The notes: generated from the sequence alone by a model not told the origin. A stretch of 64,000 nucleotides of DNA from a virus (IMGVR_UViG_3300033146_000857:32472-96471); one strand, 5' to 3'. Positions 1 through 64,000 are shown, counted from the stretch's first letter. Numbers and translations: made by a program.

Positions 1-1507
1 ATCCAGTTGTTGATTGACTATTGGCATTAGCCTCTCCCATTACATCTACATAGGTATTATTAAAAGTATGGTATATGTCTGGGTTAAGATTTTTGATTAA
101 CAGATCATAGGCTACGGCACCAATGGTTACTTTAAAACTACTAGAACGATTGCCTAAGTCATCAGTAATGAATATATACCCAAAGCCATTGGCTATCCCA
201 GTTAAGTCTACGTTAAATACTATGGCTATGTCAGTCCAGTTAGTTGTTACTTGAGTAACTTTGGTAGCACTAGCATAGTTCATTGAATCAGCTAGTTCTA
301 TTTTGCCAGTTCCTTTTAGAGCTCCAAAACCTGTGCCGTTTATTTTCTCATTAGTATCTCCTGTATCAAGTTGTGTGTCATTATCTAGACTAGATATTTT
401 TACCGAAGATACAAAAAAGTTTATTATTTGAGCCCTACTCTGAACGGTATTTCCTGTTCTATGGGCCCACACATTGGCTTGAGTAAGTGAATTTAACTTT
501 ATATTTCCCCAACCTCTACCATAGGCTGTACCATTACCACTAGAGTTTCTACTTAGTATTGGTAAAGACTGTCCTAGGTCTGATAGTCCAGCTGTAGATA
601 TGTCTAAGTCTGTGCTTATAGCTCCAGCATCGTTTATTACATGTCTGGTCACAGATATGTCTGTGTGTTCTACTATATGAACAAGATGATTACCAGAGTC
701 ATCTCCAGAGGTTATGCTATCAACATGGTCTGAATGAAATTTAAACGTAACCGTGCTAAGATCTTTAGGATAGTATACTGCTGAAGTATCTGATATTGCA
801 TCATCTACACCGTTTGCATTGTTAGCTTTGAACTGATGAACTATAAAAGCTTTATCCCAAGTAGTCACAGACTTACTAGTTCCACCAAGACCATCTGCGG
901 CTGTTCTTAGGTTAATATCTCCTGTGTCACTGTTATCCTTAACTAGACCATGTCCTATGCTCCAGTTAGACCCAGTAAACTCCACTACGGAGACAAACAC
1001 TTTGACAGTGTTATTAGAAGCGCTACCTCTTTTTACATTTAGAGTACCATTAGTCATCCAGGCCATAGCTGTTCCACTGTCAGCACCATCTACTGTTGAG
1101 TTACTATGCACACCAGTTATGAAAGGTACACAGTTGTCTATGTTAGATATGCCACTAACGGCTTGAGTCTGTGACTCAGAGGACAAATCTAGTTCATAGG
1201 TGCCTCTAACTATAAATTCATCTAGGCCACTAGCCGTCCCTGTATATTCTAGTATGGCCCACGGTATAGTCTGACTCTTAGTTGCTAACTGCTTTTTGGC
1301 TACCACTGTTGTACTGTTTAGTATTTCAATACTACCAGACATTTCAGCTACATCTTGGTTACCACTGTCACCAACTGGTCCCCCACCCATGTATCTATTA
1401 TTAAGGTTTACTACAAAAGCTTTTGTAAGATCAACGGTTGTTATGGTAGTATTGTCTGTTAAGCCTGTAAAAGTGCTCTCACCGTGCTGGATTTTTATAA
1501 ATGACAC
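1..1507 (-). CDS. Fibre / virion surface protein, C-terminus beyond window edge
   Basis: An open frame of about 502 codons runs without a stop to the left edge. It begins with GTG at 1507, preceded by AAAAGGA about seven bases upstream and directly after the stop of the neighbouring fibre gene. There is no ATG near the start. The translation is rich in Ser, Thr, Asn, Gly and Val, with segments such as LNVKRGSASNN and VVEFTGSNWSIGHG that echo the NTLTVQRG-type segments of the upstream 1062-residue protein. Near the edge, NPDIYHTFNNTYVD resembles the start of that protein's LamG-like region (NHLYTFDGVYTDD). I infer a second, paralogous adsorption or fibre protein. The exact role and the C-terminus are not visible. 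Confidence 0.8.
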   Translation of the reverse strand, partial: MSFIKIQHGESTFTGLTDNTTITTVDLTKAFVVNLNNRYMGGGPVGDSGNQDVAEMSGSIEILNSTTVVAKKQLATKSQTIPWAILEYTGTASGLDEFIVRGTYELDLSSESQTQAVSGISNIDNCVPFITGVHSNSTVDGADSGTAMAWMTNGTLNVKRGSASNNTVKVFVSVVEFTGSNWSIGHGLVKDNSDTGDINLRTAADGLGGTSKSVTTWDKAFIVHQFKANNANGVDDAISDTSAVYYPKDLSTVTFKFHSDHVDSITSGDDSGNHLVHIVEHTDISVTRHVINDAGAISTDLDISTAGLSDLGQSLPILSRNSSGNGTAYGRGWGNIKLNSLTQANVWAHRTGNTVQSRAQIINFFVSSVKISSLDNDTQLDTGDTNEKINGTGFGALKGTGKIELADSMNYASATKVTQVTTNWTDIAIVFNVDLTGIANGFGYIFITDDLGNRSSSFKVTIGAVAYDLLIKNLNPDIYHTFNNTYVDVMGEANANSQSTTG

Positions 1508-1519
1508 TGTTTAGTCCTT

Positions 1520-4500
1520 TTATTCATTTTTATAATTCCTATCATAAAATTGTTCAACTTTTATAGAAGTGTTCTTGTCTATATCAAGGGCCTTAAAAAA
1601 AATATTCTTATACTTAACTGATACTACTTTTATGTCTACTATTTGACCTTCTATAGAAGTACTAAAGGTACCTGTAGTATTCTCTTGACCGGCTATTTCT
1701 ATAGAGGTATTATGCTTGTAAACCCTAATCTCTGAATTAGCCTGTAGATTAGTTAGTTCAAGGACGTAAGGATTTATAAGATTAATAAGTCCTCCTCCAA
1801 GGTTACTAATTTTTGTTGCATTTGAGCCATTAAGATTAGTCCAGTTTAATGTTCCAGAGCCTAGCCATTGAATATGTATAGTGCTTAGAGTATCAAAAGT
1901 AACATTGTCGGCTACCAAGTCTAAGTTTGTTCCAGTTAAGCTTATACAGCAAGGAGCATTAGCTCTATGAGTACCAGCAATATCATCTAGGTCTGATTGA
2001 GAAGTGACAGATATGTCAGACAGTACTCCTTTTTCAAACAGTTTAAGTTTAATATCTTGGTCTGTTATTAAGCTATTGTGCCACATACACCAATTATTAT
2101 AATACCCATTAACACTGGCTACTAAGAGTATTTGTGTGCCCCCTAAGGCCACATTAGCACCGCTTTTGCCAAAGGCTGCTGGAGACCTGGCGGGTAGAGT
2201 GATTATATTAGGAACTACATTAGCACTCTCTAATTGCTTGACCCCGTCGATAAAAGCACTGAATTCATTATTACCTCCAGAGCCATCAAACTTTAGAGTC
2301 AAATGATATATTCTATCTTGAACTAAAGACACATCTCCATAGATTTGTAAAGTTACCGCATCACAATCTAGCTCGAATAGAATGTTATTACCAAAGCCTA
2401 GTATAAAAGCTAATGAGTTTGTTACCCCACCTTCCCCATAGACTCTACAAGGAGGCTGCTGTATCTTGCTAGTCTTAAACCAGCCAGCAATTACTCTTTG
2501 AGTTTGATCAGAATTTGACACTGTAGTTACTTTACCTAAGTCTACAGTGTCTGCAGTAGAACTTGAAAAGATACTTTTAGTCACTCCTGAACATAAGGCT
2601 GGTCCTGTAGCTACACAACCAGTATTTGTGCCATGGGCTGTTCCATAGTCATCAGTATAAACTCCATCAAAAGTGTATAAATGATTTGGTCCTAGAGCCT
2701 GAATTGTTTGTTTGTAGTCTAGTCCTGAGTCATTGTCTGTTATGGTTCCTGTAGCTGTGACCCCTCCGATAATAAGCGTATAAGTCTCAGTTGGCTCTGG
2801 AATAGTATCGTCTACTACCTGTACAATCACGCTGAAAGAACTAACTCCTGATGGGACACTAAGAGTATCTAGGCTAAGGGTTACTCCGTTAGAATAGCTT
2901 ACCGTTCCAATATCCGAGCCGGTAGTTTCATTGTGAGTCAGGCTCATTAGGTATGTTTCAGTAGCTTCTGTAGCATGACTAAGGGTTACTAGATGAACTA
3001 GGTTTAAGTTCTCAAGGTTACTATCATTACTAACAGTTGAGACCGTAGGCTTAACATAAGCGGCTATTATACTTGTGGAATAGCCTGATCCACCAATTCT
3101 TCCAGCTGCTGTCTCTACATATAGATAGACAGTTCCAAGAGACAATGTATCTTGAATACATCTTATGTTTATTTCTGTGTCATTCCAAGTATTAACTGTT
3201 TGTTCTACTAAGATCCCAGAACTGCTAGCTTCAGCATAAGTGTTTTTATTTCCAAGCCATATCTTACCTTGAGCAGCATCAAAAGTAGTACCAGTGACCA
3301 TTAGGTTACTTTCGTTGTTAAAGATATCCCCATCAGCAAAGGCTGTTGTTATTGGTTCTATGTCATCGTTTATAACAGTTCCAGTACCGTAAGTACTATC
3401 AATGTTTAGTCTAAAAGTCTCATTAGTCTCTTGAATTACATCTTGATTAATTCCTAGGGTAATACTAAAAGTTGTAACTCCATCTGGGACGTTTAAGGTT
3501 CCTACTGGACTCTCAGTCACTCCGTTTGAAAAACTAAACCCAGCGTAGTCTTCCGAGTCAAAACCAGAACTAAAGGTATTCATTGAAATAGTGTACGTTT
3601 CTACCCCTTGGGTAGCATGAGTTAGACTTACACCAAATACTAAGCCTGTTCCTTCATTTTCTGATGGACTACTTATTGAATCAATTGTAGGTTTTACGTA
3701 GGGAAGGACTAAATTGAATTGAATGGCCTCAGCATAGGCCGATCCATTGTGACTTTCCTTACTCCAAGTTATTTTAGTGTTTGACACCAAGTCATACCTA
3801 GTTGACCTACAAGATACGTCCCAAGCTTTATTATACTCAGAACTATTATTATGTGCCATCATATGTCCAGCATGAGCTACTGTTCTGTTTAGATCTACGG
3901 CTGTACCAAGGTTTAAATCTCCTGATGACCCAGTGTTTCTAACTACAGCTCCTCTTTGTACTAACAGAGAACTATCTGTTATAACCTGCCAGTAATATGT
4001 ATGACTACCCGAGGTATAGCCTGTAGACACTTCTAGGTTTGTACTAGTAGTTATCCTACCTGCGGAATTACCCTCGTCCTCATATTGATCTTCTATAGTG
4101 GTATCAGACAGGACTAAAAAAGACTTTGCTGTGTCTATAGAGCTAAGAGTTATATTAGCCGGTGAGGCATCACTAGGGGTTACTCCTCTTTGAACTGTCA
4201 AAGTATTATGACTTATCGTATACCAGTGTCCCGATTGAGCCACTCCAGAAGTGTTAACATTAAAAGCTATATTAGTGGTTGTACTTAACCTAGAACTTAG
4301 GTTTACTTGCCTTGGGGCTTTTAGGCTTCCATCTGTGGTCTTTACAAAATGCCAACAGAATGAATTAGCCAATGTTAAAGCACTTAAACTTACATTTTTT
4401 GATGTGTCTGAAGTAGTGAAATCAAAAGTTCCTTTTTGAACAAGGACATCCGCTGCAAGTTCAATAACATAAACAACAACAATAGCTGAAACAGCACTAG

Positions 4501-4708
4501 CTACTCTAGAAACTTTTACACTAGGACCAGCTAGTATCTCTACATCAAAGTTACCATCTTGAGACAATTGTGTGTCGCCACCAAGGCTAGCTGACGCTGT
4601 AAAAGGAACTATTTGAGCTAGGCTAGTAAAACCAGTTAAGCTAGCTGTTTTTGTTGTCTCTGAAGTGCTTAAGTTTAATATTACCTTTTCTAGCTTAACT
4701 ATATTCAT
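1520..4708 (-). CDS. Large fibre protein with Calx-beta-like and LamG-like domains
   Basis: This 1062-residue protein starts at an ATG with AGGAG nearby. The N-terminal third consists of Ser/Thr/Val-rich beta segments. Around residues 350-450 and 530-650 there are two similar modules opening with YVKPT, containing SLTHAT or TLSHAT, and ending in GTVINDD or GTITDND. These look like Calx-beta immunoglobulin-like domains. A region of roughly 200 residues follows (LYTFDGVY, then IAGWFKTS, then FSAFIDGVKQ) that looks like a concanavalin/LamG carbohydrate-binding fold. This is typical of phage side fibres or receptor-binding proteins. It sits in the late operon between the 464-residue structural gene and a partial paralogue. 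Fibre role is confident; receptor is unknown. Confidence 0.75.
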   Translation of the reverse strand: MNIVKLEKVILNLSTSETTKTASLTGFTSLAQIVPFTASASLGGDTQLSQDGNFDVEILAGPSVKVSRVASAVSAIVVVYVIELAADVLVQKGTFDFTTSDTSKNVSLSALTLANSFCWHFVKTTDGSLKAPRQVNLSSRLSTTTNIAFNVNTSGVAQSGHWYTISHNTLTVQRGVTPSDASPANITLSSIDTAKSFLVLSDTTIEDQYEDEGNSAGRITTSTNLEVSTGYTSGSHTYYWQVITDSSLLVQRGAVVRNTGSSGDLNLGTAVDLNRTVAHAGHMMAHNNSSEYNKAWDVSCRSTRYDLVSNTKITWSKESHNGSAYAEAIQFNLVLPYVKPTIDSISSPSENEGTGLVFGVSLTHATQGVETYTISMNTFSSGFDSEDYAGFSFSNGVTESPVGTLNVPDGVTTFSITLGINQDVIQETNETFRLNIDSTYGTGTVINDDIEPITTAFADGDIFNNESNLMVTGTTFDAAQGKIWLGNKNTYAEASSSGILVEQTVNTWNDTEINIRCIQDTLSLGTVYLYVETAAGRIGGSGYSTSIIAAYVKPTVSTVSNDSNLENLNLVHLVTLSHATEATETYLMSLTHNETTGSDIGTVSYSNGVTLSLDTLSVPSGVSSFSVIVQVVDDTIPEPTETYTLIIGGVTATGTITDNDSGLDYKQTIQALGPNHLYTFDGVYTDDYGTAHGTNTGCVATGPALCSGVTKSIFSSSTADTVDLGKVTTVSNSDQTQRVIAGWFKTSKIQQPPCRVYGEGGVTNSLAFILGFGNNILFELDCDAVTLQIYGDVSLVQDRIYHLTLKFDGSGGNNEFSAFIDGVKQLESANVVPNIITLPARSPAAFGKSGANVALGGTQILLVASVNGYYNNWCMWHNSLITDQDIKLKLFEKGVLSDISVTSQSDLDDIAGTHRANAPCCISLTGTNLDLVADNVTFDTLSTIHIQWLGSGTLNWTNLNGSNATKISNLGGGLINLINPYVLELTNLQANSEIRVYKHNTSIEIAGQENTTGTFSTSIEGQIVDIKVVSVKYKNIFFKALDIDKNTSIKVEQFYDRNYKNE

Positions 4709-4728
4709 TAATGGCTCCTGTATGCTTA

Positions 4729-4754
4729 ATAGAACTCTCCGTAGAGAATTCTAT
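4729..4754 (-). terminator. UACG-capped hairpin between two structural genes
   Basis: On the minus transcript an 11-base-pair stem (one G-U pair) closes a UACG tetraloop (CTC-UACG-GAG). UNCG loops are unusually stable. There is no clear U-tract after it, so it may be an mRNA-processing or stabilising element between highly expressed virion genes rather than a strict terminator. Confidence 0.5.
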
Positions 4755-4761
4755 AAGATTA

Positions 4762-6156
4762 CTACAATGGGTTAGAGTAGTTTCTTTCTAAACTGGCAAC
4801 CAAAGATACTGAGTTAGCATTTGATCTACCAATAGCTGAAGTAGCTTTTACATACTGAGCTTTATCAAGCCCAATTGCTACAACTGTAATAGCAGCGTCT
4901 TGAGCTGCTGTTCTTCCACCTTGAACATTTCCATCATAGTCAAATGTAAAGGATATACTTCCAGAAGCGATAACTCCAGAGATATCAACACCGGCATTAT
5001 CTTTAACAATTAGAGCATCAGAGTCACCAAAGTTATTTCCATTAGCATCTGTAAAGAACATTCTATAGACTGCTCCAGAGTCATCTACCAAGTTCTGATT
5101 GAAGTTTATAGTTCCCGCTGCCATGAATGGGAACGTTCTTTTAGTGTTAGTTGAGTCATAAAACTCGATTCTATTGATATCCGTACTTGAGAAGTCATCT
5201 ATAAATACTCCTTGAGAAGTAACTAAAGTATCACCTACGAACTTAAGTAAACTATCAGCTGTGTTACCTGAGACACTACCAGCACCTGCGTCTATATCAG
5301 AAGTCTGTCTTAGTGAATACTGTACATATTCATAAATTTCCTCTGCAGTAGGCAAGCTACCATTGTCGGCTACATCAGCATCAATTATAACATCAAAGTC
5401 ATAGCTTGAAGCTCCAATGGTTCTACTTTGAGCTGTACTGTAGTAAGTAATGTTCATGTCTGTATAAGGCAAGTTACCGGCTACAGCAACATCATTGTTT
5501 GTAATCTTAAGATCAACACTATTTTGAAGAGGAAAACGATACGCTTGGTAGTTGAACTTTGTAAGACCAATGTCTGAAAGCTGTGACTGAGCGTATTGTT
5601 TTTGATACTCACGAACGAATATTTTAAAATAGTCACCAGTAGCTGAACTAGTTGCGTTGTCTATACCATGTCCACCACCATCTCCAAAATACTTGACGCA
5701 CTGATTAACAACACCAGTTAATACTATGTTAGTAGAACTTCCATCAGCTACTTGTTGAAAGTAAACTTGATCACTACCCCCTAGAGCACCTAGAGTAATA
5801 ACTCCTGCGTATTCTTCAGCTGATGAACCATCACCATTCTTTATAGCATACCCACCATCTCTAAACAAATCTGATGTATTCTTACTAGCTGGTGCCCAGC
5901 CGTCAACAAATTCAAATTGCTCTGGTGTAATTGCTACCATAGGGAAAGGAAATTTAATCAGATTTGCATCAGATTTCCATTCCTCTTTTAAGTATGAGTA
6001 TACTGCTTGTAAACTTACACCATCTGTTGTTAATGCTCCATGTGCTGCTAAAGAAACACTTAAAGCTGTTGTGTCTATCCAGATACTCCCGTCTGTGCCT
6101 AACTGTCCTGAGGTAGAACTTCTAACTAGACTATCTGGGTCGGTTATTTTTGACAT
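4762..6156 (-). CDS. Virion structural protein with conserved phage N-terminal domain
   Basis: This 464-residue protein starts at an ATG with a strong AAAAAGGAG site. The N-terminus (SGQLGTDGSIWIDTT, then LQAVYSYLKEEWK, then FPFPMVAITPEQFEF) matches a pattern I know from virion proteins of many uncultured marine phages. The rest is acidic and beta-rich with few charged repeats. No enzyme motif is seen. It lies between the outer-membrane protein gene and the large fibre gene in the late operon. A likely role is a major tail-associated or whisker-like surface protein. A related domain recurs in the early gene at 49482. Family recognition is from memory; the exact place in the virion is unknown. 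Confidence 0.65.
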   Translation of the reverse strand: MSKITDPDSLVRSSTSGQLGTDGSIWIDTTALSVSLAAHGALTTDGVSLQAVYSYLKEEWKSDANLIKFPFPMVAITPEQFEFVDGWAPASKNTSDLFRDGGYAIKNGDGSSAEEYAGVITLGALGGSDQVYFQQVADGSSTNIVLTGVVNQCVKYFGDGGGHGIDNATSSATGDYFKIFVREYQKQYAQSQLSDIGLTKFNYQAYRFPLQNSVDLKITNNDVAVAGNLPYTDMNITYYSTAQSRTIGASSYDFDVIIDADVADNGSLPTAEEIYEYVQYSLRQTSDIDAGAGSVSGNTADSLLKFVGDTLVTSQGVFIDDFSSTDINRIEFYDSTNTKRTFPFMAAGTINFNQNLVDDSGAVYRMFFTDANGNNFGDSDALIVKDNAGVDISGVIASGSISFTFDYDGNVQGGRTAAQDAAITVVAIGLDKAQYVKATSAIGRSNANSVSLVASLERNYSNPL

Positions 6157-6240
6157 CTTTTTCTCCTTTTTAGTTTCTAATTTATATCCTGAAACCTAAC
6201 TTAGACTGTCTAGTTAAGCGGCTAGTTTGTCCTCCTAGTG

Positions 6241-7338
6241 TTAAAATGTGTAACTCAGCTTTATCAACACATGTTTATGGTCTGTTCTGTGTCCAAGAGG
6301 GCTTAAACCTGTACTTTCTAAATATTCTAGATGAACTCTTGATCTCTTATTGTATACGAAGTCTGAATAAATTTTATAAGATATCTTATCTGTCCCAAAA
6401 GAATTATAGTCATTCTCCCATAGATCTCCAAAGATAAAAGATGTATAGTCTTCGTAAGTTTTAAACTGTTCAACACCGATAGACACTTCCTGAAGCCATA
6501 TCTCTGTGTAATATTTTAGGCCTATTAGACTTGAGTAACCTGTGAGGTTATCTTTAAGAGCTGGTAAAGGTACTGTGTTATCTAGTAGTTTTCTATGGCT
6601 ATACCCTAGTACTGTATAGCCAATAAAACCTGAGTTTAAAGAGTCATCAAATGAGTAACCAAGTCCTATAAGTTCTGTTTTAAACAATTCTTTAGGTCCC
6701 CCAAAGTTAGGTATAGCTAATTTAACTTTAGTTAAAGCTTCTATGTAGTTTAGTTCAAAGAAATGCCTTCCATAGGAATATTCAAGCGCCGAGAATAGCC
6801 CTCCTGAACCGTCGAATTCATCAGATATCTTAGTCGTTCTGCCTAGAGTATCTTGGTCTACAAAGGCCTTTCCTATTTTAAACCTCAAATCTTCATAGGA
6901 TATGACTATGAAGCCTCCTAGGCCTGTGGTGTCTATTAGCGTAAACAACATATTTCCTTGTATTTCGTCTGACTTTGAGTATTGCTTAAAGTTTCCTCCA
7001 GCTAGCTGTATTACTCCATAGACAAGATCAACACTAAGCTTACCTTTGGTTAAGACCCTTCCTTGTAAGTAAAGTCTGGTTAGCATTAGCTCACTTTTTT
7101 CACGACTGCCATGCATGGAATAAAGACCAGTAGCATAAGAAGAACTAGTAGTCCTAGCTTCGAAACTCCCCTTAAGACTGAGCCTACCAGCTTGTATGTC
7201 TGTATGATTTCTTAAACCTGCGGAGTAGAACTGCTGCCCATTAAAGGCTCTATAGGCTGAGAATATCTCCGACTCTGAGGTTAATTCTGCGAATAGACTA
7301 GTATAGCCTAAGATTAAGCATATAAGTATTTTATTCAT
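6241..7338 (-). CDS. Phage-encoded outer-membrane beta-barrel protein
   Basis: This 365-residue protein has a clear signal peptide (MNKILICLILGYTSLFA, cleavage near residue 17-18). Alternating hydrophobic/aromatic strands follow, and it ends in ...IKLSYTF with a C-terminal Phe, the signature recognised by the BAM complex. It resembles host porin-like or DUF3373-type barrels of low-GC Gram-negative bacteria. It is the last gene of the unit that starts with the endolysin and includes the histidine kinase, separated from the small secreted ORF by six bases. It could alter the surface of the infected cell (superinfection exclusion, nutrient entry) or be the sensed or output element of the kinase. 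These roles are inference; barrel topology is well supported. Confidence 0.7.
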   Translation of the reverse strand: MNKILICLILGYTSLFAELTSESEIFSAYRAFNGQQFYSAGLRNHTDIQAGRLSLKGSFEARTTSSSYATGLYSMHGSREKSELMLTRLYLQGRVLTKGKLSVDLVYGVIQLAGGNFKQYSKSDEIQGNMLFTLIDTTGLGGFIVISYEDLRFKIGKAFVDQDTLGRTTKISDEFDGSGGLFSALEYSYGRHFFELNYIEALTKVKLAIPNFGGPKELFKTELIGLGYSFDDSLNSGFIGYTVLGYSHRKLLDNTVPLPALKDNLTGYSSLIGLKYYTEIWLQEVSIGVEQFKTYEDYTSFIFGDLWENDYNSFGTDKISYKIYSDFVYNKRSRVHLEYLESTGLSPLGHRTDHKHVLIKLSYTF

Positions 7339-7344
7339 CTCTTT

Positions 7345-7593
7345 TTACCTCATTTTTCTGTTATTAGTATTTTTGGCTAAGTCTTTTAGCTCTTCTAGGT
7401 ATAATTCTAGTTCTATACTATTAAGTTCTATAGAATATGTCTGTCTTTTTGAAGGACTTGATAGTACCCTTGCCCAACCTAAGTAGGTTTTGCTACCTAG
7501 ATCAAGCCCTTCTAGGGCTAGCCTTTCTTTAATAGCTGTTACTCCTGAAGCGTTACAGAAAGTTAACAGTATGATTATAAACAGCTTTTTCAA
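7345..7593 (-). CDS. Small secreted protein in lysis/two-component operon
   Basis: This 82-residue protein has an N-terminal signal peptide (MKKLFIIILLTFCNASG). The mature part is about 65 residues, charged, with a C-terminal helix (IELELYLEELKDLAKN). It lies one base after the kinase gene and six before the outer-membrane protein gene, so it is almost certainly cotranslated with them. The Cys in LTFCNAS could make it a lipoprotein, but the lipobox is not canonical. Possible roles are a periplasmic ligand or partner of the sensor, or an outer spanin-like product. I do not recognise a family. Confidence 0.55.
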   Translation of the reverse strand: MKKLFIIILLTFCNASGVTAIKERLALEGLDLGSKTYLGWARVLSSPSKRQTYSIELNSIELELYLEELKDLAKNTNNRKMR

Positions 7594-7594
7594 C

Positions 7595-8884
7595 TTAACT
7601 CCTTTTTACAGGTATTATAATACTGACTACAGTACCAGTAATACTAGTCTTGATTATATTTATGTCTCCGCCTATAGAAGTTACTAAATGTTTATTCAAA
7701 TACATCCCATTACCTCTGGTTATCATAGAACCACTTTCTTTTGTACTATAGTTTGGCTCAAATATTTTATCTACTATATCTTCTTTTATACCATTACCAT
7801 TGTCCTCTAGGTTAAAGGTTAGGTACCTACCTCGCAGGCTAACAAAGATTATCTTTATGTCCGTAGCACACGCTTCAAGAGAATTTTTCAAATGGTTAAT
7901 TAAAATACTTCTTAAACCACTAGCCCTTAGATCCTTGCTGTCTAGGTCGAACACTTTGAGTCTTTCGTCTACTGAATATTTAAAAAGATTATTAGAAATA
8001 GCTACCATGCCAAAAGAGTCCGTTACTGAGTCATAGACATTTTTTGCTCCACTGTTTAGTCTAATCTGTTTAAACTTACGCATTTTGCCAAGAACTCCGA
8101 AGATTTGATCTATGGATAATTTTATAAACTCAAAGTCTTTTTCTAAACCTACAAGTTTTTTATTAAGCGCTAGTCTGTCGGCTGATAAGGGTCTAAAACC
8201 ATTCTCTTTGTCTTCTAAGATTAGGTATCTATTTATTAGTCTGTGTATTTTTTCTATTTTGTTTTCGACTACTTCTATGGGCGTGTTCATTTCATGATGA
8301 GCATGCTCTGTCATTAAAGATATAGACTTGTTGTTTAATAGAGCCTCAGACCCAGATAGTTGGACTAAAAGTTCCAATCTTTCTTTTTCAAAAGCACTTC
8401 TCATTACTCTTAGAAAGATAAAAAATACAAAGACTGAAACTATAGCATACATATAGAACAGGTTTATAAGATAGTTTGTAAAAGTTAGCCTAAAGAAAAT
8501 ATGCTTATCAGTTTTGTTAAAATCATCTATTTGGATTAATATACTATTTTGGTTGTAGTAGAGTCCATCGGTTATTCTTAGAAGGTCTATTTTTCCTAGG
8601 TTAATTGGTCTAAGTACACTAGCTACATTTCTATACCTAGCTATCATCTTTCCACTCTTACGGTCTATGATTAACACTTCTTCACAGTCAACTAGTCTAC
8701 ATAGGTATTCTATGTCAACTATTTCAAACTCATAGGAGTAATCCTGTAGTTGTTTTATTGCAAATAGACTATAAGAGTATATAGTATTACCTATGTTAAG
8801 AATAAAGGTTAGAAATAGTAATGTTGCTACACTGAGCAAGGCTTTAAGGTGCTTTCTAAACAGCCATCTTAGGTAATCTTTCAT
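7595..8884 (-). CDS. Membrane sensor histidine kinase
   Basis: This 429-residue kinase has a TM helix at residues 14-32, a periplasmic sensor domain at about 40-133, and a second TM helix at about 138-163. The phosphoacceptor region includes HAHHEMNTP (His197 is the expected phosphorylated residue). The C-terminal ATPase domain has an N box (NHLKNSLEAC), G1 box (DNGNGI), F box (IFEPNYSTK) and G2 box (GNGMYL). All catalytic boxes are intact, so it should be active. The gene follows the response regulator gene by four bases. Phage-encoded sensor kinases are rare. Position downstream of holin and endolysin suggests envelope sensing tied to lysis timing or host-surface change, which is inference. 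Confidence 0.88.
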   Translation of the reverse strand: MKDYLRWLFRKHLKALLSVATLLFLTFILNIGNTIYSYSLFAIKQLQDYSYEFEIVDIEYLCRLVDCEEVLIIDRKSGKMIARYRNVASVLRPINLGKIDLLRITDGLYYNQNSILIQIDDFNKTDKHIFFRLTFTNYLINLFYMYAIVSVFVFFIFLRVMRSAFEKERLELLVQLSGSEALLNNKSISLMTEHAHHEMNTPIEVVENKIEKIHRLINRYLILEDKENGFRPLSADRLALNKKLVGLEKDFEFIKLSIDQIFGVLGKMRKFKQIRLNSGAKNVYDSVTDSFGMVAISNNLFKYSVDERLKVFDLDSKDLRASGLRSILINHLKNSLEACATDIKIIFVSLRGRYLTFNLEDNGNGIKEDIVDKIFEPNYSTKESGSMITRGNGMYLNKHLVTSIGGDINIIKTSITGTVVSIIIPVKRS

Positions 8885-8888
8885 AAAT

Positions 8889-9467
8889 TTAGTCTTTGAA
8901 CAGAGTTGCGTGTATGTAGGCTCTTCTAGGATCCATGGTTATTTCTGTTTTGTAAAGAACCTTGTCCTCTAGATTAAGCTTTGTCACCTGGTTATACTGG
9001 TCTATAATATTTTTTATAGGATTAATTGGATCACTGATAAGATTTCCAGTATAAAAGAAATACTTAACTAGTGGGTTAATCTCATGTAGTACCTCAAAAA
9101 CGTCCATGCCTGTAAGTCTGATGTTACCCTCTGGGGTTAGGATGCTTCCACCAAGTGTTAGATCTATTATAGCATAGTCTATGTTTAAATCAGCATGCTC
9201 TTTAACTAGGGTTAAAAATTCATACACTGCGTGTTCTCCAACGAAAGATAATATATTATACTTTGATTCATCCATGTCATAGTCTTCAAAAATAGTCTCT
9301 AGGTCATCTTCTAAAAAAGAGACTATGCCTGCATTATCGTCTATCAAGAGTATAGTTTTGTTATTAAAGTCAAAATCACTAGGTAACTCTCTAGTATATT
9401 CTAAGTCTGATGGCCTTAGGCTTTCATCGCCTAGTTTAAACACTAGGTCTAAAGGTGATAGTTTCAT
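8889..9467 (-). CDS. Single-domain response regulator (CheY-like)
   Basis: This 192-residue protein has an extension of about 35 residues, then a receiver domain. Asp43-Asp44 form the acidic pocket (LLIDDNAG), Asp102 is the expected phosphoacceptor (YAIIDLTLGG), Thr140 is the switch residue (FFYTGN) and Lys173 the conserved lysine (LYKTEI). No DNA-binding or enzymatic output domain follows, so it would act by protein-protein contact. It overlaps the upstream coiled-coil membrane gene by four bases and precedes its kinase by four, with TAGGAG before the ATG. The likely partner is the 429-residue kinase. The output target is unknown; the adjacent membrane proteins are candidates. Confidence 0.87.
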   Translation of the reverse strand: MKLSPLDLVFKLGDESLRPSDLEYTRELPSDFDFNNKTILLIDDNAGIVSFLEDDLETIFEDYDMDESKYNILSFVGEHAVYEFLTLVKEHADLNIDYAIIDLTLGGSILTPEGNIRLTGMDVFEVLHEINPLVKYFFYTGNLISDPINPIKNIIDQYNQVTKLNLEDKVLYKTEITMDPRRAYIHATLFKD

Positions 9468-9976
9468 TTTGGGACTCCTAAAAGAATATTCATGACTGTA
9501 AGTAGTGTTGGCCCAGCCAGTACTAACACGATGCTCACACAGACTGTTATTACTGTGATAAACAATAGCTTAGAACTAGTGATTAAAGCATACACTTTAC
9601 CAAAACTTGGTAAAGACTTTTTCTTTGGTTTTAAGAGCTGTTCAAGCATTTCTTTAGTAAGGCTAAGATCTGAGCTAGTGGTTTTTCTAGCTTCTAGATC
9701 TTTGATCAACTTGTCCATTAAAGCTCTTTTTGTTTCTATGATCTCTTTTAGAGTATCATACACTAAGTCTCTAAAATGGCTATTCTTAGTTTCTAGCTTG
9801 TCATTTATAGCCACAATAAACTGAATAATTTCTTTCTGTTCAGAATGGTCACTCATAAGGGCCATTAATGCTTTATGAAAGGTAGCTTGATCAGACCTAC
9901 CAAGTTTACTCATTTGAACGTCTAAAGTTTTTAGGGCACTAGATAGTCTAACATCTAGTTGTTGAAGTTCTTTCAT
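9464..9976 (-). CDS. Tail-anchored coiled-coil membrane protein of lysis operon
   Basis: This 170-residue protein is mostly charged helix/coiled coil for about 125 residues. One long or two short hydrophobic segments follow near residues 130-165 (LLFITVITVCVSIVLVLAG). The topology suggests a cytoplasmic domain anchored by its C-terminus. It overlaps the holin gene by four bases upstream and the response regulator gene by four bases downstream, so it joins lysis and signalling genes in one translational chain. It could be an antiholin, a second holin, or the effector contacted by the receiver-only regulator. No family was recognised. Confidence 0.6.
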   Translation of the reverse strand: MKELQQLDVRLSSALKTLDVQMSKLGRSDQATFHKALMALMSDHSEQKEIIQFIVAINDKLETKNSHFRDLVYDTLKEIIETKRALMDKLIKDLEARKTTSSDLSLTKEMLEQLLKPKKKSLPSFGKVYALITSSKLLFITVITVCVSIVLVLAGPTLLTVMNILLGVPK

Positions 9977-10590
9977 ATTTGTACCTTAGCACTTTTTTGA
10001 TATCTTCTGCTCATTGCTTTGTCTGAAAACCAGAATGAAATTACTGTAGAAGCTGCAAATAGTATCAGTTGTAAAGCTGGTTTAATCACGGCTAACATTA
10101 AGTTCTCTGTTCCAAAGTCGTCAAGTAGGTATTCCTCTAGGGCTGTATCTATAATTACCATTACATACCATACTATGCCTATTGTAAGCACAGGTCTTAT
10201 AAGACCTCTTATAGCGTCCATAGCCAGTAAGTGTAAGTAGATTAAAGGTCTAAATACTAGCCCTATCTTAGTTTTATCACTTATCATCATCTTAACTACA
10301 TCGTCTTTAAGGTACTTGCCAGTTAGTCTCTCTATAAGTCCTGCTCTATTAGTAGCTTCAGCTGTGTCTGCTGCTGCTTCCTCTAGGCTTATGGCTCCTT
10401 CAGTTATTACTTTATCAACTTCTATTTGAGCTTTTATTTCATTTAAGTTAGCTTCACTTTCGGCTTTGAACTTCTTTAGTTCAAACTCGTTCTGTTCTTT
10501 CTGTTGTTTATAGCCGAACCAAGTGGCAAAAATAGAAGTAACTGATCCTAAAAGGCCTCCACTTAGTATGTTAGTAAAAAAGTCCATCAC
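9973..10590 (-). CDS. Holin of the 3-TM type
   Basis: This 205-residue protein starts with a short hydrophobic segment (ILSGGLLGSVTSIFATWFG), followed by a charged helix (residues 30-95). Two further membrane segments lie near 130-150 and 168-188, and the tail is basic (RRYQKSAK). This is the layout I know for the Pfam holin family with three TM helices. It immediately follows the endolysin candidate. It would sit in the inner membrane and release the endolysin by forming holes. Confidence 0.75.
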   Translation of the reverse strand: MMDFFTNILSGGLLGSVTSIFATWFGYKQQKEQNEFELKKFKAESEANLNEIKAQIEVDKVITEGAISLEEAAADTAEATNRAGLIERLTGKYLKDDVVKMMISDKTKIGLVFRPLIYLHLLAMDAIRGLIRPVLTIGIVWYVMVIIDTALEEYLLDDFGTENLMLAVIKPALQLILFAASTVISFWFSDKAMSRRYQKSAKVQI

Positions 10591-10596
10591 ATCCCC

Positions 10597-11031
10597 TTAT
10601 ATGTTTGATATTATGAGCTTAAATGGCTCATTTTTTGTTAGTTTATTCATCTCTCTTATTGCTTGTCTACTTCTAAACACGCATCTTTGCATTTTTCCGT
10701 GTTTGTTTTTAGCTCTTCCAATAGCTTTACCTAGAGTTATACACCCCTGTAGGTGCGTCTGCCACCCAAGCTTAGCGTCTCCTGCAAAGTTAGCCCCGTG
10801 AATAAGTATAAAACTTCTTTTAGACACTTCTTGTATATGGTATAACTTTTTCTTAAAGTGCGGAGAATATCTTAATTTTACGTGGTACTCTCCAGTAGGA
10901 ATACAACTTAGGTTAGGCTTATTGTCTCTATCTGGTAGTTCTAATGAATTCCAAAACATACCATTGTTAGCCAGTATACCAAAAGTCCCCTCTTGAGTAC
11001 TTTGTAGTCTATATAAGTATAACGTTTTCAT
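10597..11031 (-). CDS. DUF5675-like protein, candidate endolysin
   Basis: I place the start at the ATG (11031) with GGGGTG just upstream; a GTG two codons earlier is also possible. The roughly 144-residue protein contains TFGILANNGMFWNSLELPDRDN, PTGEYHVKLRYSPHF, and FILIHGANFAGDAKLGWQTHLQGCITLG, with conserved His and Cys. This pattern matches the DUF5675 family, common next to phage lysis genes and fold-related to L,D-transpeptidase-like or peptidoglycan-acting domains. The holin gene begins six bases downstream. Enzymatic activity on the host wall is inferred from position and family. Confidence 0.7.
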   Translation of the reverse strand: MKTLYLYRLQSTQEGTFGILANNGMFWNSLELPDRDNKPNLSCIPTGEYHVKLRYSPHFKKKLYHIQEVSKRSFILIHGANFAGDAKLGWQTHLQGCITLGKAIGRAKNKHGKMQRCVFRSRQAIREMNKLTKNEPFKLIISNI

Positions 11032-11099
11032 ACACACCCCAGGTTTAATTATTTGAACTTAAACAGTTATAAGTTTATATATGGCTTTATCCTCAAGGG

Positions 11100-11966
11100 T
11101 TATCTGGTAATAGTTAAACTCTTAGTAAAGACATTCCCATCTTCCTCTACTCTTATGGTAAAGTTGTTAATGCCCCTATTAAGTATTTTAGTATAAAGTA
11201 TTTCTTTATTTGGGTCTAGAACTCTAAGAGGTATGTGTATCCATGGGCGAGTACAGGTAGTTCCTGATATATTTGGAACAATCATTCTAGAACCAGGAGT
11301 CGGATTATATGTAAAACTAAGAGTATCTTTATCAGTCTTAAGGTCTATTGTATCTCCTATAGAAGCTTTTAGCTCTATCACGTGGCTTAGAGATATACTT
11401 GTTGGAGAATTACCACTAAAATAGTCCATATTAGTTGGTTCTACTAAGTTTGGTAGTTCACTCACATTTAGGACTATTTCAGACCTATTGAATAGCCGTT
11501 GTTCCTCTAGAACATTCCAGAGACTAGTGGTGTTAACATTGTCTGGACGCTGTTTAAACAGTTTCTTCCATAAATAGTCTGAGTCAAAGTAGTACGGATT
11601 AAAGAAAAACCTTGACTTAAAGGTCTCTTCCCAGCTAAGTATTTTTTCTGGACTTAAGTATAAAAACTTATCATCAGACTGTCTTTTTATAAATACTTTA
11701 TTGGTGGGTCCAAAGATCACCCTGTTTAGCTCTAGTGTGTAATCTTGCAGTGTTCCAGAGTAAATTAAGTCTAGTACTTCCTGGTCTGAGAGCTGTTTTT
11801 TATTTGTTGTAAATAGTATCTTATCAGTATAAGATACATTTGGTGAAGCTATTTCTTGTAGGTTGCTATTAACATAGATGGCCACGTTTGTAGAATCACT
11901 ATTTATGCAGGCTATATTATAAGGATACTTTATATCTTGGTTATACACATGTGAGTAAGTTAACAT
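11100..11966 (-). CDS. Tail-tip or baseplate protein, unknown family
   Basis: This 288-residue protein has no signal peptide or TM segment. It contains Tyr/Asn/Thr-rich beta segments, and a C-terminal part (from about residue 190) with features of an Ig-like strand-rich domain. It follows the 221-residue gene by one base in the tail operon, and a 60-base gap separates it from the endolysin. Gene order suggests a minor tail-tip or short-fibre protein. I do not recognise homologues. Confidence 0.6.
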   Translation of the reverse strand: MLTYSHVYNQDIKYPYNIACINSDSTNVAIYVNSNLQEIASPNVSYTDKILFTTNKKQLSDQEVLDLIYSGTLQDYTLELNRVIFGPTNKVFIKRQSDDKFLYLSPEKILSWEETFKSRFFFNPYYFDSDYLWKKLFKQRPDNVNTTSLWNVLEEQRLFNRSEIVLNVSELPNLVEPTNMDYFSGNSPTSISLSHVIELKASIGDTIDLKTDKDTLSFTYNPTPGSRMIVPNISGTTCTRPWIHIPLRVLDPNKEILYTKILNRGINNFTIRVEEDGNVFTKSLTITR

Positions 11967-11967
11967 T

Positions 11968-12633
11968 CTAGTCTCCTTTAATTACCACTAAAGCTTCGTA
12001 GTTAATCCCAGAGTCTCTTAGGACTACTGAGGTTATTAGAAGTTTTAACTGTCTGTCTGAAATAGCTATTACTGTGCCTTTTGGTAAATATTCTGCCATT
12101 GTAAAGGTTGCCTTGCCCTTAAGGTTAGCAAATTTAAAATGTTGTAAGAAAAACTCTTTTACCTCAGCTATGTTGGCGGTTATCTTTGTGTCTATGGCCG
12201 TGTTAGCTGTATGACCAAAGGGCTTATATATAGACCTTTCTCCTTGGTAAGCAAAGTCTTGATAAGCAAGCAACATATCATCTGTAAATTTTAGTGGTTT
12301 GAATAAAAAAGTCTTCTTAAGATCAACTGTTGTTAGTCTTGTAAACTTATCAAAAGAATACTCAAAGTCTATACTTAGTTTACTTAGATTTTTAAGTTCA
12401 TTAAACTCACCAAAGACTGGTTCTAATGCGTGTACTCCAAGGAAATATAGGAAAAACTGTTGTAATTTTTGAAACTTAAGATTCATTCCCCAAGGCTCTC
12501 CATTGTCATTGACTACTTCTAAGGCTGTACATGACATAGAGTAACTTACCTCGTTTAAAATGTCTAATGAGTCAATAGACTCGAGTCTAGAAGTGAACTT
12601 AGCTCTCGTGTCTAGTAGTACTGAAATATTCAT
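11968..12633 (-). CDS. Tail-tip associated protein, unknown family
   Basis: This 221-residue protein mixes alpha and beta segments and includes a lysine/phenylalanine-rich middle (LKKTFLFKPLKF). It overlaps the 754-residue gene by four bases and is followed after one base by the 288-residue gene, so the three form a translationally coupled set. No motif was recognised. A structural role in the distal tail is inferred from position. Confidence 0.6.
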   Translation of the reverse strand: MNISVLLDTRAKFTSRLESIDSLDILNEVSYSMSCTALEVVNDNGEPWGMNLKFQKLQQFFLYFLGVHALEPVFGEFNELKNLSKLSIDFEYSFDKFTRLTTVDLKKTFLFKPLKFTDDMLLAYQDFAYQGERSIYKPFGHTANTAIDTKITANIAEVKEFFLQHFKFANLKGKATFTMAEYLPKGTVIAISDRQLKLLITSVVLRDSGINYEALVVIKGD

Positions 12634-14894
12634 GATACCATGTCCTCTGCTCTTATTAAGAATTCTATCTCTGGAACTTTAAAACCGCTCCCTAGAGGTA
12701 AGTCTATAAATTCTACCATAGACAGGTAAGGATAGTTATTTGCTTCCTCAACATTAAGCCCCTGGGTAGCGTCTGGATTGTTATCTTCTATAGGAACTAA
12801 AGTTCCTTGTAAAGTAGCTTTAAGGTAGTATTTCAGATCTTTAGATGTTATGACTTCACCAGCTATTAGACTAGATGAGTTAGTTAGACTAACTATCTCT
12901 TTCTGCAAAAATGCTTCAGTACTGTCTTTGTCTAGGTCTGGCTTTGATAAGTCTATAGCATTTAGACTGGCTGTTCCAAGATTTATTATCTCATCAACTG
13001 TGTTGTCTAAGGGCTTATAGCCTTTGAATAGATAAAGTGCTGTGTCAGTGCCTTCTGAAGAAGGGTCCTTTAACAGTTTAGTGAATAGGCCTGAATATTT
13101 GTTTGCCTTAAAATTATGGTACTTATTCATGGTTGGGCAGTAAGGTTGGTCTGGTGTCCCGGGATAGATATATAGTTCTAACTCTTTAAGGTTACTGTTG
13201 TTAGCAACGTCTGGAAATAGTTTAAACTTAATCTTGTACCTGGTACACCCAGAGTCTGATATGCCAGTTACTACTTCACCGTCTAAATTTGTAAGACTAT
13301 CAGTGTTATAAATAGCACCATTTATGCGTATAGAGTATATATTTGTTAGCTTGCCATAGCCTAACGCATAGGCAACATTAGCAAAATAGTACCTTCCAGA
13401 GTCTTTAAAACTTCCCCCTAAGTTAACTTCAGTAACAGGCTTGGCTGTAAGTCCTAGAATGCCTTGAAGTCTTCCGTACAAAGAACTAAGGTTTACTAAT
13501 ATTTGATTTCCAGTTGATGAATAAAAAGTATCTAGTTGCTTCTCAGCAACTGTACTACCTAGGGTATTAACAAATGATCTAACTGAGTTAAATGATCCGT
13601 CTACATTTGCTGCTTGATCTATCAAAAACACTATATCTGAGTTTAAATTTTCAGCTTGATTAAAGAAACTTCTTGGTGATGTGGCCCATAGCCATTTAGT
13701 TGTTGTGTATAAATCGTATATAGCTATCTTTTCTTTTAATTCGGCTATCTTTTGTGAACCATTACTTTGCGTATAGAGCTCGTGAATTTTTGTAAGTATA
13801 ATACTAACTAGATTATATCTTTCAAAAATAAAACTTAAAGCCAGGTCTGTGTTTAGTCTTACATGCTCTTCTGAATCAACTAGCTTGACTTCAGGAACAT
13901 AAGCAAAAGTGTTCAATAATTTTATAGCTATTGAGCAATTATTTTGAACAGATATATATCCAGAAGTTTTTCTATACTGAGTCATATACTCAGCCAAGGT
14001 GTCTAACTCTGTGTAGTATTGAAAACTTACCCAATTTTCGTGTTCATTCACATGGGTGTTAATTACTGTTATTACATTGCTATTAAGCTTATCTATTTCT
14101 GTTTGAAGTTCAGTTCTATTTGGCATAGTCTGGAATACAGCTGTTGGAATACTAACTACTAAGTCTAGATAGGGTGTGCCTTTAGCTACCTGCAGTATAT
14201 CAGTATATATTTGAACCCAGATATCATGTACAGCTAGAATATCAGTAAGACTCTCTGCTGCTTCAAGTGCTTTTGGTCTGAGATTATCATAGTTGCCATT
14301 TGAACTTATTAAGTTGCCTATGGCATCACAGTTAGCTAATACAGTCTGGTACTGATTGTTTAGCCTAATAGTGTAGTTTTTAAAATTGTATATTAGAGAT
14401 TCAAGAATACAAGCTTTGTCTGTAAGATTACATCTCTCAGGACATTTTACAGGAATTCCGGCTAAGTATCCATGAGCTGGATCACAGAGATTTTCTTGAG
14501 TTTCGTTAGAAGGTAGACTAATACTGTTTAGTACTACTAAAGGTTTGTCCTCTAAGCCTAGGTCTGTAAGGTCCATAAGAGGTAACATTGGTTTGGCTGC
14601 CACGTCTAGGCATCTAAATTTAACTTGGCCATAATCATTCTTTTGAAGTACCCTAACGGCCGTATCAGATAGTGCTATAGGCTGGCCGGTAACATAGGTT
14701 TTACCCTCAAGGTAGGATATATCCCCTTTTGTAATCAAACCTGCATTAGTAGTTAGCAACGCTTCAGCTCTATCATTCATGTAAGGAAGAAATCTAAGAT
14801 TATTCAGTATGCAGGTAGAATAATTCTCATCTCCAAGAGTACCTTTACAAAGGTTATCGGCATGTGAATAGGACACTATTCTATTTTCACTCAT
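12630..14894 (-). CDS. Large tail-tip/hub protein, unknown family
   Basis: This 754-residue protein overlaps the gpL-like gene by four bases. The N-terminal 150 residues are beta-rich. A short Cys cluster (CDPAHGYLAG, then KCPERCNLTDKAC) lies near residues 137-162, followed by a long helical region (about 170-430) and a beta-rich C-terminal half. By order it takes the place of the central tail hub and tip proteins (lambda K/I/J), but shows no NlpC/P60 peptidase motif that I can find. Likely a central tip component; assignment rests on gene order. Confidence 0.6.
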   Translation of the reverse strand: MSENRIVSYSHADNLCKGTLGDENYSTCILNNLRFLPYMNDRAEALLTTNAGLITKGDISYLEGKTYVTGQPIALSDTAVRVLQKNDYGQVKFRCLDVAAKPMLPLMDLTDLGLEDKPLVVLNSISLPSNETQENLCDPAHGYLAGIPVKCPERCNLTDKACILESLIYNFKNYTIRLNNQYQTVLANCDAIGNLISSNGNYDNLRPKALEAAESLTDILAVHDIWVQIYTDILQVAKGTPYLDLVVSIPTAVFQTMPNRTELQTEIDKLNSNVITVINTHVNEHENWVSFQYYTELDTLAEYMTQYRKTSGYISVQNNCSIAIKLLNTFAYVPEVKLVDSEEHVRLNTDLALSFIFERYNLVSIILTKIHELYTQSNGSQKIAELKEKIAIYDLYTTTKWLWATSPRSFFNQAENLNSDIVFLIDQAANVDGSFNSVRSFVNTLGSTVAEKQLDTFYSSTGNQILVNLSSLYGRLQGILGLTAKPVTEVNLGGSFKDSGRYYFANVAYALGYGKLTNIYSIRINGAIYNTDSLTNLDGEVVTGISDSGCTRYKIKFKLFPDVANNSNLKELELYIYPGTPDQPYCPTMNKYHNFKANKYSGLFTKLLKDPSSEGTDTALYLFKGYKPLDNTVDEIINLGTASLNAIDLSKPDLDKDSTEAFLQKEIVSLTNSSSLIAGEVITSKDLKYYLKATLQGTLVPIEDNNPDATQGLNVEEANNYPYLSMVEFIDLPLGSGFKVPEIEFLIRAEDMVS

Positions 14895-15760
14895 AGTTCA
14901 ACTCCAAAGATATGATTATCACTAGTGCACTCTTCCTGAGGTTCTCCAGGCTCTCCACAGTAAGTAAGCGCTTCAGAAGTGAATATGTTATAGTTTTTAC
15001 TTTGTTTACCTAGATTGGCAAACCCATAAAAATGTTTAGTATTACCAAATTTTGCATGACACCCTCCATAAGTCTTATCACAGGATAATATTATATTAAG
15101 ATCAAAAGTTAGCATGTCGTCTATAAAGTTTAAGTCTATGGCTAAGTGGCTAGCAGTTACCTTCAGTATCTTTGACCTAAAAGACCCCCCTAGGTCTATA
15201 AAAGCTAGGTTATAGTTTCTCATGGTCTTAAACTTTTCTTTACCTACTAGACTAATTGTTTTCCCGCCTAGTATAATCTCATCGTCTGAAAGGCTATATG
15301 GAATTAAGCCTGTGAGTGTATCTATAGGAATACTAGTACAGGCTAAAGTATTATTAACTTCTTGAGCTCCACATAGTTCTGAGTATACCTGTAGTTGGCA
15401 AACGTTCTCTATTCGAGGTAAAAATAATTGCTTCATATAAAAAGAAGCCTTAGAGCCTATGTTTAGAGTTATATTTTGACTTACTGTGCTACTTATAGTT
15501 AAGATTATACCATCTAGTACTGTCTTAAATTCATCCCCAGTAAAAATACTAACTCTAACAGAATAACCATTGGTTAGGTATATTAGAGGGTTTATGCCTC
15601 TTAGTACACTCCTAGGCATTGAGACACTTATGGTGTCTTCGGCTAGTCCACTCTTAATATTCATAGATTTTAATTCTAATGAGCTAATAAAAGTTACCTC
15701 TGGGTCTTTGTTATGGTTACCTATCTTAATGCTATTAGCAATCTCTAAAGTTACTAGCAC
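14891..15760 (-). CDS. Minor tail protein L-like (BR0599/DUF2163-type)
   Basis: This 289-residue protein uses a GTG start at 15760 with AGGAG six bases upstream. The C-terminal part has CDKTYGGCHAKFGNTKHFYGF, which parallels the C..GC..RF.N..NFGGF signature of lambda gpL and the BR0599 family, where cysteines bind a metal or Fe-S cluster. Further cysteines in NVCQLQVYSELCGAQ could complete the site. The N-terminal half is beta-rich (DUF2163-like). It follows the 190-residue distal tail gene and precedes the hub candidate, which matches the lambda M-L order. It would join the tape measure end of the tube to the tip. Confidence 0.65.
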   Translation of the reverse strand: MLVTLEIANSIKIGNHNKDPEVTFISSLELKSMNIKSGLAEDTISVSMPRSVLRGINPLIYLTNGYSVRVSIFTGDEFKTVLDGIILTISSTVSQNITLNIGSKASFYMKQLFLPRIENVCQLQVYSELCGAQEVNNTLACTSIPIDTLTGLIPYSLSDDEIILGGKTISLVGKEKFKTMRNYNLAFIDLGGSFRSKILKVTASHLAIDLNFIDDMLTFDLNIILSCDKTYGGCHAKFGNTKHFYGFANLGKQSKNYNIFTSEALTYCGEPGEPQEECTSDNHIFGVEL

Positions 15761-16307
15761 TAGATGCTCCTATTTGTTGGTTAACTAAGACTGTTGGTTG
15801 AAAATATTCCTTGAACTTAGCACTAAGTTCAAAAAAGTTGTTAAACTTATGGTCTAATTTTAAAGTTCCATCCAGATAATGAACTCTGTGGGGTATTCTT
15901 AAACCGCTTGAAAGTATACTACTAGTAGTAATATCGAAAGTATTATTTTCATAAACTAGGTTATTTCCAAGTAAACTATGAGATAGCCTTCTATTTATGT
16001 CAAAGGTGTTTTCACCATAGAACTTTGCCTCATGAGGGTACTTATAAGATAGTCTATCACCAGTTTGGTCATAGACTAATTTCATACTAGGATGAATTTG
16101 AGTAACAAGATCAAAAGACTCTTCCTCAACCAGTAGTTCTTCTAGGTAGTTCTTAAACTCATGATCGATCAGTCCAAAGTTTATCTCCCACTCTACATAG
16201 GGTACAGTAGTGTAATTGTCTACTTTTACTCCGTCTACTAATAAAGGATTTTTACCCATATTTATCGTATATCTTAGATCTGAGTATAAAAATGTGTCTA
16301 TCACCAT
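15735..16307 (-). CDS. Distal tail / minor tail protein (gpM-like position)
   Basis: This 190-residue protein starts directly at the end of the tape measure gene (one-base overlap) and overlaps the gpL-like gene by 26 bases. It is beta-rich with an acidic central loop (EELLVEEESFDLV). Repeated KLVYD, SYKYP and NLVYEN-type strands suggest a beta-sandwich. Lambda-like gene order (tape measure, M, L) supports a distal-tail adaptor role. No sequence motif proves it. Confidence 0.6.
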   Translation of the reverse strand: MVIDTFLYSDLRYTINMGKNPLLVDGVKVDNYTTVPYVEWEINFGLIDHEFKNYLEELLVEEESFDLVTQIHPSMKLVYDQTGDRLSYKYPHEAKFYGENTFDINRRLSHSLLGNNLVYENNTFDITTSSILSSGLRIPHRVHYLDGTLKLDHKFNNFFELSAKFKEYFQPTVLVNQQIGASSASNFRDC

Positions 16308-19300
16308 TACAGGTACTCCTCGAAAACTTTTTTAACTCCATTTGCTATCATAGGAAGATTTCTTTCTATTGAAGCTAAAGAAGCATCTGGAGCCACTGGG
16401 ATGGTAATGTTAAAATTATTACCACTGTCCTGACTCACTTGATTGTTACTACTGCTTATAGTGTTTATATTAACCTTTGGTATACTCATGGTTGATTTAT
16501 TTAGACCATTAAAATAGTCCGCACCTAAAGCTCTAACAGTCTCTTTTCTTACTACGGCTTCTCCGTCCTCCAATAACGTAGGTCTTCTGTCTCCTCCGCC
16601 GTAGCCTGGTAAAACTCCTCCAGTAGACATGCCGACACTACTACTATGTCCAGCTATGTTACTACTGGCTGCTATTGTTCTTGCAGCTCTTGCTGATGCT
16701 GCTCTTGCTCTGGCCAAATCTCTATTTAAGCTAGCCATAGCTTGACTCACGGATCTGGTCATGGTTCTGGCTGCCTCGTTAGCTCCCTTAGTAACGTCTC
16801 TCCCTACAGAGCTAAAACCTCGGTTTATTGAAAGAGTACTAGTTTTTAAACTTCTAGTTAGCCAGTCTGCTTGTTTAGTAAGTTCTGCCGCCATTGGCTT
16901 ATAGAAATTTTTATTCTTAATGGCTTGAGTAGTCTTTTCTCCAGTTTTGTCTACTAGATCAACTACTGCTTTGGAAGTTTCATCACTAGTCTTAGATAGT
17001 CTTTTTACTAGGTTTTCTTTTATGTCTTTTAACTTTATGGTCCCTTTTTCAAGTCCTGCTATAAGTTGTTCAGCTGTTGTGGCCCCTAGGTCATTAGCCA
17101 CTTTTTGTAGCATTTCGTTATTAAAAAGATTTTGAAACACAGATTGCATTTTGTCATTGATATTCTCAGTATTAACGTCTACCTTTTGTAGGGTAGTTTG
17201 TATAGAGTCTTCTATTTTTTGTTGCAGAATAACAGCATCAAAAGTAGCTACTTTCATAGAGTCTCTAAAAGACTCTTCATATTTATTGGCCATAGCTATG
17301 GCGTCAAAGGTAGCTAATGCTACTGCATCAATTTGACTTTGTTCTAAGGCCTCTTTAGACTGTTCAACGTCTATAGCTAGTGTATTAAGCATTTCAGTTA
17401 GTTGTCTGCCTAGGGCCGCACTTAGTCTATCAGAGTTAATCTCCATGCCTTCTAGGTTAAAACTCAACGCCCTAGCTAAATCAGCTTTAGCATCTGCTGC
17501 ATGAATTGCTATCTGTCTAAATGAGTCTCTAACAGAGTCTGCTATCTTAGTCATATTTTCTGAGAAAGAAATGCCTAGTTCTTCTAGTTGTCTAGCTGTA
17601 TTTCTATTAATGTCTTCTATGCCCTGCTCAAACCCGCGAGCTATGTCCTCTAAACCAAAGCTTTTGCCAATGCCAAGTTCTTCAGTCTTTATGTCTTTGT
17701 TTATTTGAATATCTTGCATGGACTCAGCTAATTTTATACTTAAGTCTTCTAAGGCTCTTTGAAAGTCTAAAGACAATTTTGTCATATTTCTGTTAAATTG
17801 AGTAGCTATGTCAGAAAGATCTCTAGAGTACTTTCTATGAGCATCCTGTAGATCATAGGCTAATTTTATTCCAGCGTCTCTTATACTAAGGTCATATTTT
17901 AACATGGCTGTTTGTAAGTCAAATAAAGCCGCGCCCATTTCTCCTTTAGCCCCTGTTACATCTCCAACTGTGGTAGTAGTTCTGTAAGCTCCATTAGCTG
18001 CTCCATAGAGCAAGTCTACTAGCTGTTCTATAGACACTGAGTTTCCAGTTGCTGCAGATGCTGCTGTAGGTGCAGTCTCTGGGGCTGCTACCATTTCCTT
18101 CATATACTCTGGGTCTGTTAGAGCTCTAGTTGCATCAAAACTGAACCCAGCTTGAGCCTTGGTTACTCCCTGATCAACGATTACGTCTATAAGCTTGTCT
18201 GAGTTTTTATCCATATAGTCTAGATAAGTCTTATTAAAGATTTCACTGTTTACGTCTCCACCAGCCACTTTGTAAGCTTCTTTATAAGCTTCTTTTACCA
18301 GATCTTCTTTTGTTTTGTTTATATTTATCCACTGTTTAATCGCAGAAGTATTTTCACTAAGTTTAGCTTTATTAGCATCCATAGCTAGACTAATATTTGA
18401 CATCTTATCAGCTAAGCCTAAGAGAGTATCAGCATTTACAGTAAGCACAACTGGCTTTTGTAAGTTTCGGCTAAATAGCGTGTTAGTGTCGGCTATAGCT
18501 CTGTTTATAGCCGCAAGAGTTCTACCGTAGTTTCTGTTTAGGTCATTAACTTGCCTAGCATAGTTCTTTCTAGCATCATGTCTAGCTTGGTTAGTGCTAG
18601 TCTTTAAGTCTGCTACTGATCTTCTAAAGTTTATCCCAACTTGTTTAAGACTTCTAGCATAGTTTAATAGTGCACTAGCTTGTTGGTTTTGAACACTTCT
18701 ATCTAAAGCTTGTATGTTTCTATTATAGTTTCTATTATTAGCTTCTACTTTTCTTTCTTTAGATATGCCTAAGTCTTCTACAGAATACTCTTTTGAACGA
18801 CCAATTTTTTGCCCAGAAAAGCCTACATCTCTACGTAGGTTTCTCTCTGAAGAAACTCTATTGATGGTAACGTCTCTCCTGGATCTGTCTGTATTAAGAT
18901 TAAGCTTATCTAGATTAAATCTGTACTGCCTTACTGCGTCTTCACGTTTGTTTCTAGCACTTATGTTAAGTTCTTGCTGTTGGAATGCAACCTGACGTAT
19001 CTTAGCTTCCTTAATGTTAGCTGTTCTTATGTCTAGATTTTTAATAGCTATCTGCTTAGTTAGTGTCTGTCTATTTCTGTAATCTTCGCTCATATTATTG
19101 GCTAGCCCTGACCTATCGGTCATGTTAACTATGTCTGAGGTACTCATACTACTAACTGTCTTAAAGCTGTCTTTGGCTATGTTAGCATTTCTAAGAGTTC
19201 TATTAAGACCTTCTGCAAATCTATAGTTCTTAAGATCTTTAGCTTTTGTTATGTCTCTTTCTAGGCTTAAGTTATCTACAAAGTCACTAATAGCTGTAAG

Positions 19301-22300
19301 TTTAGCTATGTCCATTTTTCCAAGTTTAGTAGCTAGTTCTTCCATTGGCTTAAGCATTGTTACTCCACCGGCTGTCTTCACGGCCTCTGGATCTTCATTA
19401 GATAATACTTGCTTGTGTAGTTTGTCTGGGTCTGCTTGACTTAGTAATTTTCTGTACTGTTTATCTCCACCTAGTCTGTCATCTAGAACACTCGCAAAGG
19501 TATCTCCAATGCTCTTACTAAAACTTTGATCATTTGTAAAAGTATCCGCAGCAAGCTTATTAGCAAATTCTGACAAGTCTCCTCCAAGAGACCTGTTTAG
19601 GCTTGTAAAAGTAGACCTTATCTGACTGTCCATTTGTTTCAAAGGAACTTGCATAACTTTACCAAGTTTATCAGCTAAGTTTTCTAGCTCTCCTTTGTCC
19701 GAGAGTAGTTTTGTATATCCCCCTTTGTCAGCTAAGACTGTATCGGTTCTTTCAGATATCTCTTTACGATTTGCATAGAACACAGACTCTTTACCATTTG
19801 ACGCTATATCTTTCTGTACCTGACCTAGAATCTCTAGGTCATTGGTTGCTAATACAGCTACATTTGCTAGATGCTTATAAGATTTTTGCATGTTTGTGAT
19901 AACACTTTTTAATTCTTTATCACTTAGCTTATCTTTATCTTTTGTCTTATTATTAAAGCTTATAGCTTTATCAGATATTGCTTGGTCAAAATTTTGTTTA
20001 TTCTCTGTGGCTGCAATTGGGTTAAGCCTAACAATCTTGGCTATTGCCTTTGGTAAAGCACCAGTTAAAAGGATACTTTCTACTGATGCTTTATTAGTTA
20101 CTTTGTCTACCTCTTCTTGTTTAGCTACTGAGTATAATTTTAAACCACTTAAAAAATTATCCTTAACACTAGTTGTATTGGCTTTTGCACTTAGCTCTTT
20201 GAACTCTTGTATATTTTTTAGTAGTTGTTTTTGATTATTCCCAGCTAAGTCTAGTCCTTTTATAAAAGAGAAATTTTCATCTAAGTAGTTATTCAGGTCT
20301 GCTATCTCAGAACTGTACTGTTTCTCCATTTCTAGGGCTTTTTTACGGGATATTAGGTTCTTTTGAGCATTACCTGCCTCTATTTCAGAATTCTCGGCTA
20401 AAACACTCTTTAGCTCTTCTCCTGATAAGTCTGTAGTATTCTTTGTCTTTTTTAAGACTAGGGCTTTATCTTTAGATATTCCTGCATAAGTTTTACCTAA
20501 GTTACTTTGAAGTTCCGAATAAGCCTCTGCAGTAGTTGCCATGTGCTCGAATACTTGTTGAGAATTAAACCCAGCATCTTTTTCTGCACTTAGAGCTACG
20601 CTTCTATCTATACTGTCGTTTACTCCAAGTCCTTCTGATATCATTCCAGCACTTAGGCTACCAAGGACTGCTGCTACGGGTATACCAAGTCCAGTTGCTC
20701 CTGCCATAGTTGCACCAGCACCAGCTAAAACTCCACCAATAATACTTGGTGCTGCTTTAAGCATTGAGGCCCAGAAAACAGAACTTTCAACGTCCTCGTT
20801 TTCTGTTTCTTCATAGGCTTTTTTACCTAAGCTCCATGACTGAGCCGCTGTAGTTAATACAGCCAATGCTGGTAGTTTTGGTATTTTACTTGTCCACTTG
20901 CCTACGAAACCTGTGAAAGTCTTTATAGAAGGAGTTAGTTTTCCAACAGCCTCACCTAATGATTTAGTCAGCCCTGGAGCCATTTTAGCCATCTTATCTC
21001 CAGCAGTTATACCAGCCAAGCCTACACCAGTGCTTAAAGACCCCTTAGATAAGTAATTTGCCCCATAGATTCCGGCTGCAGTTAAGCCTAGCATTAAGCC
21101 ACTGGTCTCACCTTCTGGAGGTCTAAAAGATTCTAAGTAGTCTTCTTTTGACTTGGCATACATTGGCTTCTTTTTTACATCTCCTTCTAAGGTTAGTTGT
21201 TTAAATAGATCTCCTGAGCCATCTAGAGAACTTTCTAGTTGTGAATAAAAGCCTATTGACCAGCTATTTATCATGTTCTTAAATCTGTTCTTTGTTGAGC
21301 TAAGTTGAATTTCATTTGCATCTTCTGCAGCTGATGTGCCTATTATGCTAGACCTAAAAGCATCTGCTTTGTCTATCTGGTTTGATATGGCTGCATAGGC
21401 AGTTCTTTCTCTAACTTCCATACCTCTTGTGGCGTGCTGAAAAGTGTACCCAGAGTCTTTCATAAACTTAAAGACTCCAATTACTCCCTCATCATTAAAA
21501 ACCTTATTAAAGTCTTTAAGAGAGATATTAGCTGCTTTCAATGATTTAGCAAATTTTGCTGAAGGAGCTATAATGTCAGAAAATAACATTCTTTGTCCAG
21601 TACCTAGAGTAGAACCTCTCTTTATACCTGCGTCTTTCATAAGAGACGTAAGTGTTAGTACATCTTCTACAGGTATATTACCTTGAGCTGCGATGTTACC
21701 TGAATATTGTAAGGCAAGTCCTAGTGAATTTATATCAAGTTTAGACTTGTTAACTGCTGCTGTAAATTGATTAGCCACTACTTCTGACTCAGAGAAAGAC
21801 TTATCCCAAATGGTTAAAGCTGATGTAATAGTCTGAGTAGAATCTTCTAGAGATGAACCTGTTGCTGTTGCCAGTTTAACTACACCACCAAGTGACCCAC
21901 TAATACTGTTAGCTGTATAGCCTGCTTGTCCGAGAATAGTCGCTGCATCTGAGATCTCTGAGGCCGAAAACTTAGTAGTCACTGCTACTTTTTTTACAGA
22001 GTCTGTTAGTAATCCCATTTCTGTACTAGATGACCCAGTTATGGCTTGTAGGTTCTTTAGCCTGTCTTGAAACTCTACAGCACTACCGAGGGTTCCGGTT
22101 ATTAAGGCTGTGCCTGCTCCAAGTGCTGCGTATGATCCCATGAAAACTGCATTGTTCATCATCTGCTCTTTAAAGTTATCAACCCTGTTAGCTGCTTGAG
22201 CTTGTAAGTTTTTCTTACCAGAGTAAACATCTCTTGTAGCATTTAGTTTATCTTTACTTTGTTGAGAGTTATTTAATTCTTGGTCTATAGATTGTATATG

Positions 22301-25300
22301 ACCTAGGGCACCCAGCACTTGAGTAGTCTCCCCAGCCCCTTTTGTTTGATAAGTCTTAGCTTTACCTATGTCAGCAGATAGAGATGCTATTTGTTTTTTG
22401 TCTAGGCTTAATTTAGTTCCATATTTTTTAGTAAACTCTTTTTCATTAAGACCTGTAAGCTTTCTAACAGGCTCTAAATTTTCATTAAGCGCATTTATCT
22501 CTTTTGAAAGATCTTTTAGAGGTTTAAACACTTTAGATAATTCTTGAGTAGCTATAGACGATCCAAGTTGGTTTGATACTGCATTTTTCTCTGTCCCGCT
22601 AAGTTTGTTATATTTATCTACAGTAGTCTGCTTGACAGTCTCCCCAGCTATTCCTGAATTAAACACTTCTTCTATGACTGCTTTAGCCGGATTATTTTCT
22701 TCAAAAGCACTAACTATTAAATCTTTCTGAAGCTTAAATAATTCTTTCTGCTGCTTTGTCCCTGCAGTCATAAACATAGCACTCTGGTTTATATTTGACA
22801 CACTTTGGCGCCTATCTGAGTGTGTTGATATATTTTTTGGGTCTATAAGTCTTTTACCCCTTAAGTGTCCTTTAATGTCCCCTTCGCCCACGATTTCTGA
22901 ATAACTGCTAATTTGTTCTCTTCCAGCCTGTTCTAATGTTTCGTTTATATTCTGCTTAGCATCTGCTTTACTTTTATTCTCTGTAGTTTTACCTTTGTCT
23001 CCATTTTTCTTCTTTTGTGAGGCTATTAAGTCTTCTTTTTTCTCTGATTCAGACAGATAGTTATCCATAAGTTTTGTAACATCATTAAGCATGTCGTTAG
23101 GATCTAGGTCTAGGGGTCTAAAGGTGTATTTTGACTTGTCTTTCTTAACTTGTTCTGTCCAGTCTTTCCAACCGGTAACCAAGCCTCCAGTTTCATATTT
23201 GCTAAACTTACCTTCCGCTGCGGCCGATTGAAATCTGTCAAAAGAAGCTTTATCAGTTATGCCTAGACTTTTTGTTGTCTTCTGGTTTAGGACCGACTCA
23301 CCTTTCATTAGAAGTGCTGGTACTTCATCTTTAGTTGACTTACCAGGAATAAACCCTCCCTTAGCGAATTTTAATACCCCTCTAGACCTAAATGGAATTT
23401 TACCTTTAAGACTCTTATATTTAGCTTGTGGAAGAACTCTATGCCAGTTGTTATATATTAAATTATCTTCATCGTCTAGTAGGGTTCTTAGAAACTGTTG
23501 TTTTCTTTTAAAAGCTGTCTGTTTACTAACATCTTTAAGTTCTTCTTTGACATTACTAAGTTTTATCGCTTCCAATCTAGTATTTTTACTGGCCTTAGTT
23601 TCAGTAACTAAACTGTTAAATTTTGCATAGGCTCTATCAAGTGTTTCTTTTGTTGCTTCTGGTTGATAGTTAGCCTTAAAGTAGTCATTGAAACTTTCTC
23701 GTTTCTTTAGTCTTTTTTCTTTTTCCAGGTTAATTTTATCAAGTTTATTTCTGTCTTCTCTTGTTTTTCTCTCTTTAAAGAGTTCATCCGTATTTGTCAC
23801 TACCGTTGGATCTAGCTTTGTATTACTTGAAGCTTGAGTCTTATGTTTAGCTAAAGTCTCATCACTGAGAGTTCCTGCTTTTTTATTTACGCCCTCTCTA
23901 CCGGGTCTTAGCGCACTAGTCTCTTCAGAATTTATAAGCTCTTCCATAGAAACCATCTTACCTCTTACGGCTCTTTTCTTATACTTATCCTCTATGTTTA
24001 TCTGGCCTATTCGTTCATTTAACTCCTCAGAATAACTCTCTCCTAGTACATGATTAGCTTTTGACTTAGTATGATACTCTCCTAAGCCTGTCTTAGCTAA
24101 TCTTTCATTTAAGCCATGGTTAAAAGCACTAGATATTTGCCTAATCTCATTTGTGCTGTACTCAAGATTACTATCTAAGTAAGGAGTCATACCTTTAAAA
24201 GTTTCCTTAGTATTCTGTCTTAGAGCTTTTCTATACATATTAGCTATAGTTTTCTTAGGATCTTTCCATACTCTTTTTAGCGTCTTAGCTTCTTTACCAT
24301 CAGTCAGTCTCTGTGTGTAACTGTTTACTTGGTCTATTACTCTTAAAGCCGCCGCTTGTTGTATAGGATCTTTGTGTAGGTCTTTTGCCATGCTTGCAAT
24401 AGCCTTTGCCATTATAGGTATCTGTACTCTATCAACCCCCATACTAGGGCCTATGGCCTGTAGCTTTTGCATCACTCTGCTATATTTTGTAACAAATCTG
24501 CCCATTTGGTCTCTGTCCGACATACCCTCAAGTCCCAGACTCTCAGTTGCTGCTTTTAGTTGTTCTTTCTTTCCTCTAGCTGAATTGGCTTGTTGCTCAT
24601 ATTCTATTTTTCTAAGATATGAACCTTTATATTTTTTAGTTTTATAAGTATCCTTGTCTATGAGCCCTGGGTTAGTTGGAACTATGTAGTCTTCTGGATG
24701 TCTATTCTCAAATAGACTCTTTCCAAGTTGTAAAGAGTCTATGTCATCAAAAGGTACGTTAGCAATTCCACCATGAGCTCTTATAAGACTCTCTACTTTA
24801 TTAGCTTGTATATATTCCTCTTTAGTTAGACTTTTCAGCTCTGTATACTTTCCTGATGCTTCTTTTGATAGTTCTGTTTGAGGGCCTCTTAACCTTTTTA
24901 GTTGTTCTGGATGCTGAGTTTTTATTTGCTCGTTTTCAAGAGTATAAAAATCTGCCATTTCTGAGGCATATCCAATTTTATTTCTACTTAAAGCTTGAAC
25001 TAAAGCATTACGTTTTTGCCATGCCCAGTCGTCCTTATAATTTTCTCCATTCCAATGATTAAACCTTACTCTTCCAGAACTACCCTTTAAGCCCCCAAGA
25101 TTTGATGTACCTTGACCTTTTGCGTAGTCTTCAGCTATCTTAGCTTGTGCTATAAATTTACCTGAGGTTCCTTGATTACTTGTAGATACTGTATTCCAAT
25201 CTTTGTTATAATCGTAATTTGCCTGTAGGTCATAGAGCTGACTAAATAGGCTTTTATAAAAAGTGGTTCCAAGTTTATCTTGCCCAGGTGATGAGGTCAT

Positions 25301-27748
25301 TCCTAACGCTTTTCCTAGATTAACTAATTTTAGTATTTCTGAAGTATTTGCCTCTTTACTTCTAACTTTACTTATCAGCCTCTCTAGGGCTGTTTTTGAC
25401 TGTAACTTTCCATTCTTGTCTCTAGTAGTATCTTTCTTTAGTAGCTTTTCTAGCTCTCCCTTGCGTATACCTTTAGTTTCAGCATCTCCAGTTAGCACAC
25501 TGTCTAAATAACTATCTTCTGGACCACTATTAGTAGTTAGTTGATAACCAAGGCTATTTGTGTCACTATCTTTCATGTGAGTTATTTCTTTTTCTATCTC
25601 AAAAGAGTCTAACCCATAGCCTTCAAGTTTTTTCCTTTGCTTATCATACTTAGCATCATCGGCCATATTTTTTAAAGACTCTTTAGATCCTAGTAGTCCA
25701 TATTCTGAACTACTACTAATCTCAGTAGCTTTATTTAGTTCATCTTGAAATGTAACTACTCCTGAAGGTGAAGAAAAGGAATTCTCCATAGTTTTAGCTA
25801 TTTGAGGATTAGCTGTTGTAAAGCCGTCTTCTATGGACCCTCCTATAGAGGTTAATAATCTACTGTATTTTCTTTTAAATAAAGTTGGATAGGCGCTATC
25901 AGACACATGCTTCAGCCTTCCAGTAAACATTAGATCTTTTTGTAATGTTTCAAAAGTATCTTGGTCTAGCATCCCGCCTATAGTTTTGAAAGTTTTGTCT
26001 AACTTCATGTCTTTAAACTTGGTTTTGTTATTTTGTCCATAACCCATTATGTTATTCAGAAGTTTCTGCTCAGGACTAGTAGTTACCCTTCTTCGACTAT
26101 CTTCGTACTCAGCTCTCTTAGCTCTTACTACTTTTGATAGTATTGACTGCATGAAATCTTTTCTAGTATTTCCTTGTAGATTGGTCATTCCTTCTTGTAA
26201 GAAAGGTTCAAAACCTTTAGGTATCCCATTCTTTAGTATAAAAGATGCTGCTTTGGCTGGATTATCCATTGTGTATAGGTTTAGTAGTTTTTTAACACTA
26301 GAACTATCTTGACCAAAAGTTTTTACCGCTTGTCTAAGTGCTCCCTTATGGTTTATGCCTAGACTATTGCTATGTTTTACATCCTTAGCTCTTTGACTCA
26401 TGTTATGGATTGTTCTAAAAGTATCTTGTGTAGGTCTATTATTATCTCTTGTGTTAAATATCTCTTCTTTCATACTGTCTGTTAAACTTCTACCAGTAAG
26501 TTTTTCTAGTTTATTTATCTCAGCTAGCATAAAAGAATTTTCTCTTATTCTAGACCCTTTTCGCCTGTCTAGTTTTATGTCAGCCATCTCTCTAGTGGGT
26601 AATGCTTTGTATACTGACACCTCATCGTCTATTATGTAGTCTTCAAAAGAAGTCTTAAAATCTTTTGAGCTAAGTCTGCTTATATGTTTAAAATCTCCAA
26701 CTGTAGTAGCTTTTAACTTTGCAGTTGCCTCATCTGGTGACATACCACTAGTTAGTTCAGAGGCTATTTTACGAAGTTCATTCTGGTATCTAAGTTTCAT
26801 ACCAGCTTGATCAGTCTCAAATTTGCTTAGGCTGACTCCCAGGTTAGCTGTTCTATATTCTGTAGGTGAACCAATATTTTTTAATAGTGGTAAATTTCTA
26901 AGAACTGGAGACTCTCCTTCAAAAGAATTTCCTAAGTTATTTAAGGTTTTTTCTAAATTTTTATCTAAAGTTCCTCCCAGGGACACAGTTGAAAGACTAG
27001 ACTCCTTTTCTCTATATCCCACCCTCTGTCTATCAGCTTGGGCTATTCTTGTTATGCTCTTAGAACCTTTTGGACTAACAAAGGATATATTGTTCATGTC
27101 TTTGTGCATGTGAAGTAATGACATAGCTAACTTACTTGGTTTAGTGGTATCAAAGCCTGTTGTTGTTGGAATTATAAACTGCTTGGTATCTCTGTTATAA
27201 ACAAAGCTATCCGCAGTTTTTGCTGCCCCTCCACTAATTGGACTACTAAGTTGTCTTACTTCTAAGCTCCCGTCAAAAGACCCTGGAGTACTAAGACCCA
27301 TTTTCTCTATAGTACCTCTTATTCTATTTTTTAGCTTATGTGTAACATTTCTAGCTTGTGAGTCTGTTATGTTATAGCCTGCTATGAAGCTTTTCCAACT
27401 TTTATCAAAACTTTGAGGCTTTTTAACTTGATGGATGATAAAATCATTAGCCATTTCATCAAAGTTATTTCCTATGTCTAGATTACTAAGTAATTTCTTA
27501 GTTCTCTGAGCTGTACTGTTTACTCTCTTTGGATAGGCCGCGGCTGAAAACTCTTCTAATTTTTCTCTGCCCTCTGAAGGGCTAAATAAATGTTTAAGAT
27601 CTTTATTGGTGGTTATATGTTTGTACAGACGTGCTTTTGTTTTATGTATCTTCTTTGATACTGCGTCTAAAGCTTCAGAGCTATCTGGAGCATCTGGGCT
27701 GTTAAGTTCAAGGTTTAGTAAATCATTTATGTCATCTATATTAGGCAT
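16307..27748 (-). CDS. Giant tail tape measure protein (3813 aa)
   Basis: This is the largest gene in the window. GGAGG precedes the ATG and overlaps the GT stop. A TP901-type core lies near residues 1860-2100 (AVEFQDRLKNLQAITGSS, then TKFSASEISDAATILGQAGY). Two copies of the GG.x.PG...DE.PALL..GE.V..... motif, common in tape measures, lie near residues 1455-1490 and 3710-3750. Long charged coiled coils and Arg/Tyr-rich heptads fill residues about 2900-3250 and 3330-3600. Hydrophobic glycine-rich stretches near 2200-2360 may insert in the host membrane. At about 1.5 angstrom per residue the tail would be near 570 nm. It acts as ruler and in DNA ejection. Confidence 0.95.
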   Translation of the reverse strand: MPNIDDINDLLNLELNSPDAPDSSEALDAVSKKIHKTKARLYKHITTNKDLKHLFSPSEGREKLEEFSAAAYPKRVNSTAQRTKKLLSNLDIGNNFDEMANDFIIHQVKKPQSFDKSWKSFIAGYNITDSQARNVTHKLKNRIRGTIEKMGLSTPGSFDGSLEVRQLSSPISGGAAKTADSFVYNRDTKQFIIPTTTGFDTTKPSKLAMSLLHMHKDMNNISFVSPKGSKSITRIAQADRQRVGYREKESSLSTVSLGGTLDKNLEKTLNNLGNSFEGESPVLRNLPLLKNIGSPTEYRTANLGVSLSKFETDQAGMKLRYQNELRKIASELTSGMSPDEATAKLKATTVGDFKHISRLSSKDFKTSFEDYIIDDEVSVYKALPTREMADIKLDRRKGSRIRENSFMLAEINKLEKLTGRSLTDSMKEEIFNTRDNNRPTQDTFRTIHNMSQRAKDVKHSNSLGINHKGALRQAVKTFGQDSSSVKKLLNLYTMDNPAKAASFILKNGIPKGFEPFLQEGMTNLQGNTRKDFMQSILSKVVRAKRAEYEDSRRRVTTSPEQKLLNNIMGYGQNNKTKFKDMKLDKTFKTIGGMLDQDTFETLQKDLMFTGRLKHVSDSAYPTLFKRKYSRLLTSIGGSIEDGFTTANPQIAKTMENSFSSPSGVVTFQDELNKATEISSSSEYGLLGSKESLKNMADDAKYDKQRKKLEGYGLDSFEIEKEITHMKDSDTNSLGYQLTTNSGPEDSYLDSVLTGDAETKGIRKGELEKLLKKDTTRDKNGKLQSKTALERLISKVRSKEANTSEILKLVNLGKALGMTSSPGQDKLGTTFYKSLFSQLYDLQANYDYNKDWNTVSTSNQGTSGKFIAQAKIAEDYAKGQGTSNLGGLKGSSGRVRFNHWNGENYKDDWAWQKRNALVQALSRNKIGYASEMADFYTLENEQIKTQHPEQLKRLRGPQTELSKEASGKYTELKSLTKEEYIQANKVESLIRAHGGIANVPFDDIDSLQLGKSLFENRHPEDYIVPTNPGLIDKDTYKTKKYKGSYLRKIEYEQQANSARGKKEQLKAATESLGLEGMSDRDQMGRFVTKYSRVMQKLQAIGPSMGVDRVQIPIMAKAIASMAKDLHKDPIQQAAALRVIDQVNSYTQRLTDGKEAKTLKRVWKDPKKTIANMYRKALRQNTKETFKGMTPYLDSNLEYSTNEIRQISSAFNHGLNERLAKTGLGEYHTKSKANHVLGESYSEELNERIGQINIEDKYKKRAVRGKMVSMEELINSEETSALRPGREGVNKKAGTLSDETLAKHKTQASSNTKLDPTVVTNTDELFKERKTREDRNKLDKINLEKEKRLKKRESFNDYFKANYQPEATKETLDRAYAKFNSLVTETKASKNTRLEAIKLSNVKEELKDVSKQTAFKRKQQFLRTLLDDEDNLIYNNWHRVLPQAKYKSLKGKIPFRSRGVLKFAKGGFIPGKSTKDEVPALLMKGESVLNQKTTKSLGITDKASFDRFQSAAAEGKFSKYETGGLVTGWKDWTEQVKKDKSKYTFRPLDLDPNDMLNDVTKLMDNYLSESEKKEDLIASQKKKNGDKGKTTENKSKADAKQNINETLEQAGREQISSYSEIVGEGDIKGHLRGKRLIDPKNISTHSDRRQSVSNINQSAMFMTAGTKQQKELFKLQKDLIVSAFEENNPAKAVIEEVFNSGIAGETVKQTTVDKYNKLSGTEKNAVSNQLGSSIATQELSKVFKPLKDLSKEINALNENLEPVRKLTGLNEKEFTKKYGTKLSLDKKQIASLSADIGKAKTYQTKGAGETTQVLGALGHIQSIDQELNNSQQSKDKLNATRDVYSGKKNLQAQAANRVDNFKEQMMNNAVFMGSYAALGAGTALITGTLGSAVEFQDRLKNLQAITGSSSTEMGLLTDSVKKVAVTTKFSASEISDAATILGQAGYTANSISGSLGGVVKLATATGSSLEDSTQTITSALTIWDKSFSESEVVANQFTAAVNKSKLDINSLGLALQYSGNIAAQGNIPVEDVLTLTSLMKDAGIKRGSTLGTGQRMLFSDIIAPSAKFAKSLKAANISLKDFNKVFNDEGVIGVFKFMKDSGYTFQHATRGMEVRERTAYAAISNQIDKADAFRSSIIGTSAAEDANEIQLSSTKNRFKNMINSWSIGFYSQLESSLDGSGDLFKQLTLEGDVKKKPMYAKSKEDYLESFRPPEGETSGLMLGLTAAGIYGANYLSKGSLSTGVGLAGITAGDKMAKMAPGLTKSLGEAVGKLTPSIKTFTGFVGKWTSKIPKLPALAVLTTAAQSWSLGKKAYEETENEDVESSVFWASMLKAAPSIIGGVLAGAGATMAGATGLGIPVAAVLGSLSAGMISEGLGVNDSIDRSVALSAEKDAGFNSQQVFEHMATTAEAYSELQSNLGKTYAGISKDKALVLKKTKNTTDLSGEELKSVLAENSEIEAGNAQKNLISRKKALEMEKQYSSEIADLNNYLDENFSFIKGLDLAGNNQKQLLKNIQEFKELSAKANTTSVKDNFLSGLKLYSVAKQEEVDKVTNKASVESILLTGALPKAIAKIVRLNPIAATENKQNFDQAISDKAISFNNKTKDKDKLSDKELKSVITNMQKSYKHLANVAVLATNDLEILGQVQKDIASNGKESVFYANRKEISERTDTVLADKGGYTKLLSDKGELENLADKLGKVMQVPLKQMDSQIRSTFTSLNRSLGGDLSEFANKLAADTFTNDQSFSKSIGDTFASVLDDRLGGDKQYRKLLSQADPDKLHKQVLSNEDPEAVKTAGGVTMLKPMEELATKLGKMDIAKLTAISDFVDNLSLERDITKAKDLKNYRFAEGLNRTLRNANIAKDSFKTVSSMSTSDIVNMTDRSGLANNMSEDYRNRQTLTKQIAIKNLDIRTANIKEAKIRQVAFQQQELNISARNKREDAVRQYRFNLDKLNLNTDRSRRDVTINRVSSERNLRRDVGFSGQKIGRSKEYSVEDLGISKERKVEANNRNYNRNIQALDRSVQNQQASALLNYARSLKQVGINFRRSVADLKTSTNQARHDARKNYARQVNDLNRNYGRTLAAINRAIADTNTLFSRNLQKPVVLTVNADTLLGLADKMSNISLAMDANKAKLSENTSAIKQWININKTKEDLVKEAYKEAYKVAGGDVNSEIFNKTYLDYMDKNSDKLIDVIVDQGVTKAQAGFSFDATRALTDPEYMKEMVAAPETAPTAASAATGNSVSIEQLVDLLYGAANGAYRTTTTVGDVTGAKGEMGAALFDLQTAMLKYDLSIRDAGIKLAYDLQDAHRKYSRDLSDIATQFNRNMTKLSLDFQRALEDLSIKLAESMQDIQINKDIKTEELGIGKSFGLEDIARGFEQGIEDINRNTARQLEELGISFSENMTKIADSVRDSFRQIAIHAADAKADLARALSFNLEGMEINSDRLSAALGRQLTEMLNTLAIDVEQSKEALEQSQIDAVALATFDAIAMANKYEESFRDSMKVATFDAVILQQKIEDSIQTTLQKVDVNTENINDKMQSVFQNLFNNEMLQKVANDLGATTAEQLIAGLEKGTIKLKDIKENLVKRLSKTSDETSKAVVDLVDKTGEKTTQAIKNKNFYKPMAAELTKQADWLTRSLKTSTLSINRGFSSVGRDVTKGANEAARTMTRSVSQAMASLNRDLARARAASARAARTIAASSNIAGHSSSVGMSTGGVLPGYGGGDRRPTLLEDGEAVVRKETVRALGADYFNGLNKSTMSIPKVNINTISSSNNQVSQDSGNNFNITIPVAPDASLASIERNLPMIANGVKKVFEEYL

Positions 27749-27749
27749 T

Positions 27750-28333
27750 CTACCCTCCGATTAAAAAGTTTTCAAAACTTGCAAAACCTGCTTCAGGGAG
27801 TTTCTTCTTATTAGTGCTCTTTTTACTAGAGTCTAACTTATGCCCATTTGCTTTTGCTGTCAGTATAAACATATCATATAGGTTTGAGTTGGTAACCCTC
27901 AGTCTAAGCTGGGAGGCGTGAATTAAGCTATCCTTAGTTAGTATAAAAGCTACTTTCATAAGGTCTACTTCTCTAAAGTCATACAGCCATAAAAAGAGAT
28001 CATTTAGGTCTAAGTCTGAGACGGTTTCTATGATTTCGAAGCTGTCTCCTCCATCCTCTGATTTATCTTCTTCGTTCTCTCTTGGTTTTGGAAAAAAAAA
28101 TCTGTAAAATAGTCTGAGACTTCCTCTAAGTATTCTTTACACTGCTCCATACTAAGACTGTCTGTATTAAAGGGTAAAGTTATTTTGCCCAGATCATCTC
28201 TTGGTGATAGTACTATTTGTAGTACTTTTTCATCAAAAACCGGATCATAGAATAATCTTGCAAAGTTGTCTTGGTCTTCTAGGAATAAAGAGTATAATTC
28301 TCTGTGCAATCCCCAGGTTATTGTTAGTTTCAT
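27750..28333 (-). CDS. Tail assembly chaperone GT fusion, made by -1 frameshift
   Basis: This is the frameshift product joining the 101-residue G protein to a downstream open frame. On the minus strand a run of nine T (28092-28100) lies late in the G frame. A -1 slip there enters a frame that stays open (starting PKPRENEEDKSEDGG) through an otherwise ORF-less gap to a TAG at 27750, directly before the tape measure gene. The product would be about 194 residues. The ATG at 27959 is internal to this frame and is probably not a start. The lambda G/GT system and its homologues work this way and fold the tape measure during tail assembly. Confidence 0.75.
28028..28333 (-). CDS. Tail assembly chaperone G
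   Basis: This 101-residue, acidic, mostly helical protein (SLMEQCKEYLEEVSDYFTDFFF) ends in a basic tail. It is encoded between the tail tube and tape measure genes, the fixed position of lambda gpG homologues. Its start codon follows AGGAG, which can be hidden in an upstream RNA structure. Its 3' end contains the T9 slippery run used to make the longer GT form. It would coat the tape measure before tube polymerisation. Confidence 0.72.
   Translation of the reverse strand: MKLTITWGLHRELYSLFLEDQDNFARLFYDPVFDEKVLQIVLSPRDDLGKITLPFNTDSLSMEQCKEYLEEVSDYFTDFFFQNQERTKKINQRMEETASKS
28092..28100 (-). promoter_or_regulatory. T9 slippery sequence for -1 frameshift
   Basis: Nine consecutive T on the minus strand, read GAT TTT TTT TTC in the zero frame, contain the perfect X.XXY.YYZ heptamer T TTT TTT. 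The -1 frame is open from here to 27750 while the zero frame stops at 28028. No pseudoknot was searched for. Confidence 0.7.
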
Positions 28334-28334
28334 A

Positions 28335-28413
28335 GTTGGCTCCTATTAGTATTAGAAGAGACCAGGAGCCATGGCCTCATCTAATACTAATAGTGTCCCT
28401 AAGGACACTATTA
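28335..28413 (-). promoter_or_regulatory. Competing-hairpin leader in front of the tail chaperone gene
   Basis: Read on the minus transcript, an 11-bp perfect hairpin with a UUAG loop (28413-28388) is followed by a second, 14-bp perfect inverted repeat (CTATTAGTATTAGA with its complement, arms near 28394-28381 and 28357-28344). The two stems share the CTATTA segment, so they exclude each other. In the loop of the second, GGCTCCT is complementary to AGGAGCC, which contains the G-gene Shine-Dalgarno. This gives three possible folds between tube and chaperone genes, consistent with control of their ratio. No experimental support. Confidence 0.55.
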
Positions 28414-28422
28414 TTTTGTTGA

Positions 28423-29256
28423 CTAGCACCCTGCACTAGACAGTTTCTTAGCCAATCTTCCCATTGGGAATTTCTTGATTAGCGCCTTTGTTACAGCATC
28501 TGCACCAAACTTACCACCGTTAATATCACAAGCAGTTGGTTGTAAAGGCTCTATTGTAAACGATAATGCACCAAAAGCATCAGTAGTTGAAGCTACCTCA
28601 GCTGAGCCAGAAATTGTACCTTTCCAAATGTCATATACGAATGGACTATTATCAAGAGGCATAACACCAACAACTTGAATAGTCAATGGTGGAACGTTAT
28701 CTTCAGAACCAAGTTTAATAGCTGTTACTTTAGCTACCTTGAAATCTGCTGAAACACTTCTAGGAATGTTCTGAGTAAATGTTAAAGTGTTAGCCGCGAT
28801 AGAACCTATCTCAAGAACAATAACATCATCAGGAGCATATTTATCATAGACATAGACTACATCATCAGCTAAAAAGCCTGTTGCGTCTGCTATTGTTAGT
28901 TCCATGCCAGGTGTTGCCACATCATAAGGTGTTGATACAGTAGACTCAGCCGAACTTGCTGATACTGCCTCTGCTAGAGCTGCGTTATCACCATAGATCA
29001 TTGCGAGGTTACTGATACTATACTCATTCAAGTTTCCTTCAACTGTCATCTCTCTAGAAGTTACTGCTGTCGCATAAGTCTTCTGAGGAAAACCTGCTTG
29101 AAGTTTACTTTGGTTAGTAGTCATAGATACTTTCGCATCTTGTAAAAGACCAATAGTGTCTTCAGGGCCTAGTTTGCCGGCTTTTGACAAATCGCTTGAA
29201 ACACGAATGTCTAAATCGCCCATGAAAAATTCTTGGGTCTTTGCTGTGTTAGCCAT
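28423..29256 (-). CDS. Major tail tube protein
   Basis: This 277-residue protein has a beta-rich layout typical of siphovirus tube proteins: an N-terminal arm (KTQEFFMGDLDIRVSSD), a core strand-rich domain, an inserted acidic domain (residues about 100-170) and a C-terminal segment rich in Gly, Ala and Lys. It is placed between the tail completion gene and the G/GT chaperones, upstream of the tape measure, which is the usual tube position. High expression is expected, and a stable hairpin follows the stop codon. Confidence 0.75.
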   Translation of the reverse strand: MANTAKTQEFFMGDLDIRVSSDLSKAGKLGPEDTIGLLQDAKVSMTTNQSKLQAGFPQKTYATAVTSREMTVEGNLNEYSISNLAMIYGDNAALAEAVSASSAESTVSTPYDVATPGMELTIADATGFLADDVVYVYDKYAPDDVIVLEIGSIAANTLTFTQNIPRSVSADFKVAKVTAIKLGSEDNVPPLTIQVVGVMPLDNSPFVYDIWKGTISGSAEVASTTDAFGALSFTIEPLQPTACDINGGKFGADAVTKALIKKFPMGRLAKKLSSAGC

Positions 29257-29302
29257 ATTTTATCCTTTATAATTTTGTTACTCTAAGTTATTAGTTGTTA
29301 AG

Positions 29303-29779
29303 CTAGCATAGATGGCCTATAAAAGTGATCTTCAAGGAATTAAAGTTACTCTGTAATTGACCAGCACCAAGTGTTTCTTGTTCTAGGTCTTGAATAACCA
29401 GCTTAGTTCCAGTCGGGTTCAAAACTGTAGTTGTTGCTTCAAGTCCTGCTGCTTCATAAATAGGTATTGCTGAGTATTTTTTATAGAGTACTTCAAAGGC
29501 TGAAAATACTTTTAATGTTAGCATAGCATTCAAATCTTTTGTAGTAGCGAACGAAGGAACTAAGTTATAGACTATAGTATTAAACTTATTCTTCTCAGTT
29601 TTTGACTTTTGCATTACCACTATCTTATCCGTTTCAGTGTCTAAAAGCGCTGCTGTAGCCTCAAGAGACGTCGTACTTGTAAAATCAAAGTCTGGTAATG
29701 AAGAATCACTCTTTAGTTCTTGGATAAATGTATTGAATAGATAGTATAAACTAGCTACTGCGTCTATATGTGTTGCCAT
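29303..29779 (-). CDS. Tail terminator / tail completion protein
   Basis: This 158-residue alpha/beta protein contains a predicted helix after the start (AVASLYYLFNTFIQELK) and beta strands later (TTVLNPTGTKLVIQDLEQE). The size and its position just before the tube gene match tail terminators (lambda gpU position). It shares one base with the preceding head-closure candidate. No signature motif; assignment rests on order and size. Confidence 0.55.
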   Translation of the reverse strand: MATHIDAVASLYYLFNTFIQELKSDSSLPDFDFTSTTSLEATAALLDTETDKIVVMQKSKTEKNKFNTIVYNLVPSFATTKDLNAMLTLKVFSAFEVLYKKYSAIPIYEAAGLEATTTVLNPTGTKLVIQDLEQETLGAGQLQSNFNSLKITFIGHLC

Positions 29780-30375
29780 TATTGCTCCCTAGTTACTTGT
29801 AGTACAGTAGCTCCAGAGGTTACTCCTAGAGTTTTCTGTTTATATCTTAGTCCTTGGTAATAAACTATATAGCTTTTGTTAAGCTTTATAGGTAATCTTG
29901 TTGGTATTAGAAAAATTAACCTTGTAGTGTCTACTACTTGGCTTGTATCTGTAGCCAGACTATCTTTCACGTGTACAGGAAAAATACCATCTATAATATG
30001 TAGGTCATCACCATCAAGCTTATCTTTGTTGCCGTCTGTAGTCATAACTACTGACCCTCCGATAGCATTCTTAGAAGCAATTATTTCTCTAAGATGAATA
30101 AACTCTGACATAAATAAAAGATCATAGGCCCACTGATGTTTACTCTGAGGTTCTATGAGTCTTTTATATACTAGATACTTTTGACCTTCAACCTCTATAT
30201 ACCGTCCTTCTAGGTCCGGATTAGTCTTAGATGTAATAAAAAGCTGTATATTATTGGCAGTTGTCGTGTCCTGCTGTAAGCTGTAACGCAAATGAATTTT
30301 TTTGTTAGTATAATTGCTACTTACAAAAAAATCCACTTTTTTCTGAAACCTAGACCTAACTGATCTTACATCCAT
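29779..30375 (-). CDS. Head closure / neck protein candidate
   Basis: This 198-residue protein is basic at its N-terminus (VRSRFQKKVDFF) and beta-rich in the middle (NIQLFITSKTNPDLEGRYIEVEGQKYLVYKRL). It lies between the connector candidate and the tail terminator candidate. In the head-tail module this slot usually holds the stopper or head-closure protein. Not recognised at sequence level. Confidence 0.5.
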   Translation of the reverse strand: MDVRSVRSRFQKKVDFFVSSNYTNKKIHLRYSLQQDTTTANNIQLFITSKTNPDLEGRYIEVEGQKYLVYKRLIEPQSKHQWAYDLLFMSEFIHLREIIASKNAIGGSVVMTTDGNKDKLDGDDLHIIDGIFPVHVKDSLATDTSQVVDTTRLIFLIPTRLPIKLNKSYIVYYQGLRYKQKTLGVTSGATVLQVTREQ

Positions 30376-30378
30376 AGC

Positions 30379-30783
30379 TTATCCTTGAGTCACTGGATCT
30401 ACAGCCGCTGGTACTACGGTTAATAGCTCATAGTCTGCTGTTCCAGTATCTGGGTTCTCAATCTGAGCTACAAAGTTATCTGCATGTTCAAATAGTCCTT
30501 CTATAGAATCAAATCTAGTGAAAGAGTTAAAGTTATCTTTCATTGTCTTTGGCATAGCAATAAGTATAGCTCTTCTAAGTAAAGAAATAGCCTTATAGGC
30601 CATATAGTCTAGTTGTGTAAATGCTTCAGTTGTAGGATTATCTTCGTCTAGTTCGACAACGGTCTCGAAAAACCGTTGTCTAAGTAGTTTGACCTTTGGT
30701 ATTATCTTAGAGTTATCTAAGATATCATCTGAAAGCTCTGCCTCAGTTAAGCCACAGAGGCTTCTGATGTAATCATTGGTCAT
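30379..30783 (-). CDS. Head-tail connector (adaptor) candidate
   Basis: This 134-residue, largely helical protein (IRSLCGLTEAELSD, then FTQLDYMAYKAISLLRRAILI) has a short Asp/Thr/Pro-rich tail. Its helical character and place directly after capsid genes fit HK97 gp6-like adaptors that dock under the portal. Three bases separate it from the next neck gene. Confidence 0.5.
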   Translation of the reverse strand: MTNDYIRSLCGLTEAELSDDILDNSKIIPKVKLLRQRFFETVVELDEDNPTTEAFTQLDYMAYKAISLLRRAILIAMPKTMKDNFNSFTRFDSIEGLFEHADNFVAQIENPDTGTADYELLTVVPAAVDPVTQG

Positions 30784-30797
30784 GTTAGTCCTTTAGA

Positions 30798-31064
30798 CTA
30801 TTTTGCAGCTTTGGCTATTGCTGCCGCTTTGGCTATTGCTGCCGCTTTTTTCTCAGCCGCTTTTTTCTCAGCGTCTGTAGGTTCTTTGACTGGTTCAGCT
30901 ACTTCTACTCTAGCTGGTTCAGAAACTTCAACTATTAGACCTTCAGCGATTGCTTCACGTATAGTTGATGTAACTTTAACGTTCACGGCTTTTTTGCCAT
31001 GGACTACTTTTCCCTGCTCTGCACAGTATACAACTCTTCTAGGATCTTTAGCTTTGACTCTCAT
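30798..31064 (-). CDS. Small Ala/Lys-rich head protein
   Basis: This 88-residue protein starts with a basic segment (MRVKAKDPRRVVY) and ends in tandem repeats of AEKKA and AIAKAA units. The tail would form a charged helix. It is encoded between the major capsid and connector genes. The tandem DNA repeats in its 3' end are a source of length variation. Possibly a minor capsid-associated protein. Confidence 0.55.
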   Translation of the reverse strand: MRVKAKDPRRVVYCAEQGKVVHGKKAVNVKVTSTIREAIAEGLIVEVSEPARVEVAEPVKEPTDAEKKAAEKKAAAIAKAAAIAKAAK

Positions 31065-31073
31065 GGCTTACCC

Positions 31074-32222
31074 CTAGTCTAGTTCAAGCATCATTATAGC
31101 ATCATCAAAAATCTTAGAGATTTCGTCAGAGATACTAATAACTACGCTTGTGAACTGTTGAGTTATAATCTTTTCAGTTTCTTGAAGGTCAGTTCCAGCT
31201 TGAATAACTCTCTCAAGAGCATATCTTCTATCTAGTGTTAGAATGAAGTCATCAGGAAGTGTATTGTCTGTGAATGGGAAAATTGTTACATTCTTCCATA
31301 AGCCTCTACCCATCTGAATTTCTTGAGTTATTGGACCTCTTTCAAGTGCTGCCATCATAGCTACTGGATCAACATTTGGCTTCTCCATCATGATAATCTT
31401 AAGAGCTGTATCAACGCTACAGTAGTAAGTATCAGGCGCATAAGGAGCAAAACTTGCAGTCCACTTTAACCAAGCTTCATAGTTTAGTTTATGGTCTCCA
31501 CTAGAAATAGCTGTAGATAATGTTGATGCTGCTGTTGCAACAGTTCCATTAACCGCTTTAGAGATTGCTTTTTTGAATAAGTCCGTTCTCTGTGAAAGCA
31601 TGATACGATTGATAACAATGTTCATGATATCAAGAGTAGCTTCTCTTTGGAATTCATAAGACATATCAATCTGGATACCTCTTTTTACTAAACTCTTAGA
31701 AACATCTGACCAACCAACTTGAACTCTTGGGAAAGTACCAAACTCACCAACTCTACCCATAGCGTATTTGCCATCAGTAATTGAATCAATGTGAAGTTCT
31801 TTATAAGAGCTTTGAGAAATATTTCTAGTTGTAGAAAGTAAGTCTTCAACGTTGTAGTCTTGATCTTTTAGTAAAGCCATTCTAGCCGTTTTAGAGACTA
31901 GCTCTGGAAAAAGAATCTTTGAACCATCAGTTTGTAATGAATCACTATAGCCTTCAATTGGAGCTGCATTTAAAGTCTCTTCAATTGTAGAAGCGTAAAT
32001 ACCATTAACTGGATCACCTTGAGAAACAATACCAAATCTCTTTAGTTGTCTTTCAAATGCGTCTAATGTTTCCCCAGATTTTGTTGGGTTGATTCTGTTT
32101 AGTAATTGAGAGAAGTTAATCCCTTGCTCACTAGCCAATTTGTACATATCTTTATTTAATTTTACTTTATTAGGATCTGATACTACGTCCTGTCCTAAGT
32201 CTATTCTTAAACTTTTACTCAT
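31074..32222 (-). CDS. Major capsid protein
   Basis: This 382-residue protein starts after AAGGA. It follows the decoration protein gene and precedes the connectors. Features expected for an HK97-fold capsid are present: an N-terminal arm, an extended loop region (TRNISQSSYKELHIDSITDGKYAMGRV), a long spine helix (QREATLDIMNIVINRIM), an A-domain and a C-terminal beta segment (FTSVVISISDEISKIFDDAIMM). No N-terminal delta domain is needed because a separate scaffold is fused to the protease. Confidence 0.85.
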   Translation of the reverse strand: MSKSLRIDLGQDVVSDPNKVKLNKDMYKLASEQGINFSQLLNRINPTKSGETLDAFERQLKRFGIVSQGDPVNGIYASTIEETLNAAPIEGYSDSLQTDGSKILFPELVSKTARMALLKDQDYNVEDLLSTTRNISQSSYKELHIDSITDGKYAMGRVGEFGTFPRVQVGWSDVSKSLVKRGIQIDMSYEFQREATLDIMNIVINRIMLSQRTDLFKKAISKAVNGTVATAASTLSTAISSGDHKLNYEAWLKWTASFAPYAPDTYYCSVDTALKIIMMEKPNVDPVAMMAALERGPITQEIQMGRGLWKNVTIFPFTDNTLPDDFILTLDRRYALERVIQAGTDLQETEKIITQQFTSVVISISDEISKIFDDAIMMLELD

Positions 32223-32232
32223 TTTAATTTCC

Positions 32233-32613
32233 TTAAATTAAGAAGAACGCAGAAAATTCATCACCATCTGCCGCCGCTGCTGTTAGAGCTACACATTTTG
32301 TAGTCATCACCTCTGTTGTTACTGCTTTAACTTTGTCACTACCTGAAGGTACTACTGCTGCGCCTGCTACGATAGCTGCACTTGCAGTTATCTTAACAAC
32401 ACCAGAAAAGTCAACTGTAACAAAATTGTCACTAGTTACTGTCTTCAAAGTTCCGAAAAACTTTGCATTTGCTGGAGCAGCTACAACTCCACCAGTAGCG
32501 TCTAGAGCAACTAATTTGCCTAAGTCACTAGCTGTTAACGCACCTGCGTTTGGAAGAGTTAAAACTCTTTTTAAGCCGTATTGTCCATCTAGTCTAAGAT
32601 TTGGGTATGCCAT
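32233..32613 (-). CDS. Capsid decoration / head-stabilising protein
   Basis: This 126-residue, Ala/Val/Thr-rich, almost purely beta protein (ALTASDLGKLVALDATGGVV, then AAIVAGAAVVPSGSDK) lacks Trp and has few charged residues. Such beta-tulip-like sequences directly upstream of the capsid gene are typical of cement proteins (DUF2190-like). It probably trimerises on the capsid surface. It overlaps no neighbour: 10 bases separate it from the capsid gene and two from the protease gene. Confidence 0.65.
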   Translation of the reverse strand: MAYPNLRLDGQYGLKRVLTLPNAGALTASDLGKLVALDATGGVVAAPANAKFFGTLKTVTSDNFVTVDFSGVVKITASAAIVAGAAVVPSGSDKVKAVTTEVMTTKCVALTAAAADGDEFSAFFLI

Positions 32614-32615
32614 GA

Positions 32616-33107
32616 TTATTTTCCTTTATAAATTGAGTCATTTGGTTTAAAACCATATTGCTCTGCATTGTCGTCAATTGACTGTCTACCTGCTGGTAAA
32701 GCTTTTGCTTTTTCCATGTAAGTTGCTAAATCTGCAAATAGCTTGTCTACATTTGTAGTCTCAGCGTAAGCTTCAGCTTCAAATGGTGCAGCTAATTTAG
32801 CTACTGTTTCATGTAACTTTGTTACATAAGTTTCTGCACTAGCAGTTAGTGCTTCTTTTTCAGTAGTAAGAGTCTCGGAACTTGTTTTGAACTCTTTAAG
32901 TTCTGCAAGGTCTTTATCAGCTGAAGCTAGTTTATCTTTATAAACTGTAAGCTCTGCAGTAAGATCTTTGATGTTTTTAATATCAGCTACTCTATCAGCA
33001 GCAAATTGCTCTGATCCATTTAAGTATTTAGTGTTCAAATCAGCATACTTAGCTGCTAGAGCTGTGTAGTTGTTTTGAAGACTGTCAAAATTGGCTTGTA
33101 AATCCAT
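32616..33107 (-). CDS. Nested scaffold protein from internal start
   Basis: In-frame ATG at 33107 within the protease-scaffold gene has AAGAAGGA six to nine bases upstream, as good as most gene starts here. It would give a 163-residue coiled-coil product (MDLQANFDSLQNNY onwards), equivalent to lambda Nu3 made from within gene C. Not proven; inferred from the site and the domain boundary. Confidence 0.5.
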   Translation of the reverse strand: MDLQANFDSLQNNYTALAAKYADLNTKYLNGSEQFAADRVADIKNIKDLTAELTVYKDKLASADKDLAELKEFKTSSETLTTEKEALTASAETYVTKLHETVAKLAAPFEAEAYAETTNVDKLFADLATYMEKAKALPAGRQSIDDNAEQYGFKPNDSIYKGK

Positions 33108-33740
33108 GGCGTTTCCTTCTTGTTTGATTTCAACTTGTTCTTGTGACACACTACCGCAAGTGATAGTCTCTATTGTACCTTCCTCGAAGATAAAATCTTT
33201 GCAAAAAGCCTCCTTACTGTTATACCCGTCATATCTAGCTGCATACTCAGATTTGATCTTTGCATCTGGTACAGCCCCAACATAGACCAAGCTTGCTTCT
33301 TGCATTGTGATATCATCTAGTAGAACGTAACACGTCTCACCGTCGTATTCTCTACCAGGTATATGGTCACAGTTAGGCCAATCTGAAATATCATTAGTAC
33401 AAATTGAACACTCATGTATTTTAGAACTAAAGCCTATAGACACTGAGTCTAGTAGTCCTGTTTCTATTCTGCTTGTAATATCAATATGCTCTGGTATCTC
33501 ATGAGGTATATAAAACTTTGCAACCACCTCTGAAGTATCTGTTACTTTAGCTTCATACCATCTTCCAGAGGGAAGGCGGCTAGTGTCATGGTTAAGCATT
33601 AATGGCTTTGACATGTCATTTATCTGTTGAGACACCTGAGCTAAAGCGTTTGCTTTGAACTTTGTTTGTCTTGTTGTTGGTTTCATATCTATCAAGATAG
33701 CTTGACTTTTATATGATCCCTCAGTAGGTTTAATCTTCAT
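32616..33740 (-). CDS. Prohead protease fused to scaffold
   Basis: This 374-residue protein has a protease-like half (residues 1-175) with MLNHD, a predicted catalytic-type stretch RIETGLLDSVSIGFSS, and a four-Cys insert (CSICTNDISDWPNC). It is followed by a coiled-coil scaffold half from about residue 212. The GLLDSVSIGF motif matches XkdF/HK97-type prohead proteases where Ser is the nucleophile. A start codon with a good ribosome site begins the scaffold part inside the same frame. It would direct capsid assembly and then cleave scaffold and itself. Confidence 0.75.
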   Translation of the reverse strand: MKIKPTEGSYKSQAILIDMKPTTRQTKFKANALAQVSQQINDMSKPLMLNHDTSRLPSGRWYEAKVTDTSEVVAKFYIPHEIPEHIDITSRIETGLLDSVSIGFSSKIHECSICTNDISDWPNCDHIPGREYDGETCYVLLDDITMQEASLVYVGAVPDAKIKSEYAARYDGYNSKEAFCKDFIFEEGTIETITCGSVSQEQVEIKQEGNAMDLQANFDSLQNNYTALAAKYADLNTKYLNGSEQFAADRVADIKNIKDLTAELTVYKDKLASADKDLAELKEFKTSSETLTTEKEALTASAETYVTKLHETVAKLAAPFEAEAYAETTNVDKLFADLATYMEKAKALPAGRQSIDDNAEQYGFKPNDSIYKGK

Positions 33741-33751
33741 TACTTTCTCCT

Positions 33752-35179
33752 TTATTTTTTGACTTTCTTATTTGATGAACCAGTTGTTGATCCAGCACCT
33801 GCTCCACCAGTTATGCTCCTGCCTAGAGGGTCAGTATTTGGTGATATACCTTCTACATCCATACTAGGGTCACTTCCTAAGAAATTTGTTCCCATAAGGG
33901 GTTTGCTTGGTGCATGTTCTATGCCTAGTATCAAGGCTGCTTCATCATCAGTTATATGCCCAAAGCTTTGTAGTTGTAATATTCTATTTTGCTTAGCTAA
34001 TTTCTGAGGCTCTAATTCTAAAGCTGGTCTAAGATCAATAGTGTCGAAAGAACATTCTATAAAACCCTTATATCCAAGAAGCCTTGCAGACATTGTTAAT
34101 GCTTGACTCATTATTTTTGCTGACTTAGCTTGCAAATATGTAGGAGTATTAATGTATACTTTAGCTTCAACAGAGGCTGAATTTTGTGTAGATCTTCCTT
34201 TGCCTAAAATGCTGGGTAAAGATTTTAAAGCTGATACAACTTGGCCATCTAAGATTTCCATTATAGGTCTAAAATCAACTGTGCCACTAGTATTGCTACT
34301 CATGTATTCAGCCTCAATTGAATCAAAGATTACTAATGCTTCTTCTGGTTTAATCTTGCCTAGGTCAGTAGCTATCTCAGTTTTCTTTTTTCTTAGCCAT
34401 TTGGCTAATTTTACATCATCACCTTTTATATCTCTTGGAGCATGCTTCTTTAAAACATCTTCAAGTACTTTAACTTTTAGTTTAGGATAACCAGCCTTTT
34501 TCATTACTCTTTGAATATCTGCAGTTATAGCTTGTTTAAATGCCACTGCTTGAATTGCTGTTAGTAGTGGCGACTCAGCTGCAGCTTCACCAGGATCTTT
34601 ATCAAGGTCTTGGAAAAAGAATGTTGGTAAATCAAGTTTTATTTTCTTATTTCCTGGTCCATCTTGAAAAGGTGTAAAATGCCCTTTCTTATAGGTCCAT
34701 TTTATGCTAGAGCTCTTAACTAGTATGTAGTCTATAGGTAGTTTATTTTTATCTAAAACAACTTCAAGTCCAACTCCACCGTATAAGAATAACTGTCTTC
34801 TTATAGAATCAGCCAATTCTTCTGGAGTTTGTTTATTGATAGAAAATAACCAAGAAGCTTTTAAAGTAGTATTGAACTCTTTAGTTTTGTCTGCATCAAA
34901 CTCACCTTTTTCGTCTCTATAAATGATGTTTAATTTAGTGTTTGCAAATCTTAGCATTGCCCATAGAGCATTAGCCGCATCAGCGTCATATCTATGTAAG
35001 TCTTTTATAATATCATTTGAGTCTGTTCCAAGTGTTCTTATACCACCTACATCTTGGTAGGGGTTAAAACGTGCTACTTGGGCTGTATCACCATCAGACA
35101 AGTCTGGGTTAACAGCTTTTGGTGCATTGTTAGCCTTAGCCCCACCAAAGATAGTTGAAAAAACATTTTTTATAGCCAT
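33752..35179 (-). CDS. Portal protein
   Basis: This 475-residue protein starts after AAGGA. It has a helical N-terminal domain, a beta/helical core (RRQLFLYGGVGLEVVLDKN, then PLLTAIQAVAFKQAITADIQ), and a Gly/Ser-rich disordered C-terminus. Length and place between large terminase and protease are standard. It forms the ring through which DNA is packaged. Confidence 0.83.
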   Translation of the reverse strand: MAIKNVFSTIFGGAKANNAPKAVNPDLSDGDTAQVARFNPYQDVGGIRTLGTDSNDIIKDLHRYDADAANALWAMLRFANTKLNIIYRDEKGEFDADKTKEFNTTLKASWLFSINKQTPEELADSIRRQLFLYGGVGLEVVLDKNKLPIDYILVKSSSIKWTYKKGHFTPFQDGPGNKKIKLDLPTFFFQDLDKDPGEAAAESPLLTAIQAVAFKQAITADIQRVMKKAGYPKLKVKVLEDVLKKHAPRDIKGDDVKLAKWLRKKKTEIATDLGKIKPEEALVIFDSIEAEYMSSNTSGTVDFRPIMEILDGQVVSALKSLPSILGKGRSTQNSASVEAKVYINTPTYLQAKSAKIMSQALTMSARLLGYKGFIECSFDTIDLRPALELEPQKLAKQNRILQLQSFGHITDDEAALILGIEHAPSKPLMGTNFLGSDPSMDVEGISPNTDPLGRSITGGAGAGSTTGSSNKKVKK

Positions 35180-35199
35180 TTTATTCCTTTACAGTACCA

Positions 35200-35223
35200 A
35201 ACCAAAGTATATATACTTTGGTT
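35200..35223. repeat. Perfect 24-bp palindrome between terminase and portal genes
   Basis: AACCAAAGTATA and its complement form an uninterrupted 24-bp palindrome in the 71-base gap. It could be a processing hairpin, a terminator-like stem (no T-tract follows on the minus strand) or a protein-binding dyad. Only the sequence symmetry is certain. Confidence 0.6.
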
Positions 35224-35250
35224 ATAGATACTTTCTCGACACTTGGCAAC

Positions 35251-36903
35251 CTATTGTATGGCTACAGTGTCTAATGTGATTGGAGCTATGTGCCCCTCAA
35301 GATCTACTAATATTTTATTAGCTGCATACATATAGCCTAGGCTGTGTAATAAGTGATCTTCAGCAACCTTAACGTATCTATATTTATGCTCATCATCCTT
35401 ATCTCTCTGCTTGACCATACCCTTAAGATGTTTCTTATAAAGCTCAGGATCAAACTCTTCAGACTTATTAACCACTAGCCTAGGAGCAGCTATAACGTTA
35501 TCAAACAACTGGGTTCTGTTTAAGGTTATGTCTCTCTCATTGGCTTTAATATTATAAAGATCTTTTTGAGTATCTGAGTAATAAGCAGTGAACGCTGGAC
35601 CATCAAATATTTCACAGATGTCTTTAGCTAGTTTAGTTTGAGGTAAAGCATCACAGACTAACGTGTTGATAAAGTATCTATCTTGATACTCCTTTACCTT
35701 ATCTAATATATAGTCTTCTTTTATAGACTCATATCTATAGATGGTAATAGTATCATCAGGATTAACTTTTCCTAAGGTTAACCAACAGGTTTTACCAAAG
35801 TCAATCCCCATACAAAGGCTGAACCCAGTTGGTGCCCCAAGCTTTATCAGTTCAAACTTTTCATCCGTATCAAACATCATGTCGGATGAAACATAGTCTA
35901 ATCCTAGTGCAAAATTCACGAAGTCGGAATATTGTGTATAGTCATTCATCCCACGCAAGAGATCAAATGGTGTTTGGAAAGCTGTATCAAATGGTGTTAT
36001 CTGATAGCCTGATACTGCTCTGCCTTCGTACTTAGCCACCCATTCTCTGTCTGTATAGTCCTGGTATTGTAAAGGTCTTCTACACCCTTGACATAAGTAC
36101 TTAACGTCCACAGGTAAGACATAGGCTAAATCATCTCTAGTTATCTCCTGTAGTTCTAGGTTCTTTAACTTTGGATGGTCAACAATTATGTCATTGAAAA
36201 AAGACTGGCTAGTCTCATTCCATTTTCCACAATGTGGACACTTCTTCATATAGAACTTTTGATCTGACATATTAAATTCTCTAGAGATACCAAAGTTAGG
36301 TATTGTTGGAGTAGAGAACTTTCTAAATAGCTTCCATTTAGAGTGCTGTACACGTGAACTATATTTGTTAATAATGTCAAGGTCAGAGAAGTCGAGCTCA
36401 TCATGGATTAGCATGTCAGCTGGAACAGAAATCGCAGCCTTAGCCCCAATGGTTCCTTTTATATACATGTAGCTCTTACCTAGTTTCTTTAGTTCTTTAC
36501 TGTCAACATGAGTATCTATCATTGATTTTAACAGCTTAGATTCCTCGATAATATCGTCTACTCTGGTAGTAGAGAAGTCCAAAGCATTCTTACGAGTAGG
36601 CTGAGTTATGATAGCGGTAAGAGACTGATTACGTGCAAGGAACGCGAGTATGGCCCGTACCATTACTTCTGACAGTCCAACCTGCGCACATTTTTTCACG
36701 CATATATTTTGTGACTCATCATTCATAATCATTTCTTGGAACTCATGGTCTACAAAATTGTAAGGGACACCTTTAATCTTGGTATGTTTACACACCCAAT
36801 CGGCCTGAGTCAACGTACTATCCTTAAAGCCATATCTAGAATTCATCTCTGAAACGAAAGCTTGTAAATAAACATTATTATTTTTTACCATGATATATAC
36901 CAT
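35251..36903 (-). CDS. terL: Terminase large subunit
   Basis: The protein has about 550 residues. The first ATG at 36903 is used here; upstream TTG (36924) and downstream ATG (36891) are alternatives, none with a strong ribosome site. The ATPase half has a Walker A variant (KKCAQVGLSE) and a Walker B (MLIHDELDF). A zinc-ribbon insert (CPHCGKW and CQGCRR) matches GpA-type terminases. The nuclease half begins with GIDFGK and continues through VCDALP and VAEDHLLHSLGY. It packages DNA through the portal and cuts concatemers. The small subunit candidate lies just upstream. Confidence 0.9.
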   Translation of the reverse strand: MVYIMVKNNNVYLQAFVSEMNSRYGFKDSTLTQADWVCKHTKIKGVPYNFVDHEFQEMIMNDESQNICVKKCAQVGLSEVMVRAILAFLARNQSLTAIITQPTRKNALDFSTTRVDDIIEESKLLKSMIDTHVDSKELKKLGKSYMYIKGTIGAKAAISVPADMLIHDELDFSDLDIINKYSSRVQHSKWKLFRKFSTPTIPNFGISREFNMSDQKFYMKKCPHCGKWNETSQSFFNDIIVDHPKLKNLELQEITRDDLAYVLPVDVKYLCQGCRRPLQYQDYTDREWVAKYEGRAVSGYQITPFDTAFQTPFDLLRGMNDYTQYSDFVNFALGLDYVSSDMMFDTDEKFELIKLGAPTGFSLCMGIDFGKTCWLTLGKVNPDDTITIYRYESIKEDYILDKVKEYQDRYFINTLVCDALPQTKLAKDICEIFDGPAFTAYYSDTQKDLYNIKANERDITLNRTQLFDNVIAAPRLVVNKSEEFDPELYKKHLKGMVKQRDKDDEHKYRYVKVAEDHLLHSLGYMYAANKILVDLEGHIAPITLDTVAIQ

Positions 36904-36952
36904 AGTATTAACAGTCCCAAACAACCAAGGAACACTGGGCTTATTGTATCAA

Positions 36953-37375
36953 TCATACTTCAACCAGTTGGTTAAATTTATCAACGATTTTGTCTTTTAG
37001 CTTTGGATCTTCTTCGTCTAGTATTTGGAAGACGGCCTCTTTAAATGACTTGACCGCATCAATACCGTTTATTTTTAGCTCATTATTTAGCATAAATTGT
37101 AAGAAACGTTGGGTGGTGTTTAATACTTGGGTATCATCTGGGTTATCGGTTAAATTTTGTTTAACCACTGTATAGGCTGCTTGAAATTCTTTCGTTATAG
37201 AAAATTCTTCGACAGCTATTTCGCTTAGGTTAAACATTTCCTTAAACTCTGCGCGAGCTATTGGATCCACAAGATCTTCTATAAAAAGTTTAGTTTTGTC
37301 ATTCTTAACCTTTTTTATAGCTCTGACTATATTTGGCGTAATTAGGTACTCTTGAGTAAGTTTATCATCTAGCAT
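36953..37375 (-). CDS. Candidate terminase small subunit / packaging protein
   Basis: I place the start at the ATG at 37375 because AAAGGAG lies seven bases upstream; an earlier ATG (37396) has no such site. The 140-residue product is acidic and helical throughout (RAEFKEMFNLSEIAVEEFS, then FKEAVFQILDEEDPK). It is the first gene of the late unit, immediately upstream of the large terminase, the usual place of the small subunit. No DNA-binding motif is obvious, so the call rests on position. Confidence 0.5.
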   Translation of the reverse strand: MLDDKLTQEYLITPNIVRAIKKVKNDKTKLFIEDLVDPIARAEFKEMFNLSEIAVEEFSITKEFQAAYTVVKQNLTDNPDDTQVLNTTQRFLQFMLNNELKINGIDAVKSFKEAVFQILDEEDPKLKDKIVDKFNQLVEV

Positions 37376-37397
37376 TTTTGGCTCCTTTGTTAGCATA

Positions 37398-37403
37398 CTT
37401 ATA
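37398..37403 (-). promoter_or_regulatory. Likely -10 box of the late (minus-strand) unit
   Basis: TATAAG lies 14 bases before AAAGGAG of the first late gene, giving a very short leader. No TTGACA-like box lies 17 bases upstream. The assignment is tentative. Confidence 0.35.
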
Positions 37404-37430
37404 AGATAGAAATGTTTTGCTGAATGTCCC

Positions 37431-37640
37431 TTAGCTTAATAAGAGGTTGACTGAGGGGGGCGTTAGATTGACTGAGGGGGCGTTAGGTTGGTTGATGGAA
37501 TCTGGTTTAGCTTAATAAGAGGTTGACTGAGGGGCGTTATTTTGGTTGATGGAATCTGGTTTAGGTCGGGGTGGCTGATGGAATCTGGTTTAGGTCGGGG
37601 TGGCTGATGGAATCTGGTTTAGGCTGGGGTGGCTGATGGA
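37431..37640. repeat. G-rich tandem repeats in divergent control region
   Basis: Two overlapping repeat families occur. One starts TTAGCTTAATAAGAGG and continues GTTGACTGAGGGG (copies at 37431 and 37507). The other, GATGGAATCTGGTTTAGG, is repeated at about 29-base spacing (37493, 37549, 37577, 37606, with a degenerate 37634). Runs of four to six G mark each unit on the plus strand. No believable ORF is present. Position between the diverging late and early units suggests regulator binding or origin function. Confidence 0.7.
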
Positions 37641-37651
37641 ATTTGAAATTT

Positions 37652-37797
37652 AGGGAAAACATTTGCCAAAATTTCCTGGGTAAAAATTTCGGATAAAAGA
37701 TTTTAGGGAAAACATTTGTCAAAATTTCCTGGGTATATCTGGGTAAAAAAGATTTTAGGGAAAACATTTGTCAAAATTTCCTGGGTATATCCGGGGG
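37652..37797. repeat. Three direct repeats of about 52 bp with internal dyad
   Basis: AGGGAAAACATTTG is followed by TCAAAATTTCCTGGGTA in copies at 37652, 37705 and 37757. The arms AGGGAAA and TTTCCT give each copy an imperfect dyad. The third copy lies about 75 bases before the first early start codon. They look like operator-type or iteron-type binding sites. Confidence 0.7.
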
Positions 37798-37874
37798 CTA
37801 TATAGAGGTAGTGTACATGCGTGAGATATAACTCATGGCACCCGCCTCAAAAGTCTATATCGAAAGGATCAGTT

Positions 37875-37934
37875 ATGGCTATGGCAGCATTTGTTATTGG
37901 TTTCATTATTATTGTCAAATTTTTTATCAGCTAG
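37875..37934 (+). CDS. Tiny membrane peptide, 19 aa
   Basis: AAAGGAT precedes an ATG that opens a 19-residue hydrophobic peptide (MAMAAFVIGFIIIVKFFIS). The single predicted TM helix fills almost the whole peptide. It would be the first product of the early unit. Small size limits certainty. Confidence 0.4.
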   Translation: MAMAAFVIGFIIIVKFFIS

Positions 37935-37995
37935 AGTCATCTAAGGATGATTCTATAGTGTTAACAACTGTTGCCGAAAGGCTGGTCCAGGTAAG

Positions 37996-38011
37996 TAATC
38001 AGAGGAGATTA
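37996..38011 (+). promoter_or_regulatory. RBS-in-loop hairpin, copy 1
   Basis: TAATC and GATTA pair to leave AGAGGA in the loop two bases before an ATG at 38013. A short CTGG-CCAG dyad precedes it at 37982-37990, in the place of the upstream stem in other copies. Confidence 0.6.
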
Positions 38012-38012
38012 T

Positions 38013-38111
38013 ATGTTAAGTAATTTAGAGCTCATAGGAACATTAGTTATATTTGTTGGGGTAGTTATGCTACCTTATATATCAGCCCGTAAAGGAGGCC
38101 ATGATGAGTAA
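38013..38111 (+). CDS. Small membrane protein, 32 aa
   Basis: The start codon follows the RBS-in-loop hairpin. The peptide MLSNLELIGTLVIFVGVVML continues with PYISARKGG and has one TM helix. It overlaps the next small gene by 11 bases, which has its own AAAGGAGG site inside this frame. Confidence 0.5.
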   Translation: MLSNLELIGTLVIFVGVVMLPYISARKGGHDE

Positions 38112-38259
38112 ACTTGTAATAAATAATAAAATAGTGGCTAGATCAAGTGATCTAGTATGGTTAAAGAAACTTGGAGTAAGTTTTAAGAGACTATGTTCTA
38201 ACAAAGAGGTTAGAATAGTTAAAGAAGACATGACTAGTCATATCTTCTTTGGGGCTTAG
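38101..38259 (+). CDS. Small basic protein, 52 aa
   Basis: AAAGGAGG lies just upstream of tandem ATG codons (38101, 38104). The product (SKLVINNKIVARSSDLVWLK and onwards) is basic and soluble. No family recognised. It is followed by a tiny membrane ORF after two bases. Confidence 0.5.
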   Translation: MMSKLVINNKIVARSSDLVWLKKLGVSFKRLCSNKEVRIVKEDMTSHIFFGA

Positions 38260-38261
38260 AA

Positions 38262-38345
38262 ATGGAAGTCTTTATAGTTCAATGTTTTACATTAGTTGTT
38301 GTCTTAGGACTTGGTTTAATAAAATATACTATGGAGATATTATAA
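38262..38345 (+). CDS. Tiny membrane protein, 27 aa
   Basis: The ATG at 38262 opens a single hydrophobic helix (FIVQCFTLVVVLGLGLI). The stop overlaps the ATG of the next gene (TAATG), typical of translational coupling. Confidence 0.4.
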   Translation: MEVFIVQCFTLVVVLGLGLIKYTMEIL

Positions 38346-38557
38346 TGAGATCAGTAAAACAAATAGCCGAAGCTTTTGCTTCAGGTAAGATAAAAGGTGA
38401 TGAGAAATATACCATAGAGGCTAGAACATTGGCTAAATGCCACTCGACCCTTAGCCTAAGGGACAATGAAATAAAGTCTCTAAGATTCGAGATAGCTCGA
38501 CTTGAGCTAGATCTTATAGGCTCTAAGCAGAACCATGAGTTGGTTGTTTGGGCCTAA
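38345..38557 (+). CDS. Small helical protein, 70 aa
   Basis: I choose the ATG at 38345, coupled to the preceding stop and with GGAGATATT upstream, rather than an earlier in-frame ATG at 38249. The protein (MRSVKQIAEAFASGKIKGDE onwards) is a charged helix with a coiled-coil C-terminal half. Function unknown. Confidence 0.55.
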   Translation: MRSVKQIAEAFASGKIKGDEKYTIEARTLAKCHSTLSLRDNEIKSLRFEIARLELDLIGSKQNHELVVWA

Positions 38558-38609
38558 GAATCATTTGTTGAACTTGTTGTATGATACTATTATATAACTT
38601 GTAAGTTTA

Positions 38610-38653
38610 CTGGTAAGAGCTTTAAAACCAGAGATTATAATCTGAGGAGATTA
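38610..38653 (+). promoter_or_regulatory. Two-hairpin leader with RBS in loop, copy 2
   Basis: A first stem CTGGT/ACCAG (38610-38631) is followed by TAATCT-GAGG-AGATTA (38638-38653), a 6-bp stem with the Shine-Dalgarno as its tetraloop. The ATG starts two bases later. AGTTTACTGGTAAGAGC is shared with copies at 39.6 and 41.1 kb. Confidence 0.75.
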
Positions 38654-38655
38654 AA

Positions 38656-39132
38656 ATGAGTTTAGACAGAGAGTTAAGACAGTTTGGGCAACCTTACTTC
38701 ACCCAAACCACTCCAGGGGGTTTAAAGTGGTATTGGACAGACACCCAAAGGATTAGGGCTAGCCTATCCCCGACTAGAAATAGAGAAATAGTAGTTAAGT
38801 TAAATAAGTTACCAGATAACTATAGCTTGACCAAGTTATTGGTTAATCTGGAAGACCAGTGGCTTAAACAGTTCCCTGAGGTAGACTGCTATCAGGGTAT
38901 AGCTCAAATAACTAACAACCGTGACTTCAGTGAGACAGTTAACTACTATCTATTTGAAGATGGTAGTATAACAAAGTTTCTATACCATAAGTATCATAGA
39001 AATCATGATATAAAGACAATAGAATTGACTACCTATCCAGTCAGATGGGACGGTGTAGCATTCAACATGAGATGTAAAAAGATCTCTAAGAGGTTAGCTG
39101 CAAAGCTGACGGGCTTAGACGCTTTACTTTAG
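38656..39132 (+). CDS. Early protein of unknown function, 158 aa
   Basis: Mixed alpha/beta sequence with an N-terminal aromatic stretch (GGLKWYWTDTQRIRASLS) and a basic C-terminus (RCKKISKRLAAKL). No enzyme motif was recognised. Preceded by copy 2 of the two-hairpin leader and followed by copy 3. Confidence 0.6.
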   Translation: MSLDRELRQFGQPYFTQTTPGGLKWYWTDTQRIRASLSPTRNREIVVKLNKLPDNYSLTKLLVNLEDQWLKQFPEVDCYQGIAQITNNRDFSETVNYYLFEDGSITKFLYHKYHRNHDIKTIELTTYPVRWDGVAFNMRCKKISKRLAAKLTGLDALL

Positions 39133-39136
39133 TTTA

Positions 39137-39180
39137 CTGGTAGTATCTTTAAAACCAGAGATTATAATCTGAGGAGATTA
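39137..39180 (+). promoter_or_regulatory. Two-hairpin leader with RBS in loop, copy 3
   Basis: CTGGT/ACCAG (39137-39158) has a loop sequence different from the other copies, and is followed by TAATCT-GAGG-AGATTA. Conservation of the stem with a changed loop supports base pairing. Confidence 0.75.
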
Positions 39181-39181
39181 A

Positions 39182-39553
39182 ATGAACTTTCCAACAGTCC
39201 AAGAGACTATAAAAGCTTTCGAAGAAGTAGTATCAACAACTGAGTTGGCTGCCAACAGCCTAGAGACTAGAAGATCTGAACTAACAGAACTAACTCATGA
39301 AGAGTTAGTTGAAATGATTATAAGTTTTGAGAAGAGAAACACCAATAAGGGTGTTGGTGTTGGAGATCTTGCAAGAGCAATTCTTCAACATGAGGACTAT
39401 ATCACATTAAGCAACGGAGAAGTTGCTGAGGTATGTAGAGAATTAATACCAGGTAGTCAGACTTCTCATAAGAGTATAGCTTCTTATGTGAGCAAGAAGA
39501 GAGAAGAGTGGGCCTTGCCTGATAGAATTCAAGTAAGACGTAAGAAAGCTTAG
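39182..39553 (+). CDS. Paralogue A of a predicted small DNA-binding protein
   Basis: This 123-residue protein has a helical N-terminal half and a conserved C-terminal half (VGDLARAILQHEDYITL, then ELIPGSQTSHKSIASYVSKK) shared almost word for word with the protein at 44298. The pattern of short helices followed by a Ser/Thr-rich turn and KSIASY helix is reminiscent of a winged-helix or HTH. DNA binding is inference. The two genes sit at different points of the early region, each with its own leader. Confidence 0.6.
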   Translation: MNFPTVQETIKAFEEVVSTTELAANSLETRRSELTELTHEELVEMIISFEKRNTNKGVGVGDLARAILQHEDYITLSNGEVAEVCRELIPGSQTSHKSIASYVSKKREEWALPDRIQVRRKKA

Positions 39554-39569
39554 AGGTGTCTATAGTTTA

Positions 39570-39613
39570 CTGGTAAGAGCTTTAAACCAGACTTATATAA
39601 TCAGAGGAGATTA
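39570..39613 (+). promoter_or_regulatory. Two-hairpin leader with RBS in loop, copy 4
   Basis: CTGGT/ACCAG (39570-39590), then TAATC-AGAGGA-GATTA (39598-39613). The final A of the stem is the first base of the ATG, so the start codon itself touches the hairpin. Confidence 0.7.
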
Positions 39614-39864
39614 TGATGATAGTAGACTTAAAAAGATTTAGTTTTTTCTTTAGAAATTATGTGGAAGCCAATGATATGGTTGAGGAAGTTGCTGATAATG
39701 GTAATACCTTTACCAAGGCTACTCAGGAGCTACATGATGCTCTTGAAGTAATGGGACATAAATTCTCACAAGATTGTGAAAGCTATTGTAAAGAGATCAA
39801 GACTTTACAAGCCCGAACAATAAACAAGCTTGGTAGAGATGCCAAGATGAGAGAGCTTTGCTAA
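39613..39864 (+). CDS. Small helical early protein, 83 aa
   Basis: The start is one of two adjacent ATG codons. The protein is mostly charged helix (TKATQELHDALEVMGHKFSQ) with a basic C-terminus. Followed by a 12-bp hairpin and another RBS-in-loop element. Function unknown. Confidence 0.55.
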   Translation: MMIVDLKRFSFFFRNYVEANDMVEEVADNGNTFTKATQELHDALEVMGHKFSQDCESYCKEIKTLQARTINKLGRDAKMRELC

Positions 39865-39870
39865 AGCCAT

Positions 39871-39895
39871 ATAGGATCTTCTAAGAAGATCCTAT
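39871..39895 (+). terminator. 12-bp perfect hairpin after small early gene
   Basis: ATAGGATCTTCT and its exact complement are separated by one base (a loop of three or more forms in practice). The following TATGTCTTTG is only partly T-rich. It may be a terminator or an RNase-processing stem, and takes the place of the upstream stem in the leader series. Confidence 0.55.
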
Positions 39896-39920
39896 TATGT
39901 CTTTGACATAAATAAATTTT

Positions 39921-39934
39921 TATCTGAGGAGATA
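39921..39934 (+). promoter_or_regulatory. RBS-in-loop hairpin, copy 5 (TATCT/AGATA stem)
   Basis: TATCT-GAGG-AGATA puts the Shine-Dalgarno in a tetraloop two bases from ATG at 39937. The stem differs from the TAATCT version but still pairs, a compensatory change. Confidence 0.7.
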
Positions 39935-39936
39935 TC

Positions 39937-40314
39937 ATGGAATTTAGGAACAAAGGTTTCACCTACCTACATGAAGGTGAGAATAGCTGCGAAGTTTGGT
40001 TTACTGCGGACAAGTGTTGGAAAGTTGCCTGTCAAATGGCCGATGCTAACTGTGTGTTTAAAGACTCTAGAGCCTTTAGATGGATAATGGACACTGCCCC
40101 ACAGACACAGTATAAGAAGATTAATACTGTGTTCTGGTTGAATGAGGGAACTCTTGTTATCTTTATGAGACAGTTGGAGAACGGTGAGTTTACCTTATCT
40201 AGAGTATCAGATAGTTTCTTACTGAAACGTTACCTAGCTAATAACTTTGACAGTCTAGAAAAGACCATCCAATGGGTAGTTAATAAAGCAATAGAGGAGA
40301 ACAACCATGCTTAA
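39937..40314 (+). CDS. Early protein of unknown function, 125 aa
   Basis: Beta strands with Trp-rich segments (CEVWFTADKCWKVACQM) and a C-terminal helix (SLEKTIQWVVNKAIEENN). It overlaps the next gene by eight bases. No family recognised. Confidence 0.6.
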   Translation: MEFRNKGFTYLHEGENSCEVWFTADKCWKVACQMADANCVFKDSRAFRWIMDTAPQTQYKKINTVFWLNEGTLVIFMRQLENGEFTLSRVSDSFLLKRYLANNFDSLEKTIQWVVNKAIEENNHA

Positions 40315-40693
40315 AGATTTTGAAAAGAAAGTTATAGCTGTTAACTTTGAACAAGCGGAACTAGGTTATGGGCCTTTAAGCTCATTCTTATATAATAATA
40401 TCGTCATAGTTGCTCCAACTATGGACGAGAATACGCAAGACTATGTTGATCCAGTAGAATACTATGGTGAGGCTTATAGTCTTTGGCTTAAAGAATTAGA
40501 AGAACTTACGATTAAGTGCACTATAACAGAAGTAGCTGGAAATATGAACCTTATAGTTACAAAAGAAGACTATGAATGTTATACTATTATGTATGATGAT
40601 AGTACTGTTTATTGTAACAAGACACAATTAGAGTATGAGTTATCCCAGTTAAAAATACCACAAGATAGTCTAGGAGGATTATATGTTAAGTAA
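40307..40693 (+). CDS. Early protein of unknown function, 128 aa
   Basis: Acidic protein with beta segments (CTITEVAGNMNLIVTKEDYE). It overlaps both neighbours by eight to eleven bases, which implies coupled translation. The ribosome site for the next gene (GGAGGA) lies in its last codons. Confidence 0.6.
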   Translation: MLKDFEKKVIAVNFEQAELGYGPLSSFLYNNIVIVAPTMDENTQDYVDPVEYYGEAYSLWLKELEELTIKCTITEVAGNMNLIVTKEDYECYTIMYDDSTVYCNKTQLEYELSQLKIPQDSLGGLYVK

Positions 40694-41075
40694 GATGATA
40701 GCTTCAATGGAAGCAAAGATAGTTGCCTTTTCAAAGAAAGGGTTTGACATTCCTGAAGATGAGATGGCAATACTAAAGAAATGGTACTTTGAAGGTGCCA
40801 TTAACTTTAAAGCCAACGGCTTTGGACTTCAAGCTGACCTATATGGTCCTTGCCTAGAAGATCCATTATGGAAAGACGTTTATAGTATGACTTGGTTACG
40901 CATCTTCACAAAGATGTGTAAACAACTTGGGGTTGCTACTAAGATTAGTAGGGCATCAGTTGCTGAGTATTGTAAGTCAACGGCTAACTACAAGATCTAT
41001 CCTGTGGTCTCTACTAAGCTAGAAGACTACGATGAGATCTTGGAGAAAGACTTATTAGTTTTGATACAAGAGTAG
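40683..41075 (+). CDS. Early protein of unknown function, 130 aa
   Basis: Mostly helical, starting MLSKMIASMEAKIVAFSKKG. Contains a Trp/Tyr-rich central segment and ends acidic. Third gene of the 39937-41075 coupled group. No motif. Confidence 0.6.
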   Translation: MLSKMIASMEAKIVAFSKKGFDIPEDEMAILKKWYFEGAINFKANGFGLQADLYGPCLEDPLWKDVYSMTWLRIFTKMCKQLGVATKISRASVAEYCKSTANYKIYPVVSTKLEDYDEILEKDLLVLIQE

Positions 41076-41088
41076 TTAGTATAGTTTA

Positions 41089-41130
41089 CTGGTAAGAGCT
41101 TTAAACCAGACTAAACAATCTGAGGAGATT
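41089..41130 (+). promoter_or_regulatory. Two-hairpin leader with RBS in loop, copy 6
   Basis: CTGGT/ACCAG (41089-41109), then AATCT-GAGG-AGATT (41117-41130), three bases before ATG at 41134. Confidence 0.75.
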
Positions 41131-41133
41131 AAG

Positions 41134-42354
41134 ATGGCTATAAATAGTTATGAGTTACTACTTACTCAAAAAGTAGTTTCTGGTGAAATCAGTTTCACTA
41201 TGGATGATATGAAAAATAAAACAGCTGCACAAAGAAAGTGTCTATATAAGCTTGGTGCTTATAAAAACACAATGATGTCTGATAAGAATGTTCAAATATT
41301 TGGTGTAAAACGTCTGAAAAAGGCCATTGACCTTAATATAAGTATGACCTTAAGAAAACTATGGAGTATGTCCTTTGGTGATGCTTTAGATAACTACGAA
41401 AGAATAGTCTCTCCTGTAGGAGACATAAGGGGTTATGAGGCTAAAGTCTTAAAAATGTGGACTAACCTTCCTAGAGGTAGAGACTTATTTGTTAAAGGGC
41501 TAGGGTCTTTTAATATAGATGAAGCTATTGAAACATACAGGATGTCTTATAAGAACAGAACAGTACTAAATCCCAATGACTTAATAGTTACTGGTTATCT
41601 AGGTCAGCCTGATTATAGCCTTACTACCTGGCTAAATAAGGGTAGAAAAGAGTTGTTTAGTTGGATGGTAAGGTCTAAGTTTCCTGTAAGCCGAATTGAT
41701 GAGTTATCGGATCTAGATATTCTTGATATGTGGCATAATAGACTAACTCTAGCTCAGTGTATAAGAAGACTTGATGACATGATGAATAGAAATCTAAAAC
41801 TAGACTATATGGACAAGCCACATTTTGACTATCCTAAAGAATTAATTGCTTTCTGTGAACAAACAGACTTTTGTTGCCCAGAGAACGGCATAGCCTTAAA
41901 GAAGCTAGCTAGAAAGTTCTCTAACTGTTCTGGTAGCTACGTCAAGTCTATAAGACAAAAGGAACTGTTTATAATCTACTCCGAAGATGAAATGATCAGT
42001 CTTAATGGTAAGACTCTAAAGGTTGAACAACATTATGGTAAAAGAAATGAGGACATATCAAAGGGTAAAAAGACTACTTTCAAAGAGTCTATAAGTTATT
42101 TTATTAGAAAGGGTAAATTGCCAAAGATTACCGAGGAGTCAGACTATAAGGTTATGTATGACACAGTACCTAATGGTCATTTTAAAAACACAGTTGCTAC
42201 ATCTGCAGATGCTTTTAAGAAGCTTAAACATATAGCTGAACATGGCTCGATGTATGCTGACACTCCTATATGTTCTAGTGGCTTCAATAAGTTTGTTCTG
42301 AAAAGTGCTACCCTTATAGAGCTAGGTTATAATCATAGAAAATTGGTTTCTTAG
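41134..42354 (+). CDS. PcfJ-like early protein (tentative), 406 aa
   Basis: Largest gene of the early block. The C-terminal half contains LARKFSNCSGSYVKSIRQKE, then FIIYSEDEMISLNGKTLKVEQHYGKRNE, a layout I associate with PcfJ-like proteins (a Cys/Ser-Tyr helix, a beta hairpin, then Q..G..N). The N-terminal 200 residues are helical with Trp and Arg pairs. PcfJ-like proteins occur on plasmids and phages, function unclear. No nuclease or helicase motif is seen. Confidence 0.45.
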   Translation: MAINSYELLLTQKVVSGEISFTMDDMKNKTAAQRKCLYKLGAYKNTMMSDKNVQIFGVKRLKKAIDLNISMTLRKLWSMSFGDALDNYERIVSPVGDIRGYEAKVLKMWTNLPRGRDLFVKGLGSFNIDEAIETYRMSYKNRTVLNPNDLIVTGYLGQPDYSLTTWLNKGRKELFSWMVRSKFPVSRIDELSDLDILDMWHNRLTLAQCIRRLDDMMNRNLKLDYMDKPHFDYPKELIAFCEQTDFCCPENGIALKKLARKFSNCSGSYVKSIRQKELFIIYSEDEMISLNGKTLKVEQHYGKRNEDISKGKKTTFKESISYFIRKGKLPKITEESDYKVMYDTVPNGHFKNTVATSADAFKKLKHIAEHGSMYADTPICSSGFNKFVLKSATLIELGYNHRKLVS

Positions 42355-42370
42355 TTGTTAGAATAGTTTA

Positions 42371-42413
42371 CTGGTAAAAGCTTTAAAACCAGACCTATTT
42401 ATCTGAGGAGATA
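42371..42413 (+). promoter_or_regulatory. Two-hairpin leader with RBS in loop, copy 7
   Basis: CTGGT/ACCAG (42371-42392), then TATCT-GAGG-AGATA (42400-42413), before ATG at 42416. The stem matches copy 5, the upstream arm matches copies 2-6. Confidence 0.75.
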
Positions 42414-42415
42414 GA

Positions 42416-42898
42416 ATGAAACTAATCCCAATAAGCTCTTTTGAGCCTGCTGAAGTATCGAATAGAGAATATGCTGTTAGAACCTTACAAAGTGGTATTG
42501 AGTTGCATGAACTTAAAAACTATCCTTCTAGTGTTGTGATAGAGTATAGAGATTTTACTATAACAGCTACTAGACTTAAGAATGATGACAAATGGTTATT
42601 CATAGGCGAGAATGGTAAACACACGTTTACTGATTTTAATCTTGGTGAACACTTAGAACTGTCTATAGTTGACTTAAAAATAGACGAACTTATATTGTTA
42701 GACACTCAGGAACCTTTTTTAGAAGAGTTACTTGAAGTAGCTATTTCAAAGTTAGACCTTTTGGACAGAATAGAACTACAGTCTGCTATGTCAACAATTG
42801 GTTACTGTAACTGTGCCAAGCATTTTAAGCTATACCTAGCAGAGGAAACAATGTCAGATCTAAAAGAAGCACTTGAAGCCTTAAAGGAGGTAATGTAA
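42416..42898 (+). CDS. Early protein of unknown function, 160 aa
   Basis: Alpha/beta protein with a C-terminal helical acidic part (SDLKEALEALKEVM). It overlaps the next ATG by one base, with AAAGGAGG near its end serving the following gene. No family recognised. Confidence 0.6.
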   Translation: MKLIPISSFEPAEVSNREYAVRTLQSGIELHELKNYPSSVVIEYRDFTITATRLKNDDKWLFIGENGKHTFTDFNLGEHLELSIVDLKIDELILLDTQEPFLEELLEVAISKLDLLDRIELQSAMSTIGYCNCAKHFKLYLAEETMSDLKEALEALKEVM

Positions 42899-43311
42899 TG
42901 AATAGTTTTAGAGAACACTATGGACAAGATATAGACGGAAATAGAGGTGTAGTAAGATATGAACATGAGCTAGAAGACTCAGATGATGAAGTTATAAAAG
43001 AACAACTGCTCGACCTTAAAGGTCAAGTTGACTATGATGAGACTACTACCATTAGCCTCTGTTCTGACTCAACTGGAGACAATGTTGAGTTTGATATAAA
43101 AGTCTCAGACTACTTAAGTATAGAAGAATATCTTAAGTCTGCTTATGCTGATGTATCACCAGAGTTCAGCTTAGAGGGTATAAAATTTAGAGTTGGCCAG
43201 ATTGATGATACTTACTATGTCTTACAAGGAGCTCAAGTTACTTCCGAGCTTGATGCCCCACTTGAAGGCATAGACTTGCTACAACAGATAAAAAAGGAGA
43301 TAAGAATATGA
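42898..43311 (+). CDS. Acidic early protein, 137 aa
   Basis: Strongly acidic (EHELEDSDDEVIKEQLLD), a property of some DNA-mimic or chaperone-like phage proteins. Overlaps the cysteine-repeat gene by four bases. Unknown function. Confidence 0.6.
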   Translation: MNSFREHYGQDIDGNRGVVRYEHELEDSDDEVIKEQLLDLKGQVDYDETTTISLCSDSTGDNVEFDIKVSDYLSIEEYLKSAYADVSPEFSLEGIKFRVGQIDDTYYVLQGAQVTSELDAPLEGIDLLQQIKKEIRI

Positions 43312-43787
43312 AAAGAGAAATAAGAACATTAAAGGGTAAAGACTACCTGTTTGACACCAAAGAGAATTGTGTTTGTCTAACAAGATTTGACTTAGAAACG
43401 GCGGAGGCTATGCTAGATAGCCTCACCGACTGTACTTGTTGTGTTAATTGTAAGGGTTGTATAAAGTGTGTTAGTTGTGTAGACTGTACTGACTGCCTAG
43501 CTTGTAATGACTGTGAAGGTTGTGAGGCTATTGCGGCTTATAGAGACCTAAAAGATCCCAAAAGATATGTCATTGATGTTACTGATGAAGAATTAACTAG
43601 CCAAGCTATCCAAGAACGTATCTTTAAGTTGGGTGGCTCATGGTATGAAGGCTGTAAAGAAGTACACTCCACTGATGTAGCTGGCTTATTCATTGATGAA
43701 CAGCTTATCATGTCTCACTGTGATAATATTAAAATATCATCAGACTATAAGCTTATATCTGCTGAAACATTCTTTAAGCTCTTCTAG
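43308..43787 (+). CDS. Cysteine-triplet repeat protein, 159 aa
   Basis: Residues about 42-76 carry a Cys at nearly every third position (CVNCKGCIKCVSC, then CTDCLACNDCEGC), at least twelve cysteines in a row. The flanking parts are ordinary alpha/beta sequence. The regular CXX spacing could form a narrow beta-solenoid-like stack, a polythiol patch or a metal-cluster ladder. No conventional zinc finger has this pattern. Last gene of the coupled set; its stop lies at the base of a long terminator hairpin. Confidence 0.6.
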   Translation: MKREIRTLKGKDYLFDTKENCVCLTRFDLETAEAMLDSLTDCTCCVNCKGCIKCVSCVDCTDCLACNDCEGCEAIAAYRDLKDPKRYVIDVTDEELTSQAIQERIFKLGGSWYEGCKEVHSTDVAGLFIDEQLIMSHCDNIKISSDYKLISAETFFKLF

Positions 43788-43830
43788 GGAATATATAGAG
43801 CACTAATTTTAGTGTTCTATTATGTTCCCT
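43786..43830 (+). terminator. Long hairpin terminator after cysteine-repeat gene
   Basis: AGGGAA (43786) pairs with TTCCCT (43825), and GAGCACT pairs with AGTGTTC inside, with a T-rich apical loop. It starts at the stop codon. A clear T-tract is absent, so processing is also possible. Confidence 0.55.
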
Positions 43831-44297
43831 GCTGCTAAGATCAATTACCTGTAGCACTAACATCAGAGTCTATGACTAGAATCACAGCCGATCTTCCCAA
43901 TCAAAAAACCCTGGCTGTGTCTATATATCTAATATCTTTAGTTCCTGACCCACAGGCCAATCTTTTATATTGATTGTACAAAACCCTTACACCATAGATT
44001 CATGGGCCACTCTGCTCAACTTTCCTCTAAAGGTAACCCATTAATATTCCACTCCACCCTGTGCCCATATGCCCATCCCTACATAGGCATGCTAAGCGTC
44101 TTTGTGCACACTTGATGTATAATACATATACGAACAAAGATGATAGATGTTAGATGATATTGACCTTGCCTTGGCCATTATGACCATAGGATAAGCATCA
44201 AGTCACTTTTCTTGAACTTTTGTTATAATTATGTTATGAATCAAAAGAGAGTTGGTCAAGACGACCCAATAACTGTCAATCTTAGGAGGACAAACCA
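43831..44297. other. 467-bp pyrimidine-skewed non-coding stretch
   Basis: No ORF above 40 codons with a ribosome site on either strand. The plus strand is rich in C and T (CCACTCCACCCTGTGCCC) unlike the purine-rich flanks. It holds TGTATAATACA (44116-44126), a small dyad with a -10-like core, and a TATAAT at 44224 upstream of the next gene. No tRNA cloverleaf was found. A control region or origin is possible. Confidence 0.5.
44224..44229 (+). promoter_or_regulatory. -10-type promoter before paralogue B
   Basis: TGTTATAATTATG, 69 bases before the ATG at 44298. No TTGACA-type -35 at 16-18 bases, as seen with other putative promoters here. Confidence 0.45.
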
Positions 44298-44711
44298 ATG
44301 AAACTAACAACCGTAGCTGATATAACAGCAAAATTCCAAACTGTAGTAGCAGACCCAGAGTCAGCAAATGAAGAAGCACAAGCTATCCGTACTGAAGAGC
44401 TTATGAAGTTGAGTAAGTCTGACCTTACAGCTATGATTATCTCGGCTGAGTCTAGAAATTCAGGCTCTGTAAAGGTCGGAGACCTTGCAAAAATGATACT
44501 TCAAGACGAAGAGTTTATCACTGCAAGCCATGAGACAGTTGCTCAAGCTGTAAGAGAACTAATCCCTGGAAGCCAAACGTCTTACAAGAGCATTGCCTCT
44601 TATGTGAGTAAGAAGAGAGAAGAATGGGACCTACCTGATAGAATTCAAGTACGAACAGCTCGTCCAAAAAAACCAGCTCCAGAGGTTGAGACTGAAACAA
44701 CTGAAGACTAA
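44298..44711 (+). CDS. Paralogue B of a predicted small DNA-binding protein
   Basis: This 137-residue protein has a ribosome site TTAGGAGG. It shares the conserved C-terminal half with paralogue A (AKMILQDEEFITASHETVA, then ELIPGSQTSYKSIASYVSKK), followed by an added Pro/Glu-rich tail. It stands alone between a promoter and a terminator, so it is a separate, possibly strongly expressed unit. Regulatory or nucleoid-type DNA binding is inference. Confidence 0.62.
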   Translation: MKLTTVADITAKFQTVVADPESANEEAQAIRTEELMKLSKSDLTAMIISAESRNSGSVKVGDLAKMILQDEEFITASHETVAQAVRELIPGSQTSYKSIASYVSKKREEWDLPDRIQVRTARPKKPAPEVETETTED

Positions 44712-44718
44712 AAAAAGA

Positions 44719-44755
44719 CTTAGGCCATCGGACGTGGATGGCCTATTGTTTTATT
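44719..44755 (+). terminator. Rho-independent terminator
   Basis: AGGCCATC pairs with GATGGCCT (44722-44744), followed by ATTGTTTTATTT. Good stem and T-tract. Confidence 0.8.
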
Positions 44756-44756
44756 T

Positions 44757-44800
44757 AAGCTCTACCAAAGGGCTTATATAAAGTAATAACCGAGGAGTTA
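44757..44800 (+). promoter_or_regulatory. Two-hairpin leader with RBS in loop, copy 8 (divergent sequence)
   Basis: AAGCTCT-ACCAA-AGGGCTT forms a 7-bp stem (one G-U pair) and TAAC-CGAGGA-GTTA (44787-44800) again puts GAGG in the loop. Both stems differ from copies 2-7 in sequence but not in layout. Confidence 0.6.
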
Positions 44801-44804
44801 AAAA

Positions 44805-45137
44805 ATGTTAAAAAGTATATTCTTAAATGATAAGGTAGTACTAAATGCCTCTAAACTCAGCCATAACCCTGTAAAAGGACACTTGACGCTTACTTATCCA
44901 GATAATGAGTGTTTGAACCTTTTAGATATTATAGACCCAAAAGTGTGGTCTATTGACTATTTATCAAAGAAAAAAGTTCGTTTATACCCAATAATTGACA
45001 ATAAACTGACAATTAAGGGCAAAACCTTTGAAATTTTCTATAACACTGACAGCTGTGTTGTAATCCATAAAGACGAATTTGAGCTATTTGATAGCTTCAC
45101 TATTATACCAGGAGACCTATCATGGATGACAAACTAA
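44805..45137 (+). CDS. Early protein, paralogue of 45834 product, 110 aa
   Basis: Beta-rich. The segment LLDIIDPKVWSIDYLSKKKV aligns with MLEMLDPTVYMVKLTTSKDT in the 93-residue protein encoded at 45834. The pair flanks the 208-residue gene. Overlaps the next gene by 16 bases. Unknown function. Confidence 0.6.
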   Translation: MLKSIFLNDKVVLNASKLSHNPVKGHLTLTYPDNECLNLLDIIDPKVWSIDYLSKKKVRLYPIIDNKLTIKGKTFEIFYNTDSCVVIHKDEFELFDSFTIIPGDLSWMTN

Positions 45138-45748
45138 GAGACTCCATACTAGACATAACCCTGGAAACCTTAAGTAATAAAGCTTTGCTCAGCCTAGCCA
45201 TGGAAGTGTTCAATGATAGAGGCTTAGCCCTTTTTGATATTTTTAATGACCTGTCAAACGAGGACTTTCAAAAGTTATTGACTGAAGAGTTTGAAAAGAG
45301 AGAAATAGACTACTTCCCAAGAGATCTGGACGGCCTCCTAAAAGTTCTGAACAAAGAACTCATGGTCATAGACCTGTTTAAGTTTAAAAACGATCAAGCC
45401 TTATTAGAGACTTTTAGAATCCTTATGAATGAGAGAAATATCGATTATCTCAAAGGTTTAGACGGCGAGACTCTTATGAAGCCCATTTCTGACGAGATTT
45501 TACAACTGGAATTGGCTGAGCGAAATCTATTGACTATGCCCAAAGATCAGGACCAGTATGAGCAATTTATACTGGATGAGCTAGTAAACCGGCCTGTAGA
45601 AGCTAAGAAGCTTCTGAGCATATATGCTAAGCCATACAGACCTAGTGAACATAAGGATAGATGTCTTAAAGTCATTGCTATGTCAACGACATATGCCAAT
45701 GACCCTAGGCCTGAGTTATTAGAAAATATCTTAGGCCAACTGGCCTAA
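45122..45748 (+). CDS. Acidic helical early protein, 208 aa
   Basis: Almost entirely helical with repeating Leu/Glu/Asp segments (SNEDFQKLLTEEFEKRE, then DLDGLLKVLNKELMVIDLF). Resembles a repeat of short helical pairs but no known family. The stop codon lies in a TTAGGCC/GGCCTAA hairpin. Confidence 0.6.
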   Translation: MDDKLRDSILDITLETLSNKALLSLAMEVFNDRGLALFDIFNDLSNEDFQKLLTEEFEKREIDYFPRDLDGLLKVLNKELMVIDLFKFKNDQALLETFRILMNERNIDYLKGLDGETLMKPISDEILQLELAERNLLTMPKDQDQYEQFILDELVNRPVEAKKLLSIYAKPYRPSEHKDRCLKVIAMSTTYANDPRPELLENILGQLA

Positions 45749-45820
45749 CAACATAGACCCTCTCCAGGGTAGGCAGGATAGTACCTCCTCAGATTGCCTG
45801 CCTATCTTGTAGAGGGTCTA
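45731..45820 (+). promoter_or_regulatory. Structured intergenic RNA
   Basis: Three perfect stems occur in 90 bases: TTAGGCC/GGCCTAA at the stop codon (45731-45748), an outer 10-bp stem TAGACCCTCT/AGAGGGTCTA (45754-45763 with 45811-45820), and inside it TAGGCAGG/CCTGCCTA (45770-45777 with 45797-45804). The ribosome site AAAGGAA of the next gene lies just outside. A terminator, riboregulator or processed leader are all possible. Confidence 0.6.
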
Positions 45821-45833
45821 CAAAGGAAATCAA

Positions 45834-46115
45834 ATGTTTATTGTACCTAATTCAGTCATGACTATGTATGCTGATAGAATTCTTATGGAAAAAGATAAGC
45901 TTACTATAGAATCAAACCATCAACTTGAGATGTTAGAAATGTTAGACCCCACTGTATATATGGTTAAGTTAACTACGTCTAAAGATACATCTATAAAGTT
46001 GTTCCCAAAAGAGGGTTACTTCATTAACTTCTGTGAAGAGGCTCAGTCATGGGTCATCTTAGACCTAGGCACAAATGAGCTATCTCTTCAGAAAAGTCGT
46101 TTCTTATGGCTTTAG
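45834..46115 (+). CDS. Early protein, paralogue of 44805 product, 93 aa
   Basis: Beta-rich with a conserved central segment shared with the 110-residue protein. Overlaps the following membrane protein gene by ten bases. Follows the structured intergenic RNA. Confidence 0.58.
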   Translation: MFIVPNSVMTMYADRILMEKDKLTIESNHQLEMLEMLDPTVYMVKLTTSKDTSIKLFPKEGYFINFCEEAQSWVILDLGTNELSLQKSRFLWL

Positions 46116-46336
46116 TAGTAATAGCTTATTTTGTGCTATCACGGTTTAGTCCAAAGCTGTTTGCATTTGCATTTGCCATTGGCATAGGACTGCATGCTTA
46201 TGGTCTAACATACGATGTCGGGGCTGTGGCCATTTGCCTAGGGCTGTGGCTATTTGGTTCTCAACAGTTGCTAGGGTTAATCACTTTGGCTTATTTAGCC
46301 CTAATACCGGTGGCTCTATTTCAGGTATTTGGATAG
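46106..46336 (+). CDS. Small membrane protein, three TM helices, 76 aa
   Basis: Very hydrophobic, with segments near residues 2-27, 35-52 and 55-75 and few charges. Local DNA contains a direct repeat GGGCTGTGGC..ATTTG (46216 and 46241 region). Possible roles include membrane stress, superinfection exclusion or holin-like function; none can be chosen. Confidence 0.5.
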   Translation: MALVVIAYFVLSRFSPKLFAFAFAIGIGLHAYGLTYDVGAVAICLGLWLFGSQQLLGLITLAYLALIPVALFQVFG

Positions 46337-46356
46337 AAATTCTGAAGGATTATTAA

Positions 46357-46569
46357 ATGATTATAGAAACAAATCTTAAACTTAAGGATGACTTTTACTA
46401 TATGAAGAGTAACAAAATAGAAAAAGACTATGTTAAAACAGTCCGTGCCAGTGTCTCGGAGTATAAAACTATCGTTTTCTATGATTGCTCCCAAGGGGAA
46501 ATCGAAGATAAATACTGTTTTAAAACTGTTGAGGCTTTAGTTACTTCACTTAAAAAAGGTCTAAAATGA
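46357..46569 (+). CDS. Small early protein, 70 aa
   Basis: Charged alpha/beta protein starting MIIETNLKLKDDFYYMKSNK after GAAGGA. Overlaps the next gene by four bases. Unknown function. Confidence 0.5.
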   Translation: MIIETNLKLKDDFYYMKSNKIEKDYVKTVRASVSEYKTIVFYDCSQGEIEDKYCFKTVEALVTSLKKGLK

Positions 46570-46919
46570 GATATTTATCCGATTATATGGAGAAAGAAAA
46601 CACAAAAACCTTCGACAAATATGAGGCTTTCTATGCCTTCAGCCAAAAACGATTTGAAGAAAAGGCAAATAAAGATTTGAACTACGTCTCCCTACCGGGT
46701 GGCTTATGCTGCCCGAAAGACCTTGTCAAGGCCCTGATCGACGAACTTTACCAGAACCGTGCCAATGCCATTGCCCTGGACTTAAAGGAAAATGGCATTG
46801 ACAATGTCATCCAGCGTGAGCTTGATAACTACGAGTGCTCTTGTACTAGAAATACCGAGCCTGCTTGGGATGCTCTGGAAGATTACCCGGGTATTACAAG
46901 AGAAATGGTAAAATTATGA
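46566..46919 (+). CDS. Conserved phage protein (PGGLCCPK...RELDNYE type), higher GC
   Basis: This 117-residue protein contains YVSLPGGLCCPKDLVKALID and VIQRELDNYECS, a pattern I know from many unrelated phages (GL.PK...L...  REL.NHE), function unknown. From about 46680 to 46860 GC content is visibly higher and Arg/Leu codons shift to CGT, CTG and CTT, unlike the neighbours, which suggests recent acquisition. Its stop overlaps the next ATG. Confidence 0.6.
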   Translation: MRYLSDYMEKENTKTFDKYEAFYAFSQKRFEEKANKDLNYVSLPGGLCCPKDLVKALIDELYQNRANAIALDLKENGIDNVIQRELDNYECSCTRNTEPAWDALEDYPGITREMVKL

Positions 46920-47092
46920 GAACTGAATTTATACCTTATCTTAGGCCTAATATCAATTTGGAAGATGAAATAGCTTCTTTGGATAAGATGGAAGGTCTTG
47001 CCCGAGGCTTTAAATCCTTAAGATTAGCTATTCTGTGTAGAGTTTGGTGGCCACGCCAAAGGTCCGCTTACAAAAAAATTATAGATATATAG
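46916..47092 (+). CDS. Small basic early protein, 58 aa
   Basis: I place the start at 46916 (ATGA overlap with the previous stop) instead of an earlier in-frame ATG. The product has an Arg/Trp-rich end (RVWWPRQRSAYKK). Last gene before a long gene-free stretch. Confidence 0.5.
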   Translation: MRTEFIPYLRPNINLEDEIASLDKMEGLARGFKSLRLAILCRVWWPRQRSAYKKIIDI

Positions 47093-47777
47093 CCCCCTAG
47101 AGATGTAAATACTTCTTTAGGGATGTAAATGCCTTTGTCATCTAATTCTGTAGCTTCTTTGATTCAGAATTAGATGGACCTTGGCCAGGTCATTAGCTCT
47201 TTTTATACTAGAAGTGCTAAAAAAAGTTTGTTAAGGTTTTCGAACTATCTTAGTCAATACTTTTTAGTCTAATTTTATTGATTTGAATTCTTTATACAAT
47301 ATAACTATCTATTTCTAATAATTTTCTTACTTTTTTGACACTTTCAATTTTATCACTATTTAGGGGTCGCTGGACATAGTAGTCGGTCTGCTAAGCGAAT
47401 AGTAAACGAAAAATATTTGTTATTTTATAAGTATAGTAATAAAAAATTTTCCATAGTAATGAATTTGTCAAAAACATGCTAAAGGTAAGATAGAATACTT
47501 AGTTCGTTTACTATTGGTCAGTTTTTCTCTGTGACTCGACATTCTTCCCAAAAACGAGCCCTTAAAAATTGATAAAAAAAGTTTAGTGTAGCCAGTTTTT
47601 CTATCCCCTTTTAGCACTTTTTTCGAGTTTTCATATCATTTTTTAACTACGAGACCTAGCATACTAAGATAGTTTAACTAGAATAGCCTGACATTTGCTC
47701 AGAGTAAAACATTTAATGAAAAATAAACCCTATAAACGGCCAAAATAACTACAATCTAAACCTGAATGGTCAGGCGT
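47093..47777. other. AT-rich gene-free stretch
   Basis: About 685 bases, low GC, with no ORF supported by a ribosome site on either strand. It holds a perfect 12-bp inverted repeat (see 47139-47176) and many A/T tracts, then runs into the tandem repeat block. Compatible with an origin or an insertion-prone segment. Confidence 0.55.
47139..47176 (+). terminator. 12-bp perfect inverted repeat, terminator-like
   Basis: CATCTAATTCTG and its complement are separated by a 14-base loop. It lies about 47 bases after the last gene of the block. T-tract is weak, so terminator or protein site. Confidence 0.5.
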
Positions 47778-47957
47778 GACCAATAGCGTGACCAATAGCG
47801 TGACCAATATCATGACCAATATCATGACCAATATCATGACCAATATCATGACCAATATCATGACCAATAGCGTGACCAATATCATGACCAATAGCGTGAC
47901 CAATAGCGTGACCAATATCATGACCAATAGCGTGACCAATATCATGACCAATATCAT
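47778..47957. repeat. 15 tandem copies of a 12-bp unit in two alternating versions
   Basis: Unit GACCAAT is followed by AGCGT (version A) or ATCAT (version T). Fifteen units occur in the order A A T T T T T A T A A T A T T without spacers. Because 12 is a multiple of three, all frames stay open and give false peptides. Looks like iterons or a contingency-type repeat. Confidence 0.9.
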
Positions 47958-48107
47958 AAGACAAATTCCATAAGACACCCAGACACCCAGACATAAAACA
48001 AATTCCATAAGACACCCAGACATAAGACACCCAGACATAAGACACCCAGACATAAGACACCCAGACATAAAACAAATTCCATAAGACAATAAACAATAAA
48101 CAATAAA
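47958..48107. repeat. Mixed tandem repeats (15-bp ATAAGACACCCAGAC and others)
   Basis: Several copies of ATAAGACACCCAGAC run from 48007, interleaved with three copies of ACAAATTCCATAAGAC (about 47961, 47997, 48071) and AATAAAC triplets at the end. No coding content. Confidence 0.8.
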
Positions 48108-48267
48108 AGCGTGCGAAAACGATATAAATATACCAAAACAGTGATTCCAAATACGACACACGAGGCATTTGGTTTATACCACGAGGTAGATAACACTCTC
48201 TTTAATGTTCACTAACATTCTTGAGTGTTTGCCTAATCAATGAGATATGTAATAAGCATAGTTCTGA

Positions 48268-48401
48268 CTCTTATAAAAGCTACAGTCCTGGGGAGACATA
48301 TCAACCTCTTATAAAAGCTACAGTCCTGGGGAGACATATCAACCTCTTATAAAAGCTACAGTCCTGGGGAGACATATCAACCTCTTATAAAGCTATAGTA
48401 C
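48268..48401. repeat. Three 38-bp direct repeats plus a decayed fourth
   Basis: Units begin CTCTTATAAAAGCTACAGTC and start at 48268, 48306 and 48344, identical to one another. A fourth copy from 48382 breaks down after about 15 bases. They are contiguous, so this is not a CRISPR array. Confidence 0.88.
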
Positions 48402-48469
48402 ATTACTCATAGATATCCAAGTTTATTAGTCTCTTTATATCTAAGTAATTAAAATCATAAAGGAAAGAT

Positions 48470-48535
48470 ATGCTATTGTAAATAGAACTGGGTAAAGGTT
48501 CACAGCTAACTCACGCGGAATTGGATAACGGCTGA
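48470..48535 (+). pseudogene. Decayed start of a fibre gene
   Basis: ATG with AAGGAAAG upstream, then, after correcting one missing and one extra G, the translation reads MAIVNRTGKGSQLTHAELDN, close to the start of the fibre gene at 61401 (MAIVTRAGKGSELTHAELDN). It ends at a TGA after about 20 codons. A remnant of a duplicated or exchanged fibre gene. Confidence 0.7.
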
Positions 48536-48746
48536 GACCAGGATAATGGCTCTTAGTCGTCACGAAGTTCAAGAGGAACTAAATAAAGGTTAAAAAAATA
48601 CCAAATTGTTGTACAAACTGTGTTAATCTGAGAGCCATATAGCTTCTTTTAAAGCCCAATGAAATATATCAGGCATACAATTAGTCTCGCAATAAGTTTC
48701 ATTTATAAACTCATTATATAATATAGCAAATCTAAGGAGTATACAG

Positions 48747-48845
48747 ATGAAAAATGTACCATTAGCAAGTTTCACAAGACACGAAATAAATGGAGTCATA
48801 GAAGTTTTAAGGAGTAAACATGTCAATGAAATTAAGACTAACTGA
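48747..48845 (+). CDS. Small early protein, 32 aa
   Basis: AAGGAG nine bases before the ATG. The product MKNVPLASFTRHEINGVIEV is soluble. First gene of a run of overlapping small genes. Overlaps the next by 26 bases. Confidence 0.42.
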   Translation: MKNVPLASFTRHEINGVIEVLRSKHVNEIKTN

Positions 48846-48903
48846 AAGGGGCATAGGTCCTATAGTAGGTAACGTACACAGAGGAGGAATCTATGAAAAA
48901 TAG
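48820..48903 (+). CDS. Small early protein, 27 aa
   Basis: AAGGAG precedes ATG at 48820. The peptide is Gly-rich and basic. Its end overlaps the ribosome site and start of the following membrane peptide. Confidence 0.38.
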   Translation: MSMKLRLTERGIGPIVGNVHRGGIYEK

Positions 48904-48982
48904 ACTTTGGTCTGTATCAGATTTAATATTACTAGTTATTACGGCAACCGTTTTTCTAGCTGTTAAGTTCAGTAACCTATGA
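48893..48982 (+). CDS. Tiny membrane protein, 29 aa
   Basis: GAGGAGG lies seven bases upstream. One TM helix (DLILLVITATVFLAV). The stop overlaps the next ATG by four bases. Confidence 0.45.
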   Translation: MKNRLWSVSDLILLVITATVFLAVKFSNL

Positions 48983-49485
48983 GGAGTCTTAAAGAGAACG
49001 CCATAGTCCGTCTTATAGAAGTACTAAACTATGACCGAGATGTGTGTCAAAGTCTACTCCTGGTTGAACTTAAGGACAATAGAGCTATAGTAGAATACAC
49101 TCATAGGTTTCAGCATGAGGAAAACCCAGAGCACAACTTTAGACAGTTAACTCATAATAACTTCAACAAGGTTACTAGTACTTATTTGTCTACAATAAGT
49201 CCTCCAATAGAGGAGATAGCTTTTAATTTTGCATCTATGAATGAGCAGGCTATAAAGAACATAATTGATTTTTATACCAGAAAAGCTGTCTTAGAACTGG
49301 ATGAAACTAATAAGCATTTAGATTGGGTTAATAACAGGCATAGAGACTTTATAGAGCTTCCTAATGGTCCTATAGATAAGAAGCTAGACGCTCTAAGGAT
49401 TAAAGCTGTTACTACGAAGGATAAACATAAGTATCTTCAGTATACTCAAGAGATAGCTAAACTTTTAAGAAGGAAATTAAAATGA
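48979..49485 (+). CDS. Early protein of unknown function, 168 aa
   Basis: Alpha/beta N-terminal half and a helical, charged C-terminal half (LDALRIKAVTTKDKHKYLQY). Overlaps genes on both sides by four bases. Unknown function. Confidence 0.58.
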   Translation: MRSLKENAIVRLIEVLNYDRDVCQSLLLVELKDNRAIVEYTHRFQHEENPEHNFRQLTHNNFNKVTSTYLSTISPPIEEIAFNFASMNEQAIKNIIDFYTRKAVLELDETNKHLDWVNNRHRDFIELPNGPIDKKLDALRIKAVTTKDKHKYLQYTQEIAKLLRRKLK

Positions 49486-50036
49486 GTCAGTTTGATTGTA
49501 ACTCTTGTAAGTACCTATCACAGGACAACACTTGTGATATGTGTGAGCAGGGATATCCACACGTTAAAGACAACAATGGTAAGAAACCAAAAGAAGTAAC
49601 TACTTGTAATGTATATATGCCGAGAAAAAAACCTAGGCTTAAAATTTGTGACAGTTTAAAAAAGTTAGGCAAGGAGGGTAATAACCTCTGGGTAGACTTA
49701 GATAGCCTAAAAATATGCCTTATAGATCTGGATAATATAGACTTTAAGCAACTATATATATACCTAAAAGATCTATGGATGCACAGTTCCGAGCATGCCA
49801 GGCATGAATTTCCTCTTTCTGTAGAGTCAAATGATTTATACAATCTAGTTACAGTCATAGGCGGCTGGACAATAGAGGCCAATGGGGACTTAGTTAAAAC
49901 TAAACAGGTAACTTATAATTTTAGTCAAAAAGATATTACAACTATAGAAGCTAGCCGCTGTTTTTTAAAGCAACACTATAGAGTAGAAGAAATACTAAAG
50001 GCATTTATAGATTTAAAAATAAAGGAGAAAGAATGA
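49482..50036 (+). CDS. Zinc-motif early protein with virion-type domain, 184 aa
   Basis: The N-terminus (CNSCKYLSQDNTCDMC, then CNVY) is a compact Cys module likely to bind zinc. Residues about 65-150 (GNNLWVDLDSLKICLIDL, then LYIYLKDLWMHS, then HEFPLSV) parallel the N-terminal domain of the 464-residue virion protein (IWIDTTALSVSL, YSYLKEEWK, FPFPMVA). A virion-type domain in an early gene is unusual. Confidence 0.55.
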   Translation: MSQFDCNSCKYLSQDNTCDMCEQGYPHVKDNNGKKPKEVTTCNVYMPRKKPRLKICDSLKKLGKEGNNLWVDLDSLKICLIDLDNIDFKQLYIYLKDLWMHSSEHARHEFPLSVESNDLYNLVTVIGGWTIEANGDLVKTKQVTYNFSQKDITTIEASRCFLKQHYRVEEILKAFIDLKIKEKE

Positions 50037-50320
50037 ACAAGTTTAGTTGGAGAACATCTGATACAGATGAACTAGTTAAAATTGGTGACACCTGTGAGAT
50101 GATTTTACCTAATGGAAGAGTAATCTTAGAAAGAAATTACCAAGGTGAAGGTATTTTTGGAGGCCAAAAGTTTTATGATCATGTGGCTAACTTGAATGAA
50201 ACAGACTATGGTGAAATATACTACCATGAAAACCTGGGTTGTATAGCCCCAAAGGTAGTGAATGTGAATTATAAAGGCACTTATGAAGAGTTAGATGACT
50301 CTGAGTACATAGACCTATGA
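50033..50320 (+). CDS. Early protein of unknown function, 95 aa
   Basis: Beta-rich and acidic (KFSWRTSDTDELVKIGDTCE). Starts four bases inside the preceding gene, with AAGGAG upstream. Unknown function. Confidence 0.55.
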   Translation: MNKFSWRTSDTDELVKIGDTCEMILPNGRVILERNYQGEGIFGGQKFYDHVANLNETDYGEIYYHENLGCIAPKVVNVNYKGTYEELDDSEYIDL

Positions 50321-50448
50321 GACATGTAAGAATACCTGGCGATGTCTATGCCTTATCCTTCGAGTGTAAAACCACTGATGAGGCTAGGGAAAAGGCTAGG
50401 GAGTTCTTAGGCGTTAGACGTTTGCCTAATGGTACAGAAGTATGGTAA
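50317..50448 (+). CDS. Small early protein, 43 aa
   Basis: The ATG overlaps the previous stop (ATGA). The product has a helical part (TTDEAREKAREFLGVRRLP) and looks like a tiny DNA- or RNA-facing module. Unknown function. Confidence 0.48.
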   Translation: MRHVRIPGDVYALSFECKTTDEAREKAREFLGVRRLPNGTEVW

Positions 50449-50615
50449 AGTACCTTAAGAGACTATTCAACTGTAAAGAAGTAATTTATTGTATGAGACT
50501 AGATTTCATAGCTGACGATAAAGATCCTTTATACAGTTATGCTAGTCCTAGGGCCTTTGGTAAAAGACGCCTTAGTGCTATTAAAAAGATGGGCTATAAG
50601 ATAGTTTATGTCTAA
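50442..50615 (+). CDS. Small basic early protein, 57 aa
   Basis: ATG inside the preceding gene's last codons. The product is basic (KRRLSAIKKMGYKIVYV) and resembles in its C-terminal half the previous ORF type. Unknown function. Confidence 0.48.
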   Translation: MVKYLKRLFNCKEVIYCMRLDFIADDKDPLYSYASPRAFGKRRLSAIKKMGYKIVYV

Positions 50616-50637
50616 GTTCCCTAGTGTTTATTCATAG

Positions 50638-50643
50638 TATAAT
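50638..50643 (+). promoter_or_regulatory. -10-type promoter
   Basis: ATAGTATAATTATG lies 22 bases before the ATG at 50665. No -35 match at the usual spacing. Confidence 0.45.
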
Positions 50644-50664
50644 TATGAAAATCAAGGAGATACT

Positions 50665-50874
50665 ATGCAAGAGTTAATGTTTAAAAAAGGTGATAAAGTT
50701 ACTTACATAGCTGATGACCAAGACACAGAGACTGAGGCTAACATAGGCGATGAATACATCATAGATGAGACTAGTCTAGAATGTCCAGAATACTTACTTA
50801 GACCAGTTGGAGCAGATTGCGCTTTGTCATCAGGCTGGTGTACAGACCATCAGATAGAGTTAACAAATGACTAA
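50665..50874 (+). CDS. Small acidic protein, 69 aa
   Basis: Beta-rich, with KGDKVTYIADDQDTE like a small SH3-type barrel. Transcribed from the TATAAT 22 bases upstream. Overlaps the next gene by eight bases. Function unknown. Confidence 0.55.
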   Translation: MQELMFKKGDKVTYIADDQDTETEANIGDEYIIDETSLECPEYLLRPVGADCALSSGWCTDHQIELTND

Positions 50875-50971
50875 GCAAAAAACTTGTAAGTGCTGTAAGA
50901 AGCAGCCTATGACAGAATTTCTAAGAAATATACTAGGTAAATATTACCCCCTTTGTAAAGGATGTATGTAA
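50867..50971 (+). CDS. Tiny zinc-ribbon-like protein, 34 aa
   Basis: Two Cys pairs (CKCC and CKGC) in MTKQKTCKCCKKQPM...YYPLCKGCM. The stop overlaps the next ATG by one base (TAATG). Metal binding is inferred. Confidence 0.5.
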   Translation: MTKQKTCKCCKKQPMTEFLRNILGKYYPLCKGCM

Positions 50972-51090
50972 TGACACAAAAACAACTAAACTTATTCTAT
51001 GCAATTCTTGAACAAAGAATTCATGGGGTAAAAATCAGACCAAAAACAGTCTTACCTGGAGTAACTTCAGGTATTGGAACGAAGGTTTAA
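50971..51090 (+). CDS. Small early protein, 39 aa
   Basis: The product MTQKQLNLFYAILEQRIHGV is partly helical with a basic tail. Its last codons carry GAAGG, the ribosome site of the following gene. Confidence 0.42.
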   Translation: MTQKQLNLFYAILEQRIHGVKIRPKTVLPGVTSGIGTKV

Positions 51091-51091
51091 C

Positions 51092-51334
51092 ATGGATTAC
51101 CTTAACCACCCCTTAGTGATACTATTCATAGTAGTTTTTATATTAGCTATCTTGGATAAACAGATAACATTAGACCCAGAGAATAACATGCTATTACTTA
51201 ATCCTATTATTTGTTTAGCTGGAGTAGCTAGTTCAAGTTGGCAAGTATTTGCCCTACTCATGTTTTTAAACATTCTAATCTATAAACTAAGGATAAACAA
51301 TTGGAAATTTTCGCAATTAATGAAATGGTCATAG
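51092..51334 (+). CDS. Small membrane protein, 80 aa
   Basis: I choose ATG at 51092 (GAAGG six bases upstream) over an in-frame TTG. Two TM helices (VILFIVVFILAIL and WQVFALLMFLNILI). The end overlaps a TTG-started gene by 34 bases. Confidence 0.52.
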   Translation: MDYLNHPLVILFIVVFILAILDKQITLDPENNMLLLNPIICLAGVASSSWQVFALLMFLNILIYKLRINNWKFSQLMKWS

Positions 51335-51459
51335 AAAGGCTGATATTTACAGAAGTAGCCAACTTAGAAACCTTTGAAAGAGAAATGGGTGAAGTCTATG
51401 ACTACTGGTTTTACACTGAAGAAGAAGCAATAGCTCACTTAAAGGAAGAAAATGTTTAA
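51301..51459 (+). CDS. Small acidic protein with TTG start, 52 aa
   Basis: AAGGAT six bases before TTG opens a frame (EIFAINEMVIERLIFTEVAN onwards) ending eight bases inside the next gene. Acidic and helical. The TTG start makes it easy to miss. Confidence 0.45.
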   Translation: MEIFAINEMVIERLIFTEVANLETFEREMGEVYDYWFYTEEEAIAHLKEENV

Positions 51460-51769
51460 AACATTGAATACTCATACTGCAGAAAGAATAAAACTAGAGA
51501 GTGCTTATAACCTAGAAGTACTTAAGAAATATCCATATTTTGAAAATATAGACTTTGAAATTGAGATATTTCCTTCAAGCTTGGAACTTGAGACTAAGTA
51601 TGGCAAGTACATATTTCAGTTTGATGTGTCTAACAATGTGAAGGTACATTGGCCAGTTATAAAGCTTCTTGATAAGTCTTTATGCGCTACACATGAGGCC
51701 AACAAAGAGCATGAAGCAGTAAAAAAAGTCGTAGACGGTACAATAGCCTGGATGAAAGCTCAGACATGA
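51452..51769 (+). CDS. Early protein, 105 aa
   Basis: Alpha/beta protein (FENIDFEIEIFPSSLELETK) with a C-terminal helix. AAGGA upstream. Overlaps the next gene by four bases. Unknown function. Confidence 0.55.
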   Translation: MFKTLNTHTAERIKLESAYNLEVLKKYPYFENIDFEIEIFPSSLELETKYGKYIFQFDVSNNVKVHWPVIKLLDKSLCATHEANKEHEAVKKVVDGTIAWMKAQT

Positions 51770-51927
51770 AAACTATATATAGAGTTATAAATAAGCATGG
51801 AGGGATAGCGTATGAAAGTACCCAGCATACTAAGGCTCTATATAGTGCTAGAACTCGGGGGTACTATTTTAGAAAAGTTCAGGTATCAAATTTTAAATAC
51901 TATGTTATGAGGTTATTTCTACAGTAG
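51766..51927 (+). CDS. Small basic protein, 53 aa
   Basis: ATGA overlap with the previous stop. Contains TRGYYFRKVQVSNFKYYVMR, aromatic and basic. Last gene before a 277-base gap that holds only a promoter. Confidence 0.5.
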   Translation: MKTIYRVINKHGGIAYESTQHTKALYSARTRGYYFRKVQVSNFKYYVMRLFLQ

Positions 51928-52177
51928 GTTTCCAAAAGAACTAAACTACTGTACAAGTAGAAAATCTTTGGAGAAGCCCTGTTCATTTTAAAATACTCTC
52001 AATACTTCTAATGCTTGGTGTCCTTATATGACACCTATAGGACTATAGGACTATAAAATATAAAGCCTATGTTTTATTAATAATGGCTTTACCAGTGAGT
52101 CTCTTATTCTTTTACTTCTTATGCAGATTATTGACTGGAACTTTATAGATTTAAAGAAGCTAGTAGTAAACTTTTAG

Positions 52178-52183
52178 TATAAT
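52178..52183 (+). promoter_or_regulatory. -10-type promoter
   Basis: CTTTTAGTATAATATTATAA lies 22 bases before ATG at 52205. The same TTTTAGTATAAT core recurs at 57812. Confidence 0.5.
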
Positions 52184-52204
52184 ATTATAAATTAAAGGAT
52201 AACT

Positions 52205-52447
52205 ATGAAAATTCTAGACCTAACCTTACAGGATATTACTACATTTGAAGCACTTACTGACCATGAAGACCTAGAAAACTGGATGGGGTCTAATATGGGC
52301 TCTGGGCTGTACTTATCAGTCAGTTCTAATAACGTGGTTATGTTTGAACAGAACTATGACAAAGATGTTCCAGAGGAAACAAAAGAACTTTTACACATAG
52401 AGTTGTTTAAAAATGATGGCGCACCTGGAAAGTATGAGCAGTGTTAG
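52205..52447 (+). CDS. Small acidic protein, 80 aa
   Basis: AAAGGAT precedes the ATG. The product has beta strands and an acidic C-terminus. First gene of a promoter-led unit. Unknown function. Confidence 0.52.
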   Translation: MKILDLTLQDITTFEALTDHEDLENWMGSNMGSGLYLSVSSNNVVMFEQNYDKDVPEETKELLHIELFKNDGAPGKYEQC

Positions 52448-52529
52448 TTAGTTGCATACAATTGCACAAGACTGTTTGTGCGGACAGTTATAAGAAAAGA
52501 ACTTTAGGTTTACCTTTGGCAAGAACATT

Positions 52530-52676
52530 ATGACAAACTTAAGAAAGAACACCCTGTATAGCATAACAGACTTAATCAATAACATAGAAGACCTTAAGTA
52601 CAAAGATGGTAGTAAGACTGAGAAGATAAAAAATAAAGTACTTATGTACTTAAAAGGGATTAAAAATGAAGTATAA
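52530..52676 (+). CDS. Small basic helical protein, 48 aa
   Basis: MTNLRKNTLYSITDLINNIE is helical and Lys-rich. Overlaps the next gene by 11 bases. Ribosome site weak, so moderate confidence only. Confidence 0.42.
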   Translation: MTNLRKNTLYSITDLINNIEDLKYKDGSKTEKIKNKVLMYLKGIKNEV

Positions 52677-52968
52677 AGGTTTTGAAGTTTTAACTCATGA
52701 AGAACTGACAGTCTATGGTAAACAGTTTAACGCTATAGCCTTGAAACCAAAGGATGGGTATATAGACATTCATATAGTGAGTGAAAAATACTCTAATGAC
52801 TTAAGTAATACACTAACTCTACAAGAGCCTGAAGAGAACGCTAAAGATATTACTAAGCACTCTTTAATAGCCATGATTTTTAGTCATATCATTTGGGACA
52901 CTCTATATGACAGAGACGAGGAGCTGTGGTCAGTAACAAATCTAGTAATAGAAAGTGAGGACTATTAA
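52666..52968 (+). CDS. Early protein, 100 aa
   Basis: Alpha/beta protein (YKGFEVLTHEELTVYGKQFN) ending acidic. The stop shares one base with the next ATG. Unknown function. Confidence 0.52.
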   Translation: MKYKGFEVLTHEELTVYGKQFNAIALKPKDGYIDIHIVSEKYSNDLSNTLTLQEPEENAKDITKHSLIAMIFSHIIWDTLYDRDEELWSVTNLVIESEDY

Positions 52969-53288
52969 TGGCAGGGCAATGTTATAGACAAGCATACACT
53001 GAACAACTTAACAGACCTGATGTTAAGCTAGTTCACGGAATAGTTAATCCGTTAGTCGGAGAACTAAAAGGCAAATCTTATGGACATGCCTGGCTAGAGA
53101 CTAAAACAGAGGTTATAGACCCCAGTTTACCCATTGGCAGACAAAAATACCCTAAGGAAAGATACTACATGCTGGGTGGAATTGAGTATACTAGAAAATA
53201 TGATTTAGATCAGACCTTAGAGCAGGTGCAGGTAGAAAAAAATTATGGCCCTTGGGATGACACAATAAGCAGCGCAGAGCATTTATAA
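52968..53288 (+). CDS. Transglutaminase/papain-like phage protein (tentative), 106 aa
   Basis: GQCYRQAY, LVHGIVNPLVGEL, YGHAWLET and VIDPSLP give an ordered Cys, His, Asp set with the spacing of small transglutaminase- or papain-like domains. I recall related short phage proteins with C..., HAW and D motifs. Enzyme activity is unproven. Confidence 0.45.
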   Translation: MAGQCYRQAYTEQLNRPDVKLVHGIVNPLVGELKGKSYGHAWLETKTEVIDPSLPIGRQKYPKERYYMLGGIEYTRKYDLDQTLEQVQVEKNYGPWDDTISSAEHL

Positions 53289-53289
53289 C

Positions 53290-53769
53290 ATGGTAAGTAT
53301 CTACTTGGAAGGGCATAAAAAGCATAAGACACCTTTTACCGGAGCTTGTGCAGTGTTAGAATTCAAAGACCACTGTGAGGTAGTAAAATGTTCTAGGGCT
53401 GGAATAGCTCTGGAAAATACAATGTTACTCTGTTTCTTTGGAGCCTTAAGACTACTGTATAAAAGAACCAAAATAAAATTATATACAAGTAGTAGAGAGG
53501 TTAAAATTTTCTTGTCTTATAAAGACACAAAGTTAATGACATCTGGAGAAGTAAGCTTTAAAGATGACTATACATATATTCAAGCCTGTAGATTAGAACT
53601 ACTCAGTCATAGACTAAAAGTAATAAAAGAGGCAAAGGTGGAAAACAAAGTTATAAAAAGTTATAGCATGGCCCTAAACGAAACAAACTTGATGTACTCA
53701 AAAATGAAAAGCTTAATGATAAATGAAGATAAATTTAATAAGTTTAAAAGGACCTTAAATGAAGCTTAA
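53290..53769 (+). CDS. RNase H-fold-like protein lacking acidic residues (tentative), 159 aa
   Basis: Order of elements (VSIYLEGHKK, TGACAVLEF, helix LLCFFGALRLLYKR, IKLYTSSREVKIFL) resembles RNase H (DG.., G.AV, helix, IYTDS..V), but the catalytic Asp positions read E and S. If real it is inactive as a nuclease and may bind nucleic acid. The C-terminal 60 residues are a basic helix. Low certainty. Confidence 0.35.
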   Translation: MVSIYLEGHKKHKTPFTGACAVLEFKDHCEVVKCSRAGIALENTMLLCFFGALRLLYKRTKIKLYTSSREVKIFLSYKDTKLMTSGEVSFKDDYTYIQACRLELLSHRLKVIKEAKVENKVIKSYSMALNETNLMYSKMKSLMINEDKFNKFKRTLNEA

Positions 53770-53778
53770 AACAAAGTC

Positions 53779-53994
53779 ATGTGTTTTATTGGTAGACACC
53801 AAGAAGTACCTCTACAGTTGGTATTTTTATCAGACTTAGACTATAAAGGTATAGAAGCCTCTTATAAAAGTATTTGTGTTAACTGTGGTAAGAGAGCCTT
53901 GATGAAAATAGTATTTACCTATGGTCAGCATGGGTGTACAGAAATAGAACAGGCCAGAATTGCAGCCAAAAATTGGAGAAGCTATGAAAGTTAA
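53779..53994 (+). CDS. Small zinc-finger-like protein, 71 aa
   Basis: MCFIGRH near the start and CVNCGKR later match the C...H...C..C layout of small phage zinc proteins. The ribosome site is weak, so coupling to the previous gene is likely. The stop overlaps the next gene. Confidence 0.5.
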   Translation: MCFIGRHQEVPLQLVFLSDLDYKGIEASYKSICVNCGKRALMKIVFTYGQHGCTEIEQARIAAKNWRSYES

Positions 53995-54148
53995 AAAAGT
54001 ACTAACTTATAAGCATGATAGACCTGTATATACGATTAAGGTTAAAAAATTCTTATTCTGGCATACTGAAGTAGAGAGCTATGATCAGCATGAGATAGAT
54101 AGAATCTTTAGAAAACTATTGAGATGTGACAACGTGGAAAAAGCCTGA
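53984..54148 (+). CDS. Small basic protein, 54 aa
   Basis: I choose ATG at 53984 with TTGGAGAAG upstream. The product is beta-rich and basic (MKVKKVLTYKHDRPVYTIKV). The stop overlaps the next ATG (TGATG). Confidence 0.48.
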   Translation: MKVKKVLTYKHDRPVYTIKVKKFLFWHTEVESYDQHEIDRIFRKLLRCDNVEKA

Positions 54149-54504
54149 TGAAGACTGTACAATTTAGCACAGATGATCTATATGAAGCTTTAAACAACGC
54201 AGACTATTATCTTAGACAAGAGATTTTAAAAGCTTTAATGAAGGTTAAGAAGAAGAGACTAGACTATCAGTACAAATGTAGTCTTAATCAGTTTGAGAGA
54301 CAATTCTGTAGTCTTAGAGAAGTTAGGCATAACTTAACTAAATGGCAAGAACAAGGTCAAGATCGTAAGATATCTCTCTGTAGTAAGAAACTTAAGAAAC
54401 TAAATAGTTCTTTACAGGGGAGAATAAGATTTAATAAGCTTTATTCTAGTAATGAAGCAATAGATTATAACATAAGCAAGATTATAACAAAGTTGAAAAA
54501 ATAA
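54148..54504 (+). CDS. Basic coiled-coil protein, 118 aa
   Basis: Lys/Arg-rich helical protein (FERQFCSLREVRHNLTKWQE) with extended coiled-coil character, likely nucleic-acid- or membrane-facing. Unknown function. Confidence 0.52.
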   Translation: MKTVQFSTDDLYEALNNADYYLRQEILKALMKVKKKRLDYQYKCSLNQFERQFCSLREVRHNLTKWQEQGQDRKISLCSKKLKKLNSSLQGRIRFNKLYSSNEAIDYNISKIITKLKK

Positions 54505-54573
54505 ACCAATGTGATTGTACTAAGTGCTTAATTCACAAGGCTTATAACTATCACAAAAACTCAAGGGGAGCGC

Positions 54574-54861
54574 ATGTTTTTAAAAAAAGATAAGCTAAAG
54601 CCAGATTACAACATAGGAGATACAGTTTGGGGCTATTTTTGTCCCTCAAACTGTTCTCCAGGAGGTACACACGTCAGTAAGCCAAAATTTGAAAAATTTA
54701 AAATATCAAATGTATCTTATAGAGTAGACTATAACAAAATACTAGACACGTGCTATGAAACAGACAATAAAGATACCCATGTGCACAGAGACTTAACTGC
54801 TCTTAGGATGAAACTGCTAGCAGACCCAAGATTTGGTCTAGACTGTGTTAGAGGTGCTTAG
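54574..54861 (+). CDS. Early protein, 95 aa
   Basis: SH3-like beta start (YNIGDTVWGYFCPSNCSPGG) and a Cys pair. AAGGGGAG precedes the ATG. Overlaps the GTG-started next gene by 17 bases. Unknown function. Confidence 0.52.
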   Translation: MFLKKDKLKPDYNIGDTVWGYFCPSNCSPGGTHVSKPKFEKFKISNVSYRVDYNKILDTCYETDNKDTHVHRDLTALRMKLLADPRFGLDCVRGA

Positions 54862-55111
54862 TCTAGGATATAGTATTTTATACTATAAAGATATCTCAGA
54901 GATACAAGAGTTGGTAGACACAGCAATAGCAGCTTCAGTAGAGATACATAAGAGTCTAAATAAGATTATAAGGATCTATAGGGATACTCCTTGTGTGGGC
55001 AGATACATACCTTACGTAGCTGTGGTTAACTTAGTCACTGACGAATACACAGGGGACTATTTTAATGGCAAGTGGAACAGAACAAAAGACTTTAGGGATT
55101 ACAATGAATAA
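54845..55111 (+). CDS. Early protein with GTG start, 88 aa
   Basis: GTG at 54845 inside the preceding gene; ribosome site weak. The product is helical then beta (GRYIPYVAVVNLVTDEYTGD). Overlaps the next gene by eight bases. Confidence 0.45.
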   Translation: MLEVLSLGYSILYYKDISEIQELVDTAIAASVEIHKSLNKIIRIYRDTPCVGRYIPYVAVVNLVTDEYTGDYFNGKWNRTKDFRDYNE

Positions 55112-55448
55112 GAAACTTAGTGATAAAAACATAGCTCTAATACGAGATTGCTGTGAGGCTAATCCTAAAGCAACTCTAGGATTGTTATCAAGCTTAATTA
55201 AACTTAGTCCAAGTACAATAGCTAAATATAGAAGTAATAAGCATATAATAATAAAATGTGCCAGAGAAGGCTGTAATAGCCTATTTATAAAAAAGAGTAA
55301 CAGCTATATTGTTGCTATGACTGTAGACCCCTGTTTAAAAATCCTAAGAGAACTGTGTTGTCTGATAGGAAAGATAAAAAAAGCTATAATAGTAAAATAT
55401 TCAAGGAGATTAGATGACTACTGGAAAAGTCTCAAAAAGATTACTTAA
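55104..55448 (+). CDS. HTH-type regulator candidate, 114 aa
   Basis: I place the start at ATG 55104 with TAGGGA upstream. A helix-turn-helix-like segment (KATLGLLSSLIKLSPSTIAK) lies near residues 23-42, followed by a Cys pair (CAREGC). DNA binding is inferred. Overlaps the next gene by 35 bases. Confidence 0.48.
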   Translation: MNKKLSDKNIALIRDCCEANPKATLGLLSSLIKLSPSTIAKYRSNKHIIIKCAREGCNSLFIKKSNSYIVAMTVDPCLKILRELCCLIGKIKKAIIVKYSRRLDDYWKSLKKIT

Positions 55449-55773
55449 AGAACTAAAGCCTTTTGGAGCTATAGACTGGCATACGTCTAAAAATGACTCT
55501 AGATACATAAAGTTTAGAGACTGTAGAATTGGCAGTATAAGAATAGCTGATCATGATGGAAGAAAGTCCTATAAGTATAAGTTTAATATAGATACTAATA
55601 AAGTTACCGACCTAGACAGAGAAGTAATGATAATGACTTTACAGATTAAAACAGCTATACAATTCATAGGAGATTTTAATCCAGAAAACTATATAGTCTA
55701 TAATAATAACTATGGTGGATATGTGAAACTAGACAACTATGAACAGTATAAAGAAGTGGTGCTAAATAAATGA
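55414..55773 (+). CDS. Conserved-type phage protein, 119 aa
   Basis: Contains DWHTSKNDSRYIKFRD and IGSIRIADHDGRKSYKYK, a strand pattern I have seen in phage proteins of unknown function. CAAGGAG precedes the ATG. Confidence 0.52.
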   Translation: MTTGKVSKRLLKELKPFGAIDWHTSKNDSRYIKFRDCRIGSIRIADHDGRKSYKYKFNIDTNKVTDLDREVMIMTLQIKTAIQFIGDFNPENYIVYNNNYGGYVKLDNYEQYKEVVLNK

Positions 55774-55800
55774 CTCGAGTAACTTTTAATAAATTTGTGC

Positions 55801-55806
55801 TATAAT
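55801..55806 (+). promoter_or_regulatory. -10-type promoter
   Basis: TTTGTGCTATAATTAGTG lies 26 bases before ATG at 55832. No -35 match at the standard spacing. Confidence 0.48.
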
Positions 55807-55831
55807 TAGTGAATAAATTGAAGGAGACACT

Positions 55832-56086
55832 ATGCAGGTTTTAGTTTTTGACTACGCTAAGAACAAGGTTATGACTCATATAATAGCTAATGAAGATGAG
55901 CTATTTGATGAACTAGGCTATGGCCAAGGTGATATTAACTTTATGGAGATTAATCAAGCCACAGAGATAAACATTTCTTTAACTGGAGATATTCATAGAG
56001 ATACAGCTGATGAGCTTGGAGTAGGCAGAGAAATGGCTAAGAGCATAAACTTTGGTTTACTATATGGAAACGCTCATGAAAGATAG
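55832..56086 (+). CDS. Chimeric ORF ending in DNA polymerase A motif B
   Basis: The first 50 residues (MQVLVFDYAKNKVMTHII) look like a separate small phage protein. The rest, GDIHRDTADELGVGREMAKSINFGLLYG, matches the family A DNA polymerase finger (O-helix, motif B: DIH..TA...  R..AK.INFGL.YG) and stops six residues later. No other polymerase part is present here. Most likely a fusion of a small gene with a polymerase fragment by recombination. Own promoter and AAGGAG site mean it is probably expressed. It cannot polymerise. Confidence 0.65.
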   Translation: MQVLVFDYAKNKVMTHIIANEDELFDELGYGQGDINFMEINQATEINISLTGDIHRDTADELGVGREMAKSINFGLLYGNAHER

Positions 56087-56306
56087 TTATAAAAAAAGAA
56101 TAGATCTGGATGGCTTAACTGGCGTAGAAATAGACCACTTACAAGAGGCTTTAAGAGAATTAGGCCTTAAGGGTCAATATAAGTTTAATCACTATGGTAT
56201 AAGAGTTGAGCTTATAGTTACTTCCAAGAAACTACATAGACTTATGAGAACTATAAGAAAAACTACTTATAAGAAAACTACTTATAAGAAAAACAAAAAT
56301 GGCTAA
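56076..56306 (+). CDS. Small basic protein, 76 aa
   Basis: I choose ATG at 56076 (TATGGAAACGCTC upstream). The product has a helical middle and ends in Thr/Tyr/Lys repeats (RKTTYKKTTYKKNKNG), encoded by a 15-bp direct repeat. Unknown function. Confidence 0.5.
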   Translation: MKDSYKKRIDLDGLTGVEIDHLQEALRELGLKGQYKFNHYGIRVELIVTSKKLHRLMRTIRKTTYKKTTYKKNKNG

Positions 56307-56424
56307 GCATAGGCAATGGCAATACTATATAGCCGTTGATAATCAGTATAAATTAATAGCTGAATCTAAGACACGCAAAGAGTGTATAGCCAAGGCCAAA
56401 AAGCATAAGGAGCTGAACAAATGA
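56299..56424 (+). CDS. Small basic protein, 41 aa
   Basis: MAKHRQWQYYIAVDNQYKLI followed by a Lys-rich helix. Overlaps the previous stop by eight bases. Confidence 0.45.
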   Translation: MAKHRQWQYYIAVDNQYKLIAESKTRKECIAKAKKHKELNK

Positions 56425-56473
56425 TAGCCTTAGATTTAAACAGTGTCTTAACATGGATATTAGGAGATTCAAA

Positions 56474-56659
56474 ATGATAGTTGGCTTAACTGTAGAAGAT
56501 AAGACTTGGACTAATAGCTCTGGTAAGACTATAAATATCTTTGATATGACTAGCACAGAACTTATTTTAGTAGCCAGAGAGTCAAAGAAAAAGTCTTTAA
56601 TAGTGCCCTATGAAATGCTACGAGAAATAAAATACAGAAATATAAAGGATTTGGTATGA
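56474..56659 (+). CDS. Small protein, 61 aa
   Basis: TTAGGAG precedes ATG at 56474, preferred over an earlier ATG. A beta-rich Sm- or SH3-like sequence (TWTNSSGKTINIFDMTSTEL). Overlaps the next gene by four bases. Confidence 0.5.
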   Translation: MIVGLTVEDKTWTNSSGKTINIFDMTSTELILVARESKKKSLIVPYEMLREIKYRNIKDLV

Positions 56660-56796
56660 CAATGAGAGCTGCAGAATATAGAAGATTTTTGCCTTGGTTA
56701 CGAGCTGTATTACACATGGAGCCTTTATATAACAGACCTGAGTATTATACAAGACTAGTAGACCTATTTAGAAGGGGTAGAACATGTATAGATTAA
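56656..56796 (+). CDS. Small basic protein, 46 aa
   Basis: ATGA overlap with the preceding stop. Arg/Trp-rich (EYRRFLPWLRAVLHMEPLYN). Overlaps the secreted ORF by 13 bases. Confidence 0.45.
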   Translation: MTMRAAEYRRFLPWLRAVLHMEPLYNRPEYYTRLVDLFRRGRTCID

Positions 56797-56879
56797 AGAA
56801 AATACTTATCTTCTTATTCCTAGGAACTTGTTTAGCTCTTAGTTCTGGGGACTTTGAACCAGAAGCCCAAAAGAAATAG
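56784..56879 (+). CDS. Tiny exported or lipoprotein-like peptide, 31 aa
   Basis: Signal-like N-terminus (MYRLKKILIFLFLGTCLAL) with a Cys where a lipobox could sit (LGTC, not canonical). The short acidic tail ends in lysines. Function unknown. Confidence 0.42.
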   Translation: MYRLKKILIFLFLGTCLALSSGDFEPEAQKK

Positions 56880-56920
56880 GTTTTCAACAGTTTAAGACAA
56901 ATTGTAAGTAGGAGTTAATT

Positions 56921-57079
56921 ATGAGACCAAAGCAGTTTCTAGACGAGGCAACAACAGAACTTGAAACATTACTAAAACATAGTCTAATAGACCTAAGACA
57001 ATTTTTTATAAGATTAAGTTTTGTCAAAATAAGATATTATCAAAAAGTAGCTTTAAGAGAAAGTTATGCTAGATGGTAA
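56921..57079 (+). CDS. Small helical protein, 52 aa
   Basis: AGGAG precedes ATG at 56921. The product is an amphipathic helix (TTELETLLKHSLIDLRQFFI). Overlaps the next gene by seven bases. Confidence 0.45.
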   Translation: MRPKQFLDEATTELETLLKHSLIDLRQFFIRLSFVKIRYYQKVALRESYARW

Positions 57080-57276
57080 GAATAAAACAAATGAATGGCC
57101 AGACATTGACCTTTGCATTGGAAGTAATAGTTACCGTTACTAAAAGTACAAACTCAATAGTTCTACGGTTTAAAGATGGTAGTCGTAGGCAGTTCATAAC
57201 AGGTCTAGCCACTGACCAAACGTATACTAAAATAAAAGCCCAAGTAATAAACTATTATGAGGACAGCAAATGTTAG
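57073..57276 (+). CDS. Small beta-rich protein, 67 aa
   Basis: QMNGQTLTFALEVIVTVTKS and following strands suggest a small barrel. Overlaps both neighbours by seven bases. Unknown function. Confidence 0.5.
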   Translation: MVRIKQMNGQTLTFALEVIVTVTKSTNSIVLRFKDGSRRQFITGLATDQTYTKIKAQVINYYEDSKC

Positions 57277-57542
57277 ATGTAGTAATCACAGTAATCTCAG
57301 AACTAGACTATTCTAGAGTAGTCGACTCAAGTAGTCTTTTAGAAGACATATTACCAAATAAAGCAGACTTGATAGAAGCTATCTTAGCCCTAGAGGACAA
57401 CTTAGGGCTACAATTAGACTTAACAGAAATAGCACGGCTAAACACATTAGGAGACCTAGCAGGTCATGTAGAAAAAATAGCCCGACTAAACACATTAGGA
57501 GACCTAGCATGTCACGTAGAAAAAATAGCCCAACAAAAGTAG
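57270..57542 (+). CDS. Acyl-carrier-protein-like ORF without the phosphopantetheine Ser
   Basis: The sequence follows the ACP layout (helix, LLEDILPNKADLIEAILALE, ITEIARLNTLGDLAGHVEK), but the DSL motif that holds the modified Ser reads NKAD. A 48-bp tandem duplication repeats IARLNTLGDLAGHVEK as IARLNTLGDLACHVEK. Probably not an active carrier. It overlaps the next gene by 34 bases. Confidence 0.45.
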   Translation: MLDVVITVISELDYSRVVDSSSLLEDILPNKADLIEAILALEDNLGLQLDLTEIARLNTLGDLAGHVEKIARLNTLGDLACHVEKIAQQK

Positions 57543-57796
57543 TCAAAACTATTTGTAAGGCTCTGGATGTAAAGCTTCATATAAGCTCAAAAGTTCTTTG
57601 TTGTACTCATATAGATCTTCTTGGGGGCAGGGTCCAGTATAGTATTTATTTTCCTAATGAAGATAAGCCAAGTACGTTTATGGTAGAACACTCTGGAATA
57701 TCTTTTTTCATCTCTAGAGGTATTACTGAGGACATTTATGTACCTATAATAGAAAAAGCTATAAAACAGTTAGAAAGCTTCACATACAAGCCTTAG
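57509..57796 (+). CDS. Early protein, 95 aa
   Basis: Alpha/beta protein (KTICKALDVKLHISSKVLCC). Its stop codon lies in the loop of a rho-independent terminator. Unknown function. Confidence 0.52.
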   Translation: MSRRKNSPTKVVKTICKALDVKLHISSKVLCCTHIDLLGGRVQYSIYFPNEDKPSTFMVEHSGISFFISRGITEDIYVPIIEKAIKQLESFTYKP

Positions 57797-57809
57797 GAGG
57801 CTTTCTTTT
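57788..57809 (+). terminator. Rho-independent terminator before nrdJ
   Basis: AAGCC/GGCTT stem (57788-57803) followed by TCTTTT. The stop codon of the previous gene is in the loop. The next promoter begins right after. Confidence 0.7.
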
Positions 57810-57811
57810 AG

Positions 57812-57817
57812 TATAAT
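57812..57817 (+). promoter_or_regulatory. -10-type promoter of nrdJ unit
   Basis: TTTTAGTATAATTTATAG lies 43 bases before the ATG of the reductase. Matches the core at 52178. Confidence 0.5.
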
Positions 57818-57859
57818 TTATAGTAAAAAATAGACTACAAATTATACTAAGGAGAAAAT

Positions 57860-60247
57860 ATGACTAGAGATATGATGTCTCAAGCTAAACTACTAGAGGG
57901 TTACCTAAGATACCAAGATGATTGTCAAAGATATGAAGTATGGCCCGAGTCTGTTGATAGAGTAATGAGAATGCACGAGACTAAGTATAAGGCTATACTA
58001 AACCCAGAATTGGTAGGCTTAATAGAGGAAGTAAGAATGGCTTACACGGATAAGTTATTTTTAGGTGCTCAAAGAGCCTTACAATTTGGAGGAAAACAAC
58101 TACTTAGTAAACATGGAAGACTCTATAACTGCACAGCTACTTTTTGTGATAGACCAAAGATGTTTAATGAAGCTATGTGGTGGCTGCTCTGTGGAGCTGG
58201 GACGGGTTTCAGTGTTCAAAAACACCATATAAAGAAACTTCCAGAAATTACCAACAGATCAGAAGAAGTCGTAACCTATGTAATTCCAGACTCTATTGAA
58301 GGCTGGGCAGACTCAATAGCAGTACTACTATCATCTTTCTTTGTAACAGACCAAGCTTTTCCTGAGTATATGGGTAAAAAGATACATTTTGATGGGTCTA
58401 AGATAAGACCAAAGGGTGCAGAGATAAGTGGGGGCTTTAAGGCGCCAGGACCTATACCGTTACTTGACTGTTTAACTAAAATAGAACTACTACTAAAGAA
58501 GAGCCTACAACAAGGACAGTATAAGATAAAAACTATCGTGGCCTATGATATTCTAATGTATATAGCTGATGCCGTAATAGCCGGTGGAGTTAGAAGATCT
58601 GCAACTATATGTATGTTTTCTAAAGATGATGAGGACATGCTTAAAGCTAAGACCGGTGACTGGAGCATAGAAAATCCTCAAAGAGGTAGAAGTAATAACT
58701 CAGTTGTACTACTTAGAGATGAAGTTACCGAGGAAGAGTTTAAGCTTATAATGAAGTCTGTTAAAGAGTTTGGTGAGCCAGGTTTTATACTTACTGACAG
58801 TCTAGACTTCGTGTTTAATCCTTGTGTAGAGGTAGGAATGAGACCAATATCTGAGTCTGGTGAGTCTGGCTGGCAAGCCTGTAATCTTACTGAGATTAAT
58901 GGTAGTAAGTCTATTGACAAAGAAACTTTCTTTTTACAGTGTAAAATTGGTAGTATTTTAGGTACTCTGCAAGCTGGGTATACAAAGTTTGATTACTTAA
59001 CAAAAGCCTCCCAAGACATCATAGAAAGAGAAGCTTTAATAGGCGTAGGCATAACAGGCTATATGAACAATCCTGATATACTTCTAGATGAGGAAATCCT
59101 TAAAGAAGGAGCTAGAGTAGTTAAATACTGGAATAAAAAAGTAGCTGGTATGATAGGTATAAACCAAGCAGCACGCTGTACTGTAGTTAAACCTAGTGGC
59201 AACGCTTCTGTAATCTTAGGAACAGCTTCAGGAATACACGGAGAGCACTCTAAAATTTATCTCAGACATGTACAAATGCTTAAAGACTCTGATATAGCTA
59301 AACTTATATTTAAGACTAACCCTGAAATGTGTGCTACGAACTCTTGGAATAGTAAAGAGTATTCTATAGCTTTTCCAATAGAATCTCCTAGTAAGTCTAT
59401 CTTTAAGTCTGATCTACTTGGAGTTAAACAACTAGAAGTAGTTAAGCTAGTTCAAAACTCTTGGATATCTGAGGGTAAGAATGAAGAACTATGCACAGAC
59501 AAACGCTTGACTCATAATGTGTCTAATACTATAACAGTAGATGACTGGGATGAAGTTACAGACTATATTTACAAGAATAGGTATAGTCTGTGTGGAGTAA
59601 GTTTCTTACCAGCTACGGGTGATAGAGCATACTATCAAGCTCCATACACTGAGGTTAAAGATTTAGAGGAGCTGACTAAAACTTATGGAACCAAGATTTT
59701 ATTTGCTTCAGCCTTAATAGAGAATGCTCTTAAAGCCTTTGGAGGAAACCTATGGGTAGCTTGTGATACAGCCTTAGGCTTCGGAGAAAAGCTATCTGAT
59801 AAACATTATGACCTAAATAAAAGAGATTTTGTTAGACGGCTTGAAAACTTCAGTACTTCATTCATGCCTAAAGAGAAACTAGAATGTATAGAACAACTAG
59901 AAGAGGCTATAGCTCTGTGTGATAAAGAACTAAGCTATGAGAATCTAGAGGCTAAGCGTGACGACTCTGGAGATAAAGCTATGGAGATTCTATGGCAAGT
60001 TAATATGACCGTTAAAAGAGCTTTAAATAAAGAACTTAATAGTGTTGAAAACCTAGAAGTCTTAGAAAAGGCTAAAATTCTATGCGTTACTTGTCTTAAG
60101 GATGTCTATGTTCTTCATAAGTATACTAAAATACAAGAGAACCTAACTCCTATAGACTGGTCTGCAGCCTGTATAGACAAGCAAGGCTTAATAGACGCTG
60201 ATACTCTTGTAGGTGCAGCCTGTAGCGGTGGAGCTTGTGAGATATGA
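57860..60247 (+). CDS. nrdJ: Class II (adenosylcobalamin-dependent) ribonucleotide reductase
   Basis: This 795-residue protein carries the motifs of monomeric class II reductases: Cys91 (LYNCTAT) in the first redox pair position, NPCVE with the expected thiyl Cys322 and Glu324, a second Cys341 (WQACNLTE), VVKPSGNASVILG, and a C-terminal redox pair Cys788 and Cys793 (CSGGACEI). No R2 subunit or NrdG is nearby, as expected for a B12-dependent enzyme. It would make dNTPs for phage replication with or without oxygen if the host supplies cobalamin. Overlaps the next gene by four bases and has its own promoter and AAGGAG. Confidence 0.9.
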   Translation: MTRDMMSQAKLLEGYLRYQDDCQRYEVWPESVDRVMRMHETKYKAILNPELVGLIEEVRMAYTDKLFLGAQRALQFGGKQLLSKHGRLYNCTATFCDRPKMFNEAMWWLLCGAGTGFSVQKHHIKKLPEITNRSEEVVTYVIPDSIEGWADSIAVLLSSFFVTDQAFPEYMGKKIHFDGSKIRPKGAEISGGFKAPGPIPLLDCLTKIELLLKKSLQQGQYKIKTIVAYDILMYIADAVIAGGVRRSATICMFSKDDEDMLKAKTGDWSIENPQRGRSNNSVVLLRDEVTEEEFKLIMKSVKEFGEPGFILTDSLDFVFNPCVEVGMRPISESGESGWQACNLTEINGSKSIDKETFFLQCKIGSILGTLQAGYTKFDYLTKASQDIIEREALIGVGITGYMNNPDILLDEEILKEGARVVKYWNKKVAGMIGINQAARCTVVKPSGNASVILGTASGIHGEHSKIYLRHVQMLKDSDIAKLIFKTNPEMCATNSWNSKEYSIAFPIESPSKSIFKSDLLGVKQLEVVKLVQNSWISEGKNEELCTDKRLTHNVSNTITVDDWDEVTDYIYKNRYSLCGVSFLPATGDRAYYQAPYTEVKDLEELTKTYGTKILFASALIENALKAFGGNLWVACDTALGFGEKLSDKHYDLNKRDFVRRLENFSTSFMPKEKLECIEQLEEAIALCDKELSYENLEAKRDDSGDKAMEILWQVNMTVKRALNKELNSVENLEVLEKAKILCVTCLKDVYVLHKYTKIQENLTPIDWSAACIDKQGLIDADTLVGAACSGGACEI

Positions 60248-60711
60248 CCTATACTGACTGGCATAATATGCAACAGTCAAAAGTATCCAAGATAGTAAGT
60301 CGATTGCCTAAAGATGAGGTAATCGACTATTTTAACTGGGATAACATGGTTAAGTACGAGCCAGACTTTTGCCCTTTATATAAGACTAAGTCCAAGTGTC
60401 ATGAACTAGAAGATCTAAACTGCTTGTTCTGCGCTTGTCCACATTTTAGACATTCAGATAGAACACCCCTGTTTTATAACGGAGCTGTAAAAGTAATGAG
60501 CATTTGTAGCCTTGGATCAAAGAAAGCTAGTCTCTTTGTAGTTGATAACACGGGACACTGTAATTGTTCAGACTGTGTTGTGCCTCATAAAAATGTCAAG
60601 GTTCTATGGTCCAAGTTTAAACCACAAAACTTTAGTCATAATATGTCTTTAATTGAAAAAATAAGAGCTTTTCAGCTGTCAGATATCTTAGGACGGTATA
60701 AGCTATTTTAA
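60244..60711 (+). CDS. Cysteine-rich small-domain protein coupled to nrdJ
   Basis: Residues about 42-125 contain DFCPLYKTKSKCHELEDLN, CLFCACPHF, a later CSLG, and HCNCSDCVVPH. This matches the layout of the cysteine-rich small domain (NCLFC.CP.Y ... C..C..PH) that I know from genomes near cobalamin genes. Translation is coupled to the B12-dependent reductase. A metal-handling or reductase-helper role is plausible but inferred. Confidence 0.6.
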   Translation: MTYTDWHNMQQSKVSKIVSRLPKDEVIDYFNWDNMVKYEPDFCPLYKTKSKCHELEDLNCLFCACPHFRHSDRTPLFYNGAVKVMSICSLGSKKASLFVVDNTGHCNCSDCVVPHKNVKVLWSKFKPQNFSHNMSLIEKIRAFQLSDILGRYKLF

Positions 60712-60719
60712 GGAACTAC

Positions 60720-60968
60720 ATGAACATTCTAGCTATTATTGGTGAGGAATATGAGAAGGTAAAGCCCAGAAGGCCTAGAAAGACTATAAATAAGAACATT
60801 TTTAAACTTGGTGAGCCTATAGGAACTCTTGGTTTAGTCTACTGGGGCAAAGAAGTACAAAAAGGAACTAGACCAAGAACCTGCATGTTAGTGTGTCCTA
60901 ACTGTAACAATCTCTTTAGGGGAGACATAGGAAGAGCTAAGACTAACAAGATAGGTCCATGTTGTTGA
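60720..60968 (+). CDS. Small zinc-finger protein, 82 aa
   Basis: IGTLGLVYWG followed by CMLVCPNCNNLF and a CC end resembles the AP2/HNH-associated zinc module (GxxTVI...  CxCGN). TAAGGAAC precedes the ATG. DNA binding is inferred. A short AGATAAG/CTTATCT stem follows the gene. Confidence 0.52.
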   Translation: MNILAIIGEEYEKVKPRRPRKTINKNIFKLGEPIGTLGLVYWGKEVQKGTRPRTCMLVCPNCNNLFRGDIGRAKTNKIGPCC

Positions 60969-61016
60969 CCACCATGGTAGATAAGACTATCTAAGCTTAT
61001 CTAATAAGGAGTTATA

Positions 61017-61346
61017 ATGGATATTAAAAAAATATTGGCTGATGCTAAATTAGCTTTAACTACTCTAATTTTAGTCTTAACAAGCATAATAGGTGGTTAC
61101 ACTTTTATAACAGATACTTTTGTTACTAAAGCTTATGCTCAAAGTCTAGAAGACAAGTATAAAGCTGTGATAAATAGTATTGATTTGGACACCCAATATA
61201 ATAAACTACAGTTAGTTCAGATGAAACTACTGAGACTTGAAAATAAAGAGACTCTCAGTGATCTTGAGAAAGAACTTCAAAAGACCTTGGTTAAACAAGA
61301 GTCACGTATAAATACCAAAATTGATAGAATAGAATTTAAACAGTGA
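61017..61346 (+). CDS. Membrane-anchored coiled-coil protein, 109 aa
   Basis: One TM helix (ALTTLILVLTSIIGGYTFI), then a long coiled coil (residues 40-105). The layout resembles spanin-like or tail-anchored proteins, although far from the lysis operon. TAAGGAG upstream. Confidence 0.55.
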   Translation: MDIKKILADAKLALTTLILVLTSIIGGYTFITDTFVTKAYAQSLEDKYKAVINSIDLDTQYNKLQLVQMKLLRLENKETLSDLEKELQKTLVKQESRINTKIDRIEFKQ

Positions 61347-61400
61347 CTACCAGAAAGTCTACTTTAGTCTATGATATAGAAATTTAACAAGGATTAAAAT

Positions 61401-62459
61401 ATGGCAATAGTTACTCGTGCAGGTAAAGGCTCAGAATTAACTCATGCGGAATTAGATAATAACTTTAGTGAACTAGCCTCAAGGTCTGGAACTAAGGTTA
61501 TTAACGAAGCAGGCTTGAGTGATGGCAAAATGTTGGTTTATGACTCAACATCAGGTAAGTTGGTCTATATGGATATACCAGAGGGTGGTCCAAGTATAGA
61601 TGATACTAACAAAGGTGATGGGAAAATCTTATCTTGGAATGAAACGGCAGCTAAGTTTATTTATATTGACTTACCAGAAGCTCCTGAAATTCCTGAAATT
61701 CCTGAAATTCCGAAAACAGTACTTATTAGTACCCCCAAAGTCTATAGTAGCGGCTTATTTGAACAAGATGAGCCAGAGATAAGAACAACTAGGCTAGTAG
61801 ATGACCAATTTGTGTCTGTAGAAAGGTCTGAGAACAAGACTAAAAGTAGGCTGGTTGTATCCTATACTCCAGTAGATCCTTTAGACTCTTCAATAAAAGT
61901 ATTACAAGTGTTCTATGATATACCAAATGCCAAGTACATCAAGGCCGAGGGTATTACTAAAGACTATTTCGTGGCTACTGATAGCCATAACCAACCTAAA
62001 AAAATATTACTTTTTAACCATTCTCAGGCTGAGGCAGTTCAAAACGTACCAGGGTGGTCGCCAGCAACAAACGCTCCAAGCAAAATACTAAATATAACTC
62101 ATGATTTAGTAGACTCAAGTTACTCCTTATATTTTAGTGGTGAACTAATAATAGCATTCACAGCTGATGTAAGTAAAAAGCAGTACATAGAAGTTTTTAA
62201 TCCTTCACAGAGTACTAACACAGCAGGATTAATCTTATCTTCAAATGACACTTCTCTAGCCAATTCATTTGGCTTTACAAGTAACTTTGGGACTATTTTA
62301 ACTCAGTTTGTTTACACAGATGACATAAATATTTACATAGGCTCTCCTAAGGAAGTAGTCGGTGACCAATATTTAGTCTTACAAAAATTTAGTCTTTCAG
62401 GCACATATTTAAGTACTCTACAGATTAAAAAAGCTATACAATCAGGAGGAGAAGGATAA
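61401..62459 (+). CDS. Fibre-like protein with GKGSELTHAELDNNF start, 352 aa
   Basis: The N-terminus MAIVTRAGKGSELTHAELDN matches the common phage fibre start that docks to the virion. A PEIPEIPEIPK hinge near residues 93-102 precedes a beta-rich body (about 105-352). Its stop overlaps the next gene by one base. Being on the plus strand, away from the other fibre genes, is notable. A decayed copy of its start lies at 48470. Confidence 0.65.
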   Translation: MAIVTRAGKGSELTHAELDNNFSELASRSGTKVINEAGLSDGKMLVYDSTSGKLVYMDIPEGGPSIDDTNKGDGKILSWNETAAKFIYIDLPEAPEIPEIPEIPKTVLISTPKVYSSGLFEQDEPEIRTTRLVDDQFVSVERSENKTKSRLVVSYTPVDPLDSSIKVLQVFYDIPNAKYIKAEGITKDYFVATDSHNQPKKILLFNHSQAEAVQNVPGWSPATNAPSKILNITHDLVDSSYSLYFSGELIIAFTADVSKKQYIEVFNPSQSTNTAGLILSSNDTSLANSFGFTSNFGTILTQFVYTDDINIYIGSPKEVVGDQYLVLQKFSLSGTYLSTLQIKKAIQSGGEG

Positions 62460-63364
62460 TGTTAGGAAGTGTATCAACTCAAAAAGAAGGCGTAGTAGTA
62501 ATTTTTGCCTCAAGGATCTTCGGACTATTTAATGATGTCCTAGGCGTGTACAATCCAGATGGGTCTACTCTTAAAGACTTTCTAAACAACGATTTAGTTT
62601 TTGAAGTGACTAACCCAGAAAATAACCTTGGGTATATTCGTAAGTTTGGGGAGTTTTTGCTATGCTCTAGACTTAGAGACTCTAATACAGGTCTAGATTC
62701 TGATGGACCAGTACTTTTAGACCCGGAAACACTAGCTGTAAAAGAATACTTACCAAGACTAGACGACTCAGGGGTGTTAGTCTATGAAGATCAAATAAGT
62801 CTACAAAATGAAACAAGCTTAATCTCAGTAGAATTGTCTAACGATCTAGCTCGACTTACAAGACTAAATAAGGAAGAGAATGCAGAAGATCATGTTAGCC
62901 TAAGCTATAAAAATAGAACACTTAAAACAAATATTTTAGTACCTTGCCCGGATACCCTGAGTGAGTCTAAGGATATATCATTAGTGATTAAGTATAATAA
63001 AAACAATTTTGAAAACTTTAGTCCTGTAACTGGTGTAAAAGGGACTCCTGTGTATTCTATACACCTAAGTGGTAGAGTAATAAATAGTCATTCATCTGGG
63101 GATAACATTGAGCTAGAAGTAACCTTGTTTAATGAAAATGGCACTATTGTAGGCAGGATGGCAAATAACCTAGACAATACCATTGGGGTATCTGGGACCA
63201 TACCTGAACTTAAAGTACTCTTAGGCACTACTGCCTCCTCTGGTGAGACCCTTGTAGACCTAGAGGTAAAGATAGTTTCATTTAGACAGGCTAGTAATGA
63301 ACTAGACAAAGTATTTGATTTGGCTAACTTAGAACTAGACTTTGAGACAGTCCAAGGGCCTTAA
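62459..63364 (+). CDS. Fibre-associated beta-rich protein, 301 aa
   Basis: Coupled to the previous gene (GGAGAAGGATAATG). Beta-rich with SIHLSGRVINSHSSGDNIEL and a C-terminal LDLANLELDFETVQGP. It may form the distal part of the same appendage or be its chaperone. A strong terminator follows. Confidence 0.58.
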   Translation: MLGSVSTQKEGVVVIFASRIFGLFNDVLGVYNPDGSTLKDFLNNDLVFEVTNPENNLGYIRKFGEFLLCSRLRDSNTGLDSDGPVLLDPETLAVKEYLPRLDDSGVLVYEDQISLQNETSLISVELSNDLARLTRLNKEENAEDHVSLSYKNRTLKTNILVPCPDTLSESKDISLVIKYNKNNFENFSPVTGVKGTPVYSIHLSGRVINSHSSGDNIELEVTLFNENGTIVGRMANNLDNTIGVSGTIPELKVLLGTTASSGETLVDLEVKIVSFRQASNELDKVFDLANLELDFETVQGP

Positions 63365-63367
63365 CTC

Positions 63368-63406
63368 TTAGCCAAGAGTCTTAACTCTTGGCTAAAGTTT
63401 CTTTTT
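63368..63406 (+). terminator. Strong rho-independent terminator
   Basis: TTAGCCAAGAG/CTCTTGGCTAA (11 bp, 63368-63395) followed by AAGTTTCTTTTT. It closes the fibre-like gene pair. Confidence 0.85.
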
Positions 63407-63418
63407 AAAAACTCACAA

Positions 63419-63459
63419 TATAATTATACTACAAATAAATGACATGAATCATTTATAAT
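63419..63459 (+). promoter_or_regulatory. Two -10-type boxes before the 78-aa gene
   Basis: TATAAT at 63419-63424 and again at 63454-63459 (ATTTATAATCTAAC), the second 21 bases before the ATG at 63480. ATGAATCAT between them is a small dyad. One of them is likely the promoter. Confidence 0.5.
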
Positions 63460-63479
63460 CTAACTCTTAGGAGAACAAA

Positions 63480-63716
63480 ATGAACAGAAATACAGCTATG
63501 TCAATGATAGCAGCAGCTTCAGTCTTAGGCTCAGACCTTAACACACATAATAGAGGAACTACTAGAAGTAGTAAGTCTAGACCGACTAGATATAAACAAT
63601 CAATATTGGCAGGTATGAGAAGCAAAGCTCATCAGTTTCCAGACGGTGAGAAACTGCCTAATGGTAAAAATAGATGGTACAAAAAACATGGCGAGCTAGT
63701 CCAAAGAGATGTTTGA
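63480..63716 (+). CDS. Small basic protein, 78 aa
   Basis: Strongly basic (RGTTRSSKSRPTRYKQSILA) and Gly/Asn-rich. TTAGGAG precedes the ATG. Overlaps the next gene by eight bases. Possible nucleic-acid binder. Confidence 0.5.
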   Translation: MNRNTAMSMIAAASVLGSDLNTHNRGTTRSSKSRPTRYKQSILAGMRSKAHQFPDGEKLPNGKNRWYKKHGELVQRDV

Positions 63717-63921
63717 TTTTGAAAAGGTCTTAAAAATGATGAAGGCTGTTAACTGGCTATACCTTGGTGAACCAGTTAGCCTAAAAAGCATAAAAGATAC
63801 AGCCAGTTTAGTAATTCATAAAGCACAAGTAAATAAGTCAACTGTTAGAACTGGGGGTTTTATGTGTACTTATCCAGAAATGGAAATTTTCTTTATAGGA
63901 GAAAGCCATGGAATTAATTAG
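63709..63921 (+). CDS. Small alpha/beta protein, 70 aa
   Basis: Starts MFDFEKVLKMMKAVNWLYLG. Helical then beta. Its end carries AGGAG, the ribosome site for the next gene. Unknown function. Confidence 0.5.
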   Translation: MFDFEKVLKMMKAVNWLYLGEPVSLKSIKDTASLVIHKAQVNKSTVRTGGFMCTYPEMEIFFIGESHGIN

Positions 63922-64000
63922 AGAACCAGGAGCTATATTTAGACGAGAATGCTGGAGAGATAGTTTAACTTTAAACTATGAGCGTGGTGAGTTTATCTAT
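63908..64000 (+). CDS. Partial gene at right edge
   Basis: ATG at 63908 with AGGAG upstream opens MELIREPGAIFRRECWRD and continues for 31 codons to the window end without a stop. Too short to identify. Confidence 0.5.
   Translation, partial: MELIREPGAIFRRECWRDSLTLNYERGEFIY

Follow-up and report, generated by a model that had tools for sequence, protein, structure and literature searches.

We have identified a repeated leader hairpin that carries the Shine-Dalgarno (SD) sequence in its loop ahead of a series of early genes in an unclassified phage, and it represents a genuine, apparently undescribed family of structured leaders. On comparative sequence evidence, the SD hairpin is an RNA structure preserved through compensatory change. 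Since its shape is kept while its letters vary, we regard it as real and probably translation-boosting. The leaders are best read as cis-acting, insulated initiation modules for genes without coupling to an upstream cistron, a reading to which we assign a probability of roughly 0.58.

The window analysed here, 64,000 nucleotides long, corresponds to positions 32472-96471 in a virus record of 96,471 bases (IMGVR_UViG_3300033146_000857). The leaders with modules all lie within one 7-kb early cluster that adjoins the large terminase gene and is read away from it, and the small proteins encoded by this cluster are almost without family matches. The terminase shares ~30-33% identity with its counterparts in Pseudomonas phage PMBT3 and Vibrio phage SHOU24 and is closer to those of metagenome contigs, designated here L138 (77%), L139 (74%), L005 (72%), L006 (62%) and L143 (55%). 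All eight SD-in-loop hairpins proposed in the initial annotation were found, and their differing but pairing stems (TAATCT/AGATTA, AATCT/AGATT, TATCT/AGATA, TAATC/GATTA and TAAC/GTTA) were located; the CTGGT/ACCAG stem, termed H1, is present upstream in each of the five leaders for which it had been claimed, and the AAGCTCT/AGGGCTT stem precedes the hairpin of the 44.8 kb copy (Table 1).

Table 1. Coordinates of the leader elements and of the adjoining terminase gene, counted from the first base of the window
Feature	Start served	Position	Strand	Remarks
Large terminase gene		35251-36924	minus	
Short stem GCC[GAAA]GGC, upstream of SD hairpin	38013	37973-37982		
SD hairpin TAATC[AGAGGA]GATTA	38013	37996..38011	+	-3.7 kcal/mol
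H1 CTGGT[AAGAGCTTTAAA]ACCAG	38656	38610..38631	+	
SD hairpin TAATCT[GAGG]AGATTA	38656	38638..38653	+	-4.0 kcal/mol
H1 CTGGT[AGTATCTTTAAA]ACCAG	39182	39137..39158	+	
SD hairpin TAATCT[GAGG]AGATTA	39182	39165..39180	+	L005 orthologue: TATACT[GAGG]AGTATA
H1 CTGGT[AAGAGCTTTAA]ACCAG	39613	39570..39590	+	
SD hairpin TAATC[AGAGGA]GATTA	39613	39598..39613	+	L005 orthologue: TTATG[AGGAG]CATAA, with H1 GGGTT/AACCC
Upstream hairpin ATGTC[TTT]GACAT	39937	39897..39909	+	Unrelated to H1
SD hairpin TATCT[GAGG]AGATA	39937	39921..39934	+	-3.1 kcal/mol
SD hairpin ATAGTCT[AGGA]GGATTAT	40683 (overlapping)	40665..40682	+	-4.4 kcal/mol, G-U pairs included
H1 CTGGT[AAGAGCTTTAA]ACCAG	41134	41089..41109	+	
SD hairpin AATCT[GAGG]AGATT	41134	41117..41130	+	-2.7 kcal/mol
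H1 CTGGT[AAAAGCTTTAAA]ACCAG	42416	42371..42392	+	
SD hairpin TTATCT[GAGG]AGATAG (TATCT[GAGG]AGATA)	42416	42399..42414	+	-5.0 kcal/mol
Upstream hairpin AAGCTCT[ACCAA]AGGGCTT	44805	44757..44775	+	
SD hairpin TAAC[CGAGGA]GTTA	44805	44787..44800	+	-0.3 kcal/mol, very weak, least secure copy

The mean energy of a hairpin with the SD in its loop was -3.31 kcal/mol in the module leaders versus -0.59 kcal/mol in their shuffles. This comparison took in the SD-bearing starts across the whole 96.5-kb contig, where the other 110 starts, remaining early and right-arm ones included, averaged ~-0.5 kcal/mol, the same as their own shuffles (Mann-Whitney p = 4e-7). Because the remaining starts fold no better than shuffles, SD-in-loop structures are special to the early cluster. 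The module had initially been described as phage-wide, which is incorrect, as late genes, right-arm genes and several relatives are without it. The leader of the major capsid gene, TTAATTT[AAGG]AAATTAA (32220-32243, minus strand), was considered as a further copy and rejected since neither L005 nor L139 retains it.

Compensatory change, which had been read directly from the window, is modest among the window copies alone and becomes clear across L005, L139 and L143. Within the window, double changes occur at two pairs, and exchanging the arms gave p ~0.014 (41 of 3000 permutations as low). In the three relatives, the same hairpin type stands ahead of terminase-proximal early genes, with stems such as TATACT/AGTATA, TTATTCT/AGAATAA, AATATC/GATATT, TTATG/CATAA, TATCCT/AGGATA and TGTTCT/AGGACA. 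A model built from the eight window copies alone recovered leaders of all three when the relatives were searched: in 297 kb of other sequence, the top four matches were L005 leaders (E 0.002-0.007), and those of L139 and L143 came at E 0.05-0.6, mixed with a few chance matches. Orthologous leaders are particularly informative, as the stems differ and all of them pair in the couples 39182/L005 14123, 39613/L005 15433, L005 12422/L139 11432 and L005 12836/L139 12072.

The 20 leaders that fit one register were aligned. In this alignment, which is biased towards structure because ill-fitting leaders were omitted (L005 13632 and 15433, L139 11837, L143 4036 and window 40683, owing to loop size or a bulge) and the overlapping start L005 16070 was included, 92.5% of the paired cells of the SD stem are complementary, compared with 43-67% when the partner is slid; double-change cells number 25 against 8.7 in shuffles, and the covariation score is 0.606 against 0.192, with none of 500 shuffles as high. 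An arm-swap energy test that retains such irregular leaders gave the same picture: the mean energy of 19 distinct leaders, -3.84 kcal/mol, rose to -1.39 kcal/mol when their 5' arms were exchanged (z = -7.2; 0/3000 as low), and 11 of 3000 permutations were as low for L005 by itself, although neither these nor the covariation figures are exact probabilities because the leaders of one phage are non-independent. Since the arms vary freely and yet remain complementary, it is unlikely that a DNA-binding protein reads their sequence as an operator or promoter at the DNA level. The number of promoter-like matches in this part of the window (38, versus 28.8 +- 6.1 in shuffled sequence) is not far above expectation, and the TATAAT found within two leaders is not conserved among the others.

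The stem of H1 also covaries (CTGGT/ACCAG, CTGTT/AACAG, GGGTT/AACCC, CTATT/AATAG). Its loop is near-constant (~ATAGCYWTAAA) despite the changing stem, which hints at recognition by some factor. The upstream position is otherwise occupied by quite different elements: ATGTC/GACAT at 39937, AAGCTCT/AGGGCTT at 44805 and TGACC/GGTCA in L005 are hairpins unrelated to H1, and several L143 leaders carry TGCC[TACG]GGCA and GTC[GAAA]GAC, with loops of the UNCG and GNRA types. On the reverse complement of L005, the modules of starts 12836, 13141, 13632 and 14123 are immediately preceded by a strong intercistronic hairpin (CTAGAGCCCTATAAGTAGGGCTCTATGG and near copies), which may serve in processing or termination. 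Pseudoknot formation by the H1 loop with the SD was rejected on inspection, as the pairing is not preserved in L005.

The predicted effect of the SD hairpin is to keep the SD accessible. In energy models of naked RNA at 37 C, the SD was predicted to be unpaired in context with a mean probability of 0.86, which fell to 0.51 when only the 5' arm was scrambled; the drop occurred in 23 of 24 leaders (p = 6e-7), and exposure of the AUG stayed at 0.50. Scrambling an arm of H1 gave a smaller drop, chiefly in the window copies. At other starts of the genome, mean predicted SD exposure was 0.41-0.53.

Each leader may act as a self-contained translation-initiation module within the early mRNA. A weak hairpin of 4-7 bp would keep the SD (GAGG/AGGAG) in a loop of 4-6 nt, with its 3' arm occupying the spacer up to the AUG. 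By sequestering the flanking A/U-rich sequence, the stem would prevent mispairing of the SD with neighbouring mRNA and leave it open to 16S rRNA, and at ~-3 to -6 kcal/mol it should be weak enough to melt as the 30S subunit settles. H1, or an exchangeable substitute, would insulate the leader from the cistron before it, and might also protect the mRNA against nucleases. Because the weak hairpin would insulate the SD, genes without overlapping stop/start coupling to the previous gene, before which the module mainly stands, could initiate independently. We infer that translation is raised by the module, and ribosome recruitment, independent initiation and any effect on mRNA stability are likewise inferred. 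Several points count against this proposal: a simply unstructured SD should work too, so that insulation must repay the cost of a stem; the near-constant H1 loop hints at recognition; some overlapping starts have SD hairpins; and late genes, including the major capsid gene, are without the module though strong initiation is expected there. If the proposal is correct, the leaders would be direct evolutionary evidence that weak-hairpin insulation of the SD is selected and not just tolerated, and would provide natural, exchangeable initiation modules for studying the trade-off between structure and gene overlap in polycistronic phage mRNA.

The relationship to gene overlap is not absolute. The modules precede mostly non-overlapping starts, as first noted, and the L005 orthologues of three window genes bear this out: 38656, 39937 and 41134 have modules, and their L005 counterparts start within the previous gene, all three without H1. 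The converse statement, that overlapping starts lack the hairpin, holds for most of them and fails at 40683, which overlaps the neighbouring gene by 11 nt and has an SD hairpin nonetheless; in L005, hairpins are likewise found at the overlapping starts 16070 (-3.3 kcal/mol) and 14658 (-2.5 kcal/mol, weaker). The product of 40683 was considered as a trans-acting factor and rejected, since homologues occur also in relatives without the module.

Among phages, a scan of starts gave a hairpin excess in the window cluster (z = -3.8) and in L005 (z = -6.7) and none in L006, L146, L137, L153, PMBT3 and SHOU24 (z -1.8 to +1.8). Pattern searches of other viral contigs for H1 and for the L143 leaders returned known relatives and chance matches only, and a second protein query added nothing to the set of four contigs (window, L005, L139 and L143). 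L143 falls outside the clade of the window, L005 and L139 in the terminase tree, which requires two or more gains or losses of the trait. In an unrelated viral contig, L101 (IMGVR_UViG_3300017910_001069), a row of small genes lies at 6436-10890, about a dozen of them preceded by AATCTGAGGAGATT. An SD hairpin of the same kind is found in L101 as well, and several of its leaders have a hammerhead-like ribozyme upstream (CTGANGA ... GAAA ... GTC), for which the best Rfam match was Hammerhead_1 at E = 2.4e-4, below the curated cut-off. A scan of the window for the hammerhead core found none.

The most serious rival is that an early shut-off factor acts in trans on the hairpin, either cleaving it at GGAG as a RegB-like endoribonuclease or binding its loop as a phage repressor, so that the early genes would be silenced jointly. 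RegB-like cleavage deserves this rank because the geometry fits the preference of the T4 enzyme, whose sites resemble these leaders in having GGA unpaired and the next G constrained, at the SD of early genes. GGAG occurs in 24/24 leaders; its GGA lies within the loop or at the loop's edge, and its last G belongs to the closing pair or adjoins it. By sequence and predicted fold, nearly all leaders have GGA unpaired and the fourth G constrained; in the tetraloop form, the closing U-A pair includes the A of GGA. Of 16 relative leaders, 5 match the strong RegB consensus GGAGRAYARAA exactly, the modules are restricted to a single early cluster, and the sequence of the H1 loop is kept. However, the full 11-nt consensus occurs in none of the eight window leaders, GGAG is usual in late SDs of the same phage too (15/26), and a RegB-family protein (PF10715) gave no match at E <= 10 in the contig, which may be incomplete. 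The SD hairpin is also found with unrelated upstream elements. Those that accompany it in L143 and in L101, itself an unrelated contig, are quite different, which favours a generic cis role, as do the two or more changes of the trait on the terminase tree. We consider joint shut-off unlikely. It is doubtful, too, that the two-hairpin leader constitutes a phage regulon, in which a factor would read the H1 loop and, with the SD loop, switch translation or decay of the whole early cluster, and other phages would have UNCG/GNRA hairpins or hammerhead-like ribozymes in place of the upstream element. The initial annotation put forward possible recognition by a phage protein, which was not borne out: the conserved H1 loop is the sole positive hint, and homologues of RegB and CsrA were not found in the contig.

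CsrA-type binding, with the loop GGA shown to the host's CsrA either as a repressor or for its titration by abundant early mRNA, appears very improbable. CsrA prefers short hairpins with a loop-exposed GGA, and its dimer binds two of them (PMC7366521). The present leaders resemble CsrA/RsmA hairpins in that they are short, overlap the SD and present GGA in the loop, but the ANGGA loop motif is absent from all copies, as loops of the NGAGGA and TTAGGA forms place A directly before GGA and not two before. A role in processing or stability, where H1 and the SD hairpin would mark or protect 5' ends cut from a polycistronic transcript and any effect on initiation would be secondary, is improbable. 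It would agree with the strong intercistronic hairpins just ahead of several L005 modules, with the hammerhead-like ribozymes at the corresponding place in L101 and with the position of H1, which begins ~4-16 nt past the previous stop codon in four of the five window copies; yet most window modules have no such long hairpin or ribozyme upstream, and processing would not require that every copy have the SD as its loop. Five copies in the window are nearly identical across 50 nt and covariation in the window alone is borderline, as would be expected of one duplicated, functionless repeat unit with chance symmetry around the SD. That explanation is scarcely credible, since compensatory changes, seen from phage to phage and in orthologous leaders, contradict it, and since the arms around 30 GAGGAG-type SDs from 139 other viral loci are no more complementary or symmetrical than expected.

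Engineered hairpins with the SD in the loop exist for expression, and T4 has intercistronic CUUCGG hairpins. Both resemble the present initiation leaders in having small stems that surround the SD or precede it, and the C(UACG)G loop of L143 belongs to the same UNCG class as the T4 hairpins; what sets the present leaders apart is that they are a natural set, repeated before many genes and covarying from phage to phage. FourU and ROSE RNA thermometers and translational riboswitches are likewise 5' UTR structures at the SD, but they pair and hide it, whereas in these leaders it is looped, unpaired at 37 C in the model given above, and a ligand-sized domain is lacking. In T4, a structure intervenes in the split ribosome-binding site of gene 25, and an inhibitory stem blocks that of gene e (PMC3014915). 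These too are cis-acting phage hairpins that alter initiation at ribosome-binding sites (PMC3014915); however, they concern single genes and have another geometry, whereas one covarying SD-in-loop hairpin is reused here before many genes. The early impression that the module matches nothing described agrees with Rfam 15, which gave nothing at gathering score for the whole window, and chance-level matches only at a relaxed E-value for window positions 37900-42500, L143, L139 and L005. A literature search, with subscription journals mostly outside its coverage, found no description of such a repeated leader with the SD in its loop. Phage initiation regions with structure are already known, and the repeated, covarying SD-in-loop leader is apparently the new part.

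Several additional observations were made. In L006, L146 and L137, a different repeated leader, ACTGGATGTTGCCTGAAAGAA or close variants, stands ahead of early genes without an SD hairpin. L153, filed under an Asgard archaeon MAG and yet containing a phage terminase gene, is probably misbinned; its reverse complement has repeated leaders at 14.9-18.1 kb with CCCTC/GAGGG and GGGC/GCCC hairpins and a separate SD downstream. Two early proteins of the window, encoded at 39182-39553 and 44298-44711, are paralogous (~56% identical) and have relatives in L005, L137, L146 and L157. A short tandem repeat at 47776-48160 forms a low-complexity stretch between early genes. At 7595-9467, on the minus (late-gene) strand, the window encodes two successive proteins, the first a histidine-kinase-like ATPase and the second without a Pfam match.
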